A DNA stretch of 57,922 nt from Gemmatimonadota bacterium (lineage in GTDB: Bacteria; Gemmatimonadota; Gemmatimonadetes; Longimicrobiales; Gaopeijiaceae), in the NCBI GenBank assembly GCA_028873845.1, contig JAPPNO010000080.1, positions 1 through 57,922 on the forward strand, written 5' to 3'. This document shows positions 1 to 57,922 of the stretch, in pieces (the first letter of the stretch is position 1; the number at the start of each line of letters is the position of its first letter). Below the pieces are notes generated by a model, which saw only the letters and a program-made list of their open reading frames with translations, did no database searches and was not told where the DNA came from. Made by a program: the position numbers and the translations under genes.

Positions 1-363
1 CCTCCCCTTCTTGACCACCCACCCGTTCTGGCGCGCGACCTTCAGCGCTCCCACCACCGAATACACCGGGTTCTCGGAAACGAACGACGTTCCGCCCTCC
101 TGAAGGATCCCCAGGATCTCGCGGGCGCGAAGCGGCCCCCCGTCAAGGCGGAGGATCCCGACGACGCGCACCGCCAGATCCGCGGTCGTCTCCCACTTGC
201 GGACCGACCTGCCGACGCCCGTTTCGGCGGCGGTTCCGATTTCGGGGAGCGGTGGGGCGCTCGCCAGCCATTCATCGAACTCGGCCACGAGCTTCCTCGC
301 CTCTTCCACGCGCTTCAGGTAGGCGAGGAGAGCGGGGAGGTCGGGATGGGATGACGGGATCAT
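1..363 (-). CDS. Partial hypothetical protein with winged-helix-like C-terminal part
   Basis: An open reading frame starts at the ATG at 363 (reverse strand) and stays open for 121 codons to the left edge, so its C-terminus lies outside the window. A GGGAG Shine-Dalgarno motif sits about 6 nt upstream of the ATG. Residues 1-45 are helical and charged. Residues ~60-121 read like a winged helix-turn-helix: a helix around LRAREILGILQEGG, then a YSVVGALKVARQNGW recognition-like segment and a VVKKGR wing. This resembles HTH modules that accompany restriction or DNA-binding proteins, but no family can be named. The upstream AT-rich segment at 510-620 may hold its promoter. Confidence 0.55.
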   Translation of the reverse strand, partial: MIPSSHPDLPALLAYLKRVEEARKLVAEFDEWLASAPPLPEIGTAAETGVGRSVRKWETTADLAVRVVGILRLDGGPLRAREILGILQEGGTSFVSENPVYSVVGALKVARQNGWVVKKGR

Positions 364-509
364 CTGTTGCTCCCTTGGGAAGAGTCGGGGGACCTGGCCG
401 TCTCGTGCCGTGCGGTCTGAGGGACCGTCCCCGGCCGGCCTCGTTCCATTGGGTGGTCCTGCCGTGGGGAGTCGGGATTCGTCCGGTAGTGCGGCCCTCT
501 CGGGTCGGG

Positions 510-620
510 TCCACTTACAGCAAACGTAGGAATACGAACTCGATATTGTCAAGTAAGTGATCGTTCAGTAGGATGGCAATGTTCGCTTAGTGATGACAGT
601 GATTTGCCGATCAGTGCCGT
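510..620. promoter_or_regulatory. AT-rich island with three AGTGAT hexamers
   Basis: This stretch is clearly poorer in GC than its surroundings and lies between the divergent genes starting at 363 (-) and 777 (+). AGTGAT occurs at 556-561, 589-594 and 598-603. A promoter or operator here is inferred; no convincing -35/-10 pair was found. Confidence 0.3.
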
Positions 621-776
621 CACAATCGATCCGACCCCGTCATCCGCCGACCGCAAACCCGGCTCCGTGGACGGCCATGGTGACACCGCGGCTGCCGAGC
701 GCCAGCTTGAGACGACACCCCGGGCGCCCCGGTGCTCGGCCACCGTCCTCCACCCCGAAACACAGGATCCCCGCTC

Positions 777-1437
777 ATGCCCGTACCCACCCACCACGCC
801 GAAGCCCTGGGGAGTTGCTTCGGAGACGTGTACGGATGCCGAGGAAGGGAATTCGGCAGCCTCTCCCGCGGCGTCCGCGGCGTCTCGGACGGCATCGAAG
901 GCGTCCAATGGAACGCCGGATACCGCACCCGTGACGGCACGGCCTGGCTGGGCGTCAACCTCGAGGGCATGAAGTACGACCACTGGCCGGCCGCGCGCTT
1001 CATCGAGCGGGAGCTCTCCCGTCCGCTCCTCCTGACCCGGTATCGCGGATGGGTCGCGAGGCCCGGGAGGGTGATCGTGCGGTGGACGCGGGACGCGTGG
1101 CAGGTTCATGCCCGCCCTCCGATCGAGGAGCGGTACCTCGACCCCACGCCGCTTGCGCTGGATTGCTTCGATGACCGGGACTGGACGGGACGCGTTGCGA
1201 GGCGCGCGAGACTGCCTGGACCCCGAGCGGAACTATCGGGGACGCCGGATGGTCGCGGTCACGCTGCTCGCGTCCGGGCGGCGGGTTGTGACGCCCGTGA
1301 CGCCGCACCTCGGGTTCAGGACCGAGCTCGCTGCGGTATCGCCTCGCGAAATGCGGCGGGCGAGGGAGAGCCTCGAAGTGCTTCACGAGTTCGCCCGGTA
1401 CCGCTCGAAGCCCTACGACCGGCGCGACGGGCGCTGA
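777..1437 (+). pseudogene. Unknown protein gene broken by a +1 frameshift
   Basis: Reading from the ATG at 777 (AGGA about 8 nt upstream) gives a protein-like sequence of about 135 residues (PVPTHHAEALGSCFGDVYG ... LDCFDDRDWTG). From about 1180-1200 the sensible translation continues in the next frame (RGARDCLDPERNYRGRRM ... RYRSKPYDRRDGR) to the TGA at 1435-1437. In the first frame the sequence becomes Arg/Pro-rich noise after that point. One extra base near 1180-1200 would explain this. It could be a real inactivating mutation or a sequencing/assembly error. Restored, the product would be about 219 residues. I do not recognise the family; there is no signal peptide or membrane segment. Confidence 0.5.
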
Positions 1438-1907
1438 TCCGCGTGGGCCTCCCGTATCTTGGATCACGATGCGCGCCGTGGGCAAACGCCCATTTCGGCG
1501 GCGTCCCGGTCAGGCGCGCCTCGTCGTCGCGCGGCGTCCCGGTCCACCGACCTGTACCCGGAACCCTGTCGGGAGGACGCCGAAGCAGGCTTCTCGGTCC
1601 CCGAGACGGGAGTTCGTGCCGGTACTGGGGCGTTCCTGCCGGTTGATGTCGCCGGCTGGGGTGGGGGCGGGGGCGCTCTTCGGGAACCGACGGCTGGACG
1701 GGGACCTGGTGGGGGTGGGTTCCAGCGTCGAATGCGGGACTGAACGCCAGATGTTGTGGTGTGCGGCGGGCGGGAGTACACATTTTGCGGTTTTCTTGTA
1801 ACTTCCTTCTGTGAGGTCGCCGACCGGCCGGGTGGTGGATTCAACGCTGTGAGACCCCTTCCCGGGTGGGTCGGCAGCCTTCCTAACCCAAAAACAGGAG
1901 CATAGCG
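1438..1907. other. Non-coding region upstream of the giant FN3 protein
   Basis: About 470 bases without a credible gene; short ORFs here have Arg/Pro-rich shadow composition. The last ~120 bases contain a T-rich patch (about 1780-1810) that probably holds the promoter of the gene starting at 1908, but no confident -35/-10 pair can be given. Confidence 0.4.
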
Positions 1908-4900
1908 GTGCGAAACCTCATTTCCTTCACTGTGACGGCTCTGGCCGTGATGTGTCTGGTCCTGCTTCCGGCCGGTGCGGCTGGAGCTGAGCAGCCCGTT
2001 CCGGGCGATGAACCGGTGGCGCGTCCTACCTCTGGCGAGGTCTCTTCGGATCGCGCGGAAGGCTCTCCGGACCGCCGGAAGGTGCCGCCGACGGTGCAGA
2101 TCACCCGGAGGGCTTGCAGCGACTCATCGCGCTGTCATAACAATGTGGGTTCCGATGCGCCCCCCGACTCGATCTTCATGCTCGTGTTTGCGTGGTCGGA
2201 AAAAGTAACCGGCTTCGAAAAGGCAGACCTTGAAGACGAAGGAGGCCAGTTCGCAGGCGACTTGGTCCACGCTAACCAGTCCAACTCCGCCGCCACCAAG
2301 GACACCTTCGAAATCTCGTTCGTGCCGCGGCGTGACGACGATCGCAGAATGGTGACCATTACCGTACCGGCGAATGTGGCGATGAACGGAGCGAACGAAT
2401 CGAACCGTCAGGCCGTTCAGCGCTTCGAGGTGGACACCAGACGGCCTACGCTGACGAGCGCCGAGGTGAGCCGGGACACGATTTGGCTCACCTACCACGA
2501 GGCGCTGGACGAGAACTATGAGCCCGTCCTTGCAGATTACGTCATCACCGCGTGGTCGTCCGTGGGGGACGCAACTCCGAAGACGGGTTTCAATGGTGTT
2601 GTTCCAATGTTCGTAAGGATCAACGGAGACCGCGTGCGACTGATCTTGGCGGAAGCGACTGCCGAGGGGGATTCCGTGGAAGTCGATTACACCCCTGACG
2701 CTGTTCCGGTCCGCGACGCAAAGGGCAATTTTGCCAGCGCTCTTGTGGACCAAAAAGTCACCAACCTCCGACAACCGCTCCGGACCCCCCCCGGACGGCT
2801 CACTGACCTGAGGGCCACCACCGGTACCACCAGCATCACGCTGAGCTGGTCCAAACCCGACACGGGCACCGCCAACATCACGGCCTACGAGGTCGGGGTG
2901 CAGTCTGGAGAAGGGGAGGACTATGTCGGTCTGCGCACGGCCTTAAATGCCGACACGACCTTGACCTACACCCATTCGGGCCTCACAGCCGACACCACCC
3001 TGCGCTACCGCGTCCGCGCGGTCAGTCCCCACGGCAACGCGGCGTGGGCAACGGTCCGCGCCACGACCGGCGGCACGGGCTCCGGCACACCCGGCGCGCC
3101 GACCGGCCTCACCGCCACCGCAGCGGGCGAAACCGCCATCAGGCTCTCATGGACCGCGCCCAGCGACAACGGCGGTTCGGCGATTACTGGCTACAAGATC
3201 GAAGTCTCGAACACGGGTACGTCGGGCTGGACCGTTCTGACCACCGTCAACGCCACCTCCCATAACCACACCGGGCTGAGTGCCGGGACCACCCGCTTCT
3301 ACCGGGTGTTCGCAATTAACGCCAACGGCGAGGGTCCAGCTTCCAACACCGCCAGCGCCACCACCACTACGGCGTCGCCCCCCGACCCCCCCAGGAACCT
3401 CAGGGCCACGGCCGCGAACAGCAGCCAGATCAACCTGACTTGGGATGCGCCGGCCGACAACAACGGCGCGGCCGTCACGGGGTACTACATCGAAGTGTCC
3501 GACGACGCGGGCTCCACCTGGACCGACCTCGTGGCGAACACGGGTTCAACCGCAACGACCTATCCCCACCCCGGACTCAATCCCAACACCACGCGCCACT
3601 ATCGCGTATCCGCAATCAACAGCGCGGGTACCGGCAACCCCTCCAACGTCGCCAGCGCCACGACGCCGGCCAATCGCCCCGGTCGACCCACCCTCCTCAC
3701 AGCCACCGCGCAGGGACAGAACCAGATCAACCTGAAATGGCAAGCACCCTCCGACGACGGAGGCTCCGCCATTACCGGCTACCGGATCGAGAGGTCGTTG
3801 CAAAGGACCACTGGATGGACCGTCGTGGTGGCCAACACGAACGCTACGGATACGGAATGGGAGGACCGCAACCTGGATCCCGGCAGCACTCGGTACTACC
3901 GGGTATCGGCGATCAACTCGTCGGGGGTGGGGCCGGTCTCGAATGTGGCCACCGCCACGACCGACGCGAGGGTCCCGAATGCTCCGACCGGCCTGACTGC
4001 AAAGCAGCAAGGCAAGACCAGCATATTGCTGCGATGGAAAGCGTCCTCTGACGACGGCGGCGCGCCGATCACCGGCTACGAGATCGAAGTCACGGTGCAC
4101 CTGGATTCGATGTGGACCGTTCTGGATACCACGGCGGCCGCGATCCCCGACTATCTGCACACCGGCCTCGCACCGGGAAGCACGCGCTACTATCGAGTAT
4201 CTGCGATCAACTCGGCGGGCAAGGGGCCGGTATCGAATGTGGCCGGCGACACCACTCCGGCCGACCCGCCCGGGGCACCCACCAACCTCATGGCTACCGC
4301 CAACGGCCCGACGCAGATCGACCTGTCGTGGACGGCGCCCGAGGACAACGGCGGTGCGGACATCACCGCCTACCGGATCTGGTTCTCGGTTACCAACGGC
4401 CAGACCTGGAGCCTGCTGGAGGGGAGCACCGGGTCCGACGCGACCACCTGGTCGGACACGGGCCTCGAGCCGGCCACTACCCGGCACTATCGGGTGGCGG
4501 CGATCAATCGGGCGGGCATAGGCCCCCAATCCGACACTGCCAGCGCCATGACCGACGCTATCCCACCCGACCCACCCACCGAGCTGATCGCAACCAAGCG
4601 CGGAACCTCGCAGATCGACCTCGTGTGGACACCCCCAGTCAACACGGGCGGCGTCCCGCTCAAGGGCTACCAGATCGAGGTGTCCGCCGACGGCGGCTCG
4701 CAGTGGGAAATCCTCGAAGCCAACACGGCATCGCTCTCGGCGAAGTACCCCCACACCGGGCTGGACCCCGCCTCCACCCGCCACTACCGAGTCTCCGCCA
4801 TCAACACCGCCGACCTCGTGAGCGAAGCGTCGAACGTGGACTCCGCCACCACCGACGCAACCACCCCGGACCCGCCAACGGACCTGACGGCCGAGGCCGA

Positions 4901-7124
4901 CGGAACTTCACAGATCGACCTCGACTGGACGGCGCCGGACTATGACGGCGGTGCGGACATCACGGGCTACCGGATCGAGGTGTCGACCGACCGCGGCAAC
5001 GTCTGGAAGGATCTGGTCGAGAACACCGAATCCACCGCCACCTCCTACGAGCACACCGGGCTGGCGCCCGCCTCGACGCGCCACTACCGCGTCTCGGCGG
5101 TCAACCGGGTCGGACCGGGCGATCCGTCGAATACCGCGGAGGCCACCACGGACGCCACGGTGCCGAACGCGCCGCTGGGACTCACGGCGACCGCCAAGGA
5201 CCATTCGCAGATCAACCTGGATTGGGATGCGCCGGGCTTCGACGGGGGCGCCGCGATCACCGGCTACCGGATCGAGGTGTCGGCGGACGCGGGGACGACG
5301 TGGACGAACCTGGTGGCCGACACGGATTCGACCGTGACCGAGTACTCGCACACCGGCCTCAACCCCGCCACCACCCGGCACTACCGGGTCTCGGCGATCA
5401 ACGAGATCGGGACGGGTGAACCGTCGAACGTGGCCGACGCGACCACCGACGCGATCGCGCCGAATCCGCCCACGAACCTCGAGGCGACGGCCAGCGCGCC
5501 GACGCGCATCGACCTGACCTGGTCGGCGCCGCTGTACGACGGGGGCGCCCCGGTGACGGGCTACCGGATCGAGGTCTCGGAGGACGGGATCGCGTGGACG
5601 GACCTGCAGCGCAATACGGGCGTGAGCCTCACGAACTACGCCCACGTCGGCCTGCAGCCGGGCAGCACACGGTTCTACCGCGTGTCGGCCATCAACGTGG
5701 CCGGCACCGGGCTGCCGTCGGGCGTCGCGAGCGCCTCCACCGATGATCCGAAGGAACGGGCCGGCCGCGTCAACGAGGCCATCCTGCCGCACTTCGCCGC
5801 GGCGGCCACCACGAGCACCCTGTCGGCGATCGCCGGACGGATCGAGACCGTGGCGTCGCGCAATCCCCTGCGGAGCCAGTTGAGTGCGGCGGGTCTCCTG
5901 TCGCAGGCCGGCAACATGGGGCTGCGCGGTTCGGGCGGCGGACTGAACATGGCCCGGCTCTTCGACGGGAAGTCGTTCGCCCTGCCTCTGGGCGGCGGCG
6001 GACCGCAGGAGAACGTTGCCACGCCGGTCGGCTTCACCACCTGGGGCAGCGCGGATTACATGAGCATGGGCGAGCCGAGCGGCGAAGATGTCGAGTGGGA
6101 AGGCAACATGCTCAGCATCCACCTCGGCGCCGACATACGGGTCCACCGCGATATCCTGGCCGGGATCGCCGGCTCCCGATCGACCGGAGACTACGAATTC
6201 ACCGACATGACCGGGGGTCGGGAGGTTGCGGGGGAATATAAAGCCAGGATGACCAGTCTGAACCCCTACGTCGCGTGGCTGCCCGGCCGCACGGGCGTGT
6301 CCGCGTGGGCGGCGGGAAGCTTCGGCTGGGGTGAGGTGACGGTCGACGATGAACCCGGAGGCGAGCGCGCGAGCGATACCCGCTCGAGGGGCGGGGCCGT
6401 CGGCGGCACCCGGATCATGATGACGAGGGGTGCCTCGGCGCTCCGTCTGCGCGCCGAGGGTTGGATGTCGCAGGTGGAGGTGGAGGGCAGCGAGGGTATG
6501 GACTCCCTGACGCTCGACATGCAGCGCCTGCGCGTTGCGCTGGAATGGTCGCAGGTTCACATGCTGCCGGGCGGGCGCGAGGTCAACTTCCTGGTGGAGG
6601 GCGGCCTGCGTTACGGCGACGGCGACGGCACGGAGGGCGCCGGCATGGAGGTCGGCGGCGGGCTCCGGTTCATCAGCGGGACGAGGGCGCTGACCGTCGA
6701 AGGGCACGGCAGAGTGCTGGCCACGGGCCCGGCCAACTACGAGGAATGGGGCTTCCGAGGACTGATACAGATCGATCCGCAGGCCGTGACCCGCGGGTTC
6801 TCGGTGAGGATCGCCCCGGCCTGGGGCCAGTCGGCGAGCGGAGTCCAGGAGCTGTGGGAGCGGGGCGTCGGCGACCGGTCCGATGCGGGCCAGGCGCTGC
6901 AGCGGGGCCGGGTGAACACGCGCGTCGAGTACGGTCTGGGCGACTTCGGCGGCACGCCCTACGGCCGCTTCTACGTGGCCGACGGCGGGGCCAGGGCCTT
7001 CGGGACCGGCATGCGGTACTCGGTCACGCGGGTCCTCGACCTTCGCTTCGAAGGTACGCGCACCGAGGGCGCCGCCGGTCCGGCCCGGCACGGACTCGCC
7101 ATGAGGGGGCGCTGGGTGTTCTGA
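1908..7124 (+). CDS. Giant secreted protein: Ig-like domains, ten fibronectin type III repeats, C-terminal autotransporter-like barrel
   Basis: The 1738-residue product starts at GTG 1908 with AGGAG about 8 nt upstream. It opens with a Sec signal peptide ending near AGAAGAEQ. Residues ~75-170 look like a bacterial Ig-like domain and ~172-290 like a SwmB-type domain (PTLTSAEVSRDTIWLTY). Ten FN3 domains of about 98 residues follow (~293-1280), each with the pattern PxPPTxLxATxxGxxQIxLxWxAP and a TRHYRVSAIN strand. Residues ~1330-1738 alternate like a beta-barrel and end in RGRWVF; a terminal Phe is typical of outer-membrane barrels. The architecture suggests the C-terminus anchors or exports the FN3 stalk, as in type V autotransporters. 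A role in adhesion or glycan binding is inference. It stands alone, with an intrinsic terminator after the stop. Confidence 0.85.
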   Translation: MRNLISFTVTALAVMCLVLLPAGAAGAEQPVPGDEPVARPTSGEVSSDRAEGSPDRRKVPPTVQITRRACSDSSRCHNNVGSDAPPDSIFMLVFAWSEKVTGFEKADLEDEGGQFAGDLVHANQSNSAATKDTFEISFVPRRDDDRRMVTITVPANVAMNGANESNRQAVQRFEVDTRRPTLTSAEVSRDTIWLTYHEALDENYEPVLADYVITAWSSVGDATPKTGFNGVVPMFVRINGDRVRLILAEATAEGDSVEVDYTPDAVPVRDAKGNFASALVDQKVTNLRQPLRTPPGRLTDLRATTGTTSITLSWSKPDTGTANITAYEVGVQSGEGEDYVGLRTALNADTTLTYTHSGLTADTTLRYRVRAVSPHGNAAWATVRATTGGTGSGTPGAPTGLTATAAGETAIRLSWTAPSDNGGSAITGYKIEVSNTGTSGWTVLTTVNATSHNHTGLSAGTTRFYRVFAINANGEGPASNTASATTTTASPPDPPRNLRATAANSSQINLTWDAPADNNGAAVTGYYIEVSDDAGSTWTDLVANTGSTATTYPHPGLNPNTTRHYRVSAINSAGTGNPSNVASATTPANRPGRPTLLTATAQGQNQINLKWQAPSDDGGSAITGYRIERSLQRTTGWTVVVANTNATDTEWEDRNLDPGSTRYYRVSAINSSGVGPVSNVATATTDARVPNAPTGLTAKQQGKTSILLRWKASSDDGGAPITGYEIEVTVHLDSMWTVLDTTAAAIPDYLHTGLAPGSTRYYRVSAINSAGKGPVSNVAGDTTPADPPGAPTNLMATANGPTQIDLSWTAPEDNGGADITAYRIWFSVTNGQTWSLLEGSTGSDATTWSDTGLEPATTRHYRVAAINRAGIGPQSDTASAMTDAIPPDPPTELIATKRGTSQIDLVWTPPVNTGGVPLKGYQIEVSADGGSQWEILEANTASLSAKYPHTGLDPASTRHYRVSAINTADLVSEASNVDSATTDATTPDPPTDLTAEADGTSQIDLDWTAPDYDGGADITGYRIEVSTDRGNVWKDLVENTESTATSYEHTGLAPASTRHYRVSAVNRVGPGDPSNTAEATTDATVPNAPLGLTATAKDHSQINLDWDAPGFDGGAAITGYRIEVSADAGTTWTNLVADTDSTVTEYSHTGLNPATTRHYRVSAINEIGTGEPSNVADATTDAIAPNPPTNLEATASAPTRIDLTWSAPLYDGGAPVTGYRIEVSEDGIAWTDLQRNTGVSLTNYAHVGLQPGSTRFYRVSAINVAGTGLPSGVASASTDDPKERAGRVNEAILPHFAAAATTSTLSAIAGRIETVASRNPLRSQLSAAGLLSQAGNMGLRGSGGGLNMARLFDGKSFALPLGGGGPQENVATPVGFTTWGSADYMSMGEPSGEDVEWEGNMLSIHLGADIRVHRDILAGIAGSRSTGDYEFTDMTGGREVAGEYKARMTSLNPYVAWLPGRTGVSAWAAGSFGWGEVTVDDEPGGERASDTRSRGGAVGGTRIMMTRGASALRLRAEGWMSQVEVEGSEGMDSLTLDMQRLRVALEWSQVHMLPGGREVNFLVEGGLRYGDGDGTEGAGMEVGGGLRFISGTRALTVEGHGRVLATGPANYEEWGFRGLIQIDPQAVTRGFSVRIAPAWGQSASGVQELWERGVGDRSDAGQALQRGRVNTRVEYGLGDFGGTPYGRFYVADGGARAFGTGMRYSVTRVLDLRFEGTRTEGAAGPARHGLAMRGRWVF
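2786..5745 (+). repeat. Ten tandem FN3-coding repeats, about 290-300 bp each
   Basis: The repeats begin near 2786, 3090, 3378, 3674, 3970, 4264, 4562, 4862, 5160 and 5457. Neighbouring units share DNA blocks coding for TRHYRVSAIN and GYRIEVS. The last four (from 4562) are the most alike, suggesting recent duplication or gene conversion. The first unit (~2786-3085) is the most divergent. Confidence 0.85.
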
Positions 7125-7158
7125 TCCGGCGCCGCGGCGACCGGCCGCGACCACAGGG

Positions 7159-7214
7159 ACCCGGCAGGGGGAACGACGCGCAGGCGATCGCTTCCCCCTG
7201 TCGGGTTTGTGTTT
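7159..7214 (+). terminator. Rho-independent terminator after the FN3 protein gene
   Basis: A 15-bp stem pairs 7159-7173 (ACCCGGCAGGGGGAA) with 7192-7206 (TTCCCCCTGTCGGGT), with one G-T wobble and an 18-nt loop. A T-rich tail (TTGTGTTT) follows. It lies 35 nt after the stop of the upstream gene and before the S9 peptidase start. Confidence 0.75.
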
Positions 7215-7277
7215 GGCGTCCCAATATTACCGTCCCTTCGCACCTGATCGTCGCAGTCACCCCAAGGAGTCAGGAAG

Positions 7278-9977
7278 ATGTCGCGTCTTCGCTTCGCCAC
7301 CGTCCACATCGCCTTCGTCGCCCTTTTCGCCATTGCCGCGCCCGCCCCGGCGCTGCTCGCCCAGGACACCGACGCCAAGGCCGACCAGGGGGATCCGCCC
7401 CCGAGTCCCGCCGAGATCCTTCTCGCATCGGAGGACTGGGTCGAACCCCCGACCGAGATCGCCGATGCCGTTCTCGCGCCCCGGCACACGAACGTATCCC
7501 TCAGCCGCCTCAGTCCCGACAAGCGCTGGTTCCTGCGCGACGTCAGCGACGGACCGATCACGATGGACCGCTTCGCGCGACCCTTCGACGAGCTGGGCGG
7601 ACAGTTCCTTGAGCCGCAGTCGAACCGGCATCGCAGCCTGTCGATCCGCAATGCGGCCGGCGTGCAGGTGATCTCGGCCGCGGACGGGTCGGTGACCGAC
7701 ATCGAGGTTCCGCGGGGTGCCCGCGTTTCCGGGTCGCGCTGGTCACCGGACGGCTCCCGCATCGCCTTCTATGTCCACACCGACGACGCCACGCACATCT
7801 ACGTGGCCGATCCCGAGAGCGGCGACTCACGGCAGATCACGCGCCGGCCCGTGCTCGCCACCATGGTCATGAGCTTCGAGTGGACCTCGGACGGGGAAGA
7901 GATCGCGACCGTGCTGGTGCCGGAGAACCGGGCCGCGCGCCCCGGCGCACCGTCCGTGCCGGCCGGCCCCCGCGTCAAGCAGACCGAGGACGGCCGGAAC
8001 ATTCTGCGCACCTACGCGAGCCTGATGGCCACGCCCCACGACGAGGCGCTGCTCGAGTGGCACGGCACGGGCCAGCTCGCCACGATCGAGGTGGACAACC
8101 GGCGCGTAACCGAGATCGGCGCGCCCGCCATGATCCGCAGCTTCGACTTCGCCCCCGACGGCCGTCATGCCCGCGTGACGACCACGCGCAGGCCGTTCAG
8201 CTACGTGGTGCCGGTCAACAGCTTCGGGCGCGTCGAGGAGATCTGGGACCGTGACGGCAACGCACTCGTCGAGCTCTCCGAAAACGAGCTGAACACCGGG
8301 ATTCGCGGGGCTCCGTCGGCGCCGGGCGTGGCGGGCGACGAGGACGAGCCCGACCGCCGAAGCGTCTTCTGGCGCGAGGACGGGGCCGGGCTGACCTTCC
8401 TGCAGATGGAGCCCGAGCCCGAGGAGGAGGAGGGCGAGGAGGACGCCGAGGAAGAGGAGGAGGAGGAGGAGGACGAGCGTCCGTCGCGCCGCAAGGACCG
8501 GATCATGCTGTGGGCGCCGCCGTTCGTCGAGGGCGAGGAGACCGTCGTCTACGAGAGCAGCCGGCGCATGTCCGGTCACCGCTATTCGGAGGACTACCGC
8601 TGGGTCTTCATCACGCAGCGGCCGGGCGGTGGCGGTGGCGGGTTCGGCGGATTCGGCGGCGGAGGGCGCGGCGGGCAGACCACCGAGTACGCGGTGCACC
8701 TGGACAACCCCGACTCGACCTACACGATCAGCGAGTGGGACTCCGACGAGTTCTACGAGAACCCCGGGTCGCTGGTGATGGCGGGCGGTGGGGTCGGCGG
8801 CGGCCGCTTCTTCGGCTTCGGCTTCGGTGGCGGCGGTGGGGGCGGAGGGCACTTCGTCGAGATCGCCGGCGAGGGGGACGAAGCCGCCGTCTTCCTGCAG
8901 GGGACGCAGTACTTCGAGGATCCGCTCGAACAGTCGCCGCAGAGCTTCCTGGACCGGGTCGTCATCGGCACCGGCGACAAGGAGCGCGTCTACGAGAGTT
9001 CGAACGAGGGACAGTGGGAACGGATCACCACGGTGCTCGACGCCGGCGCGGGCCGGCTGGTGGTGCGCCGCGAAACGCCGACCGAGATCGCGCAGTCGTA
9101 CCTGGTCGAGGGCGACATGCGCACCCAGTTGACCAACAACGTCGACTACACGCCCGACATCACCAACGCACCGCGCGACCGCTTCACCGTGGAGCGCCCC
9201 GACGGGTTCCGCTTCCTGGTCAACGTCACCATGCCGCACGACTTCGTCGAGGGCGAGCGTCGCCCCGCGATGTTCTGGTTCTACCCCCGCGAGTACCAGG
9301 ACCAGGAGTCGTACGACGAGCGCGGCCGCACCTTCAACAAGAATTCCTTCCCCAACTTCGGCTCACGCTCCATGGAGTACCTGATCCGGCTGGGGTACGT
9401 CGTGGTCGAGCCGGACGCGCCGATCGTGGGCGAGGCGGGCCGCATGAACAACAACTACGAGCACGACCTGCGCAACAACCTGGCCGCCGTGATCGACGAG
9501 CTGGACGAGCGCGGCATCATCGACCGCCGCCGGCTGGGTTTGGGCGGCCACTCCTACGGCGCCTTCGGAACCGTCAACGCCATGGTGCACACGCCCTTCT
9601 TCAAGGCCGGCATCGCGGGCGACGGCAACTACAACCGCACCCTCACCCCGCTCGGCTTCCAGAGCGAACGCCGCTACTTCTGGGACGCGCGCGAAGTCTA
9701 CCTGAGCATGTCGCCCTTCATGTGGGCCAATAACCTGACCGGTGCGCTGCTCATGTACCACGGCATGCACGACCAGAACGTCGGCACCGCCCCGGATCAT
9801 GCGCCGCGGCTCTTCCATGCGCTCAACGGCCTGGGCAAGGACGCGGCGATGTACATGTACCCCTTCGAGGACCACGGCCCGGCGACGCTCGAGTCGATCC
9901 TCGACCTGTGGGGCCGCTGGACGGCGTGGCTGGAGCTGCACCTGCTGGCGGAGGAGAAGGAGAAGCCGGTGACCTGA
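7278..9977 (+). CDS. Secreted S9-family serine peptidase (prolyl oligopeptidase type) with acidic and Gly-rich inserts
   Basis: An 899-residue protein with a Sec signal peptide (cleavage near ALLAQD) and an ATG preceded by AGGA. The N-terminal part has TolB/WD40-like propeller motifs (SRWSPDGSRIAFY, FDFAPDGRHARV). The C-terminal alpha/beta-hydrolase domain carries the nucleophile motif GHSYG (Ser759), Asp832 in GMHDQN and His866 in EDHG, a complete S9 triad. Such enzymes cleave short peptides, often after proline; the periplasm or cell surface is the likely site. Unusual are an almost pure Glu/Asp tract at ~378-402 and two Gly-rich loops at ~449-470 and ~502-525 inside the propeller region. 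It follows the intrinsic terminator at 7159, so it is probably transcribed separately from the FN3 protein. Confidence 0.88.
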   Translation: MSRLRFATVHIAFVALFAIAAPAPALLAQDTDAKADQGDPPPSPAEILLASEDWVEPPTEIADAVLAPRHTNVSLSRLSPDKRWFLRDVSDGPITMDRFARPFDELGGQFLEPQSNRHRSLSIRNAAGVQVISAADGSVTDIEVPRGARVSGSRWSPDGSRIAFYVHTDDATHIYVADPESGDSRQITRRPVLATMVMSFEWTSDGEEIATVLVPENRAARPGAPSVPAGPRVKQTEDGRNILRTYASLMATPHDEALLEWHGTGQLATIEVDNRRVTEIGAPAMIRSFDFAPDGRHARVTTTRRPFSYVVPVNSFGRVEEIWDRDGNALVELSENELNTGIRGAPSAPGVAGDEDEPDRRSVFWREDGAGLTFLQMEPEPEEEEGEEDAEEEEEEEEDERPSRRKDRIMLWAPPFVEGEETVVYESSRRMSGHRYSEDYRWVFITQRPGGGGGGFGGFGGGGRGGQTTEYAVHLDNPDSTYTISEWDSDEFYENPGSLVMAGGGVGGGRFFGFGFGGGGGGGGHFVEIAGEGDEAAVFLQGTQYFEDPLEQSPQSFLDRVVIGTGDKERVYESSNEGQWERITTVLDAGAGRLVVRRETPTEIAQSYLVEGDMRTQLTNNVDYTPDITNAPRDRFTVERPDGFRFLVNVTMPHDFVEGERRPAMFWFYPREYQDQESYDERGRTFNKNSFPNFGSRSMEYLIRLGYVVVEPDAPIVGEAGRMNNNYEHDLRNNLAAVIDELDERGIIDRRRLGLGGHSYGAFGTVNAMVHTPFFKAGIAGDGNYNRTLTPLGFQSERRYFWDAREVYLSMSPFMWANNLTGALLMYHGMHDQNVGTAPDHAPRLFHALNGLGKDAAMYMYPFEDHGPATLESILDLWGRWTAWLELHLLAEEKEKPVT

Positions 9978-10030
9978 TGTAGTCCGCGGCACCGAGGACG
10001 GGGCCCGTGGTCCGGAGGAGGGATGGAACC

Positions 10031-10633
10031 ATGAAGAGGTGCATGATTTTCGCCGCGGTGGCGGTATTCGGGGCCGCCTGCGCTTCGGGCGGAGGGGGAG
10101 TCCGCGAGGTCACCCAGGCGGAGGCCGAGGTCATGGGCGCTCTGTTCGGCGGCACATGGGTGCTGGACGAATCCGCCAGTTCGCCTCAGATCCCCATTCC
10201 CAGACCCAAGGAACAGACGTTCACGGTCGTGGTCTCGTCGGAGGACAGGGGCCGGATCCCCCCGCAGGTGCAGGAAGCGGTGGCGGCGGAGGAGGTCCGG
10301 CAGGCCACGTACCGGGTGGTGCGCCGGAGGCCGAAGACACTCACCCTTCGCGTGGACGGATCGGAGCTGGACTACGCGACGCCCGGACGGAACATCGCCA
10401 TCCGGATCAACGGGGGATCGAGCACGGAGTTCGAGCAACGCCACCAGATCCGCACCCGGGTCCGGTGGGATGGGGTCAGGCTCGAGTTCGACCACGTGGT
10501 GGGATCCGACGGCCGGGTCAACGAGGTGCTGGAAGTGGTCGACGGCAGGCTGCGGATGACTCGCACCCTGCGCGTCGCGGGCGAGGCCGTTCCTTCGCTT
10601 GTGCTGGTGTACGACCGGGACAGGGGGCGGTGA
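10031..10633 (+). CDS. Hypothetical lipoprotein, lipocalin-like start
   Basis: The 200-residue product begins at ATG 10031, chosen over an upstream in-frame start because GGAGGAGGG lies just ahead and the signal peptide then starts normally (MKRCMIFAAVAVFGAAC). The Cys after FGAA fits a lipobox. The mature part opens with a GTWVLDESASSP segment like those in small lipocalin-type or stress-related lipoproteins, then has repeated beta-strand patterns (TLTLRVDGSELDY, RVRWDGVRLEFDHVV). It lies about 50 nt after the S9 peptidase on the same strand, so co-transcription is likely. Function unknown. Confidence 0.7.
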   Translation: MKRCMIFAAVAVFGAACASGGGGVREVTQAEAEVMGALFGGTWVLDESASSPQIPIPRPKEQTFTVVVSSEDRGRIPPQVQEAVAAEEVRQATYRVVRRRPKTLTLRVDGSELDYATPGRNIAIRINGGSSTEFEQRHQIRTRVRWDGVRLEFDHVVGSDGRVNEVLEVVDGRLRMTRTLRVAGEAVPSLVLVYDRDRGR

Positions 10634-10650
10634 GTCGACGGGGCGGGTAG

Positions 10651-10688
10651 TATACTATACATGACATAATGTAAAGTATAGTTGTCAT
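10651..10688. promoter_or_regulatory. Palindromic AT-rich operator/promoter upstream of mtnA
   Basis: Nested inverted repeats stand out in this GC-rich genome: ACTATAC (10654-10660) with GTATAGT (10676-10682), ACAT-A-ATGT (10664-10672), and ATGAC (10661-10665) with GTCAT (10684-10688). TATACT at 10651-10656 could be a -10 box, but no -35 is clear. The 15-mer at 10661-10675 recurs with one mismatch at 44777-44791. Confidence 0.55.
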
Positions 10689-10774
10689 TGTAGTGGTTGG
10701 CCGGGTTCTCTGCCCGTTTCCTCACAGGAGTCGAGATAGTCGTCCACGGCGCGTAACCTCAAAGGAACCGCACC

Positions 10775-11869
10775 ATGAGAGTAGCCGGCGTCCCCTACCG
10801 CGCCATCTTCACCGAAGGCGACGGGACCGAGGTCCGTGTCATCGACCAGACCGTGCTGCCGCACCGGTTCGAGACGGTCCGCCTGGAAACCACCGCCCAC
10901 GCGGCGCGCGCCATCCGGGACATGGTGGTGCGGGGGGCGCCGCTGATCGGGGCGACGGCGGCGTACGGCGTGGCGCTCGCGATGCGGGCGGATCCTTCGG
11001 ACGGGGCGCTCGACCGGGCCATCGCCCAACTCGGCGCCACCCGGCCGACAGCCGTCAACCTCCGTTGGGCGCTCGACGCGGCGGGTACGCTGCTGCGCGG
11101 ACTTCCGCCGGGTGAGCGCACGGCGGCGGCCTACGACTTCGGCGCGCGCCTGTGCGAGGACGATGTGCGGACCAATCGCAGCATCGGCGAATTTGGGCTC
11201 GGAATCTTTCGGGAAATCGCACGCCGGGCGGGCGGCGGGGGCGCCGGCGGAGACCGCGCACTCAACGTCATGACGCACTGCAACGCGGGCTGGCTGGCCA
11301 CCGTCGACTGGGGGACCGCGACCGCGCCCGTCTACCTCGCCCACGACCGGGGCATCCCCATCCACGTGTGGGTCCGCGAGACCCGGCCGCGATTTCAGGG
11401 CGCGGGTCTCACCGCGTGGGAACTCGGCCAGCATGGCGTGCCGCACACGCTGGTCTCCGACAGCGCGGCCGGACACCTGCTCAGCCGCGGCAAGGTCGAC
11501 ATCGTGATCGTGGGGACGGACCGCACGACCGCGGCCGGCGACGTCGCCAACAAGGTGGGGACGTATCCGCTCGCGCTGGCAGCGCGGGACAACGGCGTGC
11601 CGTTCTACGTGGCCGTTCCGTCGACGAGCATCGACTGGTCGATTGAGGACGGCGCCGAGATCCCGATCGAGGAGCGCGACCCGAACGAGGTGACGCGGGT
11701 GTGGGGGGTGGACGGGGACGGGGTGGAGCGGTGGGTGCGGGTCGTGCCGGAGGGAACGCGTGCGGCGAACTATGCGTTCGATGTGACGCCCCGGCGGCTG
11801 GTGACCGGGATGGTGACCGAGCGCGGGGTGTGCGGGGCGGGGGGGCTGGGGGGGCTGTTCGGGCGGTGA
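10775..11869 (+). CDS. mtnA: S-methyl-5-thioribose-1-phosphate isomerase
   Basis: A 364-residue cytosolic enzyme that converts methylthioribose-1-phosphate to methylthioribulose-1-phosphate in methionine salvage. The start ATG has AAAGGAA 8 nt upstream. Diagnostic features are MVVRGAPLIGATAAYG near residue 50, the catalytic Cys169 in MTHCNAG, and Asp249 in VGTDRT followed by GDVANKVGTY; both residues match the family pair with the same offset. Length is normal for MtnA. No other methionine-salvage gene lies next to it. The AT-rich palindrome at 10651-10688 is the obvious regulatory candidate. The archaeal ribose-1,5-bisphosphate isomerases are related, but the motif pattern fits MtnA. Confidence 0.93.
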   Translation: MRVAGVPYRAIFTEGDGTEVRVIDQTVLPHRFETVRLETTAHAARAIRDMVVRGAPLIGATAAYGVALAMRADPSDGALDRAIAQLGATRPTAVNLRWALDAAGTLLRGLPPGERTAAAYDFGARLCEDDVRTNRSIGEFGLGIFREIARRAGGGGAGGDRALNVMTHCNAGWLATVDWGTATAPVYLAHDRGIPIHVWVRETRPRFQGAGLTAWELGQHGVPHTLVSDSAAGHLLSRGKVDIVIVGTDRTTAAGDVANKVGTYPLALAARDNGVPFYVAVPSTSIDWSIEDGAEIPIEERDPNEVTRVWGVDGDGVERWVRVVPEGTRAANYAFDVTPRRLVTGMVTERGVCGAGGLGGLFGR

Positions 11870-12013
11870 GGTGGGGGGGGCGACCATCGCGTCGCGATGT
11901 CATGGTGGGCCGCCGTCATGCACGTATGGGACTCTCGGAGCGGTCGGGATTCCGCCGTGGACTCCGAAGGACGACTCCATGCGGCGATCGAGAACCTTCG
12001 GCGGGAGTCACAA

Positions 12014-12041
12014 CCGACGCCGGGATAGCATTCGGCGTCGG
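12014..12041. terminator. Hairpin between convergent genes, possible terminator
   Basis: A perfect 9-bp stem, CCGACGCCG (12014-12022) with CGGCGTCGG (12033-12041), with a 10-nt loop. It lies between mtnA (+) and the dehydrogenase-like gene (-). There is no U-tract, so intrinsic termination is uncertain. Confidence 0.4.
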
Positions 12042-12112
12042 CCCCTCTCAGCGGCGGTCGCCAGCCCTCCCGTGGCCTGTCCGGCGGGACAGTACCGGTT
12101 CAGCCCCGACCG

Positions 12113-13444
12113 CTACTCGACCACGATCTTCCAGATCCTGCCCCGTAGCGATTCGCTCACGTACAGCGATCCGTCCGGCCCGGCCGCGACCCCCGTGGGC
12201 CGGTTGTCGGCCTGGTTCGACGAGCCGATCCGGCCGCCGGCGAATCCGTCCGCGAAGACCTCCCACTCGCCGGTGGGGGCGTCTCCCTCGAAGGGAATCC
12301 AGACGATGTTGTAGCCCGCCTGGAACGGCTCGCGGTTCCAGGAACCGTGGAAGGCCACGAAGGCGCCGTTGCGATAGGGCTGGGGGAAGTCGTCTCCGGT
12401 CGCAAAGGCCATGGCGTTCGGTGCCCAGTGCGCGGGCAGGCCGATCACGGGCATGTCCATCTCCGCGCAGCGGCCGACCTCCTCCCCGTCGCCGCCGTAC
12501 TCGGGCGCGAGCACCTTCGTGTTGTCGCTCGGATCGTGGTAGCAGTACGGCCAGCCGAAATCGGTGTCCCGGCGGACGTGCACGAACTCCTCCGAAGGCT
12601 TCTCCGATCCTTCCGCGACGGTATACAGGGAAGACCACAGCTCACGAAGCTGGTCGCGGCCGTGGATGACTGCGTACAGCTCACCGCTCCCGGGATGCAC
12701 CGCCAGCGCGGCCCCGTTGCGCACGCCGGTCGAGAAGAGTTCGCCGTCCGCCAGCCCCTGCGACAGCCGATCGCTCGCGAATCGCCAGATTCCCGCCCGG
12801 GTGTTCAGCTCCGGACACGGGTCGCGGCCGGGCTGGCCGACGGTGCGGGGGATCACCTGGCAGGCGTTGGAGGGTGACCCGATGCCCACGAAGATGCCGC
12901 CGTCCGGGTGCAGCGCGATGCTCTTGGTGGGGTGATTGCGCGCGCTGGGCAGTCCCTCGACGATGGTCTCCGGGGGGCCGGAGGGCGTCATCGAGCCGGC
13001 CGGGAGCGGATAGCGGAGCACGCCGTTGTCGGTGGCCAGATAGAGGACATTCTCGCCCAGCGCGATGCCGGATCCGGCCACCTCCCCCCACCTCCGGGTC
13101 TGGTCGGCCTCGCCGTCTCCGTCGAGGTCGCGCAACGCCACCACCCCCCCGCTCTGGTTGCCCCGGTTGCGAAGCGCGACGAAGACGTCGCCGTTCGCCG
13201 CGACCACGAGCTGTCGCGCGGCGCCCACACCGGTGTGATAGGGCAGTGCGCAGAAGCCGTCGGGCAGATCGATGGTCCGGTCGCAAGGGTCGTCGTCGGG
13301 GTCCACCGGAGGTTCCGGTACGGTGTCGCCTCCGCAGGCATGCACGCCTGCGGCGACGCCAACGATCAGCCAGAAACGGCGCGGAAACGCGGTGGTGCGA
13401 CCGGCCCGCGCCCGCGACATCCTGGACGGCTTCCTCGACTTCAT
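12113..13444 (-). CDS. PQQ-dependent sugar/sorbosone dehydrogenase-like lipoprotein
   Basis: The 443-residue product starts at the ATG at 13444, with AGAGAGGGA just upstream. The N-terminus is basic, then hydrophobic, ending in GVHAC, a plausible lipobox, so it is probably anchored in a membrane facing the periplasm. The remainder is a six-bladed soluble-glucose-dehydrogenase/YliI-type propeller: LPDGFCALPYHTGVGAARQLVV, NHPTKSIALHPDGGIFVGIG, TDFGWPYCYHD, a GLPAHWAPNAMAF segment and a final GPDGSLYVSESLRGRIWKI. Related proteins oxidise sugars with PQQ; whether this one binds PQQ cannot be shown here. It lies 73 nt downstream of the DUF2911 gene on the same strand and probably shares its transcript. 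Confidence 0.82.
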   Translation of the reverse strand: MKSRKPSRMSRARAGRTTAFPRRFWLIVGVAAGVHACGGDTVPEPPVDPDDDPCDRTIDLPDGFCALPYHTGVGAARQLVVAANGDVFVALRNRGNQSGGVVALRDLDGDGEADQTRRWGEVAGSGIALGENVLYLATDNGVLRYPLPAGSMTPSGPPETIVEGLPSARNHPTKSIALHPDGGIFVGIGSPSNACQVIPRTVGQPGRDPCPELNTRAGIWRFASDRLSQGLADGELFSTGVRNGAALAVHPGSGELYAVIHGRDQLRELWSSLYTVAEGSEKPSEEFVHVRRDTDFGWPYCYHDPSDNTKVLAPEYGGDGEEVGRCAEMDMPVIGLPAHWAPNAMAFATGDDFPQPYRNGAFVAFHGSWNREPFQAGYNIVWIPFEGDAPTGEWEVFADGFAGGRIGSSNQADNRPTGVAAGPDGSLYVSESLRGRIWKIVVE

Positions 13445-13517
13445 GGTCCCTCTCTTCCTGCCGCTCGCGGGTACGTGCGGGTGCGGCTGTTGCCGGCCGG
13501 GGAGGAGGCGGTGGCCC

Positions 13518-14132
13518 CTACCTCGCCACCGAGAACGCGGTGCTCGCCATCTGATCGTCCCACCAGACCGTGAACATGCCTCCGCCGGCGCTCATGTCGG
13601 TGAAGAGGATGACCATCTGGTCGGTGGACACGTCGCTGGTGGTCACGCTCATGGTGGTCCGCAGGACGTCGCGGTCCGACGTGTACCCGTAGGAGCCCCA
13701 GAGCGCGTCCGGATCGTCCTCGCGGAAGTTCTCCTTCGCACCCCAGTTCGAGAAGATCAGGGTCCACTCGTCCTCCGCGAGTGCGGCAAAGACGGTGTAC
13801 TCGCCCGCCGGCAGCCGCTCCCCACCGAACATCAGGTCGGCCTCGGTCGTGAAGCGCGTCGACTGGTTGGCGCCGAGCCGCCAGACGTCCCCTGTCGTGA
13901 TCATCTGGCCGTACTCGCTGCCGGAACCGAATACGTCGCGGCCGCGCGTGATGGGGCGCCCGTAGTCGACGATAATCCACGAACCGCCGGTGTAGCGGCC
14001 GTCCTCGTACGAGCCGCCGACCTGGGTCGAGGCTTCGCCGCGGGGGCTCGCCGGTCTCCCCTGCTGGGCGTCGAGGGGGATGGCGAAGGCGAAGATGAGG
14101 GGGATGAGGGCGAGCGAACGAACGGTCTTCAT
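13518..14132 (-). CDS. DUF2911-family exported protein
   Basis: A 204-residue protein from the ATG at 14132 (GGAG 8 nt upstream); a longer in-frame extension is rejected because it loses the signal peptide. The Sec signal ends near PLDAQQG. The body carries the DUF2911 hallmarks: SWIIVDYGRPITRGRDVFG, VWRLGANQSTRFTTEADL, LPAGEYTVFA, EDEWTLIFSNWG and a final beta-strand MFTVWWDDQMASTAF. The family is common in secreted proteins of Bacteroidota and Gemmatimonadota; no biochemical role is firmly known to me. It is the first gene of a two-gene reverse-strand unit with the dehydrogenase-like lipoprotein. Confidence 0.85.
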   Translation of the reverse strand: MKTVRSLALIPLIFAFAIPLDAQQGRPASPRGEASTQVGGSYEDGRYTGGSWIIVDYGRPITRGRDVFGSGSEYGQMITTGDVWRLGANQSTRFTTEADLMFGGERLPAGEYTVFAALAEDEWTLIFSNWGAKENFREDDPDALWGSYGYTSDRDVLRTTMSVTTSDVSTDQMVILFTDMSAGGGMFTVWWDDQMASTAFSVAR

Positions 14133-14313
14133 GCTGATTCTCCGAAACGGTGTGAAGGGTGGATCAGGGAGAATTGTAAGGGTGCGGTTGGGGAGGGGGA
14201 AGTGGGTTGGCGCTCCAATGGCGGCGGGTTGCGGGGCATCACCGGGGACCCGCCTGCGGGACACCCCGGCGGCCCGCGTCCCCTGTCCGCGCTTGCATGC
14301 CCGGGTTGCCCGG

Positions 14314-14535
14314 GTGCATTCGATCCTGGCCATGATCACGTCCGCACCCGGCGAATGGCCCAGCGACGTGACCATCCGCGCGTGGCAGGAAGCCGGCCTC
14401 AGCGTTCCTTGCAAGGTCCGCTTCAAGCTGTTCACCTTGGACGACGGCCGGGTCTTGCGAAAGCTCGGCACCCTGGCCCCCGGGGATCGCCAGGCGGTGG
14501 GAGGCGCGCTCTCACGCTGGATCGCCGCCGGCTGA
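14314..14535 (+). pseudogene. Remnant of a PemK/MazF-family toxin (C-terminal half only)
   Basis: About 73 residues match the C-terminal half of chromosomal MazF/PemK RNases: a strand ILAMITS, then GEWPSDVTIRAWQEAGL, VPCKVRFKLFTLDDG, LRKLGTLAPGDRQAVGGAL. In intact toxins (about 105-115 residues) this follows a GDVVLxxFP...KxRPALV half, which is absent here; the upstream sequence in all three frames looks degenerate. No antitoxin-like ORF is adjacent. A GTG at 14314 or ATG at 14332 could start a short peptide, but the catalytic N-terminal strand would be missing. Best read as a decayed toxin gene, 31 nt before the gamma-glutamyltransferase. Confidence 0.6.
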
Positions 14536-14566
14536 CCCGCCCCTCCCCACATCCGCGGTGTCGACA

Positions 14567-16315
14567 ATGGATCGCCGACTCTTCCTCCAATCGTCCCTGG
14601 CGGCAGGCGTCGCCGGAAGCGCGGCCTGTGTCGCCGGCGACGAGTCCCCTTCCGGGGATTCCGCCGCCTCCACCGACGCCACGCCCTCCACCGCCGACGC
14701 CGCATCCCATCCCCCCACTCCCCCCGCCCCCGGCGAACGGGACTGGGCGGCGCTTGGCCGCGTCGACCTCAAGCCGGCCCGTCCCATCGAGTCCCACATC
14801 CGCGCGGTGTCCCCCGTCTCCATGGCCTCGACCGACCACCCGTACGCCACCGAGGCCGCGCTGTGGGCGCTGGAACGCGGCGGCACGGCGGCCGACGCCT
14901 ACATCGCGGCCGCCCTGGTCCAGTGCGTCGTCGAACCATCGATGACCACACTCGGCGGCGGGTTCGGCGTCACCTTCTTCGACGCCGCCACGGGCGAGCT
15001 GTCCACGGCGGGGGCCGGCTTCGCCTTCCCCAGCGGCGCACCCCCGACCGAGCCGTACGAGGAGGCCCGCTCCTGGACGGGTTTCGCCGCGATGGTCCCC
15101 GGCTACGTGCGCGGACTCGAGACCGCCCACGCCGCGTACGGGCGCCTGCCCTGGCAGGATCTGTGGGAGCCCGCCATCGCGCTGGCCGAGAACGGCTTCG
15201 TCATCGACCATACGCTGTGGGGCTACCTGCACCACGCGCGAAAGATGGTGGGGCGCTTCGCCGGGCCGGGGCGCGACAACTGGTTCCGGGGCGGCTACCT
15301 CCCGGGCGTGGGCGAGACGGTGTACCTGCCCGAACTCGCGGCCACCATGACCCGGCTGCGCGATGAAGGCGGCGACTACTTCTACACGGGCCCCTTCGCG
15401 CAGAAGCTCGTGGACGAGGTGACCCGCCGCGGCGGCGGCATCACCATGGAGGACCTCGCGGCGATGGGCGGCTTCGTGTCGCCCACCTGGAAGTCGGGGG
15501 AGCCCGGAGGCGCGCCCTACCGGGGCTACGAGGTCGCGCCCTCCAGCGGACTCCTCTTCCAGCTCGGCCTGCAGGTCTTCGAGGCGGCCGATCTGCGCGG
15601 CATGGGCCCGCCCACCGATAACGCCGAAGCGCTGCACACCCAGATCCGGGTTGCGCAGGAACTGTGGCACCGGGGCGGGGAACTCACCCCCGAACGGGAG
15701 GCCGATTTCACATCGCCGGACAACGCGGTCCGGGTGTGGCGGGACATCCAGCGGCGCCCGCCGCGCCCCTTCGCGGGCTTCGCCGCGGCGACATGCGGCA
15801 ACGTGATCGTCGACGCCGGCGGGAATGTGGCCGCGGGCACCCACTCCAGCTCCTCGGAGCCCTTCGGGACCGGGATCAACGTGGACGGCGTGGTCATGAA
15901 CCGCGCCATCTACCTGCGCAAGTACACCAACCTGCCCGCCGGGTTCTCGACCCAGCTCTGGCTCTTCCGCGACGGGCGCCCCGCGCTGGTCATGGCGACT
16001 CCGAGCCGCTCGCTCATGGAGTGCCTCCTGCAGGGGGCGGCCAATTTCGTCGAGTACGGAATGGACGGCAGAGGGGTGGTGGAGGCGCCGCGCTTCGGCC
16101 ATCCGCATCCGGGCATCACCGCCGCCGAGATCGAGGGGGACTTCGGGGACGAGATCATCGGGGTGTTGGAGGGACAGGGCCATGCGCTCTTCCCGGTGAG
16201 TCCGCGCGACCCCAACATGGGCGCGATCCAGGCGGTGCGGCGCCTCCCGGACGGGGAGCTCGAGGGGGTGGCCGATCCGAGGCGGCGGGGGCGGGCGCGG
16301 GGCGGGGCGGGGTGA
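14567..16315 (+). CDS. Gamma-glutamyltransferase family protein, exported
   Basis: A 582-residue protein beginning MDRRLFLQSSLAAGVAGS, a Tat-like/lipoprotein signal (RR, then AAC). ATG 14567 is preferred to GTG 14558. The Ntn-hydrolase fold is shown by STDHPYATEAALWALERGGTAADA, TLGGGFGVTFFDA, PGYVRGLETAHAAYGRLPW and GGGITMEDLAAM. The expected autoproteolytic threonine is Thr409 in AATCGNVIVDAGGN, where standard enzymes have TTHxSVVDxxGN; the second Thr/His pair is changed, so activity may differ. Family members cleave or transfer gamma-glutamyl groups, for example of glutathione, in the periplasm. Its stop overlaps the start of the methyltransferase gene (GTGA), implying translational coupling. 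Confidence 0.82.
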   Translation: MDRRLFLQSSLAAGVAGSAACVAGDESPSGDSAASTDATPSTADAASHPPTPPAPGERDWAALGRVDLKPARPIESHIRAVSPVSMASTDHPYATEAALWALERGGTAADAYIAAALVQCVVEPSMTTLGGGFGVTFFDAATGELSTAGAGFAFPSGAPPTEPYEEARSWTGFAAMVPGYVRGLETAHAAYGRLPWQDLWEPAIALAENGFVIDHTLWGYLHHARKMVGRFAGPGRDNWFRGGYLPGVGETVYLPELAATMTRLRDEGGDYFYTGPFAQKLVDEVTRRGGGITMEDLAAMGGFVSPTWKSGEPGGAPYRGYEVAPSSGLLFQLGLQVFEAADLRGMGPPTDNAEALHTQIRVAQELWHRGGELTPEREADFTSPDNAVRVWRDIQRRPPRPFAGFAAATCGNVIVDAGGNVAAGTHSSSSEPFGTGINVDGVVMNRAIYLRKYTNLPAGFSTQLWLFRDGRPALVMATPSRSLMECLLQGAANFVEYGMDGRGVVEAPRFGHPHPGITAAEIEGDFGDEIIGVLEGQGHALFPVSPRDPNMGAIQAVRRLPDGELEGVADPRRRGRARGGAG

Positions 16316-17271
16316 AGGCCTCGTGGGTGCTGCGGCAGATCCTTGGGCGCGCTCTTCTTCCGCACCACGCGGTCCGCCGGATCCGCCGCCGATGGATGCA
16401 CCGGAGTGTCCCGACCGTGCATGCCAACGCCCAGCTCCGGCTCTACAACCGGATGCTTCCGGGGGACTTCCTTCACTACGGCTACTTCGACGACCCGGGC
16501 GTGCCGCCCGAACAGGTCAGCTTCGACGACCTCCGCCGCGCGCAGTTGCGCTACGCGGAGAGGCTGGCCGACCTCATCGGCCCCCCGGACCGGCCAGTGC
16601 TCGACGCCGGGTCGGGGATGGGGGGCATGCTCGGCCTCCTGCGCTCGGCCGGCCACGACGTCACCGGACTGACCCCCGACCGCTTCCAGATCGAACACAT
16701 TCGCGCCGCCTACCCCGACGTTCCCGTCCTTCACTGCCGGTTCGAGGATCTGGCAGCGGACAGATTCCGTGACAGATTCAGGGCACATTTTGGCACGATC
16801 ATCCACTCCGAGTCCCTTCAGTACATGGATCCGGAGGGTGTTTTTGCCGTCCTGGGACAGATTCCGGGTAGTAACTGGCAATGGATCGTCGCGGACTACT
16901 TTCGGCGCGATGTCGGCGCGGGGCAGCAATCAGGGGGCCGGACCGGTGCCGGCGACCGTTCCGGATGGCGCCTCGAGGACTTCCGCGCCCGGCTCCGCGA
17001 GCACGGTTTCCGGGTCGTCCGCGAGGAGGACATCACCGCGCATGTGCTGCCCACCCTCGGCTTCGCCCGCCTCCTGGCCGACCGCATCGGCTTCCCGGCC
17101 CTCGACTTCGCCCGAGACAGGCTACGCGCAAAATCACCCGGCGTGCATTACGTTGTCGAGAACGTGGTCGAGCGGATCCGGGACGCCGCCGAGCGAAACG
17201 CCTCGGTGCTCGATCCCGCCGTCTTCGCAGCACGCAAGCAGTACCTGGTCATGAGCATACGCCGCGGCTAG
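16312..17271 (+). CDS. Class I SAM-dependent methyltransferase
   Basis: A 319-residue protein starting at GTG 16312, which overlaps the stop of the upstream gamma-glutamyltransferase by 4 nt (GTGA). SAM-binding motif I is VLDAGSGMGGMLGLL at residue ~96, followed by a post-I acidic turn, VLHCRFEDL and a TIIHSESLQYM strand as in small-molecule methyltransferases of the cyclopropane-synthase/ubiquinone type. The N-terminal HANAQLRLYNRML...LHYGYFDDP resembles the substrate-entry region of those enzymes. It has no signal peptide, so it is cytosolic although coupled to an exported enzyme. Substrate unknown. Confidence 0.82.
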   Translation: MKASWVLRQILGRALLPHHAVRRIRRRWMHRSVPTVHANAQLRLYNRMLPGDFLHYGYFDDPGVPPEQVSFDDLRRAQLRYAERLADLIGPPDRPVLDAGSGMGGMLGLLRSAGHDVTGLTPDRFQIEHIRAAYPDVPVLHCRFEDLAADRFRDRFRAHFGTIIHSESLQYMDPEGVFAVLGQIPGSNWQWIVADYFRRDVGAGQQSGGRTGAGDRSGWRLEDFRARLREHGFRVVREEDITAHVLPTLGFARLLADRIGFPALDFARDRLRAKSPGVHYVVENVVERIRDAAERNASVLDPAVFAARKQYLVMSIRRG

Positions 17272-17366
17272 CGATCCAGCGGACGGACCTCCGGCTGTAC
17301 TGCCGGGAAGGCCGCTCCGGGGGACCGCCGGTCAAGTGGCAGGGATTTTCAAAGGAGAAGAGAACG

Positions 17367-18581
17367 ATGTTTCGGAGCACGCCCGCCGTCCGTCGCCACC
17401 GGTCCGCGGCCCACACGGACGCGCCTGCGCTAGCGCGCCCGCCGGGAACCGCGGGTGCAAGGGCCCTCGGGCTTTTCGCCGCGGCCCCGACCGCCCTGGC
17501 CATGACCGCCCTGGCCGCCGTCGCGCCGCTCGCCGCGCCGCTCGCCGCCCAGGACGTCACCGTCGTCGACTACGAGCCGCGCAAGACCCTGGTCGTTCCG
17601 GAAAACCTGCTGACCCGCGCGAAGTTCCCCTTCGTCGACATCCACGGCCACCAGAGGGCCACGCGCATGTCGCCCGCCGACGTGGACCGGCTGGTCGCGG
17701 AGATGGACGAACTCAACATGGCGGTGATGGTGAACCTGTCGGGGGGCAGCGGGATCTCGCTCGTCGACGGGCTCGAGACGATGACCGGGCGGCATCCGGG
17801 CCGGTTCGTCTTCTTCGCGAACATCAACTTCTTCGGCGTCGGCGAGCCCGGCTGGGGCGAGGAGGCCGCCGCGCAGCTGGAAGAGGACGTGAGGAACGGC
17901 GCCGCGGGCCTCAAGATCTTCAAGGGCCTCGGAATGTCCGACCGGGACACGGACGGCAACCGGATCCCGGTGGACGACCCGCGTCTGGCACCCGTCTGGG
18001 ACAAGGCCGGCGAGCTGGGCATCCCGGTGCTCATCCACACCGCGGACCCGGCCGAGTTCTGGCAGCCGCACGACCGCCACAACGAGCGCTGGCTGGAGCT
18101 CAGGCTGCGCCCCCGCAGGATCCGTCCCCCCGACCGGTTCCCCTCCTTCGAGGAGATCATCGGCGAACAGCACAACCTCTTCCGCAACCACCCGAACACG
18201 AACTTCATCGCCGCCCACCTGGGCTGGCTCGGCCACGACCTGGGCCGCCTCGGCCGGCTCCTGGACGAGATCCCCAACATGTACGTCGGGCTGGGCGCGG
18301 TCGTGTACGAACTGGGACGGCAACCGCGATTCGCGCGCCAGTGGCTCATCGAGTACCAGGACCGCGTGCTGATGGGCAAGGACTCCTACAACCAGGAGGA
18401 GTTCCACACCTACTTCCGCGTCTTCGAAACCGCCGACGACTACTTCGACTACTACCGCCGCTATCACGCGTTCTGGCAGATGTACGGCCTTGACCTGCCC
18501 GACGAGGTGCTGCGGAAGATCTATTACGCGAATGCCCTCAGGCTGGTGCCCGGGATGGACGCGAGCCTGTTCGAGGGGTAG
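17367..18581 (+). CDS. Secreted amidohydrolase (Amidohydro_2 type)
   Basis: A 404-residue product from ATG 17367 with AAAGGAG 8 nt upstream. An unusually long, Ala-rich leader ends near PLAAQDV, so export is likely. The TIM-barrel metal motif HxH is HGH in FVDIHGHQ at residue ~89. Later strands carry GLKIFKGLGM, VLIHTADPAEFW (a metal-ligand His), NFIAAHLGWLG and MGKDSYNQEEF. These match metal-dependent hydrolases/decarboxylases of the Amidohydro_2 family; the substrate cannot be inferred. Spacing of ~95 nt from the methyltransferase allows co-transcription. A strong promoter follows its stop, so the next gene is probably separate. Confidence 0.82.
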   Translation: MFRSTPAVRRHRSAAHTDAPALARPPGTAGARALGLFAAAPTALAMTALAAVAPLAAPLAAQDVTVVDYEPRKTLVVPENLLTRAKFPFVDIHGHQRATRMSPADVDRLVAEMDELNMAVMVNLSGGSGISLVDGLETMTGRHPGRFVFFANINFFGVGEPGWGEEAAAQLEEDVRNGAAGLKIFKGLGMSDRDTDGNRIPVDDPRLAPVWDKAGELGIPVLIHTADPAEFWQPHDRHNERWLELRLRPRRIRPPDRFPSFEEIIGEQHNLFRNHPNTNFIAAHLGWLGHDLGRLGRLLDEIPNMYVGLGAVVYELGRQPRFARQWLIEYQDRVLMGKDSYNQEEFHTYFRVFETADDYFDYYRRYHAFWQMYGLDLPDEVLRKIYYANALRLVPGMDASLFEG

Positions 18582-18649
18582 ACCCCGTGCCGCGAGGTGA
18601 CCGATATCGGCAGCCCGCGGGTCCGTTGCGCCGGATCGTGTGGCTGCCT

Positions 18650-18678
18650 TTGACAAGCTGTCGGCGGGCGCATATTGT
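18650..18678 (+). promoter_or_regulatory. Sigma70-type promoter of the large propeller protein
   Basis: TTGACA at 18650-18655, a 17-nt spacer and TATTGT at 18673-18678 form a near-consensus promoter about 55 nt before the start at 18734. A second CATATTG copy lies at about 18697. Confidence 0.65.
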
Positions 18679-18733
18679 GGCGCCTTCACGCCGGCCCATA
18701 TTGAGGAGAGGATATGGAAGGGAAAGGGATGTG

Positions 18734-21700
18734 GTGAGAATCGATACCGTCTCGCGGGGCGTTATCCGCGGACTGCTGGCGGTCCCGGCGTCAACGCTCC
18801 TCGTGCTCGCCGCGTCGGCGGCGCTTTGGCCATCGGCGGCCCAGGAGAACGACGAAATCCTGGCGCGCATGGAGTACGACAGGATCCGACTCTACTCCGG
18901 AGCGGACCTCAACCTGGCCTTCCTTCTCCAGAGCGCGCTCCGCGAGAAGCGGGCCATGCCGCCGGGCGGAGGGGTCCTGCCCATGGCGCTGGCCGACACC
19001 CGCTGGCGCGCGCTCGGCCCCGACCGGGTGATGACCAGCGGTTTTGCCACGGCGGGACGGGTTTCGGCGATCGCCATCCACCCCACCGACATGAACATCA
19101 TCTACGCGGGCGGCGCGCAGGGGGGAGTCTGGCGATCGGACGACGCCGGGGCCAACTGGCGTCCGCTGACGGATCAGGAGTGCTCGCTGGCTATGGGGTC
19201 CATCGCGATCGACCCGGTGAACCCGGACATCATCTACGCGGGCACGGGCGAGCAGCACTTCTCGGGGGACAGCTACTACGGCTGCGGGGTGCTGCGGTCG
19301 CTCGACGCCGGCGAGACCTGGGAGCAGCAGGGAGTCCAGGCCTACGTCGACAGGGGTCGGGGCGGAGGCGCGCGCATTGCGCGGGTGGTGATCGACCGCG
19401 CGACCGCGGGTTCCGCGACCTCGACCACGGTGCTCGCGGCCTCCACCTTCGGGCTCTTCCGCTCGACGGACAGCGGCCGATCATGGGGACTCGTCCTGGA
19501 GGGCACGGCCACGGACCTGGTGGTGCACCCCACCGACCCCTCGATCATGTACGCGGCCGTCTACGGCAACGGCGTCCACAAGTCGTCCGATACAGGCGCA
19601 TCCTGGACGCACACCTCGACGGGGATGAACCTGGACATCGCCAGGCGCATCAACCTCGCGATCGCGCCCTCGGCCCCGGCTACCCTGTACGCGAGCTTCC
19701 AGACGGGCGAGTCCAAGGGCAGAGGGCTGACGATGTACCGCACCGTGAACGGAGCGACGAGCTGGCAGGAGCTGCCGGCAACGGGTGCGAGCTGCTGGTA
19801 CCAGTGCTGGTACGACATGACGATCGCCGTGCACCCCAACAACCCGCAGACGATCTACTTCGGCAGCCTGCGGCTGTACCGGTCCGTGAACGGTGGACAG
19901 GCTTTCTCCGAACACCACCCCAACGAGATCTACGTCGACCAACATCTGCTGGTCTTCGATACGCTGCGCGGGGCGAACGCGCTGTATCTGGCGAACGACG
20001 GCGGCGTGTACCGCACCGTCGACGGCGGTACCAACTGGACGTCGCTGGCCACCAACCTGGCGGTGGCCCAGTACTACCGCGGCATCGGCCTGCACCCGTC
20101 CCTTGCGGGGGTCACGCTGGGGGGCACGCAGGACCAGGGGACGCAGCGGTCCGCCACGGGCACGAGAGTCTGGCAGAAGGTGGTCGGGGGAGACGGAGGG
20201 TACACGGCCTTCGATGTGGAGGATCCCGGCACCTGGTACGCCGAGACGCAGTGGATCGCCAACTCGACCTACATCGGGCCCAGGAAGAACGGCATGCAGG
20301 TGATCAACGGAATCGACCTGAGCGAGCGGGGACTCTTCATTCCGCCCCTCGTCATGGATCCGGTGGACTCGAAGCGGCTGTACTTCGGCACGCGGAGCCT
20401 GTACAGGACGGACGACGCGGCGGGCAGGTGGGAGCGCATCTACAGGACGCCGAGCGACCGCGAGGTCATCACCTCGATCGGACTGACCCCCTCCGACGCG
20501 AATACCATCTACGCCGGCGTCCTCTGGGGGCAGGTCATCGTGACCCGCGACGGCGGGACGACGTGGCAGCAGTCGGGATCGGGTCTGCCCGACCGGTTCA
20601 TCGGCGACGTGGTGGTGCATCCGGACGACCCTGAGCAGGCCTACGCGGTGGCTGGGGGATTCCTGACCGGGCATGTCTTCCACACGGTGGACGGGGGCCG
20701 CACGTGGCAGGACCGTACCGGGAACCTGCCGGACCACCCGGTCAACGCGATCCTCTACGATCCGGCCGACCTCGAGGGCGTGTTCATCGGCACGGACCTG
20801 GGAGTGTTCCATTCGGCCGGCGGGGGCGACGTTTGGGAGCGGCTGGACGAGGACCTGCCGACGGTCGCGGTGTACGATCTGGCGGCCCAGCCCGGGACGA
20901 GCCGGCTGGTCGCGGGCACCCACGGACGCGGCATGTTCGAGATCCCGATCGATGTGCCGCTTTCGCTGCGGGTCCGTCCGGGGACGGTTGTGGACTCGGT
21001 GGTGTCGACCGACACGGTTGACGGCGGCGAGGTGATCGTGGCCCCGGGCGGAAAGGACGACCACGCCATGACCTGGCAGGCCACGAGCGACGCGGAGTGG
21101 CTCACGCTGAGGGGGGCCGTCGGGCGGGGACGCGGGCGCTTCCAGATCCGGTTCGTGCCCCAGGAACTGGAGGACGGGGACAATGAGGCGTTCATCACGG
21201 TGACCGGTACGGGGGTCGATCCCGTTCTGATTCCGGTTCTGGTCCACTACTTCCTGCCGAGCCACCTGGAGCTGGGGCCCGCGGGACCACCGGTCAAGGT
21301 GCTCGTCGGCAGCACGGAACCGGTGGCCGATTCGGTCGCGGTCCTCTTCAGCGGACCCAGGCCCGACACGAAGTGGTGGGCGGTCCACACCGGGGGAGCG
21401 TGGCTGGAGCTGGAGACGGCATCCGGTGCGGGTCCCGGCGCCGTCACGTGGACGGTGGACCCGACCGGCCTGGGCGTGGGCATCTACGTCGATACGATCT
21501 TCGTGGAGGCCGAGCAGGCGACGGGCAGTCCGGCCATGTTCGTGGACACCTTCGCGGTTCAGCCGCCGCTCGGGATGGAGCCGATTCGGGCGAGCGCGGG
21601 GTACGGAATCGACGGGTGGACGCTGGCGCCCGCCGATTCCCTGCCTTCCGGGCTCTTCGGGTTCGGGGCGGAGGACGCGTCCTGGAGCGCCGAGGTGGCG

Positions 21701-22120
21701 GGTGGTGGCTGGCTCGAGATGGAACGGACCGCGGGCGGATACGGCGAGGCCGTGGTGTGGAGGCGCAATACCAGGGGCCTGCCGGTGGGGGTGTACGAGG
21801 ACACGATCAGCGTGCGGGTGGAGGGACACCCCGATCTGGTGGGCGTGATCGTGGACCGTTTCGAGATCGTGGCGCCGATTTCGGTGGACGACGCGGCGCA
21901 TCAGCTGCTGGGCGAGGATCGACTCGTGTCCGGGCAGGTTCTCCTGCTGGACTGGTTCGGCAACCGCGACGGCACCTTCAACGCCGGAGACGTGTTGAGG
22001 TGGCTGGATCACTGCGCCGCCGGAGGGACCGGGTCCGGGTGTGCGGCGGGATCGGGTCCGGATCCCGGCGCGTCGGCGTCGCGCACAGACGGTCCACGGG
22101 TCGCCGGGAGGGAGTCATGA
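18734..22120 (+). CDS. Large secreted Asp-box propeller protein with BACON-like domains and a dockerin-like C-terminus
   Basis: A 1128-residue protein; start taken as the GTG at 18734 (GTG 18731 is equally possible), placing a signal peptide first (cleavage near PSAAQE). Residues ~80-720 hold at least nine Asp-box/BNR repeats (WRSDDAGANWRPL, LRSLDAGETWEQ, YRTVDGGTNWTS, HTVDGGRTWQD), giving a VPS10/sortilin- or sialidase-like double propeller. Three ~100-residue BACON-like Ig domains follow (~735-835, 846-943, 949-1049; motif ...WLxLxxxxG). The end (~1054-1096) contains GNRDGTFNAGDVLRWLDHC, a calcium-loop repeat like a dockerin or EF-hand. No sialidase catalytic set is evident. A seven-codon ORF (18714-18737) with its own Shine-Dalgarno overlaps the start. 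The stop overlaps the next gene (ATGA). Confidence 0.8.
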   Translation: MRIDTVSRGVIRGLLAVPASTLLVLAASAALWPSAAQENDEILARMEYDRIRLYSGADLNLAFLLQSALREKRAMPPGGGVLPMALADTRWRALGPDRVMTSGFATAGRVSAIAIHPTDMNIIYAGGAQGGVWRSDDAGANWRPLTDQECSLAMGSIAIDPVNPDIIYAGTGEQHFSGDSYYGCGVLRSLDAGETWEQQGVQAYVDRGRGGGARIARVVIDRATAGSATSTTVLAASTFGLFRSTDSGRSWGLVLEGTATDLVVHPTDPSIMYAAVYGNGVHKSSDTGASWTHTSTGMNLDIARRINLAIAPSAPATLYASFQTGESKGRGLTMYRTVNGATSWQELPATGASCWYQCWYDMTIAVHPNNPQTIYFGSLRLYRSVNGGQAFSEHHPNEIYVDQHLLVFDTLRGANALYLANDGGVYRTVDGGTNWTSLATNLAVAQYYRGIGLHPSLAGVTLGGTQDQGTQRSATGTRVWQKVVGGDGGYTAFDVEDPGTWYAETQWIANSTYIGPRKNGMQVINGIDLSERGLFIPPLVMDPVDSKRLYFGTRSLYRTDDAAGRWERIYRTPSDREVITSIGLTPSDANTIYAGVLWGQVIVTRDGGTTWQQSGSGLPDRFIGDVVVHPDDPEQAYAVAGGFLTGHVFHTVDGGRTWQDRTGNLPDHPVNAILYDPADLEGVFIGTDLGVFHSAGGGDVWERLDEDLPTVAVYDLAAQPGTSRLVAGTHGRGMFEIPIDVPLSLRVRPGTVVDSVVSTDTVDGGEVIVAPGGKDDHAMTWQATSDAEWLTLRGAVGRGRGRFQIRFVPQELEDGDNEAFITVTGTGVDPVLIPVLVHYFLPSHLELGPAGPPVKVLVGSTEPVADSVAVLFSGPRPDTKWWAVHTGGAWLELETASGAGPGAVTWTVDPTGLGVGIYVDTIFVEAEQATGSPAMFVDTFAVQPPLGMEPIRASAGYGIDGWTLAPADSLPSGLFGFGAEDASWSAEVAGGGWLEMERTAGGYGEAVVWRRNTRGLPVGVYEDTISVRVEGHPDLVGVIVDRFEIVAPISVDDAAHQLLGEDRLVSGQVLLLDWFGNRDGTFNAGDVLRWLDHCAAGGTGSGCAAGSGPDPGASASRTDGPRVAGRES

Positions 22121-22782
22121 AACGGTTTACGCTGGTGCTGCTGGCCGCCGCGGTCGTCGTGGTGGCCTATTCCTGCGGCGAGACGGAGCCGCCGCCGAAC
22201 CGGCCGCCGCTTGCGGTGGGCTCGATTCCGGCGCAGGAGTTGAGCGCCCTCGATACGGTGCGGGTGGATGTATCGCAGTACTTCACGGACGATGACGGCG
22301 ACCAGCTCACCTACTCGGCCACGTCCGCGGCCCCGGTTGTGGTGCGTGCGTCGACGACGGGGCCGGTTCTGTCGATCGTGGGGCGGACGGCGGGGCAGGG
22401 TGCGGTCACGGTCACCGCGCGGGATCCGGACGGCCTTTCCGCGACACAGCAGGTCAGCGTCACCGTGCTGGGACGGCCCGGCTTCCTGAGTGTCGAGCTG
22501 CGGTACGACGAGGAGGAAATCGGCGCGGTGGTGGTGCGGCTCGAAGGCCCGCCCGCGGACTCGATCCAGGCGCCTGCGGGCTTCACGGTCTACCATGCGG
22601 CGGCGGCCGGCGGGATCCGTGCGTTCGTTGCCGGGGCGATCCCGGAGACCGGCACCGTGCTGCGTTTCTGGGCCGAGGACGTGAGCTCGCCCGGAGCCTA
22701 CCGGGGACACCTGGAGCAGGCCGCCGGGACCGACTACCGGCAACGCCCGGTGGAAACCGGCACGGTCCGGATCGTCCGGTAG
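22117..22782 (+). CDS. Lipoprotein with Ig/cadherin-like domain
   Basis: A 221-residue product whose ATG at 22117 overlaps the preceding stop (ATGA), so it is translationally coupled to the propeller protein. The signal peptide ends in the lipobox AYSC. Residues ~30-125 form a cadherin/putative-Ig domain: an LDTVRVDVSQYFTDDDGDQL start and a VTARDPDGLSATQQVSVTV end, typical of calcium-binding Ig modules. Residues ~130-221 are a second beta-rich domain that I do not recognise. The coupling suggests it works with, or anchors, the large dockerin-tailed protein at the cell surface; that is inference. Confidence 0.75.
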   Translation: MKRFTLVLLAAAVVVVAYSCGETEPPPNRPPLAVGSIPAQELSALDTVRVDVSQYFTDDDGDQLTYSATSAAPVVVRASTTGPVLSIVGRTAGQGAVTVTARDPDGLSATQQVSVTVLGRPGFLSVELRYDEEEIGAVVVRLEGPPADSIQAPAGFTVYHAAAAGGIRAFVAGAIPETGTVLRFWAEDVSSPGAYRGHLEQAAGTDYRQRPVETGTVRIVR

Positions 22783-22822
22783 TCTCCCGGCCGCGGCCGC
22801 GGCCCCCGGGCTCACCGCCTGC

Positions 22823-22985
22823 CGGGATCGCCCGACCATCCCGCGGGATTGCCGGACCATCCCGGCCGATGCGCCAGCCGGCCCTTTCCGGCCCAACACG
22901 CGGCCGCGCTCGGCTGTCATTTGAATTGCGGGACCGCTTGTGCCCGCGCAACTTGACCGTTGGCCGGGCCGCGGATGGTCCGGCA
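22823..22985. repeat. Two direct and one inverted copy of a CGGACCATCC-type motif
   Basis: Two 20-nt units at 22823-22842 and 22844-22863 match at 18 of 20 positions and share GGGAT-GCC-GACCATCCC. A 13-nt inverted copy (GGATGGTCCGGCA) lies at 22973-22985, 25 nt before the aldo/keto reductase start. The layout suggests operator sites for that gene. Confidence 0.5.
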
Positions 22986-23010
22986 GTTTCCCCAGTCTCC
23001 GGAGGACCCG

Positions 23011-23976
23011 ATGTTCACTCGACGCGAATGGCTTCACACCACCGCCGCGGCCGGCGCGGCAGTCTCCCTCAACCCCCGCATGCTCGAGGCACTGCGCCCA
23101 CAGGACCTCATCACCCGCGCGGTTCCGTCCACCGGGGAACTGCTGCCGATCATCGGGCTCGGAAGCTCGGCGACCTTCCGCCGCGTCGCCGGCAGCGACG
23201 ACGTGGCCGCGCTGAGAGAGGTCCTGAAGACCTTCACCGAGAACGGCGCCACGGTCTTCGACACGGCCCCCAGCTACGGCGAGTCCGAGGAGGTTTCAGG
23301 CAGGCTCGCGGCCGAGATGGGGATCACCGACCGGATCTTCTGGGCCACCAAGGTCAACGTGGTGGGGCGCGGGGGCGGGTCGGCGGACCCCGAACGGGCG
23401 CGGGCGCAGATCGAGCGTTCGTTCGGGTACTTCGGCGTGGACGCCATCGACCTCATCCAGGTGCACAACCTCGGCGATCCGCCCACGCAGGTGGGGATCC
23501 TCGAGGAGCTCAAGGCCGAGGGGCGGATCCGCTACCTGGGAATCACCAGCACGAGCAAGCGCCAGTACGAGGCGCTGGGCAAGGCAATGGTGGATTATCC
23601 GCTCGACTTCATCGGGATCGACTACGCGGTGGACAACACGAGCGCAGCGGACGAGATCTTCCCGATCGCGATGGACCAGGGGATCGGTGTGCTGGTGTAT
23701 GTGCCGTTCGGCCGGAGCCGCCTGTTCCAGCGCGCATCCGGGCAGGAGGTGCCGCAGTGGGCGGCCGGGTTCGGCGCCACCAGTTGGGCACAGTTCTTCC
23801 TGAAGTTCGCGGCCGCCCACCCGGCGGTGACCTGCGTGACCCCGGCCACGAGCCAGGCCCGGCACATGCTGGACAACATCGGGGCGGCGAAGGGCGGCCT
23901 TCCGGACGAGGACGAGCAGGCTCGCATGGTGGAGGTTGTCGAAGCTCTGCCGGCGGCGCCGCGACGGCGGGGATAA
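23011..23976 (+). CDS. Aldo/keto reductase, exported
   Basis: A 321-residue protein from ATG 23011 with GGAGGA 4 nt upstream. The N-terminus (MFTRREWLHTTAAAGAAVSL) is a Tat-type signal: RR, then a hydrophobic Ala stretch. The catalytic tetrad is complete: Asp84 and Tyr89 in FDTAPSYGES, Lys114 in ATKVNV, His152 in QVHNLG. TIM-barrel strands such as GRIRYLGITSTSK and the late TCVTPATSQARH fit the NADPH-dependent family. Export by Tat would fit a cofactor-containing fold. The substrate is unknown. Repeated operator-like sites at 22823-22985 precede it. Confidence 0.85.
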   Translation: MFTRREWLHTTAAAGAAVSLNPRMLEALRPQDLITRAVPSTGELLPIIGLGSSATFRRVAGSDDVAALREVLKTFTENGATVFDTAPSYGESEEVSGRLAAEMGITDRIFWATKVNVVGRGGGSADPERARAQIERSFGYFGVDAIDLIQVHNLGDPPTQVGILEELKAEGRIRYLGITSTSKRQYEALGKAMVDYPLDFIGIDYAVDNTSAADEIFPIAMDQGIGVLVYVPFGRSRLFQRASGQEVPQWAAGFGATSWAQFFLKFAAAHPAVTCVTPATSQARHMLDNIGAAKGGLPDEDEQARMVEVVEALPAAPRRRG

Positions 23977-23983
23977 GGGTACT

Positions 23984-24787
23984 TTACGGCCGCTGAAATC
24001 CCGTGACCCGCCGGATCGTGCCGTCCGGGTCGGCCCGGATGTGGTTGAACCCCTCGGTGGGACCGCCCGGGCCGGTGCTGCGCCATCCCACCAGCGCTTC
24101 GCCGCGACAGATGCGCACGTCGCCGGTGTGCTCCAGGGTGTAGCCGGGCATGTAGCGGTGGCAGTTGGCGATGTGCATGCCGAGCAGGCCGATGCCGCTG
24201 AGCCCGGTCCAGTCGTCCCGGAAGATGATGTCGTCTTTGCAGCAGCGGTGCAGCGCGGCCATGCGCGTCGCTTCGTCCTGCTCGTTCCAGGCGGCGATCC
24301 AGTCGGGAAGGGTGCGCTCCAGACCGGCGGCAAGGTCGATGCGGTTCGCCGTGAGGTCGAGGCGACTGAGCTGGAAATGCCACCCGCCCTCCTGCTCCCG
24401 CGCGGCGCTTGCGGACGGAAGGCCCGTGTGGCGGAGTTGCAGCCGGCACCTCGCTCCCTCCGCGTGCACCGTGAGCGAAAGCAGTGACGACCCGGCCGGG
24501 TATTCCTCGGCCTGCGGTCCCGATTCGGTACCCCAGGTCAGCTCGAAGCACCGGACATCGGGCTCGACCGTCCGGATCTCACCGCCCATGACGATGCCGA
24601 AGTTGGGGAATGCGGCGCTGAACGGGCTCCCGGGGCGAGCTTCGAAGGCCACCTCGCCCTGCATCCACGCGGAGAAGCGGGCGGGGTCGGTGAGGATGGT
24701 CCACACGGTGTCGGCGCTGGCCGCGATCGGAAAGGAGAGTTCGACCTTCGGCGTGCTCCGGTCGCCGCCCTCGGTTGCTCGTTCCAT
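23984..24787 (-). CDS. Fusion of an SRPBCC/AHSA1-like domain with a SnoaL-like domain
   Basis: A 267-residue protein from the ATG at 24787, with AGGAG 6 nt upstream. Residues ~13-150 match the START/SRPBCC lipid-pocket fold of AHSA1-like proteins: VELSFPIAASADTVWTILTDPARFSAWM and a WGTESGPQ...SLLSLTVHAEG strand. Residues ~155-267 resemble an NTF2/SnoaL polyketide-cyclase-like fold: WIAAWNEQDEATRMAALHRCC, DDIIFRDDWTGLSGIGLLGMH, GEALVGWRSTG, FNHIRADPDGTIRRVTGF. The domains share the helix-grip/cone type of pocket and may act on one small molecule. No signal peptide. It converges with the aldo/keto reductase (7 nt between stops). Confidence 0.75.
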   Translation of the reverse strand: MERATEGGDRSTPKVELSFPIAASADTVWTILTDPARFSAWMQGEVAFEARPGSPFSAAFPNFGIVMGGEIRTVEPDVRCFELTWGTESGPQAEEYPAGSSLLSLTVHAEGARCRLQLRHTGLPSASAAREQEGGWHFQLSRLDLTANRIDLAAGLERTLPDWIAAWNEQDEATRMAALHRCCKDDIIFRDDWTGLSGIGLLGMHIANCHRYMPGYTLEHTGDVRICRGEALVGWRSTGPGGPTEGFNHIRADPDGTIRRVTGFQRP

Positions 24788-24951
24788 CTCGTCTCCTGGC
24801 GTCGGGAATCGTTCCCCGGTCATGCGTGCACGGGGGACCCGGTAAGATAGGCACTTTCCCGGTGGGCGGCAGTCGGGATGTCCGCGGACCTCTTTCGCCC
24901 GTTGGCTCCGGCGCGTGGCTCCGGCGGCTTGCCGCGACGGCCCGTACCGCC

Positions 24952-24979
24952 TTACCCTGCTTCGGGTTCTGTATACAAT
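24952..24979 (+). promoter_or_regulatory. Possible promoter of the small membrane protein
   Basis: TTACCC (24952-24957), a 16-nt spacer and TACAAT (24974-24979) lie about 22 nt before a strong GGAAGGAGG Shine-Dalgarno and the ATG at 25002. Confidence 0.4.
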
Positions 24980-25001
24980 ACGGCATGGGAAGGAGGGTAT
25001 C

Positions 25002-25439
25002 ATGATACACGTGCGCAACGTTGGCGGGGCGGTGCTGGGGTGGGTCGTGATGGCCGGCACCGTCTTCCTCCTTTTCGCGGGCCTGTGGGCGATCCTTGGG
25101 GCGGACGGAGCATTCCGGCCGGGCAGCTGGGAAGTGTCGGGAACCTGGCTGGCCGGTTCGATCGTCGTCAGCCTGCTCGCGGCGGTGGTCGGGGGCGTGG
25201 TCTGTACCTGGGTGTCCGCTGACGACCGCGGGCTCCTGATGCTCATGGCGCTGATCGTGGTGCTGGGCGTTGCCATGGCGTTGGCCAGCGTCCCCGCCGC
25301 CGAAGGCGTCCGGCCGGCGGCGGTGGGCATGCCCGAGGCGATGAACTCCGCGCAGGAGCCGAGGTGGCTGGCCTGGCTCAACCCGTTGCTCGGAATCGCG
25401 GGCCTCTTCGCCGGTTCGCGGCTCGTGAGGAACCGATAG
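25002..25439 (+). CDS. Small integral membrane protein of unknown function
   Basis: A 145-residue protein with four apparent membrane segments: ~8-32 (GGAVLGWVVMAGTVFLLF), ~46-70, ~76-95 (LLMLMALIVVLGVAMAL) and ~122-140. The ATG at 25002 is chosen because GGAAGGAGG lies 6 nt upstream; an earlier in-frame start lacks this. The loop before the last helix is periplasmic or cytosolic and Pro/Glu-rich. No family recognised. It lies 46 nt upstream of the MATE gene on the same strand and may be co-transcribed. Confidence 0.7.
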   Translation: MIHVRNVGGAVLGWVVMAGTVFLLFAGLWAILGADGAFRPGSWEVSGTWLAGSIVVSLLAAVVGGVVCTWVSADDRGLLMLMALIVVLGVAMALASVPAAEGVRPAAVGMPEAMNSAQEPRWLAWLNPLLGIAGLFAGSRLVRNR

Positions 25440-25485
25440 CGGATCCGCTGCCGGCCAACGTGGCAGGGTTCCGGGTGAATCCGCC

Positions 25486-26883
25486 GTGAGTCGGCCGGCC
25501 GCCCGTACCTTCGACCGCTCCATCGTCGAGGGACCCATCGGACGCGCCGTCTGGATGCTGGCGTGGCCGACGATGCTCCAGAACGTGATCGGGGGTGTGC
25601 AGGGGCTCGTCGACCACGCCATGGTGGGGCACTTCGTCGGCTATGCGGGGAACGCGGCAATCGGCGTGTCCTGGCAGATCTACCTGGTGGTGCAGGTGTT
25701 CATCGGCTCGCTCTTCACGGGGATGGGCGTGCTGGTGGCCCGTTTCGCGGGCAGGAACGAGCCCGACACGGTCAACCGGGTCGTCTACCAGGCGTTCCTC
25801 ACGGCGGGGATCCTCTGCGTGGGAATCCTCGCCCCGCTGGGCTATTTCCTCGCCCCGTCGCTCCTGAACCTCGTCAACGCGGCCCCGGCGGTGCAGGCGG
25901 AGGCGCTCCCGTACATCCGGACCATGTTCATCTTCAACTTCGGCACGATGGTCTTCTTCATGCTGGGCGGGGCGCTGCGCTCGGCGGGGGACGCGCGCAC
26001 GCCGCTCCGGCTGGGCATCTGGATGACCGCGCTCAACGTGGCGATCAGCGTGGTCCTGATCCGGGGACTGGGTCCCATCCCCGCCTTCGGCACGACCGGA
26101 GCGGCCATGGGGACGGTCATCGCGGCGGGGATCATCACCGTCGCCGCGGTCAGGTTCCTCCTGAGCGGGCGCTGGGTGATCCACATCCACCGGGGACTGG
26201 ACTGGAAGCCGGACCCGGCCGTGATCCGCCAGCTCTTCCGCTTCGGGCTGCCGACCGGGATCCAGGGGGTGGCGATGAACATCGGGGGCGTGATCCTGCT
26301 GCGCTTCGTCGGGTCGCTGTCCAACAGCGCGGAGGCCCAGGCGGCGTACTCGGTGGGCTATACCCAGCTGTTTTCGCTGGTGACCTGGACCTCGGTGGGG
26401 ATCATGGGGGCGACGGCGGCCTTCGCGGGGCAGAACCTGGGCGCGGGCAAGCCCGAGCGGTCGGTGCGGGGGGTGCGCGTGGCCTCCGGAATCGGGGTCG
26501 CGGTCGCGGTCGGGGTCGGCGTTCTCTTTCTGACGGTTCCCGGCCTCCTGCTGGGCGTATTCGGAATGGAGGATCCGGCGGTCGCGGCGGTTGGGGCGGA
26601 ACTGCTGGCGTTTCTGAGCGTCTCCGGGCTCTTCGTCACCGTGGCGCTGGCGCACAACGGGGCCCTGCAGGGCACGGGCGACACTCGCGGCGCGATGTAC
26701 ATCTCGCTCGTCTCCCAGCTCGCGCTGCCCATCGCGGTGTGCTGGTTGCTGCAGGAGACCGTCGGTCTGGAGGCCTGGCACGTGTGGCTGGCGATCCTGC
26801 TCGGGCACATGACCCGCTGCGCTCTCGGCGTGATCCGGTTCCGGCGGGGGCACTGGCGCGGGATCGAGGTGGGGATCGGGTAG
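25486..26883 (+). CDS. MATE family efflux transporter
   Basis: A 465-residue inner-membrane protein from GTG 25486, with twelve hydrophobic segments in two related halves. Family signs are IGRAVWMLAWPTMLQNVIGGVQGLVDHAMVG at the start, RSAGDARTPL between TM4 and TM5, GLPTGIQGVAMNIGG opening the second half, and GATAAFAGQNLGAGKPERS. MATE proteins expel cationic drugs or metabolites in exchange for Na+ or H+; the substrate is not deducible. Length is normal. Upstream is the small membrane protein; downstream ~200 nt is an S9 peptidase. Confidence 0.9.
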   Translation: MSRPAARTFDRSIVEGPIGRAVWMLAWPTMLQNVIGGVQGLVDHAMVGHFVGYAGNAAIGVSWQIYLVVQVFIGSLFTGMGVLVARFAGRNEPDTVNRVVYQAFLTAGILCVGILAPLGYFLAPSLLNLVNAAPAVQAEALPYIRTMFIFNFGTMVFFMLGGALRSAGDARTPLRLGIWMTALNVAISVVLIRGLGPIPAFGTTGAAMGTVIAAGIITVAAVRFLLSGRWVIHIHRGLDWKPDPAVIRQLFRFGLPTGIQGVAMNIGGVILLRFVGSLSNSAEAQAAYSVGYTQLFSLVTWTSVGIMGATAAFAGQNLGAGKPERSVRGVRVASGIGVAVAVGVGVLFLTVPGLLLGVFGMEDPAVAAVGAELLAFLSVSGLFVTVALAHNGALQGTGDTRGAMYISLVSQLALPIAVCWLLQETVGLEAWHVWLAILLGHMTRCALGVIRFRRGHWRGIEVGIG

Positions 26884-27090
26884 GCGGACTGGACGGGCCC
26901 GCCGAGGCTTCCTCCCCGATGGATCCAGGCCGGGTGTGGCTTCGCCGATTGGACGGGCGCCCCCCACAGCTCCACATTGACGGTCGTCACCTGCGGCTCG
27001 TGGAACGGTCACGGCGGGCAACGGAAGGCATTCGCCCGCGCTTGAATCGCGGAAGGACTCCGTTCGCGGCCGCCCAGCGTTGGAGGACTC

Positions 27091-29304
27091 ATGATGGTGC
27101 GTTCGCGGAAGTTGCGTTGTCGGCGGAAGCGGAGGGGGTGGGAGGTTTGGGGGACGCGGGTGTCGATCCCCTGCCTCGTCGCGGTCGCTGTCTCGGCGAC
27201 ATGGACGGTCCCGGCCTCGGCCCAGGAGCGCCGTCCCCTTGAACTGGAGGACTACTACCGGCTGAAGAACGCCGGCAGCCCGGCGCTGTCGCCCGACGGG
27301 TCACTGGTCGCGTACGCGGTGAGCTGGGTGGTGGAGGAGGAGAACCGGCGCCACAGCGAGATCTGGCTGGCCGCCGCGGACGGATCCGGGGAGCCGGTGC
27401 GACTGACCAGCCCCAGCTTCAGCGCTTCGTCGCCCGCGTGGACACCCGACGGCCGGCTCCTCGCCTTCAGCTCCAGACGCCCCGGCCCGGAAGGCCGCAC
27501 CGGCGGCGGGACCTGGTTCCTTCGCATGGACCGTCCCGCGGGGGAGGCGTTTCAGATCGAGGGCCTTGGCGGGTCCCCGGTCTTCAGCCCGGACGGCGCC
27601 TGGATCGCGTTCACCGCGCCGGTGCGCCCGCCCCCCGCGCCGCCCCGCACCTACGGCTCCGACTTCGAGCGCCGCACGGTGGAGCGCTTCGACGGACGCG
27701 ACTACGACTGGATGAACTACCGCTTCGACCGGCGCGGCTACCTGCCGGATCCGCGTGATCCGCGTGCAACGCCCCCGCGCGAGATCCATGTGATTCCCGC
27801 GGCCGGCGGCGAACCCCGGCAGCTCACCGATCTGGGGGTCAACGCGGGTGGATTGGCCTGGAGTGCCGACGGGCGACGGTTGGCGTTCACCGCCGACAGT
27901 CACCAGCGCGACGAGCACAGCTACGAGCGCGCCGATCTGTGGACGGTGGACCTGGACGGCAACGTGACACGGCTCACCGACGACGAGTACAGCTATTCCT
28001 CGCCGTCCTGGTCTCCCGATGGCGGCCGGATCGCGGTTCGCGGCAACGAGGGGCTGGATGTGATCATCCGCGAGGCCCGGGATCGCGGGGCGTCGTCGGA
28101 ACTCTTCGTCTTCGACGCGGCGACCGGTGAGCGCACCGGCAACCTCACGGCCGACTGGGATCTGATTCCGGGCGGGCCGTCCTGGGCGCCGGACGGGAGG
28201 CACGTGTATTTCTCCGCCAGCGCAAGCGGCAACAGTCATCTGTTTCGGGTTCCGGCCGGGGGTGGTGAAGTCGAACAGGTCACCCACGGCGGTCGCCGAC
28301 TCGGCAGCTTCTCCTTTTCCGCCGACTTCGCGCGGGTCGCGTACCGGGCCACCGATCCCGTCAGGCCGGGGGACATCTGGGTGGCGGGGGTGGGGGGCGG
28401 TGGCGAGATCCGGGTGAGCGACGTGAACGGGCCGCTGCTGGCCGAGGTGGCCATTGCATCGCCCGACCGGTTGCTGTTCCGCAGCGAGGATGGCACCGAG
28501 GTGGAGGGGTGGATTCTGCCTGCGCGCGGGTACGGCGGGGACGGGGAGGGGAGCGGGGGCGGCGGCTTCCCCATGATCCTCCAGATCCACGGGGGGCCAC
28601 ACGGCGCGTACGGCAACGACTTCTCGTTCGATCGCCAACTGCTCGCGGCAGAGGGCTACATGGTGCTCTATACGAACCCGCGCGCGTCGACGGGTTACGG
28701 CGAGGACTTCCGGTGGGGGACGTGGGGCGGGTGGGGGTTCAAGGACTACGAGGACATCATGGCCGGGGTCGACCACGCGATCGCCAACTACGACATCGAC
28801 ACGGACCGGATGGGGGTGACCGGCTACTCCTACGGCGGCTACATGACCAACGTGGTCATCACGAAAACGGACCGATTCGCCGCCGCCATCGCGGGCGCGT
28901 CAATATCCAACTGGGTCAGCGATTACGGGGTGGCCGACATCCCCCGCACCAAGGAGAGCGAGTTCTACGGGCCGCCCTGGGAGGAGCGGGGACTGGAGAA
29001 CCTGATGCGCTCGTCTCCGATCATCCACGCGAAGGGGGTCTCGACGCCGACCATGTTCGTACATGGGGAATCGGACCATCGAGTCCCCATCGAAGAGGCG
29101 GAGCAGATGTACGTGGCGCTGCGCAAGCAGAGGGTCCCCGCGCGGTTCGTGCGCTATCCGGACTCGTACCACGGGGGATGGACGCCGTGGCGGACGGTGC
29201 ACCGGATGTGGGTGCAGCTGGAGTGGTGGGATCAGTGGCTGGGGCGGCGGCCGGCGTCGGAAGAGGATGGTCCGCAACCATTGGGTATCTTCCCCGGAGA
29301 ATAG
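27091..29304 (+). CDS. Secreted S9-family serine peptidase (dipeptidyl/acylaminoacyl peptidase type)
   Basis: A 737-residue protein with a basic n-region and signal peptide ending near PASAQER. ATG 27091 or 27094 follows GGAGGA. The N-terminal propeller has TolB-like repeats (SPALSPDGSLVAYAV, FSPDGAWIAFTAP, LAWSADGRRLAFTAD). The catalytic domain has Ser580 in GYSYGGYM, Asp662 in GESDHRVP and His694 in DSYHGGWTP, a complete and canonical S9 triad; length fits the S9C group. It probably releases peptides or N-blocked residues outside the cytoplasm. The next gene, a gamma-glutamyltransferase, begins 4 nt after the stop, so the two form an operon. Confidence 0.92.
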   Translation: MMVRSRKLRCRRKRRGWEVWGTRVSIPCLVAVAVSATWTVPASAQERRPLELEDYYRLKNAGSPALSPDGSLVAYAVSWVVEEENRRHSEIWLAAADGSGEPVRLTSPSFSASSPAWTPDGRLLAFSSRRPGPEGRTGGGTWFLRMDRPAGEAFQIEGLGGSPVFSPDGAWIAFTAPVRPPPAPPRTYGSDFERRTVERFDGRDYDWMNYRFDRRGYLPDPRDPRATPPREIHVIPAAGGEPRQLTDLGVNAGGLAWSADGRRLAFTADSHQRDEHSYERADLWTVDLDGNVTRLTDDEYSYSSPSWSPDGGRIAVRGNEGLDVIIREARDRGASSELFVFDAATGERTGNLTADWDLIPGGPSWAPDGRHVYFSASASGNSHLFRVPAGGGEVEQVTHGGRRLGSFSFSADFARVAYRATDPVRPGDIWVAGVGGGGEIRVSDVNGPLLAEVAIASPDRLLFRSEDGTEVEGWILPARGYGGDGEGSGGGGFPMILQIHGGPHGAYGNDFSFDRQLLAAEGYMVLYTNPRASTGYGEDFRWGTWGGWGFKDYEDIMAGVDHAIANYDIDTDRMGVTGYSYGGYMTNVVITKTDRFAAAIAGASISNWVSDYGVADIPRTKESEFYGPPWEERGLENLMRSSPIIHAKGVSTPTMFVHGESDHRVPIEEAEQMYVALRKQRVPARFVRYPDSYHGGWTPWRTVHRMWVQLEWWDQWLGRRPASEEDGPQPLGIFPGE

Positions 29305-29308
29305 CGAA

Positions 29309-31096
29309 ATGAGACAGGTGTCAAAGCGACCGAGACTGCTTGCCTTCCTTCCGGCGTTGGCCGTGCTTGCTCTCCAGGCGTGCGCGCCCCAGCCACCGGA
29401 CCTCTCCCCCGGGAACTGGGCCGACGACTACGACCGCTTCATGGCCGCACAGCTTGTCGAACGCACCGAGGCGGATGTGGCCACGGGCGAAAGAGGCGCG
29501 GTCACCGTGGCGTACAACGGACTCGCCGCGCGTGCCGGGCTCGAGGCGCTCAAGCAGGGGGGCGGCGCGATCGACGCGGCCCTGACCGCGGCGCTCACCC
29601 AGGTCGCGCTCACCGCGGGTGCCCCGATCAGCTACTTCGGGATCATGTCGCTGGTCTACTACGACGCCGGTTCGGGTACGGTCCACACGATGAACGCGGA
29701 GTGGAACACCGTGCTCGGCGAGGACGACCCGCTCACGATTCCGGGCGGTATCGACATGTCGTCGCCCCAGGGGATGTATGGCACCGAGGTGGGAGGCCGC
29801 ACGGCATTGGTGGGCGGGTTCATGAAGGGTGTGGGCGCGGCCCACGAGCGATTCGGGCGGTTGCCCTGGGAAGAGATCTTCAAGCCGGCGATTCATGTCG
29901 CCGAGAACGGGTTTCCGGTTGCGGAGAAGATGGCCGAGTATTGGGCGATGCGCGCGCCGGACCTGGCCCGCCTTCCCGAGACGCACGCGACACTGCTGAA
30001 GGACGACGGTTCGCCCTACGCGGAGGGCGACGTCTTCGTGCAGCCCGCGCTGGCGGCGACCTTGCATGCGGTTTCCGAGCTCGGTACGAACTACATGTAT
30101 GGGGGGCCGTGGGCGGAAAAAGCCGCCGCCGCGGTGCAGGCCGACGGGGGGCGGATGACCGTCGAGGACCTGGCTGCGTACGAGGTGCTATGGCAGGAGC
30201 CGCTGGTGGCGGATCTGGGCGGAGGCTACACCGTCTACACGAACCCGCCGCCGAACGCGGGCGGCACCGCCCTCATCGAGGCGCAGCGATTGGCCGCTGC
30301 GTCGGGGCTCGTGGACGACGGCCACTGGACGGAATCTGCCGACGCGTTGCGCAAGGCCCTCGACGCCACCCGCAACTTCATGCTGGACTTCCTGCCCCCC
30401 GAGACCCTGACCGCCCTGTTCGGCGCCGACTTCACGCCCGAACAGCGCGTCACACCCGAACACGCCGAGGCCTTCTGGGCGATCATGGAGGCGGGCCTGC
30501 CCTTCGGGACGTGGGCCCCCGCCACCCCCGGCCACTCCGACGACGTGGTCGCCATCGACGCGGACGGCAACATCGCTGCCATCACCCACAGCATCAACGC
30601 GGTCATGTGGGGCAAGACCGCGATCGTTGTCGACGGCATCACCATCGGCGACCCCGCCTCCTTCCAGCAGCAGCAGATCGCGCGGCTCGAGCCCGGCGCG
30701 CGGCTTCCCGCGCCAACCGAGACGGGCATCCTCTTCCACGACGGCCGGCCGATTCTCGGCTTCGCCTCGATGGGGTCGGGTCTCCACCACCGCACCTTCC
30801 AGGCGCTGCTCGGCGTGATGCACTTCGGCCAGACCGTCGACGAGGCGGTCGACACACCCGACTTCTTCTATCCCGACACCGATCCCGTGACCTTCCAGCT
30901 CACCTTCAGGGTTCCGGTCGGCGGGTTTCCGCGCGAGGTGCTGGACGGGACGGGCTACGCGTACGAGGAACTGGATCCCCGGCAGGCGCGCCTTGCGGGT
31001 GAAGGGTTGTGGGTGGCGGTCAGCCGGGATCCCGAAACGGGGGAACTGCGGGCGGCGTCGCACAACCGGAACAACAGCGCGGCGGTAGCGTGGTAG
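29309..31096 (+). CDS. Gamma-glutamyltransferase family lipoprotein
   Basis: A 595-residue protein from ATG 29309, whose Shine-Dalgarno (GGAGAA) lies in the end of the upstream S9 gene. The signal ends with LALQAC, a lipobox, so it is likely membrane-anchored. Fold markers: GLAARAGLEALKQGGGAIDAALT, GGFMKGVGAAHERFGRLPWEEIFKPAI, GGRMTVEDLAAYEVLWQEPL, NPPPNAGGTALIEAQ. The maturation site is probably Thr406 in ATPGHSDDVVAIDADGN, with a two-residue difference from the usual TxHxSVVDxxGN. It differs strongly from the other copy at 14.6 kb, so the two are old paralogs. It may take gamma-glutamyl peptides as substrate beside the S9 peptidase. Its stop is 4 nt from the converging S51 gene. Confidence 0.85.
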   Translation: MRQVSKRPRLLAFLPALAVLALQACAPQPPDLSPGNWADDYDRFMAAQLVERTEADVATGERGAVTVAYNGLAARAGLEALKQGGGAIDAALTAALTQVALTAGAPISYFGIMSLVYYDAGSGTVHTMNAEWNTVLGEDDPLTIPGGIDMSSPQGMYGTEVGGRTALVGGFMKGVGAAHERFGRLPWEEIFKPAIHVAENGFPVAEKMAEYWAMRAPDLARLPETHATLLKDDGSPYAEGDVFVQPALAATLHAVSELGTNYMYGGPWAEKAAAAVQADGGRMTVEDLAAYEVLWQEPLVADLGGGYTVYTNPPPNAGGTALIEAQRLAAASGLVDDGHWTESADALRKALDATRNFMLDFLPPETLTALFGADFTPEQRVTPEHAEAFWAIMEAGLPFGTWAPATPGHSDDVVAIDADGNIAAITHSINAVMWGKTAIVVDGITIGDPASFQQQQIARLEPGARLPAPTETGILFHDGRPILGFASMGSGLHHRTFQALLGVMHFGQTVDEAVDTPDFFYPDTDPVTFQLTFRVPVGGFPREVLDGTGYAYEELDPRQARLAGEGLWVAVSRDPETGELRAASHNRNNSAAVAW

Positions 31097-31100
31097 GGAT

Positions 31101-32141
31101 TCAACCCGACTCGCCCACCAGGACCACCCCGTCCTCCACCCTCAACACCCGCGCGTCCGCAGCGCTCTCGAAGTCGAACGGCCAGTCGCCCGCGGCGCCA
31201 TTGCGCAGCACGACACGCCGTATCCCGTGCAGGGTGAGCGGCACCCCGGCGGCGAGTCGGGCCGGTCCGGAGACCCGGTACAGCCACGCCCCTCCCGTCC
31301 CGTCGGAGGACACCGTGTAGGACTCGTCCTCGATCACAAGTGCGACCCCTTCGTCCAGCCCCACCCCTACGACCGGCCCCTCACCCCGCGCCTCCAGGAA
31401 CCGGGCCAGGAACACGAGGAGCCTCCCCTCGCGCCCACGCTCCATGAAGTGACTGTCCACCAGCGTCGCAGCGAGTTCCGGCTGGGCGAAGACCGGCCTG
31501 GCGATGCTCACTTCGCGGCGCAACGGATCGGCCAGCGCCTCGGGTGAGGTGACCGTCCCGAAGCGTGCGTCAAAGGCCGCCTCGCCCAGCGAGACCGCAC
31601 CCGCGCTCGTGCCTCCGAAGGCGACGCCCCGCGTGGTGGCGGCGGCGAGCGCGTTGTGGAGGGTTTCGGGCCACCGCCCCAGGTAGTGCCACTGGTTGCC
31701 CCCGGCGAGCCACACCGCCTCGGCGCGATCCACCCGGCATAGCACCGCCGGATCGGCCCCCGCTTCGGGCCGGGTGGTGCGCACGGTGACGATGGTGGCT
31801 GGGCTGGGGTCGGGTTGGAGAGTGGCCGAGAAGTACTCCGGGTAGCTGGTGAGCGACCCGGTCGCCCGCAGGATCACGATGTCCCCGCCGCTCGCTGCTT
31901 CCACGAACCGCCGCGCCGCGGAGTCGTCTTCGCCACCGCCGCCCATCAGCACCAGGCGCCGGATCGGCGAGCGCTCGGTGTCGGCGCCGGTTCCCTCGAT
32001 TCCGCCGATGTGGATCCCGTCACCGGGTTCCGGGCATGGATCGACGTGTTCGGGTGCGAGCGGTCTGGGTCCGCCGTCCCCGCAGGCAATTGCAAGGGCA
32101 ATGAAACCCGGTAGACTGCGGCCACAAAGTATATTACACAT
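31101..32141 (-). CDS. Cyanophycinase-like serine peptidase (S51 family), lipoprotein
   Basis: A 346-residue product if translation starts at the ATG at 32141; an alternative ATG at 32183 is possible but neither has a Shine-Dalgarno. The short leader ends in LAIAC, a lipobox. Family motifs: RRLVLMGGGGED, VWLAGGNQWHYLG (GGNQ) and the nucleophile elbow GGTSAGA with Ser179, plus DSHFMERGREGRLLVFLARF, as in cyanophycinase and peptidase E-like enzymes. The known family hydrolyses beta-Asp-Arg dipeptides from cyanophycin or Asp-X dipeptides; this one is exported and has a C-terminal beta domain, so the substrate may differ. An AT-rich palindrome overlaps its start. Confidence 0.78.
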   Translation of the reverse strand: MCNILCGRSLPGFIALAIACGDGGPRPLAPEHVDPCPEPGDGIHIGGIEGTGADTERSPIRRLVLMGGGGEDDSAARRFVEAASGGDIVILRATGSLTSYPEYFSATLQPDPSPATIVTVRTTRPEAGADPAVLCRVDRAEAVWLAGGNQWHYLGRWPETLHNALAAATTRGVAFGGTSAGAVSLGEAAFDARFGTVTSPEALADPLRREVSIARPVFAQPELAATLVDSHFMERGREGRLLVFLARFLEARGEGPVVGVGLDEGVALVIEDESYTVSSDGTGGAWLYRVSGPARLAAGVPLTLHGIRRVVLRNGAAGDWPFDFESAADARVLRVEDGVVLVGESG

Positions 32142-32176
32142 TACAAAATGTAACGTGGACCTTACATATTGGAACG
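32131..32176 (-). promoter_or_regulatory. AT-rich region with TTACA-AAA-TGTAA palindrome at the S51 gene start
   Basis: A perfect 5+3+5 palindrome at 32141-32153 touches the start codon of the S51 gene. Read on the reverse strand, TTCCAA and TACATT with a 16-nt spacer could be a promoter whose transcript would begin almost at the ATG, implying a leaderless mRNA. The core resembles the motif upstream of mtnA. Confidence 0.4.
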
Positions 32177-32270
32177 TTGGCAAGGCGGCGCAGCCCCGGA
32201 TGTCCCGCTGCCGGAATCCCCTCCTGACCGCGAGCGGCCACCCTTTGGCTGAAGCTGCCCCCGCCTCGCG

Positions 32271-32657
32271 TCAGACGAGCTTTCCGTCCGTCTCCAGCTT
32301 CTTGACCACCGCCCAGCCGAGCGCCTGAGTGACGCTCACGGCCACTGCGGCCCTGACCAGGTTGCCGTAAACAGGGACCCAACGAAGCACGAGGTTGGCA
32401 CCACCCTTGCCGACCATCGTGCCGAGGGTGGCATAGAGGGTCGAGCGAACGGCTCCGTCGGTCCAGGGAATGTCGAACTCGTCGGCCAGCGCAGTGATCA
32501 TGGCCACCTGCACCGGCGCGATGGCGACCGAGTCCGAACCGGGAATCACTGTTACGCCCGCCGCCCCGCCCGCGGCCGCGGAGGCCGAGTGGATGATGGC
32601 CGCGCATCGCTTCCGCCGCTCGGGGAGGTATCGCTTGAATTCGTCCTTGAATCCCAT
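32271..32657 (-). CDS. DUF697-like small protein without GTPase domain
   Basis: A 128-residue protein from the ATG at 32657, with AAGGAAG about 9 nt upstream. After a basic start (FKRYLPERRKR) come two amphipathic-to-hydrophobic stretches: AIIHSASAAAGGAAGVTVIPGSDSVAI and a GTMVGKGGANLVLRWVPVYGNLVRAAVAVSVTQALGW segment. VAMITALADEFDI between them is typical of the DUF697 module usually found at the C-terminus of Era-like GTPases. Here the GTPase is absent, and none lies in the neighbourhood. It may associate with the inner membrane. Function unknown. Confidence 0.7.
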   Translation of the reverse strand: MGFKDEFKRYLPERRKRCAAIIHSASAAAGGAAGVTVIPGSDSVAIAPVQVAMITALADEFDIPWTDGAVRSTLYATLGTMVGKGGANLVLRWVPVYGNLVRAAVAVSVTQALGWAVVKKLETDGKLV

Positions 32658-32777
32658 GGTCCGCTTCCTTTGCTGGTTACTCCTCTGACGCGGGGGGGCG
32701 CGTGCGCCGTTGCCTCAATCTACGCGAGGGGGGTCGTCGGCGTTCCAGTTCGTTCACTGGAGCCGGTCGCAGATTCG

Positions 32778-35700
32778 TCAACTCACAATCCTCCCCCTCC
32801 GCGGCAAGACCACCGCCGGCAGCCCCAGCCGCTCCACCGCCTCGTTGAAGCGCCGCAGCTCGTTTTCGAGGAGGTCGAGATAGCGCACGCGCACGGCATC
32901 CCACTCCTCCAGCAGATCCTCGAGCCGCTGCATCGTTCCTGGGTGCGGCGCACCCTCGGGACCGCCGGAGATGTAGCCGTCCGATCCGGTCACGCGGCCG
33001 TACAGCTCGAGCCACTGGTTGTCCAGCCGGGGCGGGAAGCGGATCGGGTCCTGGTTGGACCGGTTCTTCGTCTGCATGAGGTCTTCGGTGACGCCGGTCG
33101 ACTTCTCAGTCAGCGTGTCGGCCAGCGGCTGGAGCGCGTCCTGCTGGTCCGCCGCCCGCGCCCGCTCCATGACTTCCTCCACCTGGCGCCGGATGGCCGC
33201 GAGGTCGTCGATGGCCCGCGAGATCGAGTTGATGGAGTCGCGCGCGAGGGTGGCCACGCGGAACTGCTCCTCGTAGCTGGCGGCGGTGACTTCCGGGATG
33301 CGGGGGTCGGGGAGGAGTTCAAAGTCGCGTTCCGCCATGGTTTCGCCCACGGTCATCCTTACCGTGTAGGTGCCGGGAGGTGCCTTGATGCCGCCGGTGT
33401 ATCCCCAGACGACGGTCCCTTCGGGCAGCTCCGGCCCCGCATGGTGAAGCGCCCACGCGATCCGGTTCAGCCCGGCGTCCGCGGTGATCCGCTCGCCGTC
33501 CGCGTCTTCAGCCGCGGCGGAGTCGGAGGAGAATGTCCGCACCACCTCCCCACGCGGGTCCACGACCTCGATCCGAACCTCCTCGGCCGGCTCTTCCCCC
33601 AGGTAGTAGTGGATCTGCGCGCCCGCGGCCGGAGGCTCCGGGTTCAGTTCCGCCAACCCCGGAGTCCCCAGGTTGGTCAGGCGCCGCGCGTCGAGCGGCT
33701 GGAAGAGGTGGACGCCCGCCCCCACCGCCTCCTCGATCTCACGCAAGGGCGAAATGTCGTCCATGATCCAGAACGAGCGGCCCTGCGTGGAGAGGATCAG
33801 GTCGTCGTGGGCCACGCGCATCCCCGTGATCGGGGTGATGGGAAGGTTGCGCTGGAAGCTCTGCCACGAGTCGCCCGCGTCGAAGGAGACGAACACGCCG
33901 AACTCGGTGCCCGCGAAGAGGAGTCCGTCGCGCAGGGGGTCTTCCCGCACGGTGCGTACGGGATGGCCGCCGGGGATGCCGCCGGTGACCCGGGTCCACG
34001 ACGCGCCGAAGTCGTCCGTCCGGAAGACGTAGGGGTCGAAGTCGTCCATCCGGTACCGCTGCACGGCGATGTACGCACGCCCGGCACGGTGCACCGACAG
34101 CTCGATTTCGTCCACCGTCCCCAGCTCGGGCATCCCGCCCGGCGTGATGTCGGTCCAGTTCGCGCCGCCGTCCCGGGTCACATGCACCCGCCCGTCGTCG
34201 CTCCCCGCCCAGATCTCGTCCGCGTCGAAGGGCGACTCCGCGATCGAGAAGACCACGTTGTAGATCTCCACCCCGGTCACGTCGGCATTGATCGGCCCGC
34301 CCGCCTGTTCCTGGTGTGCGGGGTTGTCCGTCGTCAGGTCCGAGCTGATCGTCTCCCAGGTCGCGCCCTCGTCGCGCGAGCGATTCACGTACTGCGACCC
34401 GTGGTAGATCACGTTCGGATCGTGCCGGCTGACCACCATCGGCGACACCCACTGGAAACGGTGCCGCAGGTCCTTCGCCGCCATGCCGAGCTGGAGCTGC
34501 GGGTAGAGCATGACGTTGCGCCGTTGTCCGGACTCCAGGTCGTAGCGGTCCATCACTCCGCCGTAGCACCCGGCGTAGACGATGTGCGGGTGGTCCGGGT
34601 GCAGGGCGATCGGTCCCGTCTCGCAGCCGCCCACGTTCTGCCAGTGCTGCTTGGGGTAGAGGGTGTTCACATCCGACCAGGCGGGCACCGAAATGGTCGT
34701 ATTGTCCTGCTGGGCCCCGTAGAGCCGGTAGGGGAAGCCGTTGTCGACGATGACGTCATAGAACTCGGCGGTGGGCTGGTTGTAGTAGGTCGACCAGGTC
34801 TCGCCGTTGTTGACGGTGACCTGTGCGCCTCCGTCGTCGGCGACCACCATGCGGCTGGGGTCCGAAGGGTGGATCCACAGGTCGTGCACGTCGCCGTGCG
34901 GGACGGGGATCATTTCGAAGGTCGTGCCGCCGTCCACCGAGCGGTACAGGCGGGTGTTGAGCGCGTAGACCGTGTTCGGGTCGACCGGGTCGGCCCGGAT
35001 GTGCGTGTAGTACCAGGCGCGCTGCCGCAGGTTGTTGTCCGAGTTGGTGCGGGTCCAGGTCGCGCCGCCGTCGTCGGAGCGGTAGACGCCCCCGTCCGGC
35101 TCGGCCTCGAGGATTGCCCACACCCGGTCAGGGTCCGCGGGGGACACGGACACGCCCACCTTCCCCACAACGCCCTCGGGGAGTCCACCGCCCAGTTTCG
35201 TCCACGTATCGCCCCCGTCGGTCGTCTTGTAGACACCGCCCTCCTCCGCGCCCGAGATCAGCGCCCACGGCTTCCGCTCCCCCCGCCACATCCCCGCATA
35301 CAGAATGCGCGGGTTGGTCATGTCCATGGCCAGATCGGACGCACCCGTCGAGTCGTTGAGCGCCAGCACGTGCTCCCAGGTCGCTCCCCCGTCGCGCGAG
35401 CGGAAGATCCCCCGCTCGGGGTTCTTGCCGAACGGGTGGCCGAAGGCGGCCACGTAGACCAGGTCGTGATCGTGCGGGTGCACCTCGATACGCGGAATCT
35501 GCCCTGCCTCGGGAAGGCCGATGAACGACCAGGTCCGTCCGTCGTCCATCGACTTCCACGCGCCCCGCCCGGTGGATGTGTTGCCCCGGATGCAGGCCGA
35601 TCCCTCCCCGACGTAGATCACGTTCTGGTCCGAGTCGGCCACCCTGACCGCGCCGATCGATCCCCCGAAGTACCCGTCGGAGATGTTCTCCCAGGTCACC

Positions 35701-35975
35701 CCGTTGTCGGTTGTCTCCCAGACGCCGCCGCCGGTGGTGCCCATCAGCCAGCGGTCGGGGTCGTTGAGGAAGCCGGTCGCGGCGGTGGAGCGGCCGCCGC
35801 GGTAGGGGCCGGCCATGCGGTAGCCGAGGTCCTTGAAGGCGAGGGTGTCGACGGATTGGGCGGCGAGGGGGGGCGGGTAATGGCCCGCCAGTGTGGCTGC
35901 AGCGAGAGCCACGCAAGTCGTGGCGGGGCGCATCGCGCGGCGCAGAACACGAGGAAGGAATGTCGCCGGGTTCAT
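32778..35975 (-). CDS. VPS10/sortilin-type secreted propeller protein
   Basis: A 1065-residue product from the ATG at 35975 (AGGA 10 nt upstream); the longer in-frame extension has no signal. The Sec leader ends near PLAAQSV. Residues ~40-760 contain a dense series of Asp-boxes (WETTDNGVTWEN, FRSRDGGATWEH, YKTTDGGDTWTK, YRSDDGGATWTR, FRTDDFGASWTR), forming one or two large propellers like sortilin and the bacterial proteins often labelled glycosyl hydrolases. A FlgD-like Ig strand set follows (VRIEVVDPRGEVVRTF ... PGTYTVRMTVG), then a helical C-terminal region (~930-1065) with coiled-coil character. No catalytic acid/base pair is identifiable. Possibly binds peptides outside the cell. Confidence 0.85.
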   Translation of the reverse strand: MNPATFLPRVLRRAMRPATTCVALAAATLAGHYPPPLAAQSVDTLAFKDLGYRMAGPYRGGRSTAATGFLNDPDRWLMGTTGGGVWETTDNGVTWENISDGYFGGSIGAVRVADSDQNVIYVGEGSACIRGNTSTGRGAWKSMDDGRTWSFIGLPEAGQIPRIEVHPHDHDLVYVAAFGHPFGKNPERGIFRSRDGGATWEHVLALNDSTGASDLAMDMTNPRILYAGMWRGERKPWALISGAEEGGVYKTTDGGDTWTKLGGGLPEGVVGKVGVSVSPADPDRVWAILEAEPDGGVYRSDDGGATWTRTNSDNNLRQRAWYYTHIRADPVDPNTVYALNTRLYRSVDGGTTFEMIPVPHGDVHDLWIHPSDPSRMVVADDGGAQVTVNNGETWSTYYNQPTAEFYDVIVDNGFPYRLYGAQQDNTTISVPAWSDVNTLYPKQHWQNVGGCETGPIALHPDHPHIVYAGCYGGVMDRYDLESGQRRNVMLYPQLQLGMAAKDLRHRFQWVSPMVVSRHDPNVIYHGSQYVNRSRDEGATWETISSDLTTDNPAHQEQAGGPINADVTGVEIYNVVFSIAESPFDADEIWAGSDDGRVHVTRDGGANWTDITPGGMPELGTVDEIELSVHRAGRAYIAVQRYRMDDFDPYVFRTDDFGASWTRVTGGIPGGHPVRTVREDPLRDGLLFAGTEFGVFVSFDAGDSWQSFQRNLPITPITGMRVAHDDLILSTQGRSFWIMDDISPLREIEEAVGAGVHLFQPLDARRLTNLGTPGLAELNPEPPAAGAQIHYYLGEEPAEEVRIEVVDPRGEVVRTFSSDSAAAEDADGERITADAGLNRIAWALHHAGPELPEGTVVWGYTGGIKAPPGTYTVRMTVGETMAERDFELLPDPRIPEVTAASYEEQFRVATLARDSINSISRAIDDLAAIRRQVEEVMERARAADQQDALQPLADTLTEKSTGVTEDLMQTKNRSNQDPIRFPPRLDNQWLELYGRVTGSDGYISGGPEGAPHPGTMQRLEDLLEEWDAVRVRYLDLLENELRRFNEAVERLGLPAVVLPRRGRIVS

Positions 35976-36136
35976 GTCGAGTGTCGTCCTGTGGAGTTTC
36001 GGGGGTTCGGGATGTGGAGAGCGAAGGAACGCAGAGAGTGACAAGGTCGCCGGGGAATCGCAATATTGGCTGTAGCTCCGAAGATTGTCAGTATCTCCGA
36101 AGAACAAAGCCCCCTGGACGAAAGTCGCCCGGAACC

Positions 36137-36832
36137 GTGTCGGCAGCCCTGGCATCCCGTGGCCGGAACGGCAGCAAGAGACTGGTGGCGCTGGCGGTTT
36201 TCGGGGGCGTCGCGGTGGCCGGATGCGCCTCGGGTCCCACGGTCAGCGCGACGACCGGCAGCTCGGCTGCGCCGGTAATCGTAAACCAACATGAGATCCT
36301 GCAGGCCCGAAGACATGAATACCGCGCCACGGGGATGATGGAACAGGGAGTTGCGGACACCGCCGTCGTCCAGATGCTGGTCGACACGGTCGGAGAGGTC
36401 GAGGATGTGAAGGTCGGCGTCAGCTCGGAAAACGAAACCCTGGACCGGGCGGCACTCAGCGTCGCCCGGGTCCACCGATTCGAACCCGCGCGGAACAGGG
36501 GCAGGGCCGTGGTGGTGTGGGTCAGCCTGTCCATATCCTTCGAGCCCCGCCTTTGCGACTTCCCGCCCTTGCCCGACACGGTGTTCATGATGGAAGAGCT
36601 CAACGCCGAAGGCCGACGAGGCGAAACCACGGTGTCGCTCCTCGTCGACGAGCGCGGAGTGGTCCGCGAAGCGAAGGTCGAGACCGGATCCGGGTGGGAC
36701 CGATTCGACCAGGCGGCACTTCGAGCAGCCCGCAGAACTCGATACCACCCTGGTCTCGTGAAGTGCGAACCGGCGGAGATGTGGACGACGATGACGTACG
36801 GCCTCGGCAATCGGATGGACGAGAGGCGATGA
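36137..36832 (+). CDS. Lipoprotein with two TonB C-terminal-like domains
   Basis: A 231-residue protein; GTG 36137 is chosen because it yields a normal lipoprotein signal (KRLVALAVFGGVAVAGC), though the Shine-Dalgarno is weak. Residues ~77-140 and ~164-225 are two copies of the TonB-C fold: VVQMLVDTVGEVEDVKVG...LDRAALSVARVHRFEPA, and TVSLLVDERGVVREAKVE...FDQAALRAARRTRYHPG. TonB normally has one such domain after an inner-membrane helix and Pro-rich linker; here the helix and linker are replaced by a lipid anchor and the domain is doubled. It may bind TonB boxes without transducing energy. It is divergent from the sortilin-like gene. Confidence 0.72.
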   Translation: MSAALASRGRNGSKRLVALAVFGGVAVAGCASGPTVSATTGSSAAPVIVNQHEILQARRHEYRATGMMEQGVADTAVVQMLVDTVGEVEDVKVGVSSENETLDRAALSVARVHRFEPARNRGRAVVVWVSLSISFEPRLCDFPPLPDTVFMMEELNAEGRRGETTVSLLVDERGVVREAKVETGSGWDRFDQAALRAARRTRYHPGLVKCEPAEMWTTMTYGLGNRMDERR

Positions 36833-37029
36833 GGGGTATCCCGGTGACTCTCTGCGGGCTGCGTCCACACGTCCTGGTCCCCGCCCCGCTCCTCACCGCC
36901 GCATGCTCCTCGGCGCCGTCGGAAAGCCCCGCCGACCAACCCGTCCCGCCGGCGGCCGCCCCCGGAATCTACCCCGCTACCGGCACAAACCTCTGCACCC
37001 GTCTCCCCGTCGACGCCTCACCCACGTAG
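36829..37029 (+). CDS. Possible short lipoprotein, overlapping the upstream gene
   Basis: A 66-residue ORF whose ATG overlaps the stop of the TonB-C lipoprotein (ATGA). It has a lipoprotein-like start (PAPLLTAACSSAPSESPADQ) and then Pro/Ala-rich sequence, but no folded domain. The last 60 nt overlap the converging NHL gene. It could be a small lipoprotein, a truncated remnant, or chance. Confidence 0.3.
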   Translation: MRGIPVTLCGLRPHVLVPAPLLTAACSSAPSESPADQPVPPAAAPGIYPATGTNLCTRLPVDASPT

Positions 37030-38195
37030 ACATTTCCCTGCGAATCCACGTCCATCCCATGAGGACGGATGAACTGTCCCGCCTGGCGGCCGCCGCGCCC
37101 GAACTCGCCCACCACCTCAAGGTCCGACCGGCGCAGGATCCACACCTTGTGGTTGGTGCCGTCGGCCAGGTACAGCCAGCGCTGCCCGTCGTCGGGTGAG
37201 AGCGCCACCACGAAGGCCGAACCCGACGCGCGGGTGAGCGGCGCGATGGTCTTCTCGGTGACGTAGGCGCCGTCGCGCCGGAAGGCCTGGATGCGGTTGC
37301 CGCGCCGGTCCGCGACATAGATGAGGCCGTCTCGCGAACCGACGAGGCCGTGGACGGTGGAGAACTGGGGTGGTGGAGGGCTTGCTTCGGTGCGGCCCGC
37401 ATAGTCGTAGGCCGCTTCGTCGTCCGGAGGTTCGCCGTAGGCGCCCCAGTGCCGCAGATAGTCGCCCGTCTCTCCGTCGAAGACCACGACCCGACGGTTT
37501 CGGTAGCCGTCGGCCACGAAGACCTCGTTTGTTTCGGGGTCGACCCAGATGCCGGCGGGGCCGCCGAGGAGTTCCGTGTCGCCGCTGCCGCCGTTTTCGT
37601 CATACCGGCCCAGCGTCATGAGGTGCCGGCCGTCCCGGGTGAACTTCATGACGCGGTGGTGGCGGTACGTCCCGATCCAGACGAACCCGTTGTGATCGAC
37701 GAAGAGGCCGTGCGAATTGCGCGGGAATTCCGACACATCCTGCGTGGCCGGATCACCCCACGCCTGCACCACGTTCCCGTCCGGGTCGATCTCGATGACC
37801 ACGGGCGCGGGCACGCAACACTCCCCGATCGGCGGATCCTGCACCGCGGCGATCTCCTCGGGCGTCAGCGTCTCGGGCAGGTGCGTGATCCAGACGTGGT
37901 CCCGGTCATCGACGAAGACCGAGGTGATCGAGCCCAGGATCCAGTCGTCGGGAAGCTCTCGGGGCCAGGTGGGGTCGACCAGGAAGGCGGGGGGACTGTC
38001 GGAGGGAGCGGAGGGGTCCTGGCCCGGACTGCGCGAGTCGGTCGAGCAGGCCGGGGAGAGGAGGAGGACTGCCGGTAGGAGGGTGGCGGTTTTGGCGATC
38101 CGGCTGGCTCTGCGCCGTGGGCCATGCCGCGCCGGGGGGACCGCCGGCGGAAGCGTGGCCGCCGTGGCGAGGGGATTTGCGGAAGTGCGAAGCAC
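36969..38195 (-). CDS. NHL-repeat (six-bladed propeller) lipoprotein
   Basis: A 408-residue product from GTG 38195 with CGGAG upstream. The long basic leader ends in LLSPAC, a lipobox. NHL-type blades repeat through the protein: FVDDRDHVWITHLP, HGLFVDHNGFVWIGTYRHHRVMKF, GIWVDPETNEVFVADGYRNRRVVVF, HGLVGSRDGLIYVADRRGNRIQAF, ...LYLADGTNHKVWIL, HGMDVDSQGNVYVGEASTGRRVQRF. NHL propellers bind ligands or cleave peptides (peptidyl-alpha-hydroxyglycine lyase type), but the catalytic set is not evident. Probably periplasmic-facing. Confidence 0.85.
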   Translation of the reverse strand: MLRTSANPLATAATLPPAVPPARHGPRRRASRIAKTATLLPAVLLLSPACSTDSRSPGQDPSAPSDSPPAFLVDPTWPRELPDDWILGSITSVFVDDRDHVWITHLPETLTPEEIAAVQDPPIGECCVPAPVVIEIDPDGNVVQAWGDPATQDVSEFPRNSHGLFVDHNGFVWIGTYRHHRVMKFTRDGRHLMTLGRYDENGGSGDTELLGGPAGIWVDPETNEVFVADGYRNRRVVVFDGETGDYLRHWGAYGEPPDDEAAYDYAGRTEASPPPPQFSTVHGLVGSRDGLIYVADRRGNRIQAFRRDGAYVTEKTIAPLTRASGSAFVVALSPDDGQRWLYLADGTNHKVWILRRSDLEVVGEFGRGGRQAGQFIRPHGMDVDSQGNVYVGEASTGRRVQRFVPVAG

Positions 38196-38341
38196 CGTGT
38201 CTCCGTTTCTGTCGGTGGATCAGCGCCGTTGAGCGATGCCCGACAGTAACGGAGTGAACAGGGGCGCGCGAGTCTTCCACTGTCGGCGGACGGCTACCGG
38301 GAAGCGGTTGAAGCGGTGACGGTTCGCCGCAGCGCCGACCA

Positions 38342-39002
38342 TCACCCCGGACCCCGCCGCTCTCCCTCGTAGACCGAGGTTACCAGCGTGATGACCGCGG
38401 CCATCGTCAGCGCGAACACGGGTGGGGCCAGGGTGTACTCGTTGAACTTGCCGGACGTGAGACCGGTACCCTGGGTCAGAATGGTCCCCAGGATGAATCC
38501 GAGTCCGGTCCCGAGCATGGTTCGCCCGAAGCTGTCGACGCCGGCGATTCCCGCCGCCAGTGGAACGGAAAGGAGGTTGGTGGACGACAGCAGTAACCAT
38601 GTGCAAGCCCGGATCATCACCCTGCGTGGGCAGTTCGTCCATGACGAAGTGGTAGTAGAGAATGAAGGGGGCCATGGGGATCGCCGCGCCGATCAGGGTA
38701 GATACGAAGATCTTTCCGGGCGACGCTGTGCTGTCCGGCCCGGCAGGCATCGCGGCAAGGACCCGGAGCGGTGCCCACGATCCAGCCTGGTGCACATGGT
38801 CCGCCGCCAGGTGCGCCATACCACCAGCCTGGGTGCAAGGGTGAAAGGAGCTTGCCCGCGCCTCCGCCATCCACCTGCCGAGCTGTCCACGCGGTTGACC
38901 CGGCCCCGACTGAGCCACCATCTCCGCGGGAACCCCGGCCAGCCCGGCCGCGGTGACCCACACCAGAACCCACTGGAGCTTCGATCGAAGTGATTTGATC
39001 AT
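38342..39002 (-). pseudogene. Frameshifted membrane-protein gene
   Basis: Translation from the ATG at 39002 (GAGGAAGG 6 nt upstream) gives a signal peptide (WVLVWVTAAGLAGV...VAQ), a linker, and a membrane segment TLIGAAIPMAPFILYYHFV. At about 38615-38625 the sensible reading moves to another frame, giving LLLSSTNLLSVPLAAGIAG, FGRTMLGTGLGFILGTIL and VFALTMAAVITLVTS, and ends at 38342. In the original frame the sequence becomes Arg/His-rich noise. The restored protein would be ~220 residues with about four hydrophobic segments. I do not recognise the family. Either a true pseudogene or a sequence error. A related fragment lies at 40577-40690. Confidence 0.6.
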
Positions 39003-39114
39003 GATGGCCTTCCTCACTTGCCGTTGCGCGTGCATATCGCGATCACTCATCCGATAATAGTCCTTACGTCATGCATCTTCGAACCGAGTCAAGACCACCA
39101 AAGGACCAGACCCC

Positions 39115-40569
39115 ATGAGGATCTCCGGCTTCGTCACCGCGACCCTGCTCGCCACGCTCCCCCCCGTCCCCGCCTCCCCCCAGTCCGTCGACGAAGGCAA
39201 GACCTCCGCCCTCGCCCACGCCACCGCCCTGGAGGACCTCGTCGCGGAGATGTCGTCGCGCCTCTGGGACTTCGCCGAGATCGCGCTGGAGGAGTACCAG
39301 TCCGCCGGCTACCTCGCCGACGTCCTCGAGAAAGAAGGCTTCATCGTCGAGCGCGGCGTCGCGGGCATGCCCACAGCCTTCGTCGCGTCCTGGGGATCGG
39401 GCCGCCCCATCCTGGGCGTCCTCGCCGAATACGACGCACTCCCCAACATCGGCAACGTCGCCGTGCCCATGCGCGCGCCCCGCAAGGACGGTCACCCGCA
39501 CGGACAGGGCTGCGGCCACAACCTCTTCGGCGCGGCCTCGGTGGGCGCCGCCATCGCGATCAAGCGCATGATGGCCGAGCACGGCGCGGCCGGGACCGTC
39601 CGCCTCTACGGCACCCCCGCCGAGGAGACCGTGGTCGGCAAGGTCTACATGGCCCGCGACGGCCTCTTCGACGACCTCGACGCGTCGATCGTCTGGCACC
39701 CGGGCCAGAGGACCGCCGTCAGCAACAACCGGGCGCGCGCGCTCAACAACTTCGAGGTCTCCTTCCGCGGGCAGGCGGCCCACGGAGCCTTCGACCCCTG
39801 GAACGGCCGTAGCGCGCTGGACGCCGTCGAACTCATGAACCACGGCGTCAACATGATGCGCGAGCACGTCGAGCCGAGCGCCCGCATCCACTACGTGATC
39901 CCGAACGCGGGCGACGCGCCGAACGTGGTGCCCGAATATGCCCGCGTGTGGTACTACGTGCGCGACACCACCCGGACCGCCGTCGAGGAGAGCTACGACT
40001 GGATCCTTGACATCGCCGACGGCGCCGCGAAGATGACGCGCACCGAGTACGAGGTCTTCCTCATCACCGGTGTCCACCCGTACACCCTCGTGCGCCCGCT
40101 GCAGGAGGCCATGCAGGCCAACCTGGAACGGGTCGGGCCGCCGCGGTTCAGCGAAGACGACCAGACCTTTGGCCGCAAGCTCCAGGCCTTCCTCAAGGTG
40201 GAGACCTCGGGGCTGCGCGACACGATCGACCACCTGGCCGACAAGCCGCTTCCCGCCGGGGGTGGTTCATCGGACGTGGCCGAGGTGAGCTACATTGCGC
40301 CGACCGTCGAGTTCAGCGTGACCACCGCGGCCGAGCACATCCCGTGGCACTCGTGGGCGACGAGCGCGTCGCACGGGACGCCGGGCTCGATCAAGGGGGC
40401 GCAGGTGGCGACGAAGGCACTGGCGCTGATGGGGGCGGAGATCATCCTGGATGCGGAGCTGCTGCGGCGCGCGAAGGAGGCGCATGCGGCGACGATCGGC
40501 GGGGTTCCCTACAAGTCGCCGATTCCGGAGGGGCAGAAGGTGCCGTTGCCGAAGAAGGGTGGGTCCTGA
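39115..40569 (+). CDS. Secreted M20D amidohydrolase/peptidase (AbgB-like)
   Basis: A 484-residue protein with signal peptide (cleavage near PASPQSV). M20 metal-binding features: LGVLAEYDALPN, the HGQGCGHNLFGAAS motif (Cys133, His135), YGTPAEETVVGKVYM (catalytic and ligand Glu), DASIVWHPG (His), the dimerisation domain with FRGQAAHGAFDPWNGRSALDAVEL, and a late SWATSASHGTPGS His. This pattern fits the aminobenzoyl-glutamate hydrolase AbgB and related aminoacyl hydrolases. It likely cleaves N-acyl amino acids or dipeptides in the periplasm. It sits between a broken membrane gene and a fragment resembling it, both on the opposite strand. Confidence 0.9.
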   Translation: MRISGFVTATLLATLPPVPASPQSVDEGKTSALAHATALEDLVAEMSSRLWDFAEIALEEYQSAGYLADVLEKEGFIVERGVAGMPTAFVASWGSGRPILGVLAEYDALPNIGNVAVPMRAPRKDGHPHGQGCGHNLFGAASVGAAIAIKRMMAEHGAAGTVRLYGTPAEETVVGKVYMARDGLFDDLDASIVWHPGQRTAVSNNRARALNNFEVSFRGQAAHGAFDPWNGRSALDAVELMNHGVNMMREHVEPSARIHYVIPNAGDAPNVVPEYARVWYYVRDTTRTAVEESYDWILDIADGAAKMTRTEYEVFLITGVHPYTLVRPLQEAMQANLERVGPPRFSEDDQTFGRKLQAFLKVETSGLRDTIDHLADKPLPAGGGSSDVAEVSYIAPTVEFSVTTAAEHIPWHSWATSASHGTPGSIKGAQVATKALALMGAEIILDAELLRRAKEAHAATIGGVPYKSPIPEGQKVPLPKKGGS

Positions 40570-40576
40570 CGGTGGT

Positions 40577-40690
40577 GACCAACGCACCATAAGCCAGCGC
40601 AGTCAGATAGGTGTAATCAAGATGCACTCGGTCTCCCTCACTCAGAATCATAGCCGGAATCATGGGGATGGACGCCCCGAGCAGGGTATA
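40577..40690 (-). pseudogene. Membrane-gene fragment resembling the broken gene at 38.3-39.0 kb
   Basis: On the reverse strand, 38 codons read YTLLGASIPMIPAMIL, then a short loop, then DYTYLTALAYGALVTTV. The first part matches STLIGAAIPMAPFIL of the frameshifted gene at 38342-39002 in 8 of 11 core positions. There is no start codon or Shine-Dalgarno, and it abuts the ABC membrane-domain gene. Likely the residue of a duplicated copy. Confidence 0.4.
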
Positions 40691-40698
40691 GCCGCCCC

Positions 40699-41532
40699 TC
40701 AGCCCTCCCCCTCCGCTTCCGCCAGCCGCCCCGAAATCTCCCTCAGCCGCAGCCACTGCTGGTAGAAGAACGGCAACATCAGCATCGATTCGACGAACTG
40801 GAAGACGTACATGACAATCGCGAAGACCGCGCCGTACTCCGTCGTCTCCGTCGTGGCCGCGCTCACCGCGAAGACCAGCAGGGCGATCATGAAGACCCAG
40901 TTGATGCCGAAATTGGCCGCTTCCAGGTCGGAGAGGCGGATGTTCCAGCGCATCATGGCGCGGAGGTGTTTGGCCAGGCGGGCGGGATCGCCGCTGTCGA
41001 CGGCGTCCACCTGCCTTTCGTGCTCGTCGTTGAGTCCCTCGTTGTAGCGCATCGTCAGCCCTCCGGTGAGGGCGTAGAGCACCACGGTGGCGATGGCGAC
41101 CACCAGGCACCCCAGGAAGACCGGCACGTTCAGCGCGGCCAGGATCAGCACCGTGCCGGCCAGGCCGATCACGCTGTTGATGAGCTCGGGGAGTGAGTTC
41201 TCGAAGAACTCGACGATCTCCCTGAGCATACCTAGCCGCGCCGTGCGGGTGGAGGTACTGGTGTCGGCGGCCGACTGCGCCATTTCCTCGCCCAGCGTGA
41301 CGTAGATCCGCGCGTACGCCCGGCTGTCGATCAGGCGCCGCAGGACGGCGATCCCCATCGTGGCGATGCCGAGGATCGCGAACTCGTAGAGGCCGCGGGT
41401 CGAGTCCGCGAGGACACTGTCGATGGCGCGGCCGATGACGAGTGGGAAGAGGATCCACCCGGCCGCCTCGAGCACGACAAGCGTCAGGGTGAAGGCGAAG
41501 CGTCCTGCGAAGCGTTTCAGGAGTGCGTGCAT
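40699..41532 (-). CDS. ABC transporter membrane domain without ATPase (ABC_membrane_3 type)
   Basis: A 277-residue inner-membrane protein from the ATG at 41532 with six hydrophobic segments arranged as in type IV ABC exporters: LTLVVLEAAGWILFPLVIGRAIDS, LYEFAILGIATMGIAVLR, LINSVIGLAGTVLILAALNVPVFLG, VVAIATVVLYALTGG, NWVFMIALLVFAVSA, FAIVMYVFQFVESMLMLPFF. No Walker A, Walker B or signature motif follows; the protein stops at the sixth helix. This matches the small family of stand-alone ABC six-TM proteins. No partner ATPase gene is adjacent, so it may act with one elsewhere or have another role. Confidence 0.8.
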   Translation of the reverse strand: MHALLKRFAGRFAFTLTLVVLEAAGWILFPLVIGRAIDSVLADSTRGLYEFAILGIATMGIAVLRRLIDSRAYARIYVTLGEEMAQSAADTSTSTRTARLGMLREIVEFFENSLPELINSVIGLAGTVLILAALNVPVFLGCLVVAIATVVLYALTGGLTMRYNEGLNDEHERQVDAVDSGDPARLAKHLRAMMRWNIRLSDLEAANFGINWVFMIALLVFAVSAATTETTEYGAVFAIVMYVFQFVESMLMLPFFYQQWLRLREISGRLAEAEGEG

Positions 41533-41758
41533 GAGGTGGCCGGGAGGCTACCGGGGAGGTTGTGGTCGGTGTGGGGTCGCGCCCGTCTCTCGACCTAAAG
41601 CGTATGCACGATCAGGGGTGTCCGGCCAGTAGTCCGGAAAACCGATCTCCGGGCGGGGCGTGGCCGGTGGGAAAGGAGGCCCGTGTGGCGGTGGGCAGGG
41701 CCCGTGAAGGAAGGCGTGCGGAACGCGCCGCACGCGGGCCGGGGGGTGTTTCCACGGG

Positions 41759-42010
41759 CTAGAGTTGGAAGATCCGGCCGAGCCGCGGGTGTCCCTTCTG
41801 GTGGACACTCCGGGTTGCAGCGGGGGACTGTTCGAGCGAGCGATGGTCGACGGGCTCGACCACCTCTTCGTGGCTGGGCGCAGGCGGCTCCTGGGCCGCC
41901 GTCCGCGATTCGATGACTTCGCCGGCACCCAGGATCAATCCCAGCGACAGGAACAGTCCCGCGGCCGTCAGCCGGGCGTTTCCGCGTCGTCTCAAGCGTA
42001 TGGTTCTCAT
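41759..42010 (-). CDS. Small exported or single-pass protein
   Basis: An 83-residue ORF from the ATG at 42010, chosen because GGAGAAGGA lies directly upstream; a longer extension lacks a ribosome site. A strongly basic n-region (RTIRLRRRGNARL) precedes one hydrophobic segment (TAAGLFLSLGLILGAGEVI), then a polar tail rich in Glu, His and Pro. No family recognised. It is divergent from the P1 peptidase; the intervening region has the palindrome ATTGC-A-GCAAT at 42060-42070. Confidence 0.5.
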   Translation of the reverse strand: MRTIRLRRRGNARLTAAGLFLSLGLILGAGEVIESRTAAQEPPAPSHEEVVEPVDHRSLEQSPAATRSVHQKGHPRLGRIFQL

Positions 42011-42247
42011 TTTCCTTCTCCCGTGCTTACCCGCCGGGCCCTTCCCGGCGATGTCCACTATTGCAGCAATTTTCGTGCCAGAACGCTCAGTGAGGCGTTT
42101 CCTGTTTGCTTTTAGGACCCGATTCAGGGGGAAATGGTTGCATGGCAGGTCGGTGCGCAGCCCCTCAGGCACTTCCGATGGCATTATCTTCCGCTCCGAG
42201 TGGTGTGTGCCGAGTTCGGGCGCGATCCCAAGTACCGGAGGAGTCGA

Positions 42248-43372
42248 GTGGTCGGGAAACGGTTGGGACCTGGTAGCCGGCGGGTGACAGGACGGGTCGC
42301 CCACACGACCGGTGCGCGGTGGCAGGCCTGCCTGCCGCCTGTCGTATTGGCCGCATGCTCCCTGGGACTCGGGCCCGATCACGCCGCTGCGCAATCAGCC
42401 GCCACCGCGACGGGCATCACCGCAGTCGAGGGCATCCGGGTCGGCCACTTCACCTACCCGGACGATCCCACGGGCTGCACGGTCGTGATCGCTCCCGAGG
42501 GCACCGTCGGGTCGGTGGCCCAGAGCGGCGGCGCCCCCGGCACGGTGGAGACCGACCTGCTGGATCCCATGAACAGCGTACGGGGTCCCGACGCGGTCTT
42601 CAGTTCGGGAGGAAGCGCCTTCGGCCTCGCCGCGCGGGACGGCGTCGTGCGCTACCTGGAGGAAAACGGCCGCGGCTACCCGATTCCGGGAGTGGGCGTC
42701 ATTCCCATCGTGCCGGGCGCGATCATCTTCGACCTGCGTGTGGCCGATGAGCGCCCCGGCCCCGATTGCGGCTACCAGGCCGCTGCGGCCGCAACCGCCG
42801 GACGCGTCGCGGAGGGGAGTGTGGGCGCGGGCGCCGGCGCCACCGTCGGGAAGATGCTCGGGATGGCCCGGTCCATGAAGGGCGGCGTGGGCACCAGTTC
42901 GATCGAGCTCGAGAGCGGCCTGGTGGTAGGCGCGATCGCGGTGGTCAACGCGGTCGGCGACGTGATCGACCCGGCCACCGGCCAGGTGGTCGCGGGGGCG
43001 CGCAACGAGGACGGGACCTTCGCCGATTCGCGCCGAATACTCCGGGGTCTGGTGCCGTCCCCGTCTCCGGGGGAGAACACCACCATCGTCGTCGTCGCCA
43101 CCAACGCGCGGCTCACGAAAGTGGAGGCCGCCAAGGTCGCGCAGATGGCGGACGACGGGCTGGCTCGCGCGATCGTCCCCAGCCACACTCCCAGCGACGG
43201 CGACACGGTATTCTCGCTGGCCACCGGCGCCCTCACCGAAGGCTACACCGTGGGGCAGGTGGGTGGTCTCGCCGCCGAGGTCGTGGCCGAAGCCATCGTG
43301 CGCGCTGTGCGGGCGGCCAGCGGCCTGCCGGGGATTCCGGCCGTGCGCGACCTCCCGGGAGCGGGCCGGTGA
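42248..43372 (+). CDS. P1-family aminopeptidase (DmpA/NylC-like Ntn hydrolase), exported
   Basis: A 374-residue protein starting at GTG 42248 behind GGAGGAG. The signal region ends near DHAAAQS. Family motifs: GITAVEGIRVGHFT, GCTVVIAPEG, NSVRGPDAVFSSGGSAFGLAARDGVVRYLEE, IVPGAIIFDL, GSVGAGAGATVGK and KGGVGTSSIELESG. The last is the self-cleavage site; Thr216 (or Ser217) would become the N-terminal nucleophile of the small chain. Members release N-terminal residues, including D- or beta-amino acids, or open cyclic amides. Its stop overlaps the symporter start (GTGA), so peptide cleavage and uptake of a product appear coupled. Confidence 0.88.
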   Translation: MVGKRLGPGSRRVTGRVAHTTGARWQACLPPVVLAACSLGLGPDHAAAQSAATATGITAVEGIRVGHFTYPDDPTGCTVVIAPEGTVGSVAQSGGAPGTVETDLLDPMNSVRGPDAVFSSGGSAFGLAARDGVVRYLEENGRGYPIPGVGVIPIVPGAIIFDLRVADERPGPDCGYQAAAAATAGRVAEGSVGAGAGATVGKMLGMARSMKGGVGTSSIELESGLVVGAIAVVNAVGDVIDPATGQVVAGARNEDGTFADSRRILRGLVPSPSPGENTTIVVVATNARLTKVEAAKVAQMADDGLARAIVPSHTPSDGDTVFSLATGALTEGYTVGQVGGLAAEVVAEAIVRAVRAASGLPGIPAVRDLPGAGR

Positions 43373-44760
43373 GCGCCACCCTGGCGGTCCTTCTTCTCTA
43401 CGTCATCCTTATCACCGCGGTGGGCCTTGCAATAGGGCGCCGAGTCTCGGGCACGAGCGACTTCTTCGTTGCGGGGCGCGCGCTGGGGCCCGTACTCCTC
43501 TTCGCGACCCTTCTCGCGGCCAACATCGGGGCGGGATCGACGGTCGGGGCCGCGGGGCTCGGATACGAGAACGGGCTGGCCGCGTGGTGGTGGGTGGGAT
43601 CGGCGGGGATCGGCACGCTGATCCTTGCGCTGTGGCTGGGGCCGCGCATGTGGCGCGTCGCGCGCGACCACTCGCTCAGCACCGTGGGCGACTACCTGGA
43701 GCACCGCTACGGACCCTCTGTGCGCGCGGCGATCGCGATGCTGCTCTGGCTCGGCACGCTCGCGATTCTGGCGGGGCAGCTGATCGCCATGGCGTGGATC
43801 CTCGAAGTGGTGGCGGGTGCGCCGCGCTGGCTGGGGGCGGTGGTGGGCGGCGTGGTGATGACGGTCTACTTCGTCGCGGGGGGACTGCTGAGTTCGGCGT
43901 GGGTGAACCTGGTGCAGCTGGTGGTGCTGATGGTCGGGTTCCTGATCGCGGTGCCGCTGGCGGTGGAGGGGGCGGGGGGACTCTCGGCGGTGCTGGACAG
44001 CGCGCGCACCGTGCCGGGGCACCTGGACTTCATGAGGAACGGGGATTCGGGGTGGATGTACATGATCCTGCTGGCCCCGGCCTTCATTGTGTCGCCCGGG
44101 ATCCTGCAGAAGATCTTCGGGGCGCGGGACGTGCGCACCGTGCGTCTGGGCGTGAGCGCCTGCGGGGTTGCGCTCATGCTGTTCGCGATCCTCCCTCCGA
44201 TGCTCGGGATGGTGGCGCACGCGGTGGCCCCCGGGCTGGAGGACCCGGAGACGGCGCTCCCGGTGATCCTGACCGAGGGTGTGCCGGCGTGGGTGGGGCT
44301 GCTGGGTCTGGCCGCGGTGCTGTCGGCGGAGATCAGCTCGGCGGACGCCATCCTCTTCATGCTCTCCACCTCGCTGTCGAAGGATCTCTACAAGCGGTTC
44401 GTGAAGCCGGAGGCGACCGACGCGCAGGTGCTGGGGGTGGCGCGGGGAGCGGCCGTGGCGGGGGGCCTGGCGGGGGTGGTGCTCGCGGTGGTGATTCCGA
44501 GCGTTGTGGGGGCGCTGACGATCTTCTATTCGCTGCTCTCGGTCAGCCTGTTCGTGCCTGTGGTCGCCGGGCTGCACTCGCGGCGGCCCGGGGCGGGGGA
44601 AGCGCTGGCGGCGGCGGCCGGCGGGGTCGCGGTGCTGTTGGTGACGCGGTCGGCGGGCTTTGGAGGCTGGTTGCCCCCAACGGCCTGGGGATTGCTGGCG
44701 GCGGCGGCGGCGTTCGGAATCGTCTTCGCGGCGCGGCGGGTGACGGGGAGGATTGGGTAG
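43369..44760 (+). CDS. Sodium:solute symporter (SSS family)
   Basis: A 463-residue inner-membrane protein from GTG 43369, overlapping the P1 peptidase stop by 4 nt. It has about thirteen membrane segments and the SSS pattern: SGTSDFFVAGRALGPVLLFATLLAANIGAGSTVGAAGLGY, STVGDYLEHRYG, VYFVAGGLLSSAWVNLVQ, and the Na+-site region AAVLSAEISSADAILFMLSTSLSKDLYKRF. PutP-like members carry proline; with a hydroxyproline dehydratase next door, an imino acid or small peptide product is a reasonable guess for substrate, but this is inference. Confidence 0.9.
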   Translation: MSATLAVLLLYVILITAVGLAIGRRVSGTSDFFVAGRALGPVLLFATLLAANIGAGSTVGAAGLGYENGLAAWWWVGSAGIGTLILALWLGPRMWRVARDHSLSTVGDYLEHRYGPSVRAAIAMLLWLGTLAILAGQLIAMAWILEVVAGAPRWLGAVVGGVVMTVYFVAGGLLSSAWVNLVQLVVLMVGFLIAVPLAVEGAGGLSAVLDSARTVPGHLDFMRNGDSGWMYMILLAPAFIVSPGILQKIFGARDVRTVRLGVSACGVALMLFAILPPMLGMVAHAVAPGLEDPETALPVILTEGVPAWVGLLGLAAVLSAEISSADAILFMLSTSLSKDLYKRFVKPEATDAQVLGVARGAAVAGGLAGVVLAVVIPSVVGALTIFYSLLSVSLFVPVVAGLHSRRPGAGEALAAAAGGVAVLLVTRSAGFGGWLPPTAWGLLAAAAAFGIVFAARRVTGRIG

Positions 44761-44805
44761 AAAATGTCAACTTTGGATGACTTAATGTAAACCGCAGATG
44801 ACTAA
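44761..44805. promoter_or_regulatory. AT-rich operator between symporter and hydroxyproline dehydratase genes
   Basis: The 15-mer at 44777-44791, ATGACTTAATGTAAA, differs at one position from 10661-10675 upstream of mtnA. ATGAC recurs at 44798-44802, 21 nt (two helix turns) from the first; TGTCA lies at 44765-44769. A regulator binding site is inferred. Confidence 0.5.
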
Positions 44806-44820
44806 GACTGGACACAACAG

Positions 44821-45882
44821 GTGACCGGCGCGGCGGACCCGCGCGGGAGCGGGCATCACGATACGGGGCAAAAGCGTGTCTTTCCCTCCGAAATCCGCAC
44901 CTGCGAGATGCACACGGGCGGTGAACCCGTGCGGATCGTCACATCCGGCTACCCGCGAATCCCCGGCGCCACCATCCTCGACAAGCGGCGCCACGCGCGC
45001 GAGCACCTCGACCACCTGCGCCGCTTCCTCATGCACGAGCCGCGCGGCCACGCCGACATGTATGGGGTCATTCCGGTCGAGCCGGACCATCCGGACGCGG
45101 ACCTGGCCGTGCTGTTCTGCCACAACGAGGGCTACTCGACGATGTGCGGCCACGCGACCATTGCAATGGCCAGATGGGCGGTCGACGAGAGCCTGGTCGC
45201 GGCCCGCGAGCCCCGCACCACCGTGCGCATACAGTGCCCGTGCGGACTTGTCACCGCGCACGTGCGGGTGAGGGACGGCCGCGCCGGGATGGTGCACTTC
45301 GAGAGCGTCGGCGCCTTCGCCCCGCTACTGGACGCGAAGGTGGAGGTGGAGGGCACGGGCACGATCGGGGTCGACATCGGCTACGGCGGCGCCTTCTACG
45401 CCTTCGCCCCCGCCGCGCGTTTCGGGCTCGACGTGCGCACATCGCCGGCGCGCACGCTGGTGGACGCGGCGTGGGCGGTCACCTGCGCGGCCAAGGCGCA
45501 GCTCGAACTGGACCACCCCGGGCACCCCGATCTGGCCTACCTCTACGGCACCATCCTCACCGATGGCACGCTGGGGACCGGCCGCCCCAGCGCAAACGTC
45601 TGCGTCTTCGCGGACCGCCAGGTGGACCGGAGCCCGACGGGGAGCGGGGTGACGGCCAGGATGGCCATCCAGAAGGCGCGGGGACAGGCGGGGGTGGGGG
45701 ACGAGCGGCGGTTCTCGAGTGTAACGGGGTCGGTGTTCACCGGTTGCATCGTGGAGGAGACGCGGGTGGGGGAGCACGAGGCCGTGACGGTGCTGGTCGG
45801 GGGGCGTGCGCACTACACGGGGGAGGCGTGTTTCCGGGTCGAGGAGGGGGATTCGCTGGGTGGGGGCTTCATGGTGCGATGA
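44821..45882 (+). CDS. Trans-3-hydroxy-L-proline dehydratase (proline racemase family)
   Basis: A 353-residue protein from GTG 44821 (weak ribosome site). It has the proline-racemase fold: EMHTGGEPVRIV, LCHNEGYSTMCGHATIAMARWAV with Cys109 in MCGH, and VDRSPTGSGVTARMAI. In true racemases the second motif has Cys (SPCGT); here it is Thr273, as in human L3HYPDH and bacterial trans-3-hydroxyproline dehydratases, which remove water from trans-3-hydroxy-L-proline to give pyrroline-2-carboxylate. The C-terminus (SSVTGSVFTG, HYTGEACFRVEEGDSL) also matches. No pyrroline-2-carboxylate reductase is visible nearby. The substrate occurs in collagen, suggesting an animal-derived nutrient. Confidence 0.9.
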   Translation: MTGAADPRGSGHHDTGQKRVFPSEIRTCEMHTGGEPVRIVTSGYPRIPGATILDKRRHAREHLDHLRRFLMHEPRGHADMYGVIPVEPDHPDADLAVLFCHNEGYSTMCGHATIAMARWAVDESLVAAREPRTTVRIQCPCGLVTAHVRVRDGRAGMVHFESVGAFAPLLDAKVEVEGTGTIGVDIGYGGAFYAFAPAARFGLDVRTSPARTLVDAAWAVTCAAKAQLELDHPGHPDLAYLYGTILTDGTLGTGRPSANVCVFADRQVDRSPTGSGVTARMAIQKARGQAGVGDERRFSSVTGSVFTGCIVEETRVGEHEAVTVLVGGRAHYTGEACFRVEEGDSLGGGFMVR

Positions 45883-45888
45883 GGTGGG

Positions 45889-45911
45889 GGCGGCGTTGGG
45901 GGGACGCCGCC
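45889..45911. terminator. Strong hairpin after the hydroxyproline dehydratase
   Basis: A perfect 8-bp GC stem, GGCGGCGT (45889-45896) with ACGCCGCC (45904-45911), and a 7-nt loop, just after the stop at 45882. It lacks a U-tract, so it is only a likely terminator. Confidence 0.45.
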
Positions 45912-45962
45912 GGGGACAACCGGGGATTGTGCGAAGAGCGTGCAGGGCGCCTATTGGGCCGC

Positions 45963-46859
45963 ATGAGCAGACGAGATGCAGGCATGGACAGGAAGCAGTT
46001 CCTGCGTGCGGCGGGGGCCGTGTGCGGGGCGGGGTGGCTGGCGGGGTGCGCGCGCGAGGGCGCCCCCGCGGCGGGAGAGTCAGCCGCCGAAGGCGACGGC
46101 AACGCATCGCAATCGCTCCTCGACGTGATCGGCCTCCAACTCTATACCGTCCGTTCCCTCATGGCGGAGGACGTGGCCGGCACCCTGGATGCGGTAGCGG
46201 CCGTTGGCTACGACGAAGTCGAATTCGCCGGCTACTTCGGCCACCCTCCCGGCGCGGTCCGCGGATGGCTCGACGCTGCCGGACTTTCTTCTCCCGCGGC
46301 GCACGTCGGGATGGAAGACCTCGCCGGGGCGGGACTGGACACCGCGATCGAGACCGCATCCATAGTGGGTCAACGATGGCTGGTCCTCCCCTGGATACCC
46401 CAGGACATGCGCACGCCCGACGGCTACCGCGCCCTCGCCGACATGCTCAACGCGGCCGGCGAGACCGCTGCGGCGGCCAACTTCAGAGTCGCCTACCACA
46501 ACCACGCCTTCGAGTTCGACACGCTGGACGACGCCGGCACCACCGGCTTCTCGCTCCTCCTCGAACACCTCGACCCCGCGCTGGCCGACCTGGAAATCGA
46601 CTTCCACTGGTCAGCGGTGGGAGGCGCGGACTCCGCCGCCCTGCTCCGGGACAACCCCGGGCGCTTCCCGCTATGTCATGTCAAGGACGTCACCGCCGAC
46701 GGGCGCATGGCGGATGTGGGCGCGGGCGAAATCGACTGGGCCGGACTCTTCGCCCTCTCGGGCACTGCGGGGCTCCGGCACTTCTTCGTCGAGCACGACC
46801 AGCCCGGCGATCCGCTCGCGTCCATCGAGGCGAGCTACCGTTACCTGTCCGGGACCTGA
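45963..46859 (+). CDS. Sugar phosphate isomerase/epimerase-type TIM barrel, exported
   Basis: A 298-residue protein from ATG 45963; ATG 45984 (MDRKQFLRAAG) is an equally good start. The leader has a twin-basic-like n-region and ends in WLAGC, a lipobox. The xylose-isomerase-like barrel is shown by GLQLYTVRS, AAVGYDEVEFAGYFG, YHNHAFEFD, LEIDFHWSAVGGAD, LCHVKDV and the final HFFVEHDQ, which carry the usual His, Glu and Asp metal ligands. Related periplasmic enzymes act on 3-keto sugars or epimerise ketoses. It begins a five-gene same-strand run (to 51444). Confidence 0.82.
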   Translation: MSRRDAGMDRKQFLRAAGAVCGAGWLAGCAREGAPAAGESAAEGDGNASQSLLDVIGLQLYTVRSLMAEDVAGTLDAVAAVGYDEVEFAGYFGHPPGAVRGWLDAAGLSSPAAHVGMEDLAGAGLDTAIETASIVGQRWLVLPWIPQDMRTPDGYRALADMLNAAGETAAAANFRVAYHNHAFEFDTLDDAGTTGFSLLLEHLDPALADLEIDFHWSAVGGADSAALLRDNPGRFPLCHVKDVTADGRMADVGAGEIDWAGLFALSGTAGLRHFFVEHDQPGDPLASIEASYRYLSGT

Positions 46860-46898
46860 ACCGGCGGGCCGGCACCACATCACTTCCAGGGAGGCAAG

Positions 46899-48392
46899 GT
46901 GAGCGAATCGACCATCGAAGGATCGGGTGGGGACCACGGCGCCGACGCGGGCCGTCTGTTTCTGGGCAGTTGCGTCGCGCTGATCGCCACTTCGGTGGCC
47001 TTCGCGACGATCGGCGCGGTGATGTTCGCGCTCAAGGGCGAGTTCGGCCTCAACAACGCCCAGGTCGGGTGGATCGGCGGGGCGGCGCTGTGGGGCTTCG
47101 CGGTGTCGCAGCTGGTCTTCGCGCCGCTCTGCGACACGCTGGGCATGCGCTTCCTGGTGAGGATGGCCTTCGTCGGGCACCTCGCCGGCGCGCTGATCAT
47201 GATCTTCGCGGGCGGCTTCGCGACCCTCTTCGCGGGCGCGCTGGTCATCTCCATGGCCAACGGACTGGTCGAAGCGGCGTGCAATCCCCTGGTGGCGGCC
47301 CTCTACCCGGACAACAAGACGGTCAAGCTCAACCAGTTCCACGTCTGGTTCCCGGGCGGAATCGTGCTCGGGGGACTGGCGGCCTACGGGCTCGACAGCG
47401 CCGGGATCACGTCGTGGCAGATCAAGGTGGCGCTGATCCTGATTCCGACCGTCGCCTACGGCATCCTGCTGCTGGGCCAGCGCTTCCCCGCGACCGAAGG
47501 GGTCCGCTCCGGCGTCTCCATGGGGGAGATGTTCCGCGCCACGCTGACCACGCCGCTCATGCTGCTCATGCTGCTGTGCATGGCCATGACCGCGTCGATC
47601 GAGCTGGGGCCGAACCGGTGGGTCCCCGCGGTGCTGGAAGCGGGGGGGATGGCGGGGATCCTGGTTCTCGTCTACGTCAACGGGATCATGGCGGTCATGC
47701 GCTACTGGGCGGGGCCGGTCGTGCATCGCCTGTCGCCCACGGGCATTCTGCTGGCGTCGGCGGTGATCTCAGGAGGCGGACTGTTGTGGCTCAGCTTCGG
47801 GGGATCGATGGCGTCGGTGCTGGCGTCGGCGACGGTCTTCGCGATCGGCGTGTGCTACTTCTGGCCGACGATGCTCGGCTTCGTGTCGGAGCGCGTCCCC
47901 AGGAGCGGGGCGCTGGGGCTGGGGCTGATGGGTACCGTCGGGATGGCCGTGGTCGGGCTGGTCACCTCTCCCTGGATGGGCGGGATCGCCGACCGGGTCA
48001 CTCACGAGGTGCTCGACAAGGACCGGGCCTACGTGGTGCTTGTGCAGGCGGCCGGTGCGCTCCAGTCGGAGTCGCTTCGCACGCCGGGTCCCGAGGGCGA
48101 CGAACTGAGGTCGGCGCTCGACCTGGTCACCGGGGTGCTCCCTCCGATCGGCGAGGATCCGATCCTCCCGGAGCTCGAGACCGCCAAGGCCATGCGCGCC
48201 TTCATCGAGTCGGGATCCACGTCGCCGGCGGTGAGTCAGGCGCAGGACCTTCTGGGCCCCGCCGAGAACCAGGGGGGACTGGTGTCCTTCCGGTACCTGG
48301 TGCCGCTGAGCGCGGTCCTGATGGCGATCTTCGGCCTGCTGTACCTGAGGGAGCGCCGTGAGGGCGGGTACCGGGCCGAGCGCCTGACCTGA
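46899..48392 (+). CDS. Major facilitator superfamily sugar-type transporter
   Basis: A 497-residue inner-membrane protein from GTG 46899 with AGGGAGG 6 nt upstream. Twelve membrane segments are visible; the loop after TM2 reads APLCDTLGMRFLVRMAF, and NQFHVWFPGGIVLGG and FWPTMLGFVSERVPRSGALGLGLMG match the FucP/glucose-galactose group. An extra ~100-residue polar segment (about 390-465, VLQSE...VLPPIGEDP...) is inserted before the last helix and may be a periplasmic loop. It lies between two TIM-barrel/oxidoreductase genes, so it probably imports the sugar they handle. Confidence 0.85.
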   Translation: MSESTIEGSGGDHGADAGRLFLGSCVALIATSVAFATIGAVMFALKGEFGLNNAQVGWIGGAALWGFAVSQLVFAPLCDTLGMRFLVRMAFVGHLAGALIMIFAGGFATLFAGALVISMANGLVEAACNPLVAALYPDNKTVKLNQFHVWFPGGIVLGGLAAYGLDSAGITSWQIKVALILIPTVAYGILLLGQRFPATEGVRSGVSMGEMFRATLTTPLMLLMLLCMAMTASIELGPNRWVPAVLEAGGMAGILVLVYVNGIMAVMRYWAGPVVHRLSPTGILLASAVISGGGLLWLSFGGSMASVLASATVFAIGVCYFWPTMLGFVSERVPRSGALGLGLMGTVGMAVVGLVTSPWMGGIADRVTHEVLDKDRAYVVLVQAAGALQSESLRTPGPEGDELRSALDLVTGVLPPIGEDPILPELETAKAMRAFIESGSTSPAVSQAQDLLGPAENQGGLVSFRYLVPLSAVLMAIFGLLYLRERREGGYRAERLT

Positions 48393-48480
48393 TCCGGACC
48401 ATGGGCAGGTTCCCTCCGGCAAGCGCGCGGCCATGCGCCCGCGGTGGCGGCTTCGTTCAGTCCGGCCGGCAGCCCGCGTA

Positions 48481-49653
48481 GTGAATCCTCTCATCGGCCG
48501 CCGGCTCCGGTACGGCATGGTCGGCGGCGGTCCCGGCGCCTTCATCGGCGGCGTGCACCGGATGGCGGCCGCCCTGGACGGCGAGTTCGAACTCGTCGCG
48601 GGTGCATTCGCGTCGCGGCCGGAACGCTCCCGGGAGCAGGGACGGGCGCTCGGGCTCGACGCGCGGCGCACCTACGGCACCTGGCGCGGGATGGCCGCGG
48701 CGGAGGCCGCGTTGGGCGAGGACCGGCGTATCGAAGCGGTATCGATCGTCACCCCCAACCACCTCCACCACCCCGTCGCGACGGCCTTTCTGAACGCGGG
48801 GATCCCCGTCATCTGCGACAAGCCGATGACCACCACCCTCGCCGACGCCCAGGCCCTTTGCGACACGGTGGAGCGCACCGGCCTCACCTTCGCCCTGACA
48901 CACAACTATACGGGCTATCCAATGGTCAGGGAGGCCCGCCACCTGGTCCGAACGGGGCGGCTGGGCACCGTGCGCAAGGTGGTGGCCGAATACCCGCAGG
49001 GCTGGCTGGCCACGCGGCTCGAGGAGACGGGCCACAAGCAGGCGGGCTGGCGGCAGGATCCGGACCAGGCGGGGGAATCCTCGGCCGTGGGCGACATCGG
49101 CACGCACGCGCACAACCTGGCGTGCTACGTGACCGGACTCGAGATCGACGCTGTCTTCGCCGACCTCTCGGCCCAGGTGCCCGGGAGGGTGATGGAGGAC
49201 GACGCGGGGGTGCTGGTGCGCTTTGCCGGCGGCGCGCGCGGTGTCATCATCGCGAGCCAGGTGTCGACGGGCGAGGAGAACGGCCTGGCGCTCAGGGTCT
49301 ACGGGGAGAGGGGGGGGCTCTCGTGGCGGCAGGAGCGGCCGGACGAACTGCACCTGCTCTTCCCGGACGCGCCGCGGCAGACACTCACGCGGGGAAGTCC
49401 GTGGCTGTCGGCGGCGGCCCGGCACGCGACGCGCCTGCCTCCGGGGCATCCGGAGGGATTCATCGAGGCGTTCGCCAACATCTACCGGGGCGCGGGAAGG
49501 GTGATCGGGGCGGCGCTGACCGGAAGGGAGACGGACCCGCTGGACCGGGATTTTCCCGATCACACAGACGGTGTCCGCGGGATGTGTTTCATCGAGAGCG
49601 TGCTCAAGTCGGATGCGCGGGAACGATGGGTGGCGATTGGGGGGGGCGCATGA
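48481..49653 (+). CDS. Gfo/Idh/MocA-family NAD(P)-dependent oxidoreductase
   Basis: A 390-residue enzyme; GTG 48481 is preferred because the Rossmann strand [15 protein letters not shown] then lies near the N-terminus, though ATG 48433 is possible and neither has a good Shine-Dalgarno. NAD(P)-binding GxGxxA-like [32 protein letters not shown], the conserved VICDKPM (EKP-type lysine) and [17 protein letters not shown] (active-site Asp/His) are all present. Such enzymes oxidise or reduce sugar hydroxyls, often at C3. It overlaps the next TIM-barrel gene by ATGA. Confidence 0.88.
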
Positions 49654-50654
49654 ACCGTCCCGTGACGCTCTTTACCGGACAGTGGGCGGACCTCCCCATC
49701 GAAGTCCTCGCGGAGAAGGCGGCCGGGTGGGGATACGACGGGCTGGAGCTCGCGTGCTGGGGGGACCATTTCGACGTGCAGGCGGCGCTCGCGGATCCGT
49801 CCTACTGCCAGGGCCGCCGGGACCTCCTCGCCCGGCACGGCCTCGGCGTCTGGGCGATCAGCAACCACCTGGTCGGGCAGGCCGTGTGCGACCGGATCGA
49901 CGACCGCCACCGCGCCATACTGCCGGCCCGGGTCTGGGGAGACGGCGATCCGGACGGGGTGCGCCGCCGCGCGGCCCGCGAGATGGCGGACACGGCGCGG
50001 GTGGCGGCGCGGCTGGGGGTGGAGGTGGTCAACGGCTTCACCGGCAGCCCGGTCTGGCACCTTCTCTACTCCTTTCCGCCGGTGCCGCCGGAGTGGATCG
50101 ACGAGGGGTTTCGCGACTTTGCCGCGGCATGGGCACCGGTCCTCGACGTGTTCGCGCACGAGGGCGTGCGCTTCGCGCTGGAGGTCCATCCCACCGAGAT
50201 CGCATTCGACATCGTCACCACGGAACGCGCCCTGGCCGCGCTGGACGGGCACGCCGCGTTCGGCTTCAACTACGATCCCAGTCACCTCGCGTACCAGGGC
50301 GTGGACTACGTCGAGTTCATCCGCAGGTTCGGAGGCCGGATCGCGCACGTGCACATGAAGGACGTATGGTGGTCCTCGCGCCCGGCGCAGGCGGGGGTCT
50401 TCGGTGGCCACACGGGATTCGGCGACGCGCGCCGCTTCTGGGATTTTCGCTCGCCGGGCCGCGGGCGTGTAGACTTCGAGGAGGTTGTCCGCGCGCTCAA
50501 CCGGAGCGGCTATGGCGGCCCGCTGTCGGTCGAGTGGGAGGACTCCGGCATGGACCGGGAGCACGGCGCGGCGGAGGCGAGCGGTTTCGTTCGCAGGTTG
50601 GCGTTTCCGCCATCGGATACCGCGTTCGACGCCGCGTTCGAAGACACGGAATGA
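49650..50654 (+). CDS. Sugar phosphate isomerase/epimerase-type TIM barrel, cytosolic
   Basis: A 334-residue protein whose ATG overlaps the oxidoreductase stop (ATGA). There is no signal peptide, unlike the exported paralog at 45963. Barrel motifs: [72 protein letters not shown] (Glu, His ligands), [13 protein letters not shown] (Asp, His), IAHVHMKDV and [12 protein letters not shown] (Glu). The full metal set suggests an active isomerase or lyase on a keto-sugar. Tight overlap with the Gfo/Idh/MocA gene points to sequential steps. Confidence 0.88.
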
Positions 50655-50685
50655 AACCGCTCCGAGGCGGGCGGCGAGAAGGGAG

Positions 50686-51444
50686 ATGACTACGATGCGT
50701 TCGATGATCGCGGCGGGGGTCGCGGCGCTGGCCTGTGCAGGTGGATGCCGTGGTGGCGGGGGCGCGGGGGACGGCGACGCCATGGAAACAGGTGCCGTGG
50801 AGGAGCGGGAGGCTCCGGTGAATCGGCTTGGCGCCGACGACGGGGAAGCCGGCTGGAGACTGCTCTCCGACGGTACCCTCGATGCGTGGCGCGGTTATCG
50901 GCGGCCGGATGTCCCCGGCGGGTGGTCGGCGACCGATGGCGGAATTGCCTTCACCCCGGGTGTGGAAAGCGGCAGCATCATAACCAGGGACCAGTTCACC
51001 GATTTCGAGCTCGCGTTCGAATGGCGGGTGGAAGAGCGCGGCAACAGCGGCGTCTTCTACAAGGTGACGGAGGCCGAGCGCGCCCCCTACTGGACCGGCC
51101 CCGAATACCAGGTTCTGGACAACGCCGGACACCCCGATGGCGGGCAGCCCGAGACTTCGGCCGGGGCCAACTACGGGCTCCACGCCCCGGCGGAGGATGT
51201 GGCCCGCCCCGCTGGAGATTGGAACCGGGGAAGGATCGTGGTCCGGGGCGCCCGTGTCGAGCACTGGATGAACGGCGTAAGGATCGTTGAATACGAGCTT
51301 TGGACGGACGAATGGCGGGCGCTGGTTGCGGAGACGAAGTTCGCTGAATGGCCGGGTTACGGAATGGCCGAAGGGGGGCATGTCGGGCTTCAGGACCACG
51401 GAGACCCGGTCTGGTACCGCAACGTCAGGATCAGAGAGTTGTGA
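50686..51444 (+). CDS. DUF1080 lipoprotein (3-keto-glycoside hydrolase type)
   Basis: A 252-residue protein; ATG 50686 or 50695 both follow GGGAG, and the second has better spacing. The signal ends in CAGGC, a lipobox. The concanavalin-like DUF1080 fold is shown by GWRLLSDGTLDAWRGYRRPD, FTDFELAFEWRVEERGNSGVFYKV, PEYQVLDNAGHPDG, NYGLHAP, GDWNRGRIVVRGARVEHWMNGVRIVEYE and GHVGLQDHGDPVWYRNVRIREL. Members cleave glycosides whose sugar is oxidised at C3. It closes the run of TIM barrel, MFS, oxidoreductase and TIM barrel genes, consistent with an oxidise-cleave-isomerise route. Confidence 0.88.
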   Translation: MTTMRSMIAAGVAALACAGGCRGGGGAGDGDAMETGAVEEREAPVNRLGADDGEAGWRLLSDGTLDAWRGYRRPDVPGGWSATDGGIAFTPGVESGSIITRDQFTDFELAFEWRVEERGNSGVFYKVTEAERAPYWTGPEYQVLDNAGHPDGGQPETSAGANYGLHAPAEDVARPAGDWNRGRIVVRGARVEHWMNGVRIVEYELWTDEWRALVAETKFAEWPGYGMAEGGHVGLQDHGDPVWYRNVRIREL

Positions 51445-51605
51445 AACGCCCTGCGCGCGGTCCGGGTCGAGCTCGCTTGACATTCCCGGAACTCTCCGGT
51501 CATCTGAGAGGTATAGGGAGCGTTGTAGCATGGGTCATCGCCGCCCGCCATGGACACGGGGCAGTCCCGGGTCACGGCTTGGCCCCCAGCAGAGAGGATG
51601 ATGCG

Positions 51606-53408
51606 ATGAGGAGGTTGGTTCCACGGATTTTCTGCGTCGCGGCGGCAATGGCCGTCGCCAATTGCGCCGATCTGGCCCTGACGCCCGATGTGGTCCCGCA
51701 CGACATGGAGATTCTCCCCCGGGACACGCTGATCACCGCGGGAGACGAGATTTCGCTGCGGGTCATCGTTTACGACGAGGACGGCAACATCATCGACGGG
51801 CCACCGTCGTGGGCACCCCCGAGATGGCATACGAACATCGAGGGCGCGATCGACATCAAGCGCAACGGGGACCTGATCGGGCTGAGGGGCAGCGCGGTGG
51901 CCGTTACAGGGCGCCTGGCGGATCTGGAGGCGTTTACGCGCCTGCGGATCAACCCGACTTCGGTGAACCTGTCCGTGCCGGTGATGTACTTCAACCAGGT
52001 GATCCAGAATCCGGACGGCACGGTGCCGATTCTGGCGGGGCGCGATGCACTCCTGAGGGTGTTCGCCGTCGGCCACGAAACCAGCTTCTACGAGCCGAGC
52101 GTGCGCGCCGACTTCTACCGGGACGGGGAAGTCATCCACACGGAACTGATGGAGCCGTTCTCGAGCCAGCTGCCCGACCACGTCGACGAGACCCGCATCG
52201 ATCGCTCCTACAACGCCGAGATCCCCGGCCACGTGCTGCAGCCCGGCGTGGAACTCGTGATCGTGCTGGACCCCGAGGGACTGGTGCCGCAGGGGTCGGC
52301 CAGCCAGGACCGGTTCCCCGCCGAGGGCACGATGGCACTGAACATCGTGTCCCTTCCCACCCATCGACAGACCATCGTCCCCACCATTCTCAACTGGGCA
52401 CCCGACGAACGCGTCTACAACTGGACCCGCGATGTCGACGGCGACAGCCGACACATGCAGGATCTCCGGGATTTCATGCCCATTGCGGACATCGACGTGA
52501 TCGCCCACGAGACCATGAACACCAGTGCCGACATTCGCAACATCAACGGCTGGGATCAGTGGATCCGGGAAGTGAGGGCCATGTGGGAGATGGAAGGACG
52601 GCAGGGGTATTACTACGGGGCCGTGCAACTTCCCTACCAGTACGGGATCATCGGCTATGGGTATGTCGGCAACATTCATGTGAGTGTGGGTGCGACCCGG
52701 TCCGACACGTTCGCCCACGAGGTGGGGCACAACATGAGCCTGTCTCATGCTCCGTGCGGAGTCAGCGGCGACCCCGATTTCCCGTACCACGACGGGGGCA
52801 GCGGCATGTGGGGATGGGACTTTGAGAGAGACCGCCTGGTGGATCCGGAAACGGTCAAGGACCTGATGAGCTACTGTGACCCGATCTGGGTGAGCGACTA
52901 CCACTTCAACAAGGCGCTGCAGTACCGGCTGCGAACGGAAGGGAATGCCCGTCCCCCCGTTCCCGAGCCGGAAACGACGCTGATGGTCTGGGGCAGTGCC
53001 AGCGACCGGAGCGTGCTGTTGGAGCCGGCCTTCCTCGTCGACGCGCCCCCGTCGCCGCCGGCCGCCGGGGGTCCCTACCGTCTGGAGGGGTTCGGCCCGG
53101 CCGGCGAGGTGCGTTTCGCCTTCGACTTCACCCCCGACCCGATGGAATTCGGTGGTGCCCAATTCCACTTCAACCTGCCCTACGACCCCGTCCGCGACGG
53201 TGCCCTGGAGCGGGTCGTGCTTTCGGGCCCTGGCGGCGAAGCCACCCTGAGTCCGATGAGCGCCCCTCCCATGGCAATCGTCAGGAACAGCGTTTCCGGT
53301 CAGATCCGGGCCTTCCTCCGGGACTGGGACGGAACGGTACCGGCGGCTGTAGAGGGCAGTACATTCGAGATCATGTTCAGCGATGGAATCCCAGGAGGTG
53401 TACGATGA
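51606..53408 (+). CDS. Metzincin-like zinc metalloprotease lipoprotein, copy 1
   Basis: A 600-residue protein from ATG 51606 with lipobox AVANC (Cys20). Residues ~30-115 form a Big_2-like Ig domain (PRDTLITAGDEISLRVIVYD ... TRLRINP). A middle beta-rich region (~120-300) follows. The zinc site is HEVGHNMSLSH with His371, Glu372, His375 and His381; the third His is followed by APC. Met421 in DLMSYCDPIWVSDYHF is the probable Met-turn. GYYYGAV precedes the site by ~25 residues. The C-terminal domain (~480-600) has GGPYRLEGFGPAGE and DGALERVVLSGPGGEATL. In the usual HExxHxxGxxH the Gly is Ser here. It is the first of an array; its stop overlaps the barrel gene (ATGA). Confidence 0.82.
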   Translation: MRRLVPRIFCVAAAMAVANCADLALTPDVVPHDMEILPRDTLITAGDEISLRVIVYDEDGNIIDGPPSWAPPRWHTNIEGAIDIKRNGDLIGLRGSAVAVTGRLADLEAFTRLRINPTSVNLSVPVMYFNQVIQNPDGTVPILAGRDALLRVFAVGHETSFYEPSVRADFYRDGEVIHTELMEPFSSQLPDHVDETRIDRSYNAEIPGHVLQPGVELVIVLDPEGLVPQGSASQDRFPAEGTMALNIVSLPTHRQTIVPTILNWAPDERVYNWTRDVDGDSRHMQDLRDFMPIADIDVIAHETMNTSADIRNINGWDQWIREVRAMWEMEGRQGYYYGAVQLPYQYGIIGYGYVGNIHVSVGATRSDTFAHEVGHNMSLSHAPCGVSGDPDFPYHDGGSGMWGWDFERDRLVDPETVKDLMSYCDPIWVSDYHFNKALQYRLRTEGNARPPVPEPETTLMVWGSASDRSVLLEPAFLVDAPPSPPAAGGPYRLEGFGPAGEVRFAFDFTPDPMEFGGAQFHFNLPYDPVRDGALERVVLSGPGGEATLSPMSAPPMAIVRNSVSGQIRAFLRDWDGTVPAAVEGSTFEIMFSDGIPGGVR

Positions 53409-53962
53409 AACGAAGGTTGATCCAGACCCTGATCCTCGCCGCGGCCTTCGCCCACGGGCCGGCTTCGGGCCAGATGCAGGCCGAGGTCCGCGGGGGCCTC
53501 ACGATCGGTAGCCATTCGGGCTCGTTTGCGGCGCTCGACATCGCGCCGTCCATATCCTTCGATGCGGTGGTGAGGCGGCAGATCCATGCGCGCTTTGCGG
53601 TGTTCGGCGGGTATGCACGCACGGCCTTCGGCTGCGAAGAGGGCTTCTGCAAGGACCAGGACCCGGGCATCACGATCGTGGGGAACCACGGCGTCCTGGG
53701 TGTCGAATGGGGAAGCGGCGGACCGTGGTTGCGGACCGGTGTTCTGGTCGGTACCACAGGGGCCGGTTCATTGGGAGACCCCCCCACCATCGGGATCGGG
53801 GTTCATGCCGCGGGGGGGCTTACCGTGGGGTCGGGCGGTTTTCGGTTCCTGCCGGGACTGTCGTGGCGCCGGATGCCGGCGACGTCGGAGTCCGATGACG
53901 ACTATGCCGTCGCGATGTCCCTGGATATCGGTTTCGCATATCAGTTGATGGGGGGAAACTAA
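53405..53962 (+). CDS. Small outer-membrane beta-barrel protein
   Basis: A 185-residue protein whose ATG overlaps the stop of metzincin copy 1 (ATGA). A signal peptide ends near PASGQM. The rest alternates in beta-strand fashion with Gly and aromatic residues: AEVRGGLTIGSHSGSF, AALDIAPSISFDAVV, ARFAVFGGYARTAF, GNHGVLGVEWGSGGPWLRTGVLVG, VHAAGGLTVGSGGFRFLPGLSWRR, AVAMSLDIGFAYQL. About eight strands fit a small OmpA-like barrel. Two Cys (CEEGFC) could form a loop disulfide. Co-translation with the protease suggests a surface partner, perhaps an anchor, substrate gate or transporter; that is inference. Confidence 0.72.
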   Translation: MKRRLIQTLILAAAFAHGPASGQMQAEVRGGLTIGSHSGSFAALDIAPSISFDAVVRRQIHARFAVFGGYARTAFGCEEGFCKDQDPGITIVGNHGVLGVEWGSGGPWLRTGVLVGTTGAGSLGDPPTIGIGVHAAGGLTVGSGGFRFLPGLSWRRMPATSESDDDYAVAMSLDIGFAYQLMGGN

Positions 53963-54242
53963 GTCCGGGCGGGCGCCCCGCGCACCCGGTGCGATGGCGC
54001 GCCGGGCGCGGCACAGACTACCCGGGCCGCAGGCGCCCGGTCGCCTTGACGTTGTGCAAGGTGGGCCGGGCGCTTCGCATGGGGGTTTCCGGCGCATCGG
54101 CCGATTGGAGCAAGCCTCCCGGCGCGGAGCCGGCGCGGAGCCGATTTGCCACAGGCCCATGTGGCGCTTACGATAACGGCGACGCAGCTGCTACTCGGTA
54201 GCGGTCCTGCCGGAGCGCGGACCGGACAAGGAGTCCGAGACG

Positions 54243-56042
54243 ATGAATGTGACGTTGCACAGGATCCTGTGGCCGTTTGGCCTGGTTGCCGTCGCGGGTT
54301 GTGGCGACCTGGCGCTGAACCCCGGCCAGAGACCCGCCAAACTCGAACTCACGCCCCAGGACACGCTGATGACCGCGGGCGATGCCGCCCGGTTGGAGAT
54401 CCTGGTCTTCGACAGGGACGACAATCCTCTGCCCGGGCCCCCGTCCTGGGCGCCGCCGACCTGGGAGTGGACGGACTCCGGCGCGGTGGAGATCACGACC
54501 GACGGGCGGCTGCAGACCCACACGGGAGGCGACCTGCGGGTCACGGCCCGCCTGGCCGGGTTGTCCACGTGGACAGGGCTCCGCATCAACCCGAGCAGCA
54601 TCGTGCTCACGGCGTCCTCGATCTACTTCAACCAGGTCATCCAGGAGCCGGAGGGGAGCGTTCCCCTCATAGCGGGGCGCCCGGCGTTTATGCGGATCTT
54701 CGCCACCGGCGACGAGGTCAGCTTCTACCAGCTGAGCGTGCGCGCGGAACTGTACCGGGACGGCGAAGTCGTGCAATCCGCCGTAATGCCCTCGCGATCG
54801 GATGTGCTCCTGAACGAAATCGATGAGAGCACGCTTGACCGGTCCTTCAACATGGAGATACCCGCGGAGCTGATTCATCCGGGTCTCGAGTTCGTCGTGG
54901 AACTGGACACGGAGAACACGGTCCCCAAGGCCCCGGGGAGTGTGACGCGCTATCCGGCCGACGGGGCCACGCCGCTCGACATCATCGAAATGCCCGTCTT
55001 CCAGCAGACGTTCGTGCCCACACTGCTCAACCGGAATCCCGATCACCGGGTGTTCAACTGGGTCAAGGACATCGGTCCGGACAGCGACCAGCTGGAGGTC
55101 ACCCGCACGCTCCTTCCCATCGGGGAGATGGAAGTCTTCGTGCACGACACCTTCTACACGGACGCGAATCTCACGACCGACAGCGGATGGCAGGAGTACC
55201 TTCGCGAGGTCCGGGCGGTCTGGAACATGGAAGGGAAGAAGGGCTACTACTACGGCGTCGTGATCGTACCGTCGGGATCCCCCTGGGGCGGCTACGGCTT
55301 CCTCGATGGCACGCATGTGAGCGTCGGTGCGCCGAACCCCGATACCTATGCCCACGAGGTCGGCCACAACATGACGCTTCGGCATGCTCCCTGCGGCGGC
55401 GCCGGCGGGCCCGATCCCAGATTCCCCTCGTCCCATGGCAGCATCGGAAGGTGGGGCTACGACTTCAAGAACAGCCGGCTGATCAGTCCGGGCCAGTACA
55501 AGGATCTCATGGGGTATTGCAGTCCGAACTGGGTCAGCGACTATCACTTCAAGAAGGCGATGGATCACCGGTTGGCGACCAACGAGACGCCGGTCGCGGC
55601 GGCGGCGGCGGAGCAGACACTCATGCTGTGGGGGAGTGCGAACAGCGACGAGGTGCTCCTGGAACCGGCCTTCCTGGTCGAGGCGGTGCCCGATGTGCCG
55701 GTGGGGGGCGGCGCGTGGCGGCTGACGGGGGTCGGGCCGGGCGGTGAGCGTCGCTTCGACTTCGGGTTCACGCCGAGCGCGGTCGATCACGGCGGTGCCA
55801 GCTTCATGTTCAACGTCCCCTACGACCCGGAGCGGGACGGGGCACTCGAGAGCGTGGTCCTGTCGGGTCCCGGCGGCGAAGCCACCCTGAGTCGGTCGGG
55901 CAAGCCGCCGATGGCGATCATTCGCAACCGCGCAAACGGGCAGGTGCGGGCGATCCTGCGCGATTGGGCGGGCGGCTTCACCCGCGTCGCCGGCGACGTC
56001 GAGATCATGGTCAGCGATGGTTTGCCGGGAGGTGGAAGCTGA
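54243..56042 (+). CDS. Metzincin-like zinc metalloprotease lipoprotein, copy 2
   Basis: A 599-residue paralog of copy 1 from ATG 54243 (AAGGAG 9 nt upstream). Lipobox VAGC (Cys20), Ig-like domain (PQDTLMTAGDAARLEILVFD ... GLRINP), zinc motif HEVGHNMTLRHAPC at His371, Glu372, His375, His381, the Met-turn KDLMGYCSPNWVSDYHFKKAM and the same C-terminal domain (DGALESVVLSGPGGEATLSRSG). The zinc motif starts at the same residue number as in copy 1, so the duplication kept length. The Gly position is Thr. A 280-nt gap without a gene separates it from the barrel gene; its own stop overlaps copy 3. Confidence 0.82.
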   Translation: MNVTLHRILWPFGLVAVAGCGDLALNPGQRPAKLELTPQDTLMTAGDAARLEILVFDRDDNPLPGPPSWAPPTWEWTDSGAVEITTDGRLQTHTGGDLRVTARLAGLSTWTGLRINPSSIVLTASSIYFNQVIQEPEGSVPLIAGRPAFMRIFATGDEVSFYQLSVRAELYRDGEVVQSAVMPSRSDVLLNEIDESTLDRSFNMEIPAELIHPGLEFVVELDTENTVPKAPGSVTRYPADGATPLDIIEMPVFQQTFVPTLLNRNPDHRVFNWVKDIGPDSDQLEVTRTLLPIGEMEVFVHDTFYTDANLTTDSGWQEYLREVRAVWNMEGKKGYYYGVVIVPSGSPWGGYGFLDGTHVSVGAPNPDTYAHEVGHNMTLRHAPCGGAGGPDPRFPSSHGSIGRWGYDFKNSRLISPGQYKDLMGYCSPNWVSDYHFKKAMDHRLATNETPVAAAAAEQTLMLWGSANSDEVLLEPAFLVEAVPDVPVGGGAWRLTGVGPGGERRFDFGFTPSAVDHGGASFMFNVPYDPERDGALESVVLSGPGGEATLSRSGKPPMAIIRNRANGQVRAILRDWAGGFTRVAGDVEIMVSDGLPGGGS

Positions 56043-57871
56043 ACGCTCGGCGGCGGGTTGTCCGCGGCCTGTCCGGAACGCTGTTTGTGGTTCTGGCGTT
56101 GGCCTCCGGCGCGTGCAGCGACCTCGCGCTCAAGCCGGACCGCATTCCCTCGTTTCTGGTGATCTCGCCCGCGGATACGCTTTTGCGCGTGGGGGACACC
56201 GTTCAGTACCGGATGACGGTCCTGGACCAGGACAGCGTGGTGATGGACGACGTTCCCGATTGGGTCCAGCCGCTGTGGACCACCCGGATACCCTGGGCCG
56301 TGTACATGACGGAGGACGGGCGGGCGGAGGCCGCCGTTCACACCGAGACGGAGGTACGCGTCTCATTCGCCGGCGTGAAGGCACGGACCCGTCTCAGGGT
56401 CAATCCGGATGAGCTTACGGTCACGGCGGCCGCGTACACATTGACACAGGGTGTCCAGAACGAGGAGGGCAGCGTGCCGCTCATTGCGGGCCGGGCCGCC
56501 TTCCTCCGGGTGTTCGTTACCGGTGACATGCCCAGCTTCTACCAGCCGCGCGTGAGAGCGTCGTTCTACCATGGTGGCCGGCTGGCACATCGAGTGGAGA
56601 TGACCCTGGATTGGGACCGGCTGCCGACCGGAGTGGAGGAGGGTCGCCTGGACCGGTCGTTCAATGCCCGGATTCCGGGAGGCGCCATCAACCCCGGCAC
56701 CACGATGGTGATCGAGGTGGACCCGGAAGGGGTGATCCCGCACACGACCGAGAGCCGTTTGAGAGTGCCTGCGCAGGGAAGCATCGCACTCGATGTGCGC
56801 AGGCTGAACCGCCTGGACCTCACCGTGGTGCCGGTCGTGGTCGCGTCGGATACGGTGTCGGACCAGCTTGCCTTCGACTGGGCGGAGGAGCTGGCGGCCG
56901 GTGGCGATGACCTGCGGCTGACCCGCTCCGTGCTCCCCATCGGAAGCATGGCCGTGCGGGTCCACGAAGGCGTGGTGACGAACGCGGATCTGACCACGGG
57001 GATCGGATGGGGCGATCTCCTGGAAGAGATCACGCTGCTGCGCGTCAGCGAGGGGTCGCAGGGTTACTACTACGGGGCGGTCGCGCCCATCCCGGGTAGC
57101 CGGTGGAGCGGCCTGGCCGTCGTCGCGTTTCCGGTGGCGGTGGGTATCGCGTCCGGGGGGACGCTCGCGCACGAGCTGGGCCACAATCAGGGCCTTCAAC
57201 ATGCGCCCTGCGGGGGGACGGGGGGGGCGGACGAGGACTACCCGTACGAGGGCGGAGTCACGGGAGTGTGGGGCTATGACATGCACGCCGACCGTCTGGT
57301 GAACCCGTTTCTCTACAAGGACGTGATGGGGTATTGCACGCCCAACTGGGTCAGCGACTACCACTTCAAGCGAGCCATGGGCTTTCGCGAAACCCGGGAG
57401 AGCGGGTTGGTCGGACCACCGCCCGCGGCCGCGGCAGGGGTCGGCACGGGCCGGACATTGCTGCTTTGGGGCAGCACGGGTGACCTGGGACTGGAGCTGG
57501 AGCCCGCCTTCCTGACCGACCTCCCCGTCACGCTCCCGGAAGCCGGGGGACCCTATCGCCTGGAAGGTCTGGGACCGGCCGGGCAGCGCCGTTTCTCGTT
57601 CAGCTTCGCCCCCCGTGAAACCGAGTTCGGCGGCGGGAGCTTCCTCTTCGCGGTGCCCTATGAACCCTCACGGGACGGGGAGCTGGAGCGGGTTGTGCTC
57701 TCCGGGCCGGAAGGGTTCTTCGCCCTGGAGCATTTCGGCACGCCGCCGATGGCCATGATCACCGACCGAAAGACCGGACGGGTGCGCGGGGTGCTGCGCG
57801 ATTGGAGCGGCGGCTACGATTTCGTCGATGGCGACATCGACATCGTGATCAGCGAGGGCCTGCCGCACTGA
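56039..57871 (+). CDS. Metzincin-like zinc metalloprotease lipoprotein, copy 3, probable CTG start
   Basis: A 610-residue paralog. No ATG, GTG or TTG lies at a sensible place: the only usable start that preserves the Arg-rich leader (NARRRVVRGLSGTLFVVLALASGAC, read in two parts) is CTG 56039, which overlaps the preceding stop as CTGA behind GGGAGGTGG. The lipobox Cys is residue 26. The zinc site is HELGHNQGLQHAPC (His378, Glu379, His382, His388) and, unlike the other copies, keeps the metzincin Gly. The Met-turn is KDVMGYCTPNWVSDYHFKRAM. The C-terminal domain is conserved (GGPYRLEGLGPAGQ, DGELERVVLSGPEG). It ends one base before a convergent tRNA gene. Confidence 0.78.
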   Translation: MNARRRVVRGLSGTLFVVLALASGACSDLALKPDRIPSFLVISPADTLLRVGDTVQYRMTVLDQDSVVMDDVPDWVQPLWTTRIPWAVYMTEDGRAEAAVHTETEVRVSFAGVKARTRLRVNPDELTVTAAAYTLTQGVQNEEGSVPLIAGRAAFLRVFVTGDMPSFYQPRVRASFYHGGRLAHRVEMTLDWDRLPTGVEEGRLDRSFNARIPGGAINPGTTMVIEVDPEGVIPHTTESRLRVPAQGSIALDVRRLNRLDLTVVPVVVASDTVSDQLAFDWAEELAAGGDDLRLTRSVLPIGSMAVRVHEGVVTNADLTTGIGWGDLLEEITLLRVSEGSQGYYYGAVAPIPGSRWSGLAVVAFPVAVGIASGGTLAHELGHNQGLQHAPCGGTGGADEDYPYEGGVTGVWGYDMHADRLVNPFLYKDVMGYCTPNWVSDYHFKRAMGFRETRESGLVGPPPAAAAGVGTGRTLLLWGSTGDLGLELEPAFLTDLPVTLPEAGGPYRLEGLGPAGQRRFSFSFAPRETEFGGGSFLFAVPYEPSRDGELERVVLSGPEGFFALEHFGTPPMAMITDRKTGRVRGVLRDWSGGYDFVDGDIDIVISEGLPH

Positions 57872-57872
57872 G

Positions 57873-57922
57873 TCGGGACGGCCGGATTCGAACCGGCGAC
57901 CCCCTGAACCCCATTCAGGTGC
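57873..57922 (-). tRNA. tRNA-Pro(GGG), 5' part beyond the window edge
   Basis: The reverse strand shows the 3' two-thirds of a tRNA: anticodon stem CCTGA/TCAGG around the loop ATGGGGT (anticodon GGG at 57910-57912), variable loop, T arm GCCGG-TTCGAAT-CCGGC, and acceptor CGTCCCG plus discriminator A at 57873. The acceptor end matches bacterial tRNA-Pro. CCA is not encoded. The D arm and 5' acceptor strand lie outside the window. Confidence 0.9.

What the first reader, a model, noticed from the sequence alone, without database searches (positions are those of the whole stretch)
51606..57871. Tandem array of three metzincin-like lipoproteases with a co-translated outer-membrane barrel
Seen: three ~600-aa paralogs share lipobox, Ig-like domain, HExxHxxxxxHAPC zinc motif, Met-turn (MxYCxPxWVSDYHF) and a C-terminal domain ending in a DGxLExVVLSGP block. 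A 185-aa barrel protein overlaps the first gene by ATGA, and copies 2 and 3 overlap by CTGA. Known: metzincins use HExxHxxGxxH plus a Met-turn. Inferred: a surface proteolytic system, possibly of M66-like ancestry, with a dedicated barrel partner. This specific arrangement is not one I recognise.
Basis: partly seen in the sequence, partly recalled or inferred. Interest (0 to 1): 0.72.

Follow-up and report, generated by a model that had tools for sequence, protein, structure and literature searches.

The report
Sponge symbionts' expanded surface protease family
Three neighbouring genes encode zinc proteases made together with a small outer-membrane barrel, and they belong to a family that has grown to about 27 copies in this relative of sponge symbionts, many carrying leucine-rich-repeat arms, which may be tools for acting on proteins of the host tissue.

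Summary
The window carries three 599-610-aa paralogs (42-52% identical to copy 1) with a lipobox, an Ig-like domain, an HExxHxxxxxHAPC zinc site and a Met-turn, plus a 185-aa barrel. They are M66 (StcE-type) metzincins: Pfam M66 above cut-off, StcE the best PDB fold match. The barrel has an 8-stranded OmpA-type fold. The pair is real: the barrel is found in 22 of 23 genomes of the genus, beside a same-strand protease in all 21 other loci read (one only a remnant), and in several other genera, usually with an ATGA or GTGA overlap. The third protease starts at CTG in a CTGA overlap, conserved in 14 genomes.

The trio is part of something larger. The genome holds about 27 family loci (3 degenerate); all 23 genomes of the genus hold 8-28. 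Most of the rest form a second clade fused to Big_2 and LRR arrays. Such LRR-M66 proteins also occur in Latescibacterota (12 of 16 genomes), Acidobacteriota, Bacteroidota and one gammaproteobacterium. LRR number changes between orthologs while cores are nearly indel-free; a few copies lost zinc ligands.

Best reading: membrane-anchored proteases, many with swappable recognition arms, acting on host or community glycoproteins. Activity, substrate and surface exposure are untested.

The parts
51606..53408 (+). Protease 1 (P0001): lipoprotein signal, Ig-like (Big_2-type) domain ~28-118, beta-sandwich ~120-250, metzincin domain ~250-447, C-terminal beta domain ~455-597
51663..51665 (+). lipobox cysteine of protease 1 (VANC, then ADLAL)
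52716..52748 (+). zinc site HEVGHNMSLSH of protease 1 (residues 371-381); Met-turn Met codon at 52866
53394..53408 (+). GGAGG Shine-Dalgarno-like stretch followed by the ATGA stop/start overlap, protease 1 to barrel
53405..53962 (+). Barrel (P0002): signal peptide plus predicted 8-stranded OmpA/NspA-type beta-barrel with conserved FGCEEGFC loop cysteines
54243..56042 (+). Protease 2 (P0003), lipobox Cys codon 54300-54302, zinc site 55353-55385
56028..56042 (+). GGAGG followed by CTGA overlap: non-canonical CTG start of protease 3, conserved in 14 genomes
56039..57871 (+). Protease 3 (P0004), lipobox Cys codon 56114-56116, zinc site HELGHNQGLQH 57170-57202

Best explanation
The three window genes are M66 (StcE-type) zinc metalloproteases predicted to be lipid-anchored in the cell envelope. 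They sit in one gene block, with stop/start overlaps, together with an 8-stranded OmpA-type barrel that most likely docks or displays the protease at the outer membrane. This protease-barrel pair looks ancestral. In sponge-associated Gemmatimonadota the protease then multiplied into a large family, most of whose members carry Ig (Big_2) stalks and long leucine-rich-repeat arms and have no barrel. The repeats would choose the target, by analogy with other LRR recognition arms, and the metzincin domain would cut it; a few members lost zinc ligands and would only bind. Likely targets are glycoproteins of the host matrix or mucus, or of other community members. Shown here: family, fold, gene overlap and its conservation, copy numbers, domain fusions, repeat-number turnover, presence in other phyla. 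Inferred: lipid anchoring, surface exposure, a physical protease-barrel complex, proteolytic activity, and the substrate class.
For: M66: sequence; StcE 3ujz, Foldseek E 5.4e-13; VIA Z 11.8 over 339 residues, rmsd 7.5; catalytic part 247-447 like adamalysin/ADAM, Z about 12. Barrel: (OmpA Z 17-18, NspA 16.6). Pair conservation; other genera have the same order with ATGA or GTGA overlaps. Overlapping pairs are translationally coupled and often encode subunits of complexes (PMC6728339, PMC10666635, abstracts). Expansion: 27 loci; 8-28 per genome in 23 of 23 congeners. LRR/Big_2 fusion. Two clades, with other phyla nested in the LRR clade. Zinc ligands kept in 90 of 96 cores, Met and the Met-turn Cys almost everywhere. 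Repeat turnover: (C92a against L199: core 85% identical with no gap, arms of 306 and 450 aa). Host context: RHO/COS and jk18 bins come from sponge studies, and LRR proteins are enriched in sponge symbionts.
Against: No activity, localisation or interaction data. About 38 of 88 complete ORFs lack a clear lipobox by a strict pattern, partly through uncertain starts. Barrel linkage is confined to the Ig-type branch; genus g12 has many copies and no barrel, so the barrel is not needed by most of the family. Three genomes have a barrel with no protease 1 upstream and a fourth keeps only an 83-aa remnant there. Profile search of PDB sequences finds snake-venom metzincins, not StcE, so the StcE link at sequence level rests on Pfam.
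Confidence: 0.6

Rival explanations
1. Nutritional degradation: the proteases are ordinary scavenging enzymes that release peptides from sponge mesohyl or particulate protein, copy number reflects diet, and the LRR and Ig parts are only spacers.
For: Intact catalytic sites in most copies. The window is rich in catabolic genes: M20 and S58 peptidases, proline racemase, MFS, Gfo/Idh, 3-keto-disaccharide hydrolase.
Against: Zinc-site losses shared by two orthologous pairs and repeat-number turnover confined to the arms are not expected of plain digestive enzymes.
Confidence: 0.25
2. Self-processing or envelope maintenance: the Ig-type protease and barrel are an intrinsic envelope pair that trims the cell's own surface proteins, and the LRR copies are a separate later use of the core.
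For: The pair occurs with a single protease in several other genera of the family, and a divergent form in low copy number is widespread in the phylum (161 of 395 genomes).
Against: Does not explain the multiplication to 8-28 copies in one genus or the occurrence in other phyla.
Confidence: 0.25
3. Antagonism or defence: the proteins act on phages, competing bacteria or predators, and the LRR arms diversify to recognise them.
For: Large modular families with repeat turnover are typical of conflict genes (general knowledge); no direct evidence here.
Against: No such evidence was found, but neighbourhoods were not examined for immunity or mobile genes; the M66 precedent (StcE) acts on host glycoproteins (general knowledge).
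Confidence: 0.1

Closest known systems
Peptidase family M66 (StcE-type zinc metalloproteases)
   Same: Pfam M66 hit above cut-off, HExGHN zinc motif, best PDB fold match covering the domain before the catalytic core, the core and part of the C-terminal domain
   Different: Lipobox, N-terminal Big_2-type Ig domain, conserved HAPC and MSYC cysteines, WVSDYHF after the Met-turn, a barrel partner, LRR fusions in paralogs, very high copy number
OmpA/NspA/Ail-type 8-stranded outer membrane barrels
   Same: Eight-strand barrel fold (OmpA Z 17-18)
   Different: No second (OmpA C-terminal) domain, no Pfam match for P0002 itself, and beside an M66-like protease in nearly every locus read
Eukaryote-like repeat (LRR) proteins of sponge symbionts
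   Same: Long LRR arrays in sponge-associated bacteria of several phyla
   Different: Here about 17 of 29 LRR-bearing frames of the genome belong to a protease gene (three of them degenerate), which gives them a catalytic role and a possible route to the cell surface without an injection machine

Membership tests
Peptidase M66 | Match to the curated M66 profile above its gathering score | tested here: met
   37.6, 24.7, 37.0 bits against 20.6 for the three window proteases; 47 of 49 members at E 0.01 or better; several LRR-type copies fall just under the cut-off
Peptidase M66 | Metzincin motif HExxHxxGxxH with three His ligands, and a Met-turn | tested here: inconclusive
   Three His and Glu in 90 of 96 cores and Met in 95 of 96, but Gly in only 16 of 96 (Ser 44, Asn 21)
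Peptidase M66 | Fold of StcE | tested here: met
   overall rmsd is large, so the domains match better than their arrangement
Peptidase M66 | Cleavage of O-glycosylated proteins | not testable with these tools
   needs biochemistry
OmpA-type 8-stranded barrel | Eight antiparallel transmembrane strands with signal peptide | tested here: met
   model pLDDT 78, pTM 0.72; signal peptide judged by eye
OmpA-type 8-stranded barrel | Sequence match to a curated outer-membrane barrel family | tested here: inconclusive
   5 of 13 orthologs match OMP_b-brl weakly (best E 2.2e-4), P0002 itself none
Bacterial lipoprotein | Signal peptide with lipobox cysteine | tested here: met
   All three window proteases by eye; strict pattern in 50 of 88 complete family ORFs
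Surface-exposed lipoprotein | Display on the outer face of the outer membrane | not testable with these tools
   needs protease shaving or labelling

The most novel reading that the evidence does not exclude
A horizontally shared arsenal of LRR-guided M66 proteases is a common symbiosis tool of sponge-associated bacteria of several phyla: LRR arms diversify by repeat gain and loss to choose host or community glycoproteins, a metzincin core cuts them, zinc-dead members act as receptors or decoys, and a co-translated OmpA-type barrel serves the founder branch. It would explain how many LRR proteins of sponge symbionts are deployed without injection machines.
Probability: 0.35. Interest if true: 0.85.

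Novelty: new variant of a known kind. Interest (0 to 1): 0.62.

Why it matters
Leucine-rich-repeat proteins are reported as enriched in sponge symbionts, but how they act is open, and Robbins et al. 2021 noted that few of these lineages have the secretion systems to deliver them (PMC8163846). Here a large share of the LRR proteins in one genome are arms of putative membrane-anchored proteases. That turns an open question into testable ones: are these active enzymes, what do they cut, and does the arm decide. The conserved protease-barrel pair also gives a defined candidate complex, and the conserved CTG start is a clean case of non-canonical initiation in a stop/start overlap.

Tried and rejected
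Alignment A2 was too diverse for the genome-contig scan, so A3 was used; that scan rests on one peptide pattern, W[IV]SDYHF[TKN]. Transfer to Gammaproteobacteria through RHO2_bin_50 (31 copies) was rejected: its rpoB is identical to that of G033, a genome of the window's own family, so the record title is wrong. Misbinning as the whole explanation for other phyla was rejected for Latescibacterota: 12 of 16 genomes have copies, some on contigs over 1.5-2 Mb; it is not excluded for the smaller Acidobacteriota and Bacteroidota contigs. 'All LRR proteins are fused to proteases' was rejected: 12 of 29 LRR_8 frames in the genome are not (counted by hand). A barrel paralog elsewhere in the genome was sought and not found. 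The G060 rpoB row in the tree is a wrong frame and is ignored. No literature on LRR-M66 proteins, or on StcE-like proteases in sponges, was found in the open-access library searched.

Full report
What is there. The end of contig C6 (the window is the whole contig) carries protease 1 (51606-53408), a barrel (53405-53962), protease 2 (54243-56042) and protease 3 (56039-57871), all on the + strand. Proteases 2 and 3 are 52% and 42% identical to copy 1 and share a lipobox Cys, an Ig-like domain, HExGHNxxLxHAPCG, MxYCxPxWVSDYHF and a C-terminal beta domain. Only copy 3 has the textbook glycine of HExxHxxGxxH.

Family. Pfam M66 is above its gathering score in all three, and 47 of 49 aligned relatives match it. 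The AlphaFold2 model of copy 1 has mean pLDDT 90.3 and pTM 0.85. Foldseek's best PDB match is StcE, an M66 enzyme (E 5.4e-13); VIA-align gives Z 11.8 over 339 residues, rmsd 7.5, spanning model residues 122-549. The catalytic part, about 247-447, resembles adamalysins and ADAMs (Z about 12), and residues 28-118 match Big_2-type Ig domains. A profile search of PDB sequences found snake-venom metzincins weakly and not StcE, so this is a distant branch of M66.

Barrel. P0002 has a signal peptide and a predicted eight-stranded barrel (pLDDT 78) like OmpA (Z 17-18) and NspA (16.6). It has no paralog in the genome. Orthologs are in 22 of 23 genomes of the genus. In the 21 other loci read, the barrel lies beside a same-strand protease in every one, most often in the order protease-barrel-protease; in one (G021) the only neighbour is an 83-aa remnant, and three (G007, G013, G011) lack the upstream copy. 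The same pair occurs in other genera of the family, where the locus often holds a single protease; one weaker barrel hit on a short contig (L284) had no protease beside it. Of 34 protease-to-barrel junctions (three loci counted twice), 26 have an ATGA and 4 a GTGA overlap. Such overlaps couple translation and are common between subunits of complexes (PMC6728339, PMC10666635).

The CTG start. Protease 3 starts at the CTG of a CTGA overlap. The same CTGA junction leads into the downstream protease in 14 genomes of the genus including the window, whether the upstream gene is a protease or the barrel, mostly with GGAGG close upstream. In L115, L116 and L117 there is no in-frame ATG, GTG or TTG between the preceding in-frame stop and the signal peptide; in others the nearest lies some 25 or more codons upstream, inside the previous gene.

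Expansion. A search of the own genome finds 27 family loci, three of them with internal stops. All 23 genomes of the genus have 8-28 matches, with a scoring limit of 26 candidates that makes some counts lower bounds; genus g12 (G033) has 21 and g9 (G030) 10, while the other genera searched have 0-3. A divergent form in low copy number is spread over the phylum (161 of 395 genomes at E 1e-30; that search scored only four candidates per genome).

LRR arms. Full-length paralogs carry Big_2 domains and LRR arrays before the M66 core, up to 2233 aa. A tree of 110 cores separates an Ig-type branch, holding the window trio and the barrel-linked genes of other genera, from an LRR-type branch of 70 rows (quick method, SH-aLRT 92 and 89). 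In the own genome 17 of 29 frames with LRR_8 matches belong to these genes (counted by hand). Between orthologs the core is nearly free of indels while the arms differ: C92a and its ortholog L199 have cores 85% identical with no gap and arms of 306 and 450 aa, a difference of 144 residues, or six 24-residue repeats. Arm lengths depend on start calls, so the largest differences in that table are not used. Zinc ligands are intact in 90 of 96 cores; two losses (C92b with L173, C31 with L198) are shared by orthologs in two species, which suggests retained binding-only proteins.

Other phyla. Relatives of the LRR branch occur in genomes whose rpoB lies outside Gemmatimonadota: Latescibacterota, Acidobacteriota, one Bacteroidota and one gammaproteobacterium. 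They nest inside the LRR branch and carry LRR matches, weakly and with many Ig domains in the Bacteroidota copies. Latescibacterota are the firm case: 12 of 16 genomes with 2-6 copies, on contigs up to more than 2 Mb. Transfer is the likeliest reading, not proven; direction is not resolved. Many named records come from sponge studies: the RHO, COS and APA prefixes fit the host list of Robbins 2021 and the jk18 bins are named in Kelly 2022. The remaining host attributions, and the link of prefixes to hosts, rest on my knowledge of the bin names. The host of the window's own genome is not known.

How it probably works. Signal and lipobox put the enzyme in the envelope; the Ig stalk holds it off the membrane; the barrel, made in step with it, docks or displays it (inferred). 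In the LRR-type copies the arm would select the target and the core would cut it. The M66 precedent (StcE) points to O-glycosylated proteins; the substrate here is unknown. Robbins et al. found LRR proteins enriched in sponge symbionts and doubted delivery by traditional secretion pathways; membrane-anchored LRR proteases would be another route.

Limits. Most genomes are MAGs and copies can be split at contig ends. The lipobox pattern was clear in 50 of 88 complete ORFs. Nothing here tests activity, location, complex formation or substrate.

Noticed in passing
window 56028-56042; L115-L124, L126, L127, L133: Conserved CTG start codon inside a CTGA overlap for the downstream protease, with GGAGG upstream encoded by the last codons of the previous gene; no ATG/GTG/TTG alternative in several genomes.
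   Followed up: yes
L047 (C92:5475-7013), L054 (C31:43287-44519), L173, L198, L172, L187: Family members with broken zinc ligands, two of the cases shared by orthologs in two species.
   Followed up: partly
RHO2_bin_50 records, loci L170, L182, L192: Titled Gammaproteobacteria but rpoB is identical to that of a Gemmatimonadota genome (G033); the title looks wrong.
   Followed up: yes
window 44821-51444: Catabolic genes upstream: proline racemase, MFS transporter, Gfo/Idh/MocA oxidoreductase, 3-keto-disaccharide hydrolase.
   Followed up: no
window 1908-7124: 1738-aa frame with about ten fibronectin type III domains and possible F5/8 type C domains.
   Followed up: no
L114 (G021) 6834-7082: 83-aa remnant, 93% identical to the end of protease 1, still overlapping the barrel start by ATGA: recent loss of copy 1 in a one-contig genome.
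   Followed up: partly
G000:C66, C46, C59, C47: Several large LRR frames (1097-1817 aa) in the own genome that are not fused to the protease; not identified.
   Followed up: no
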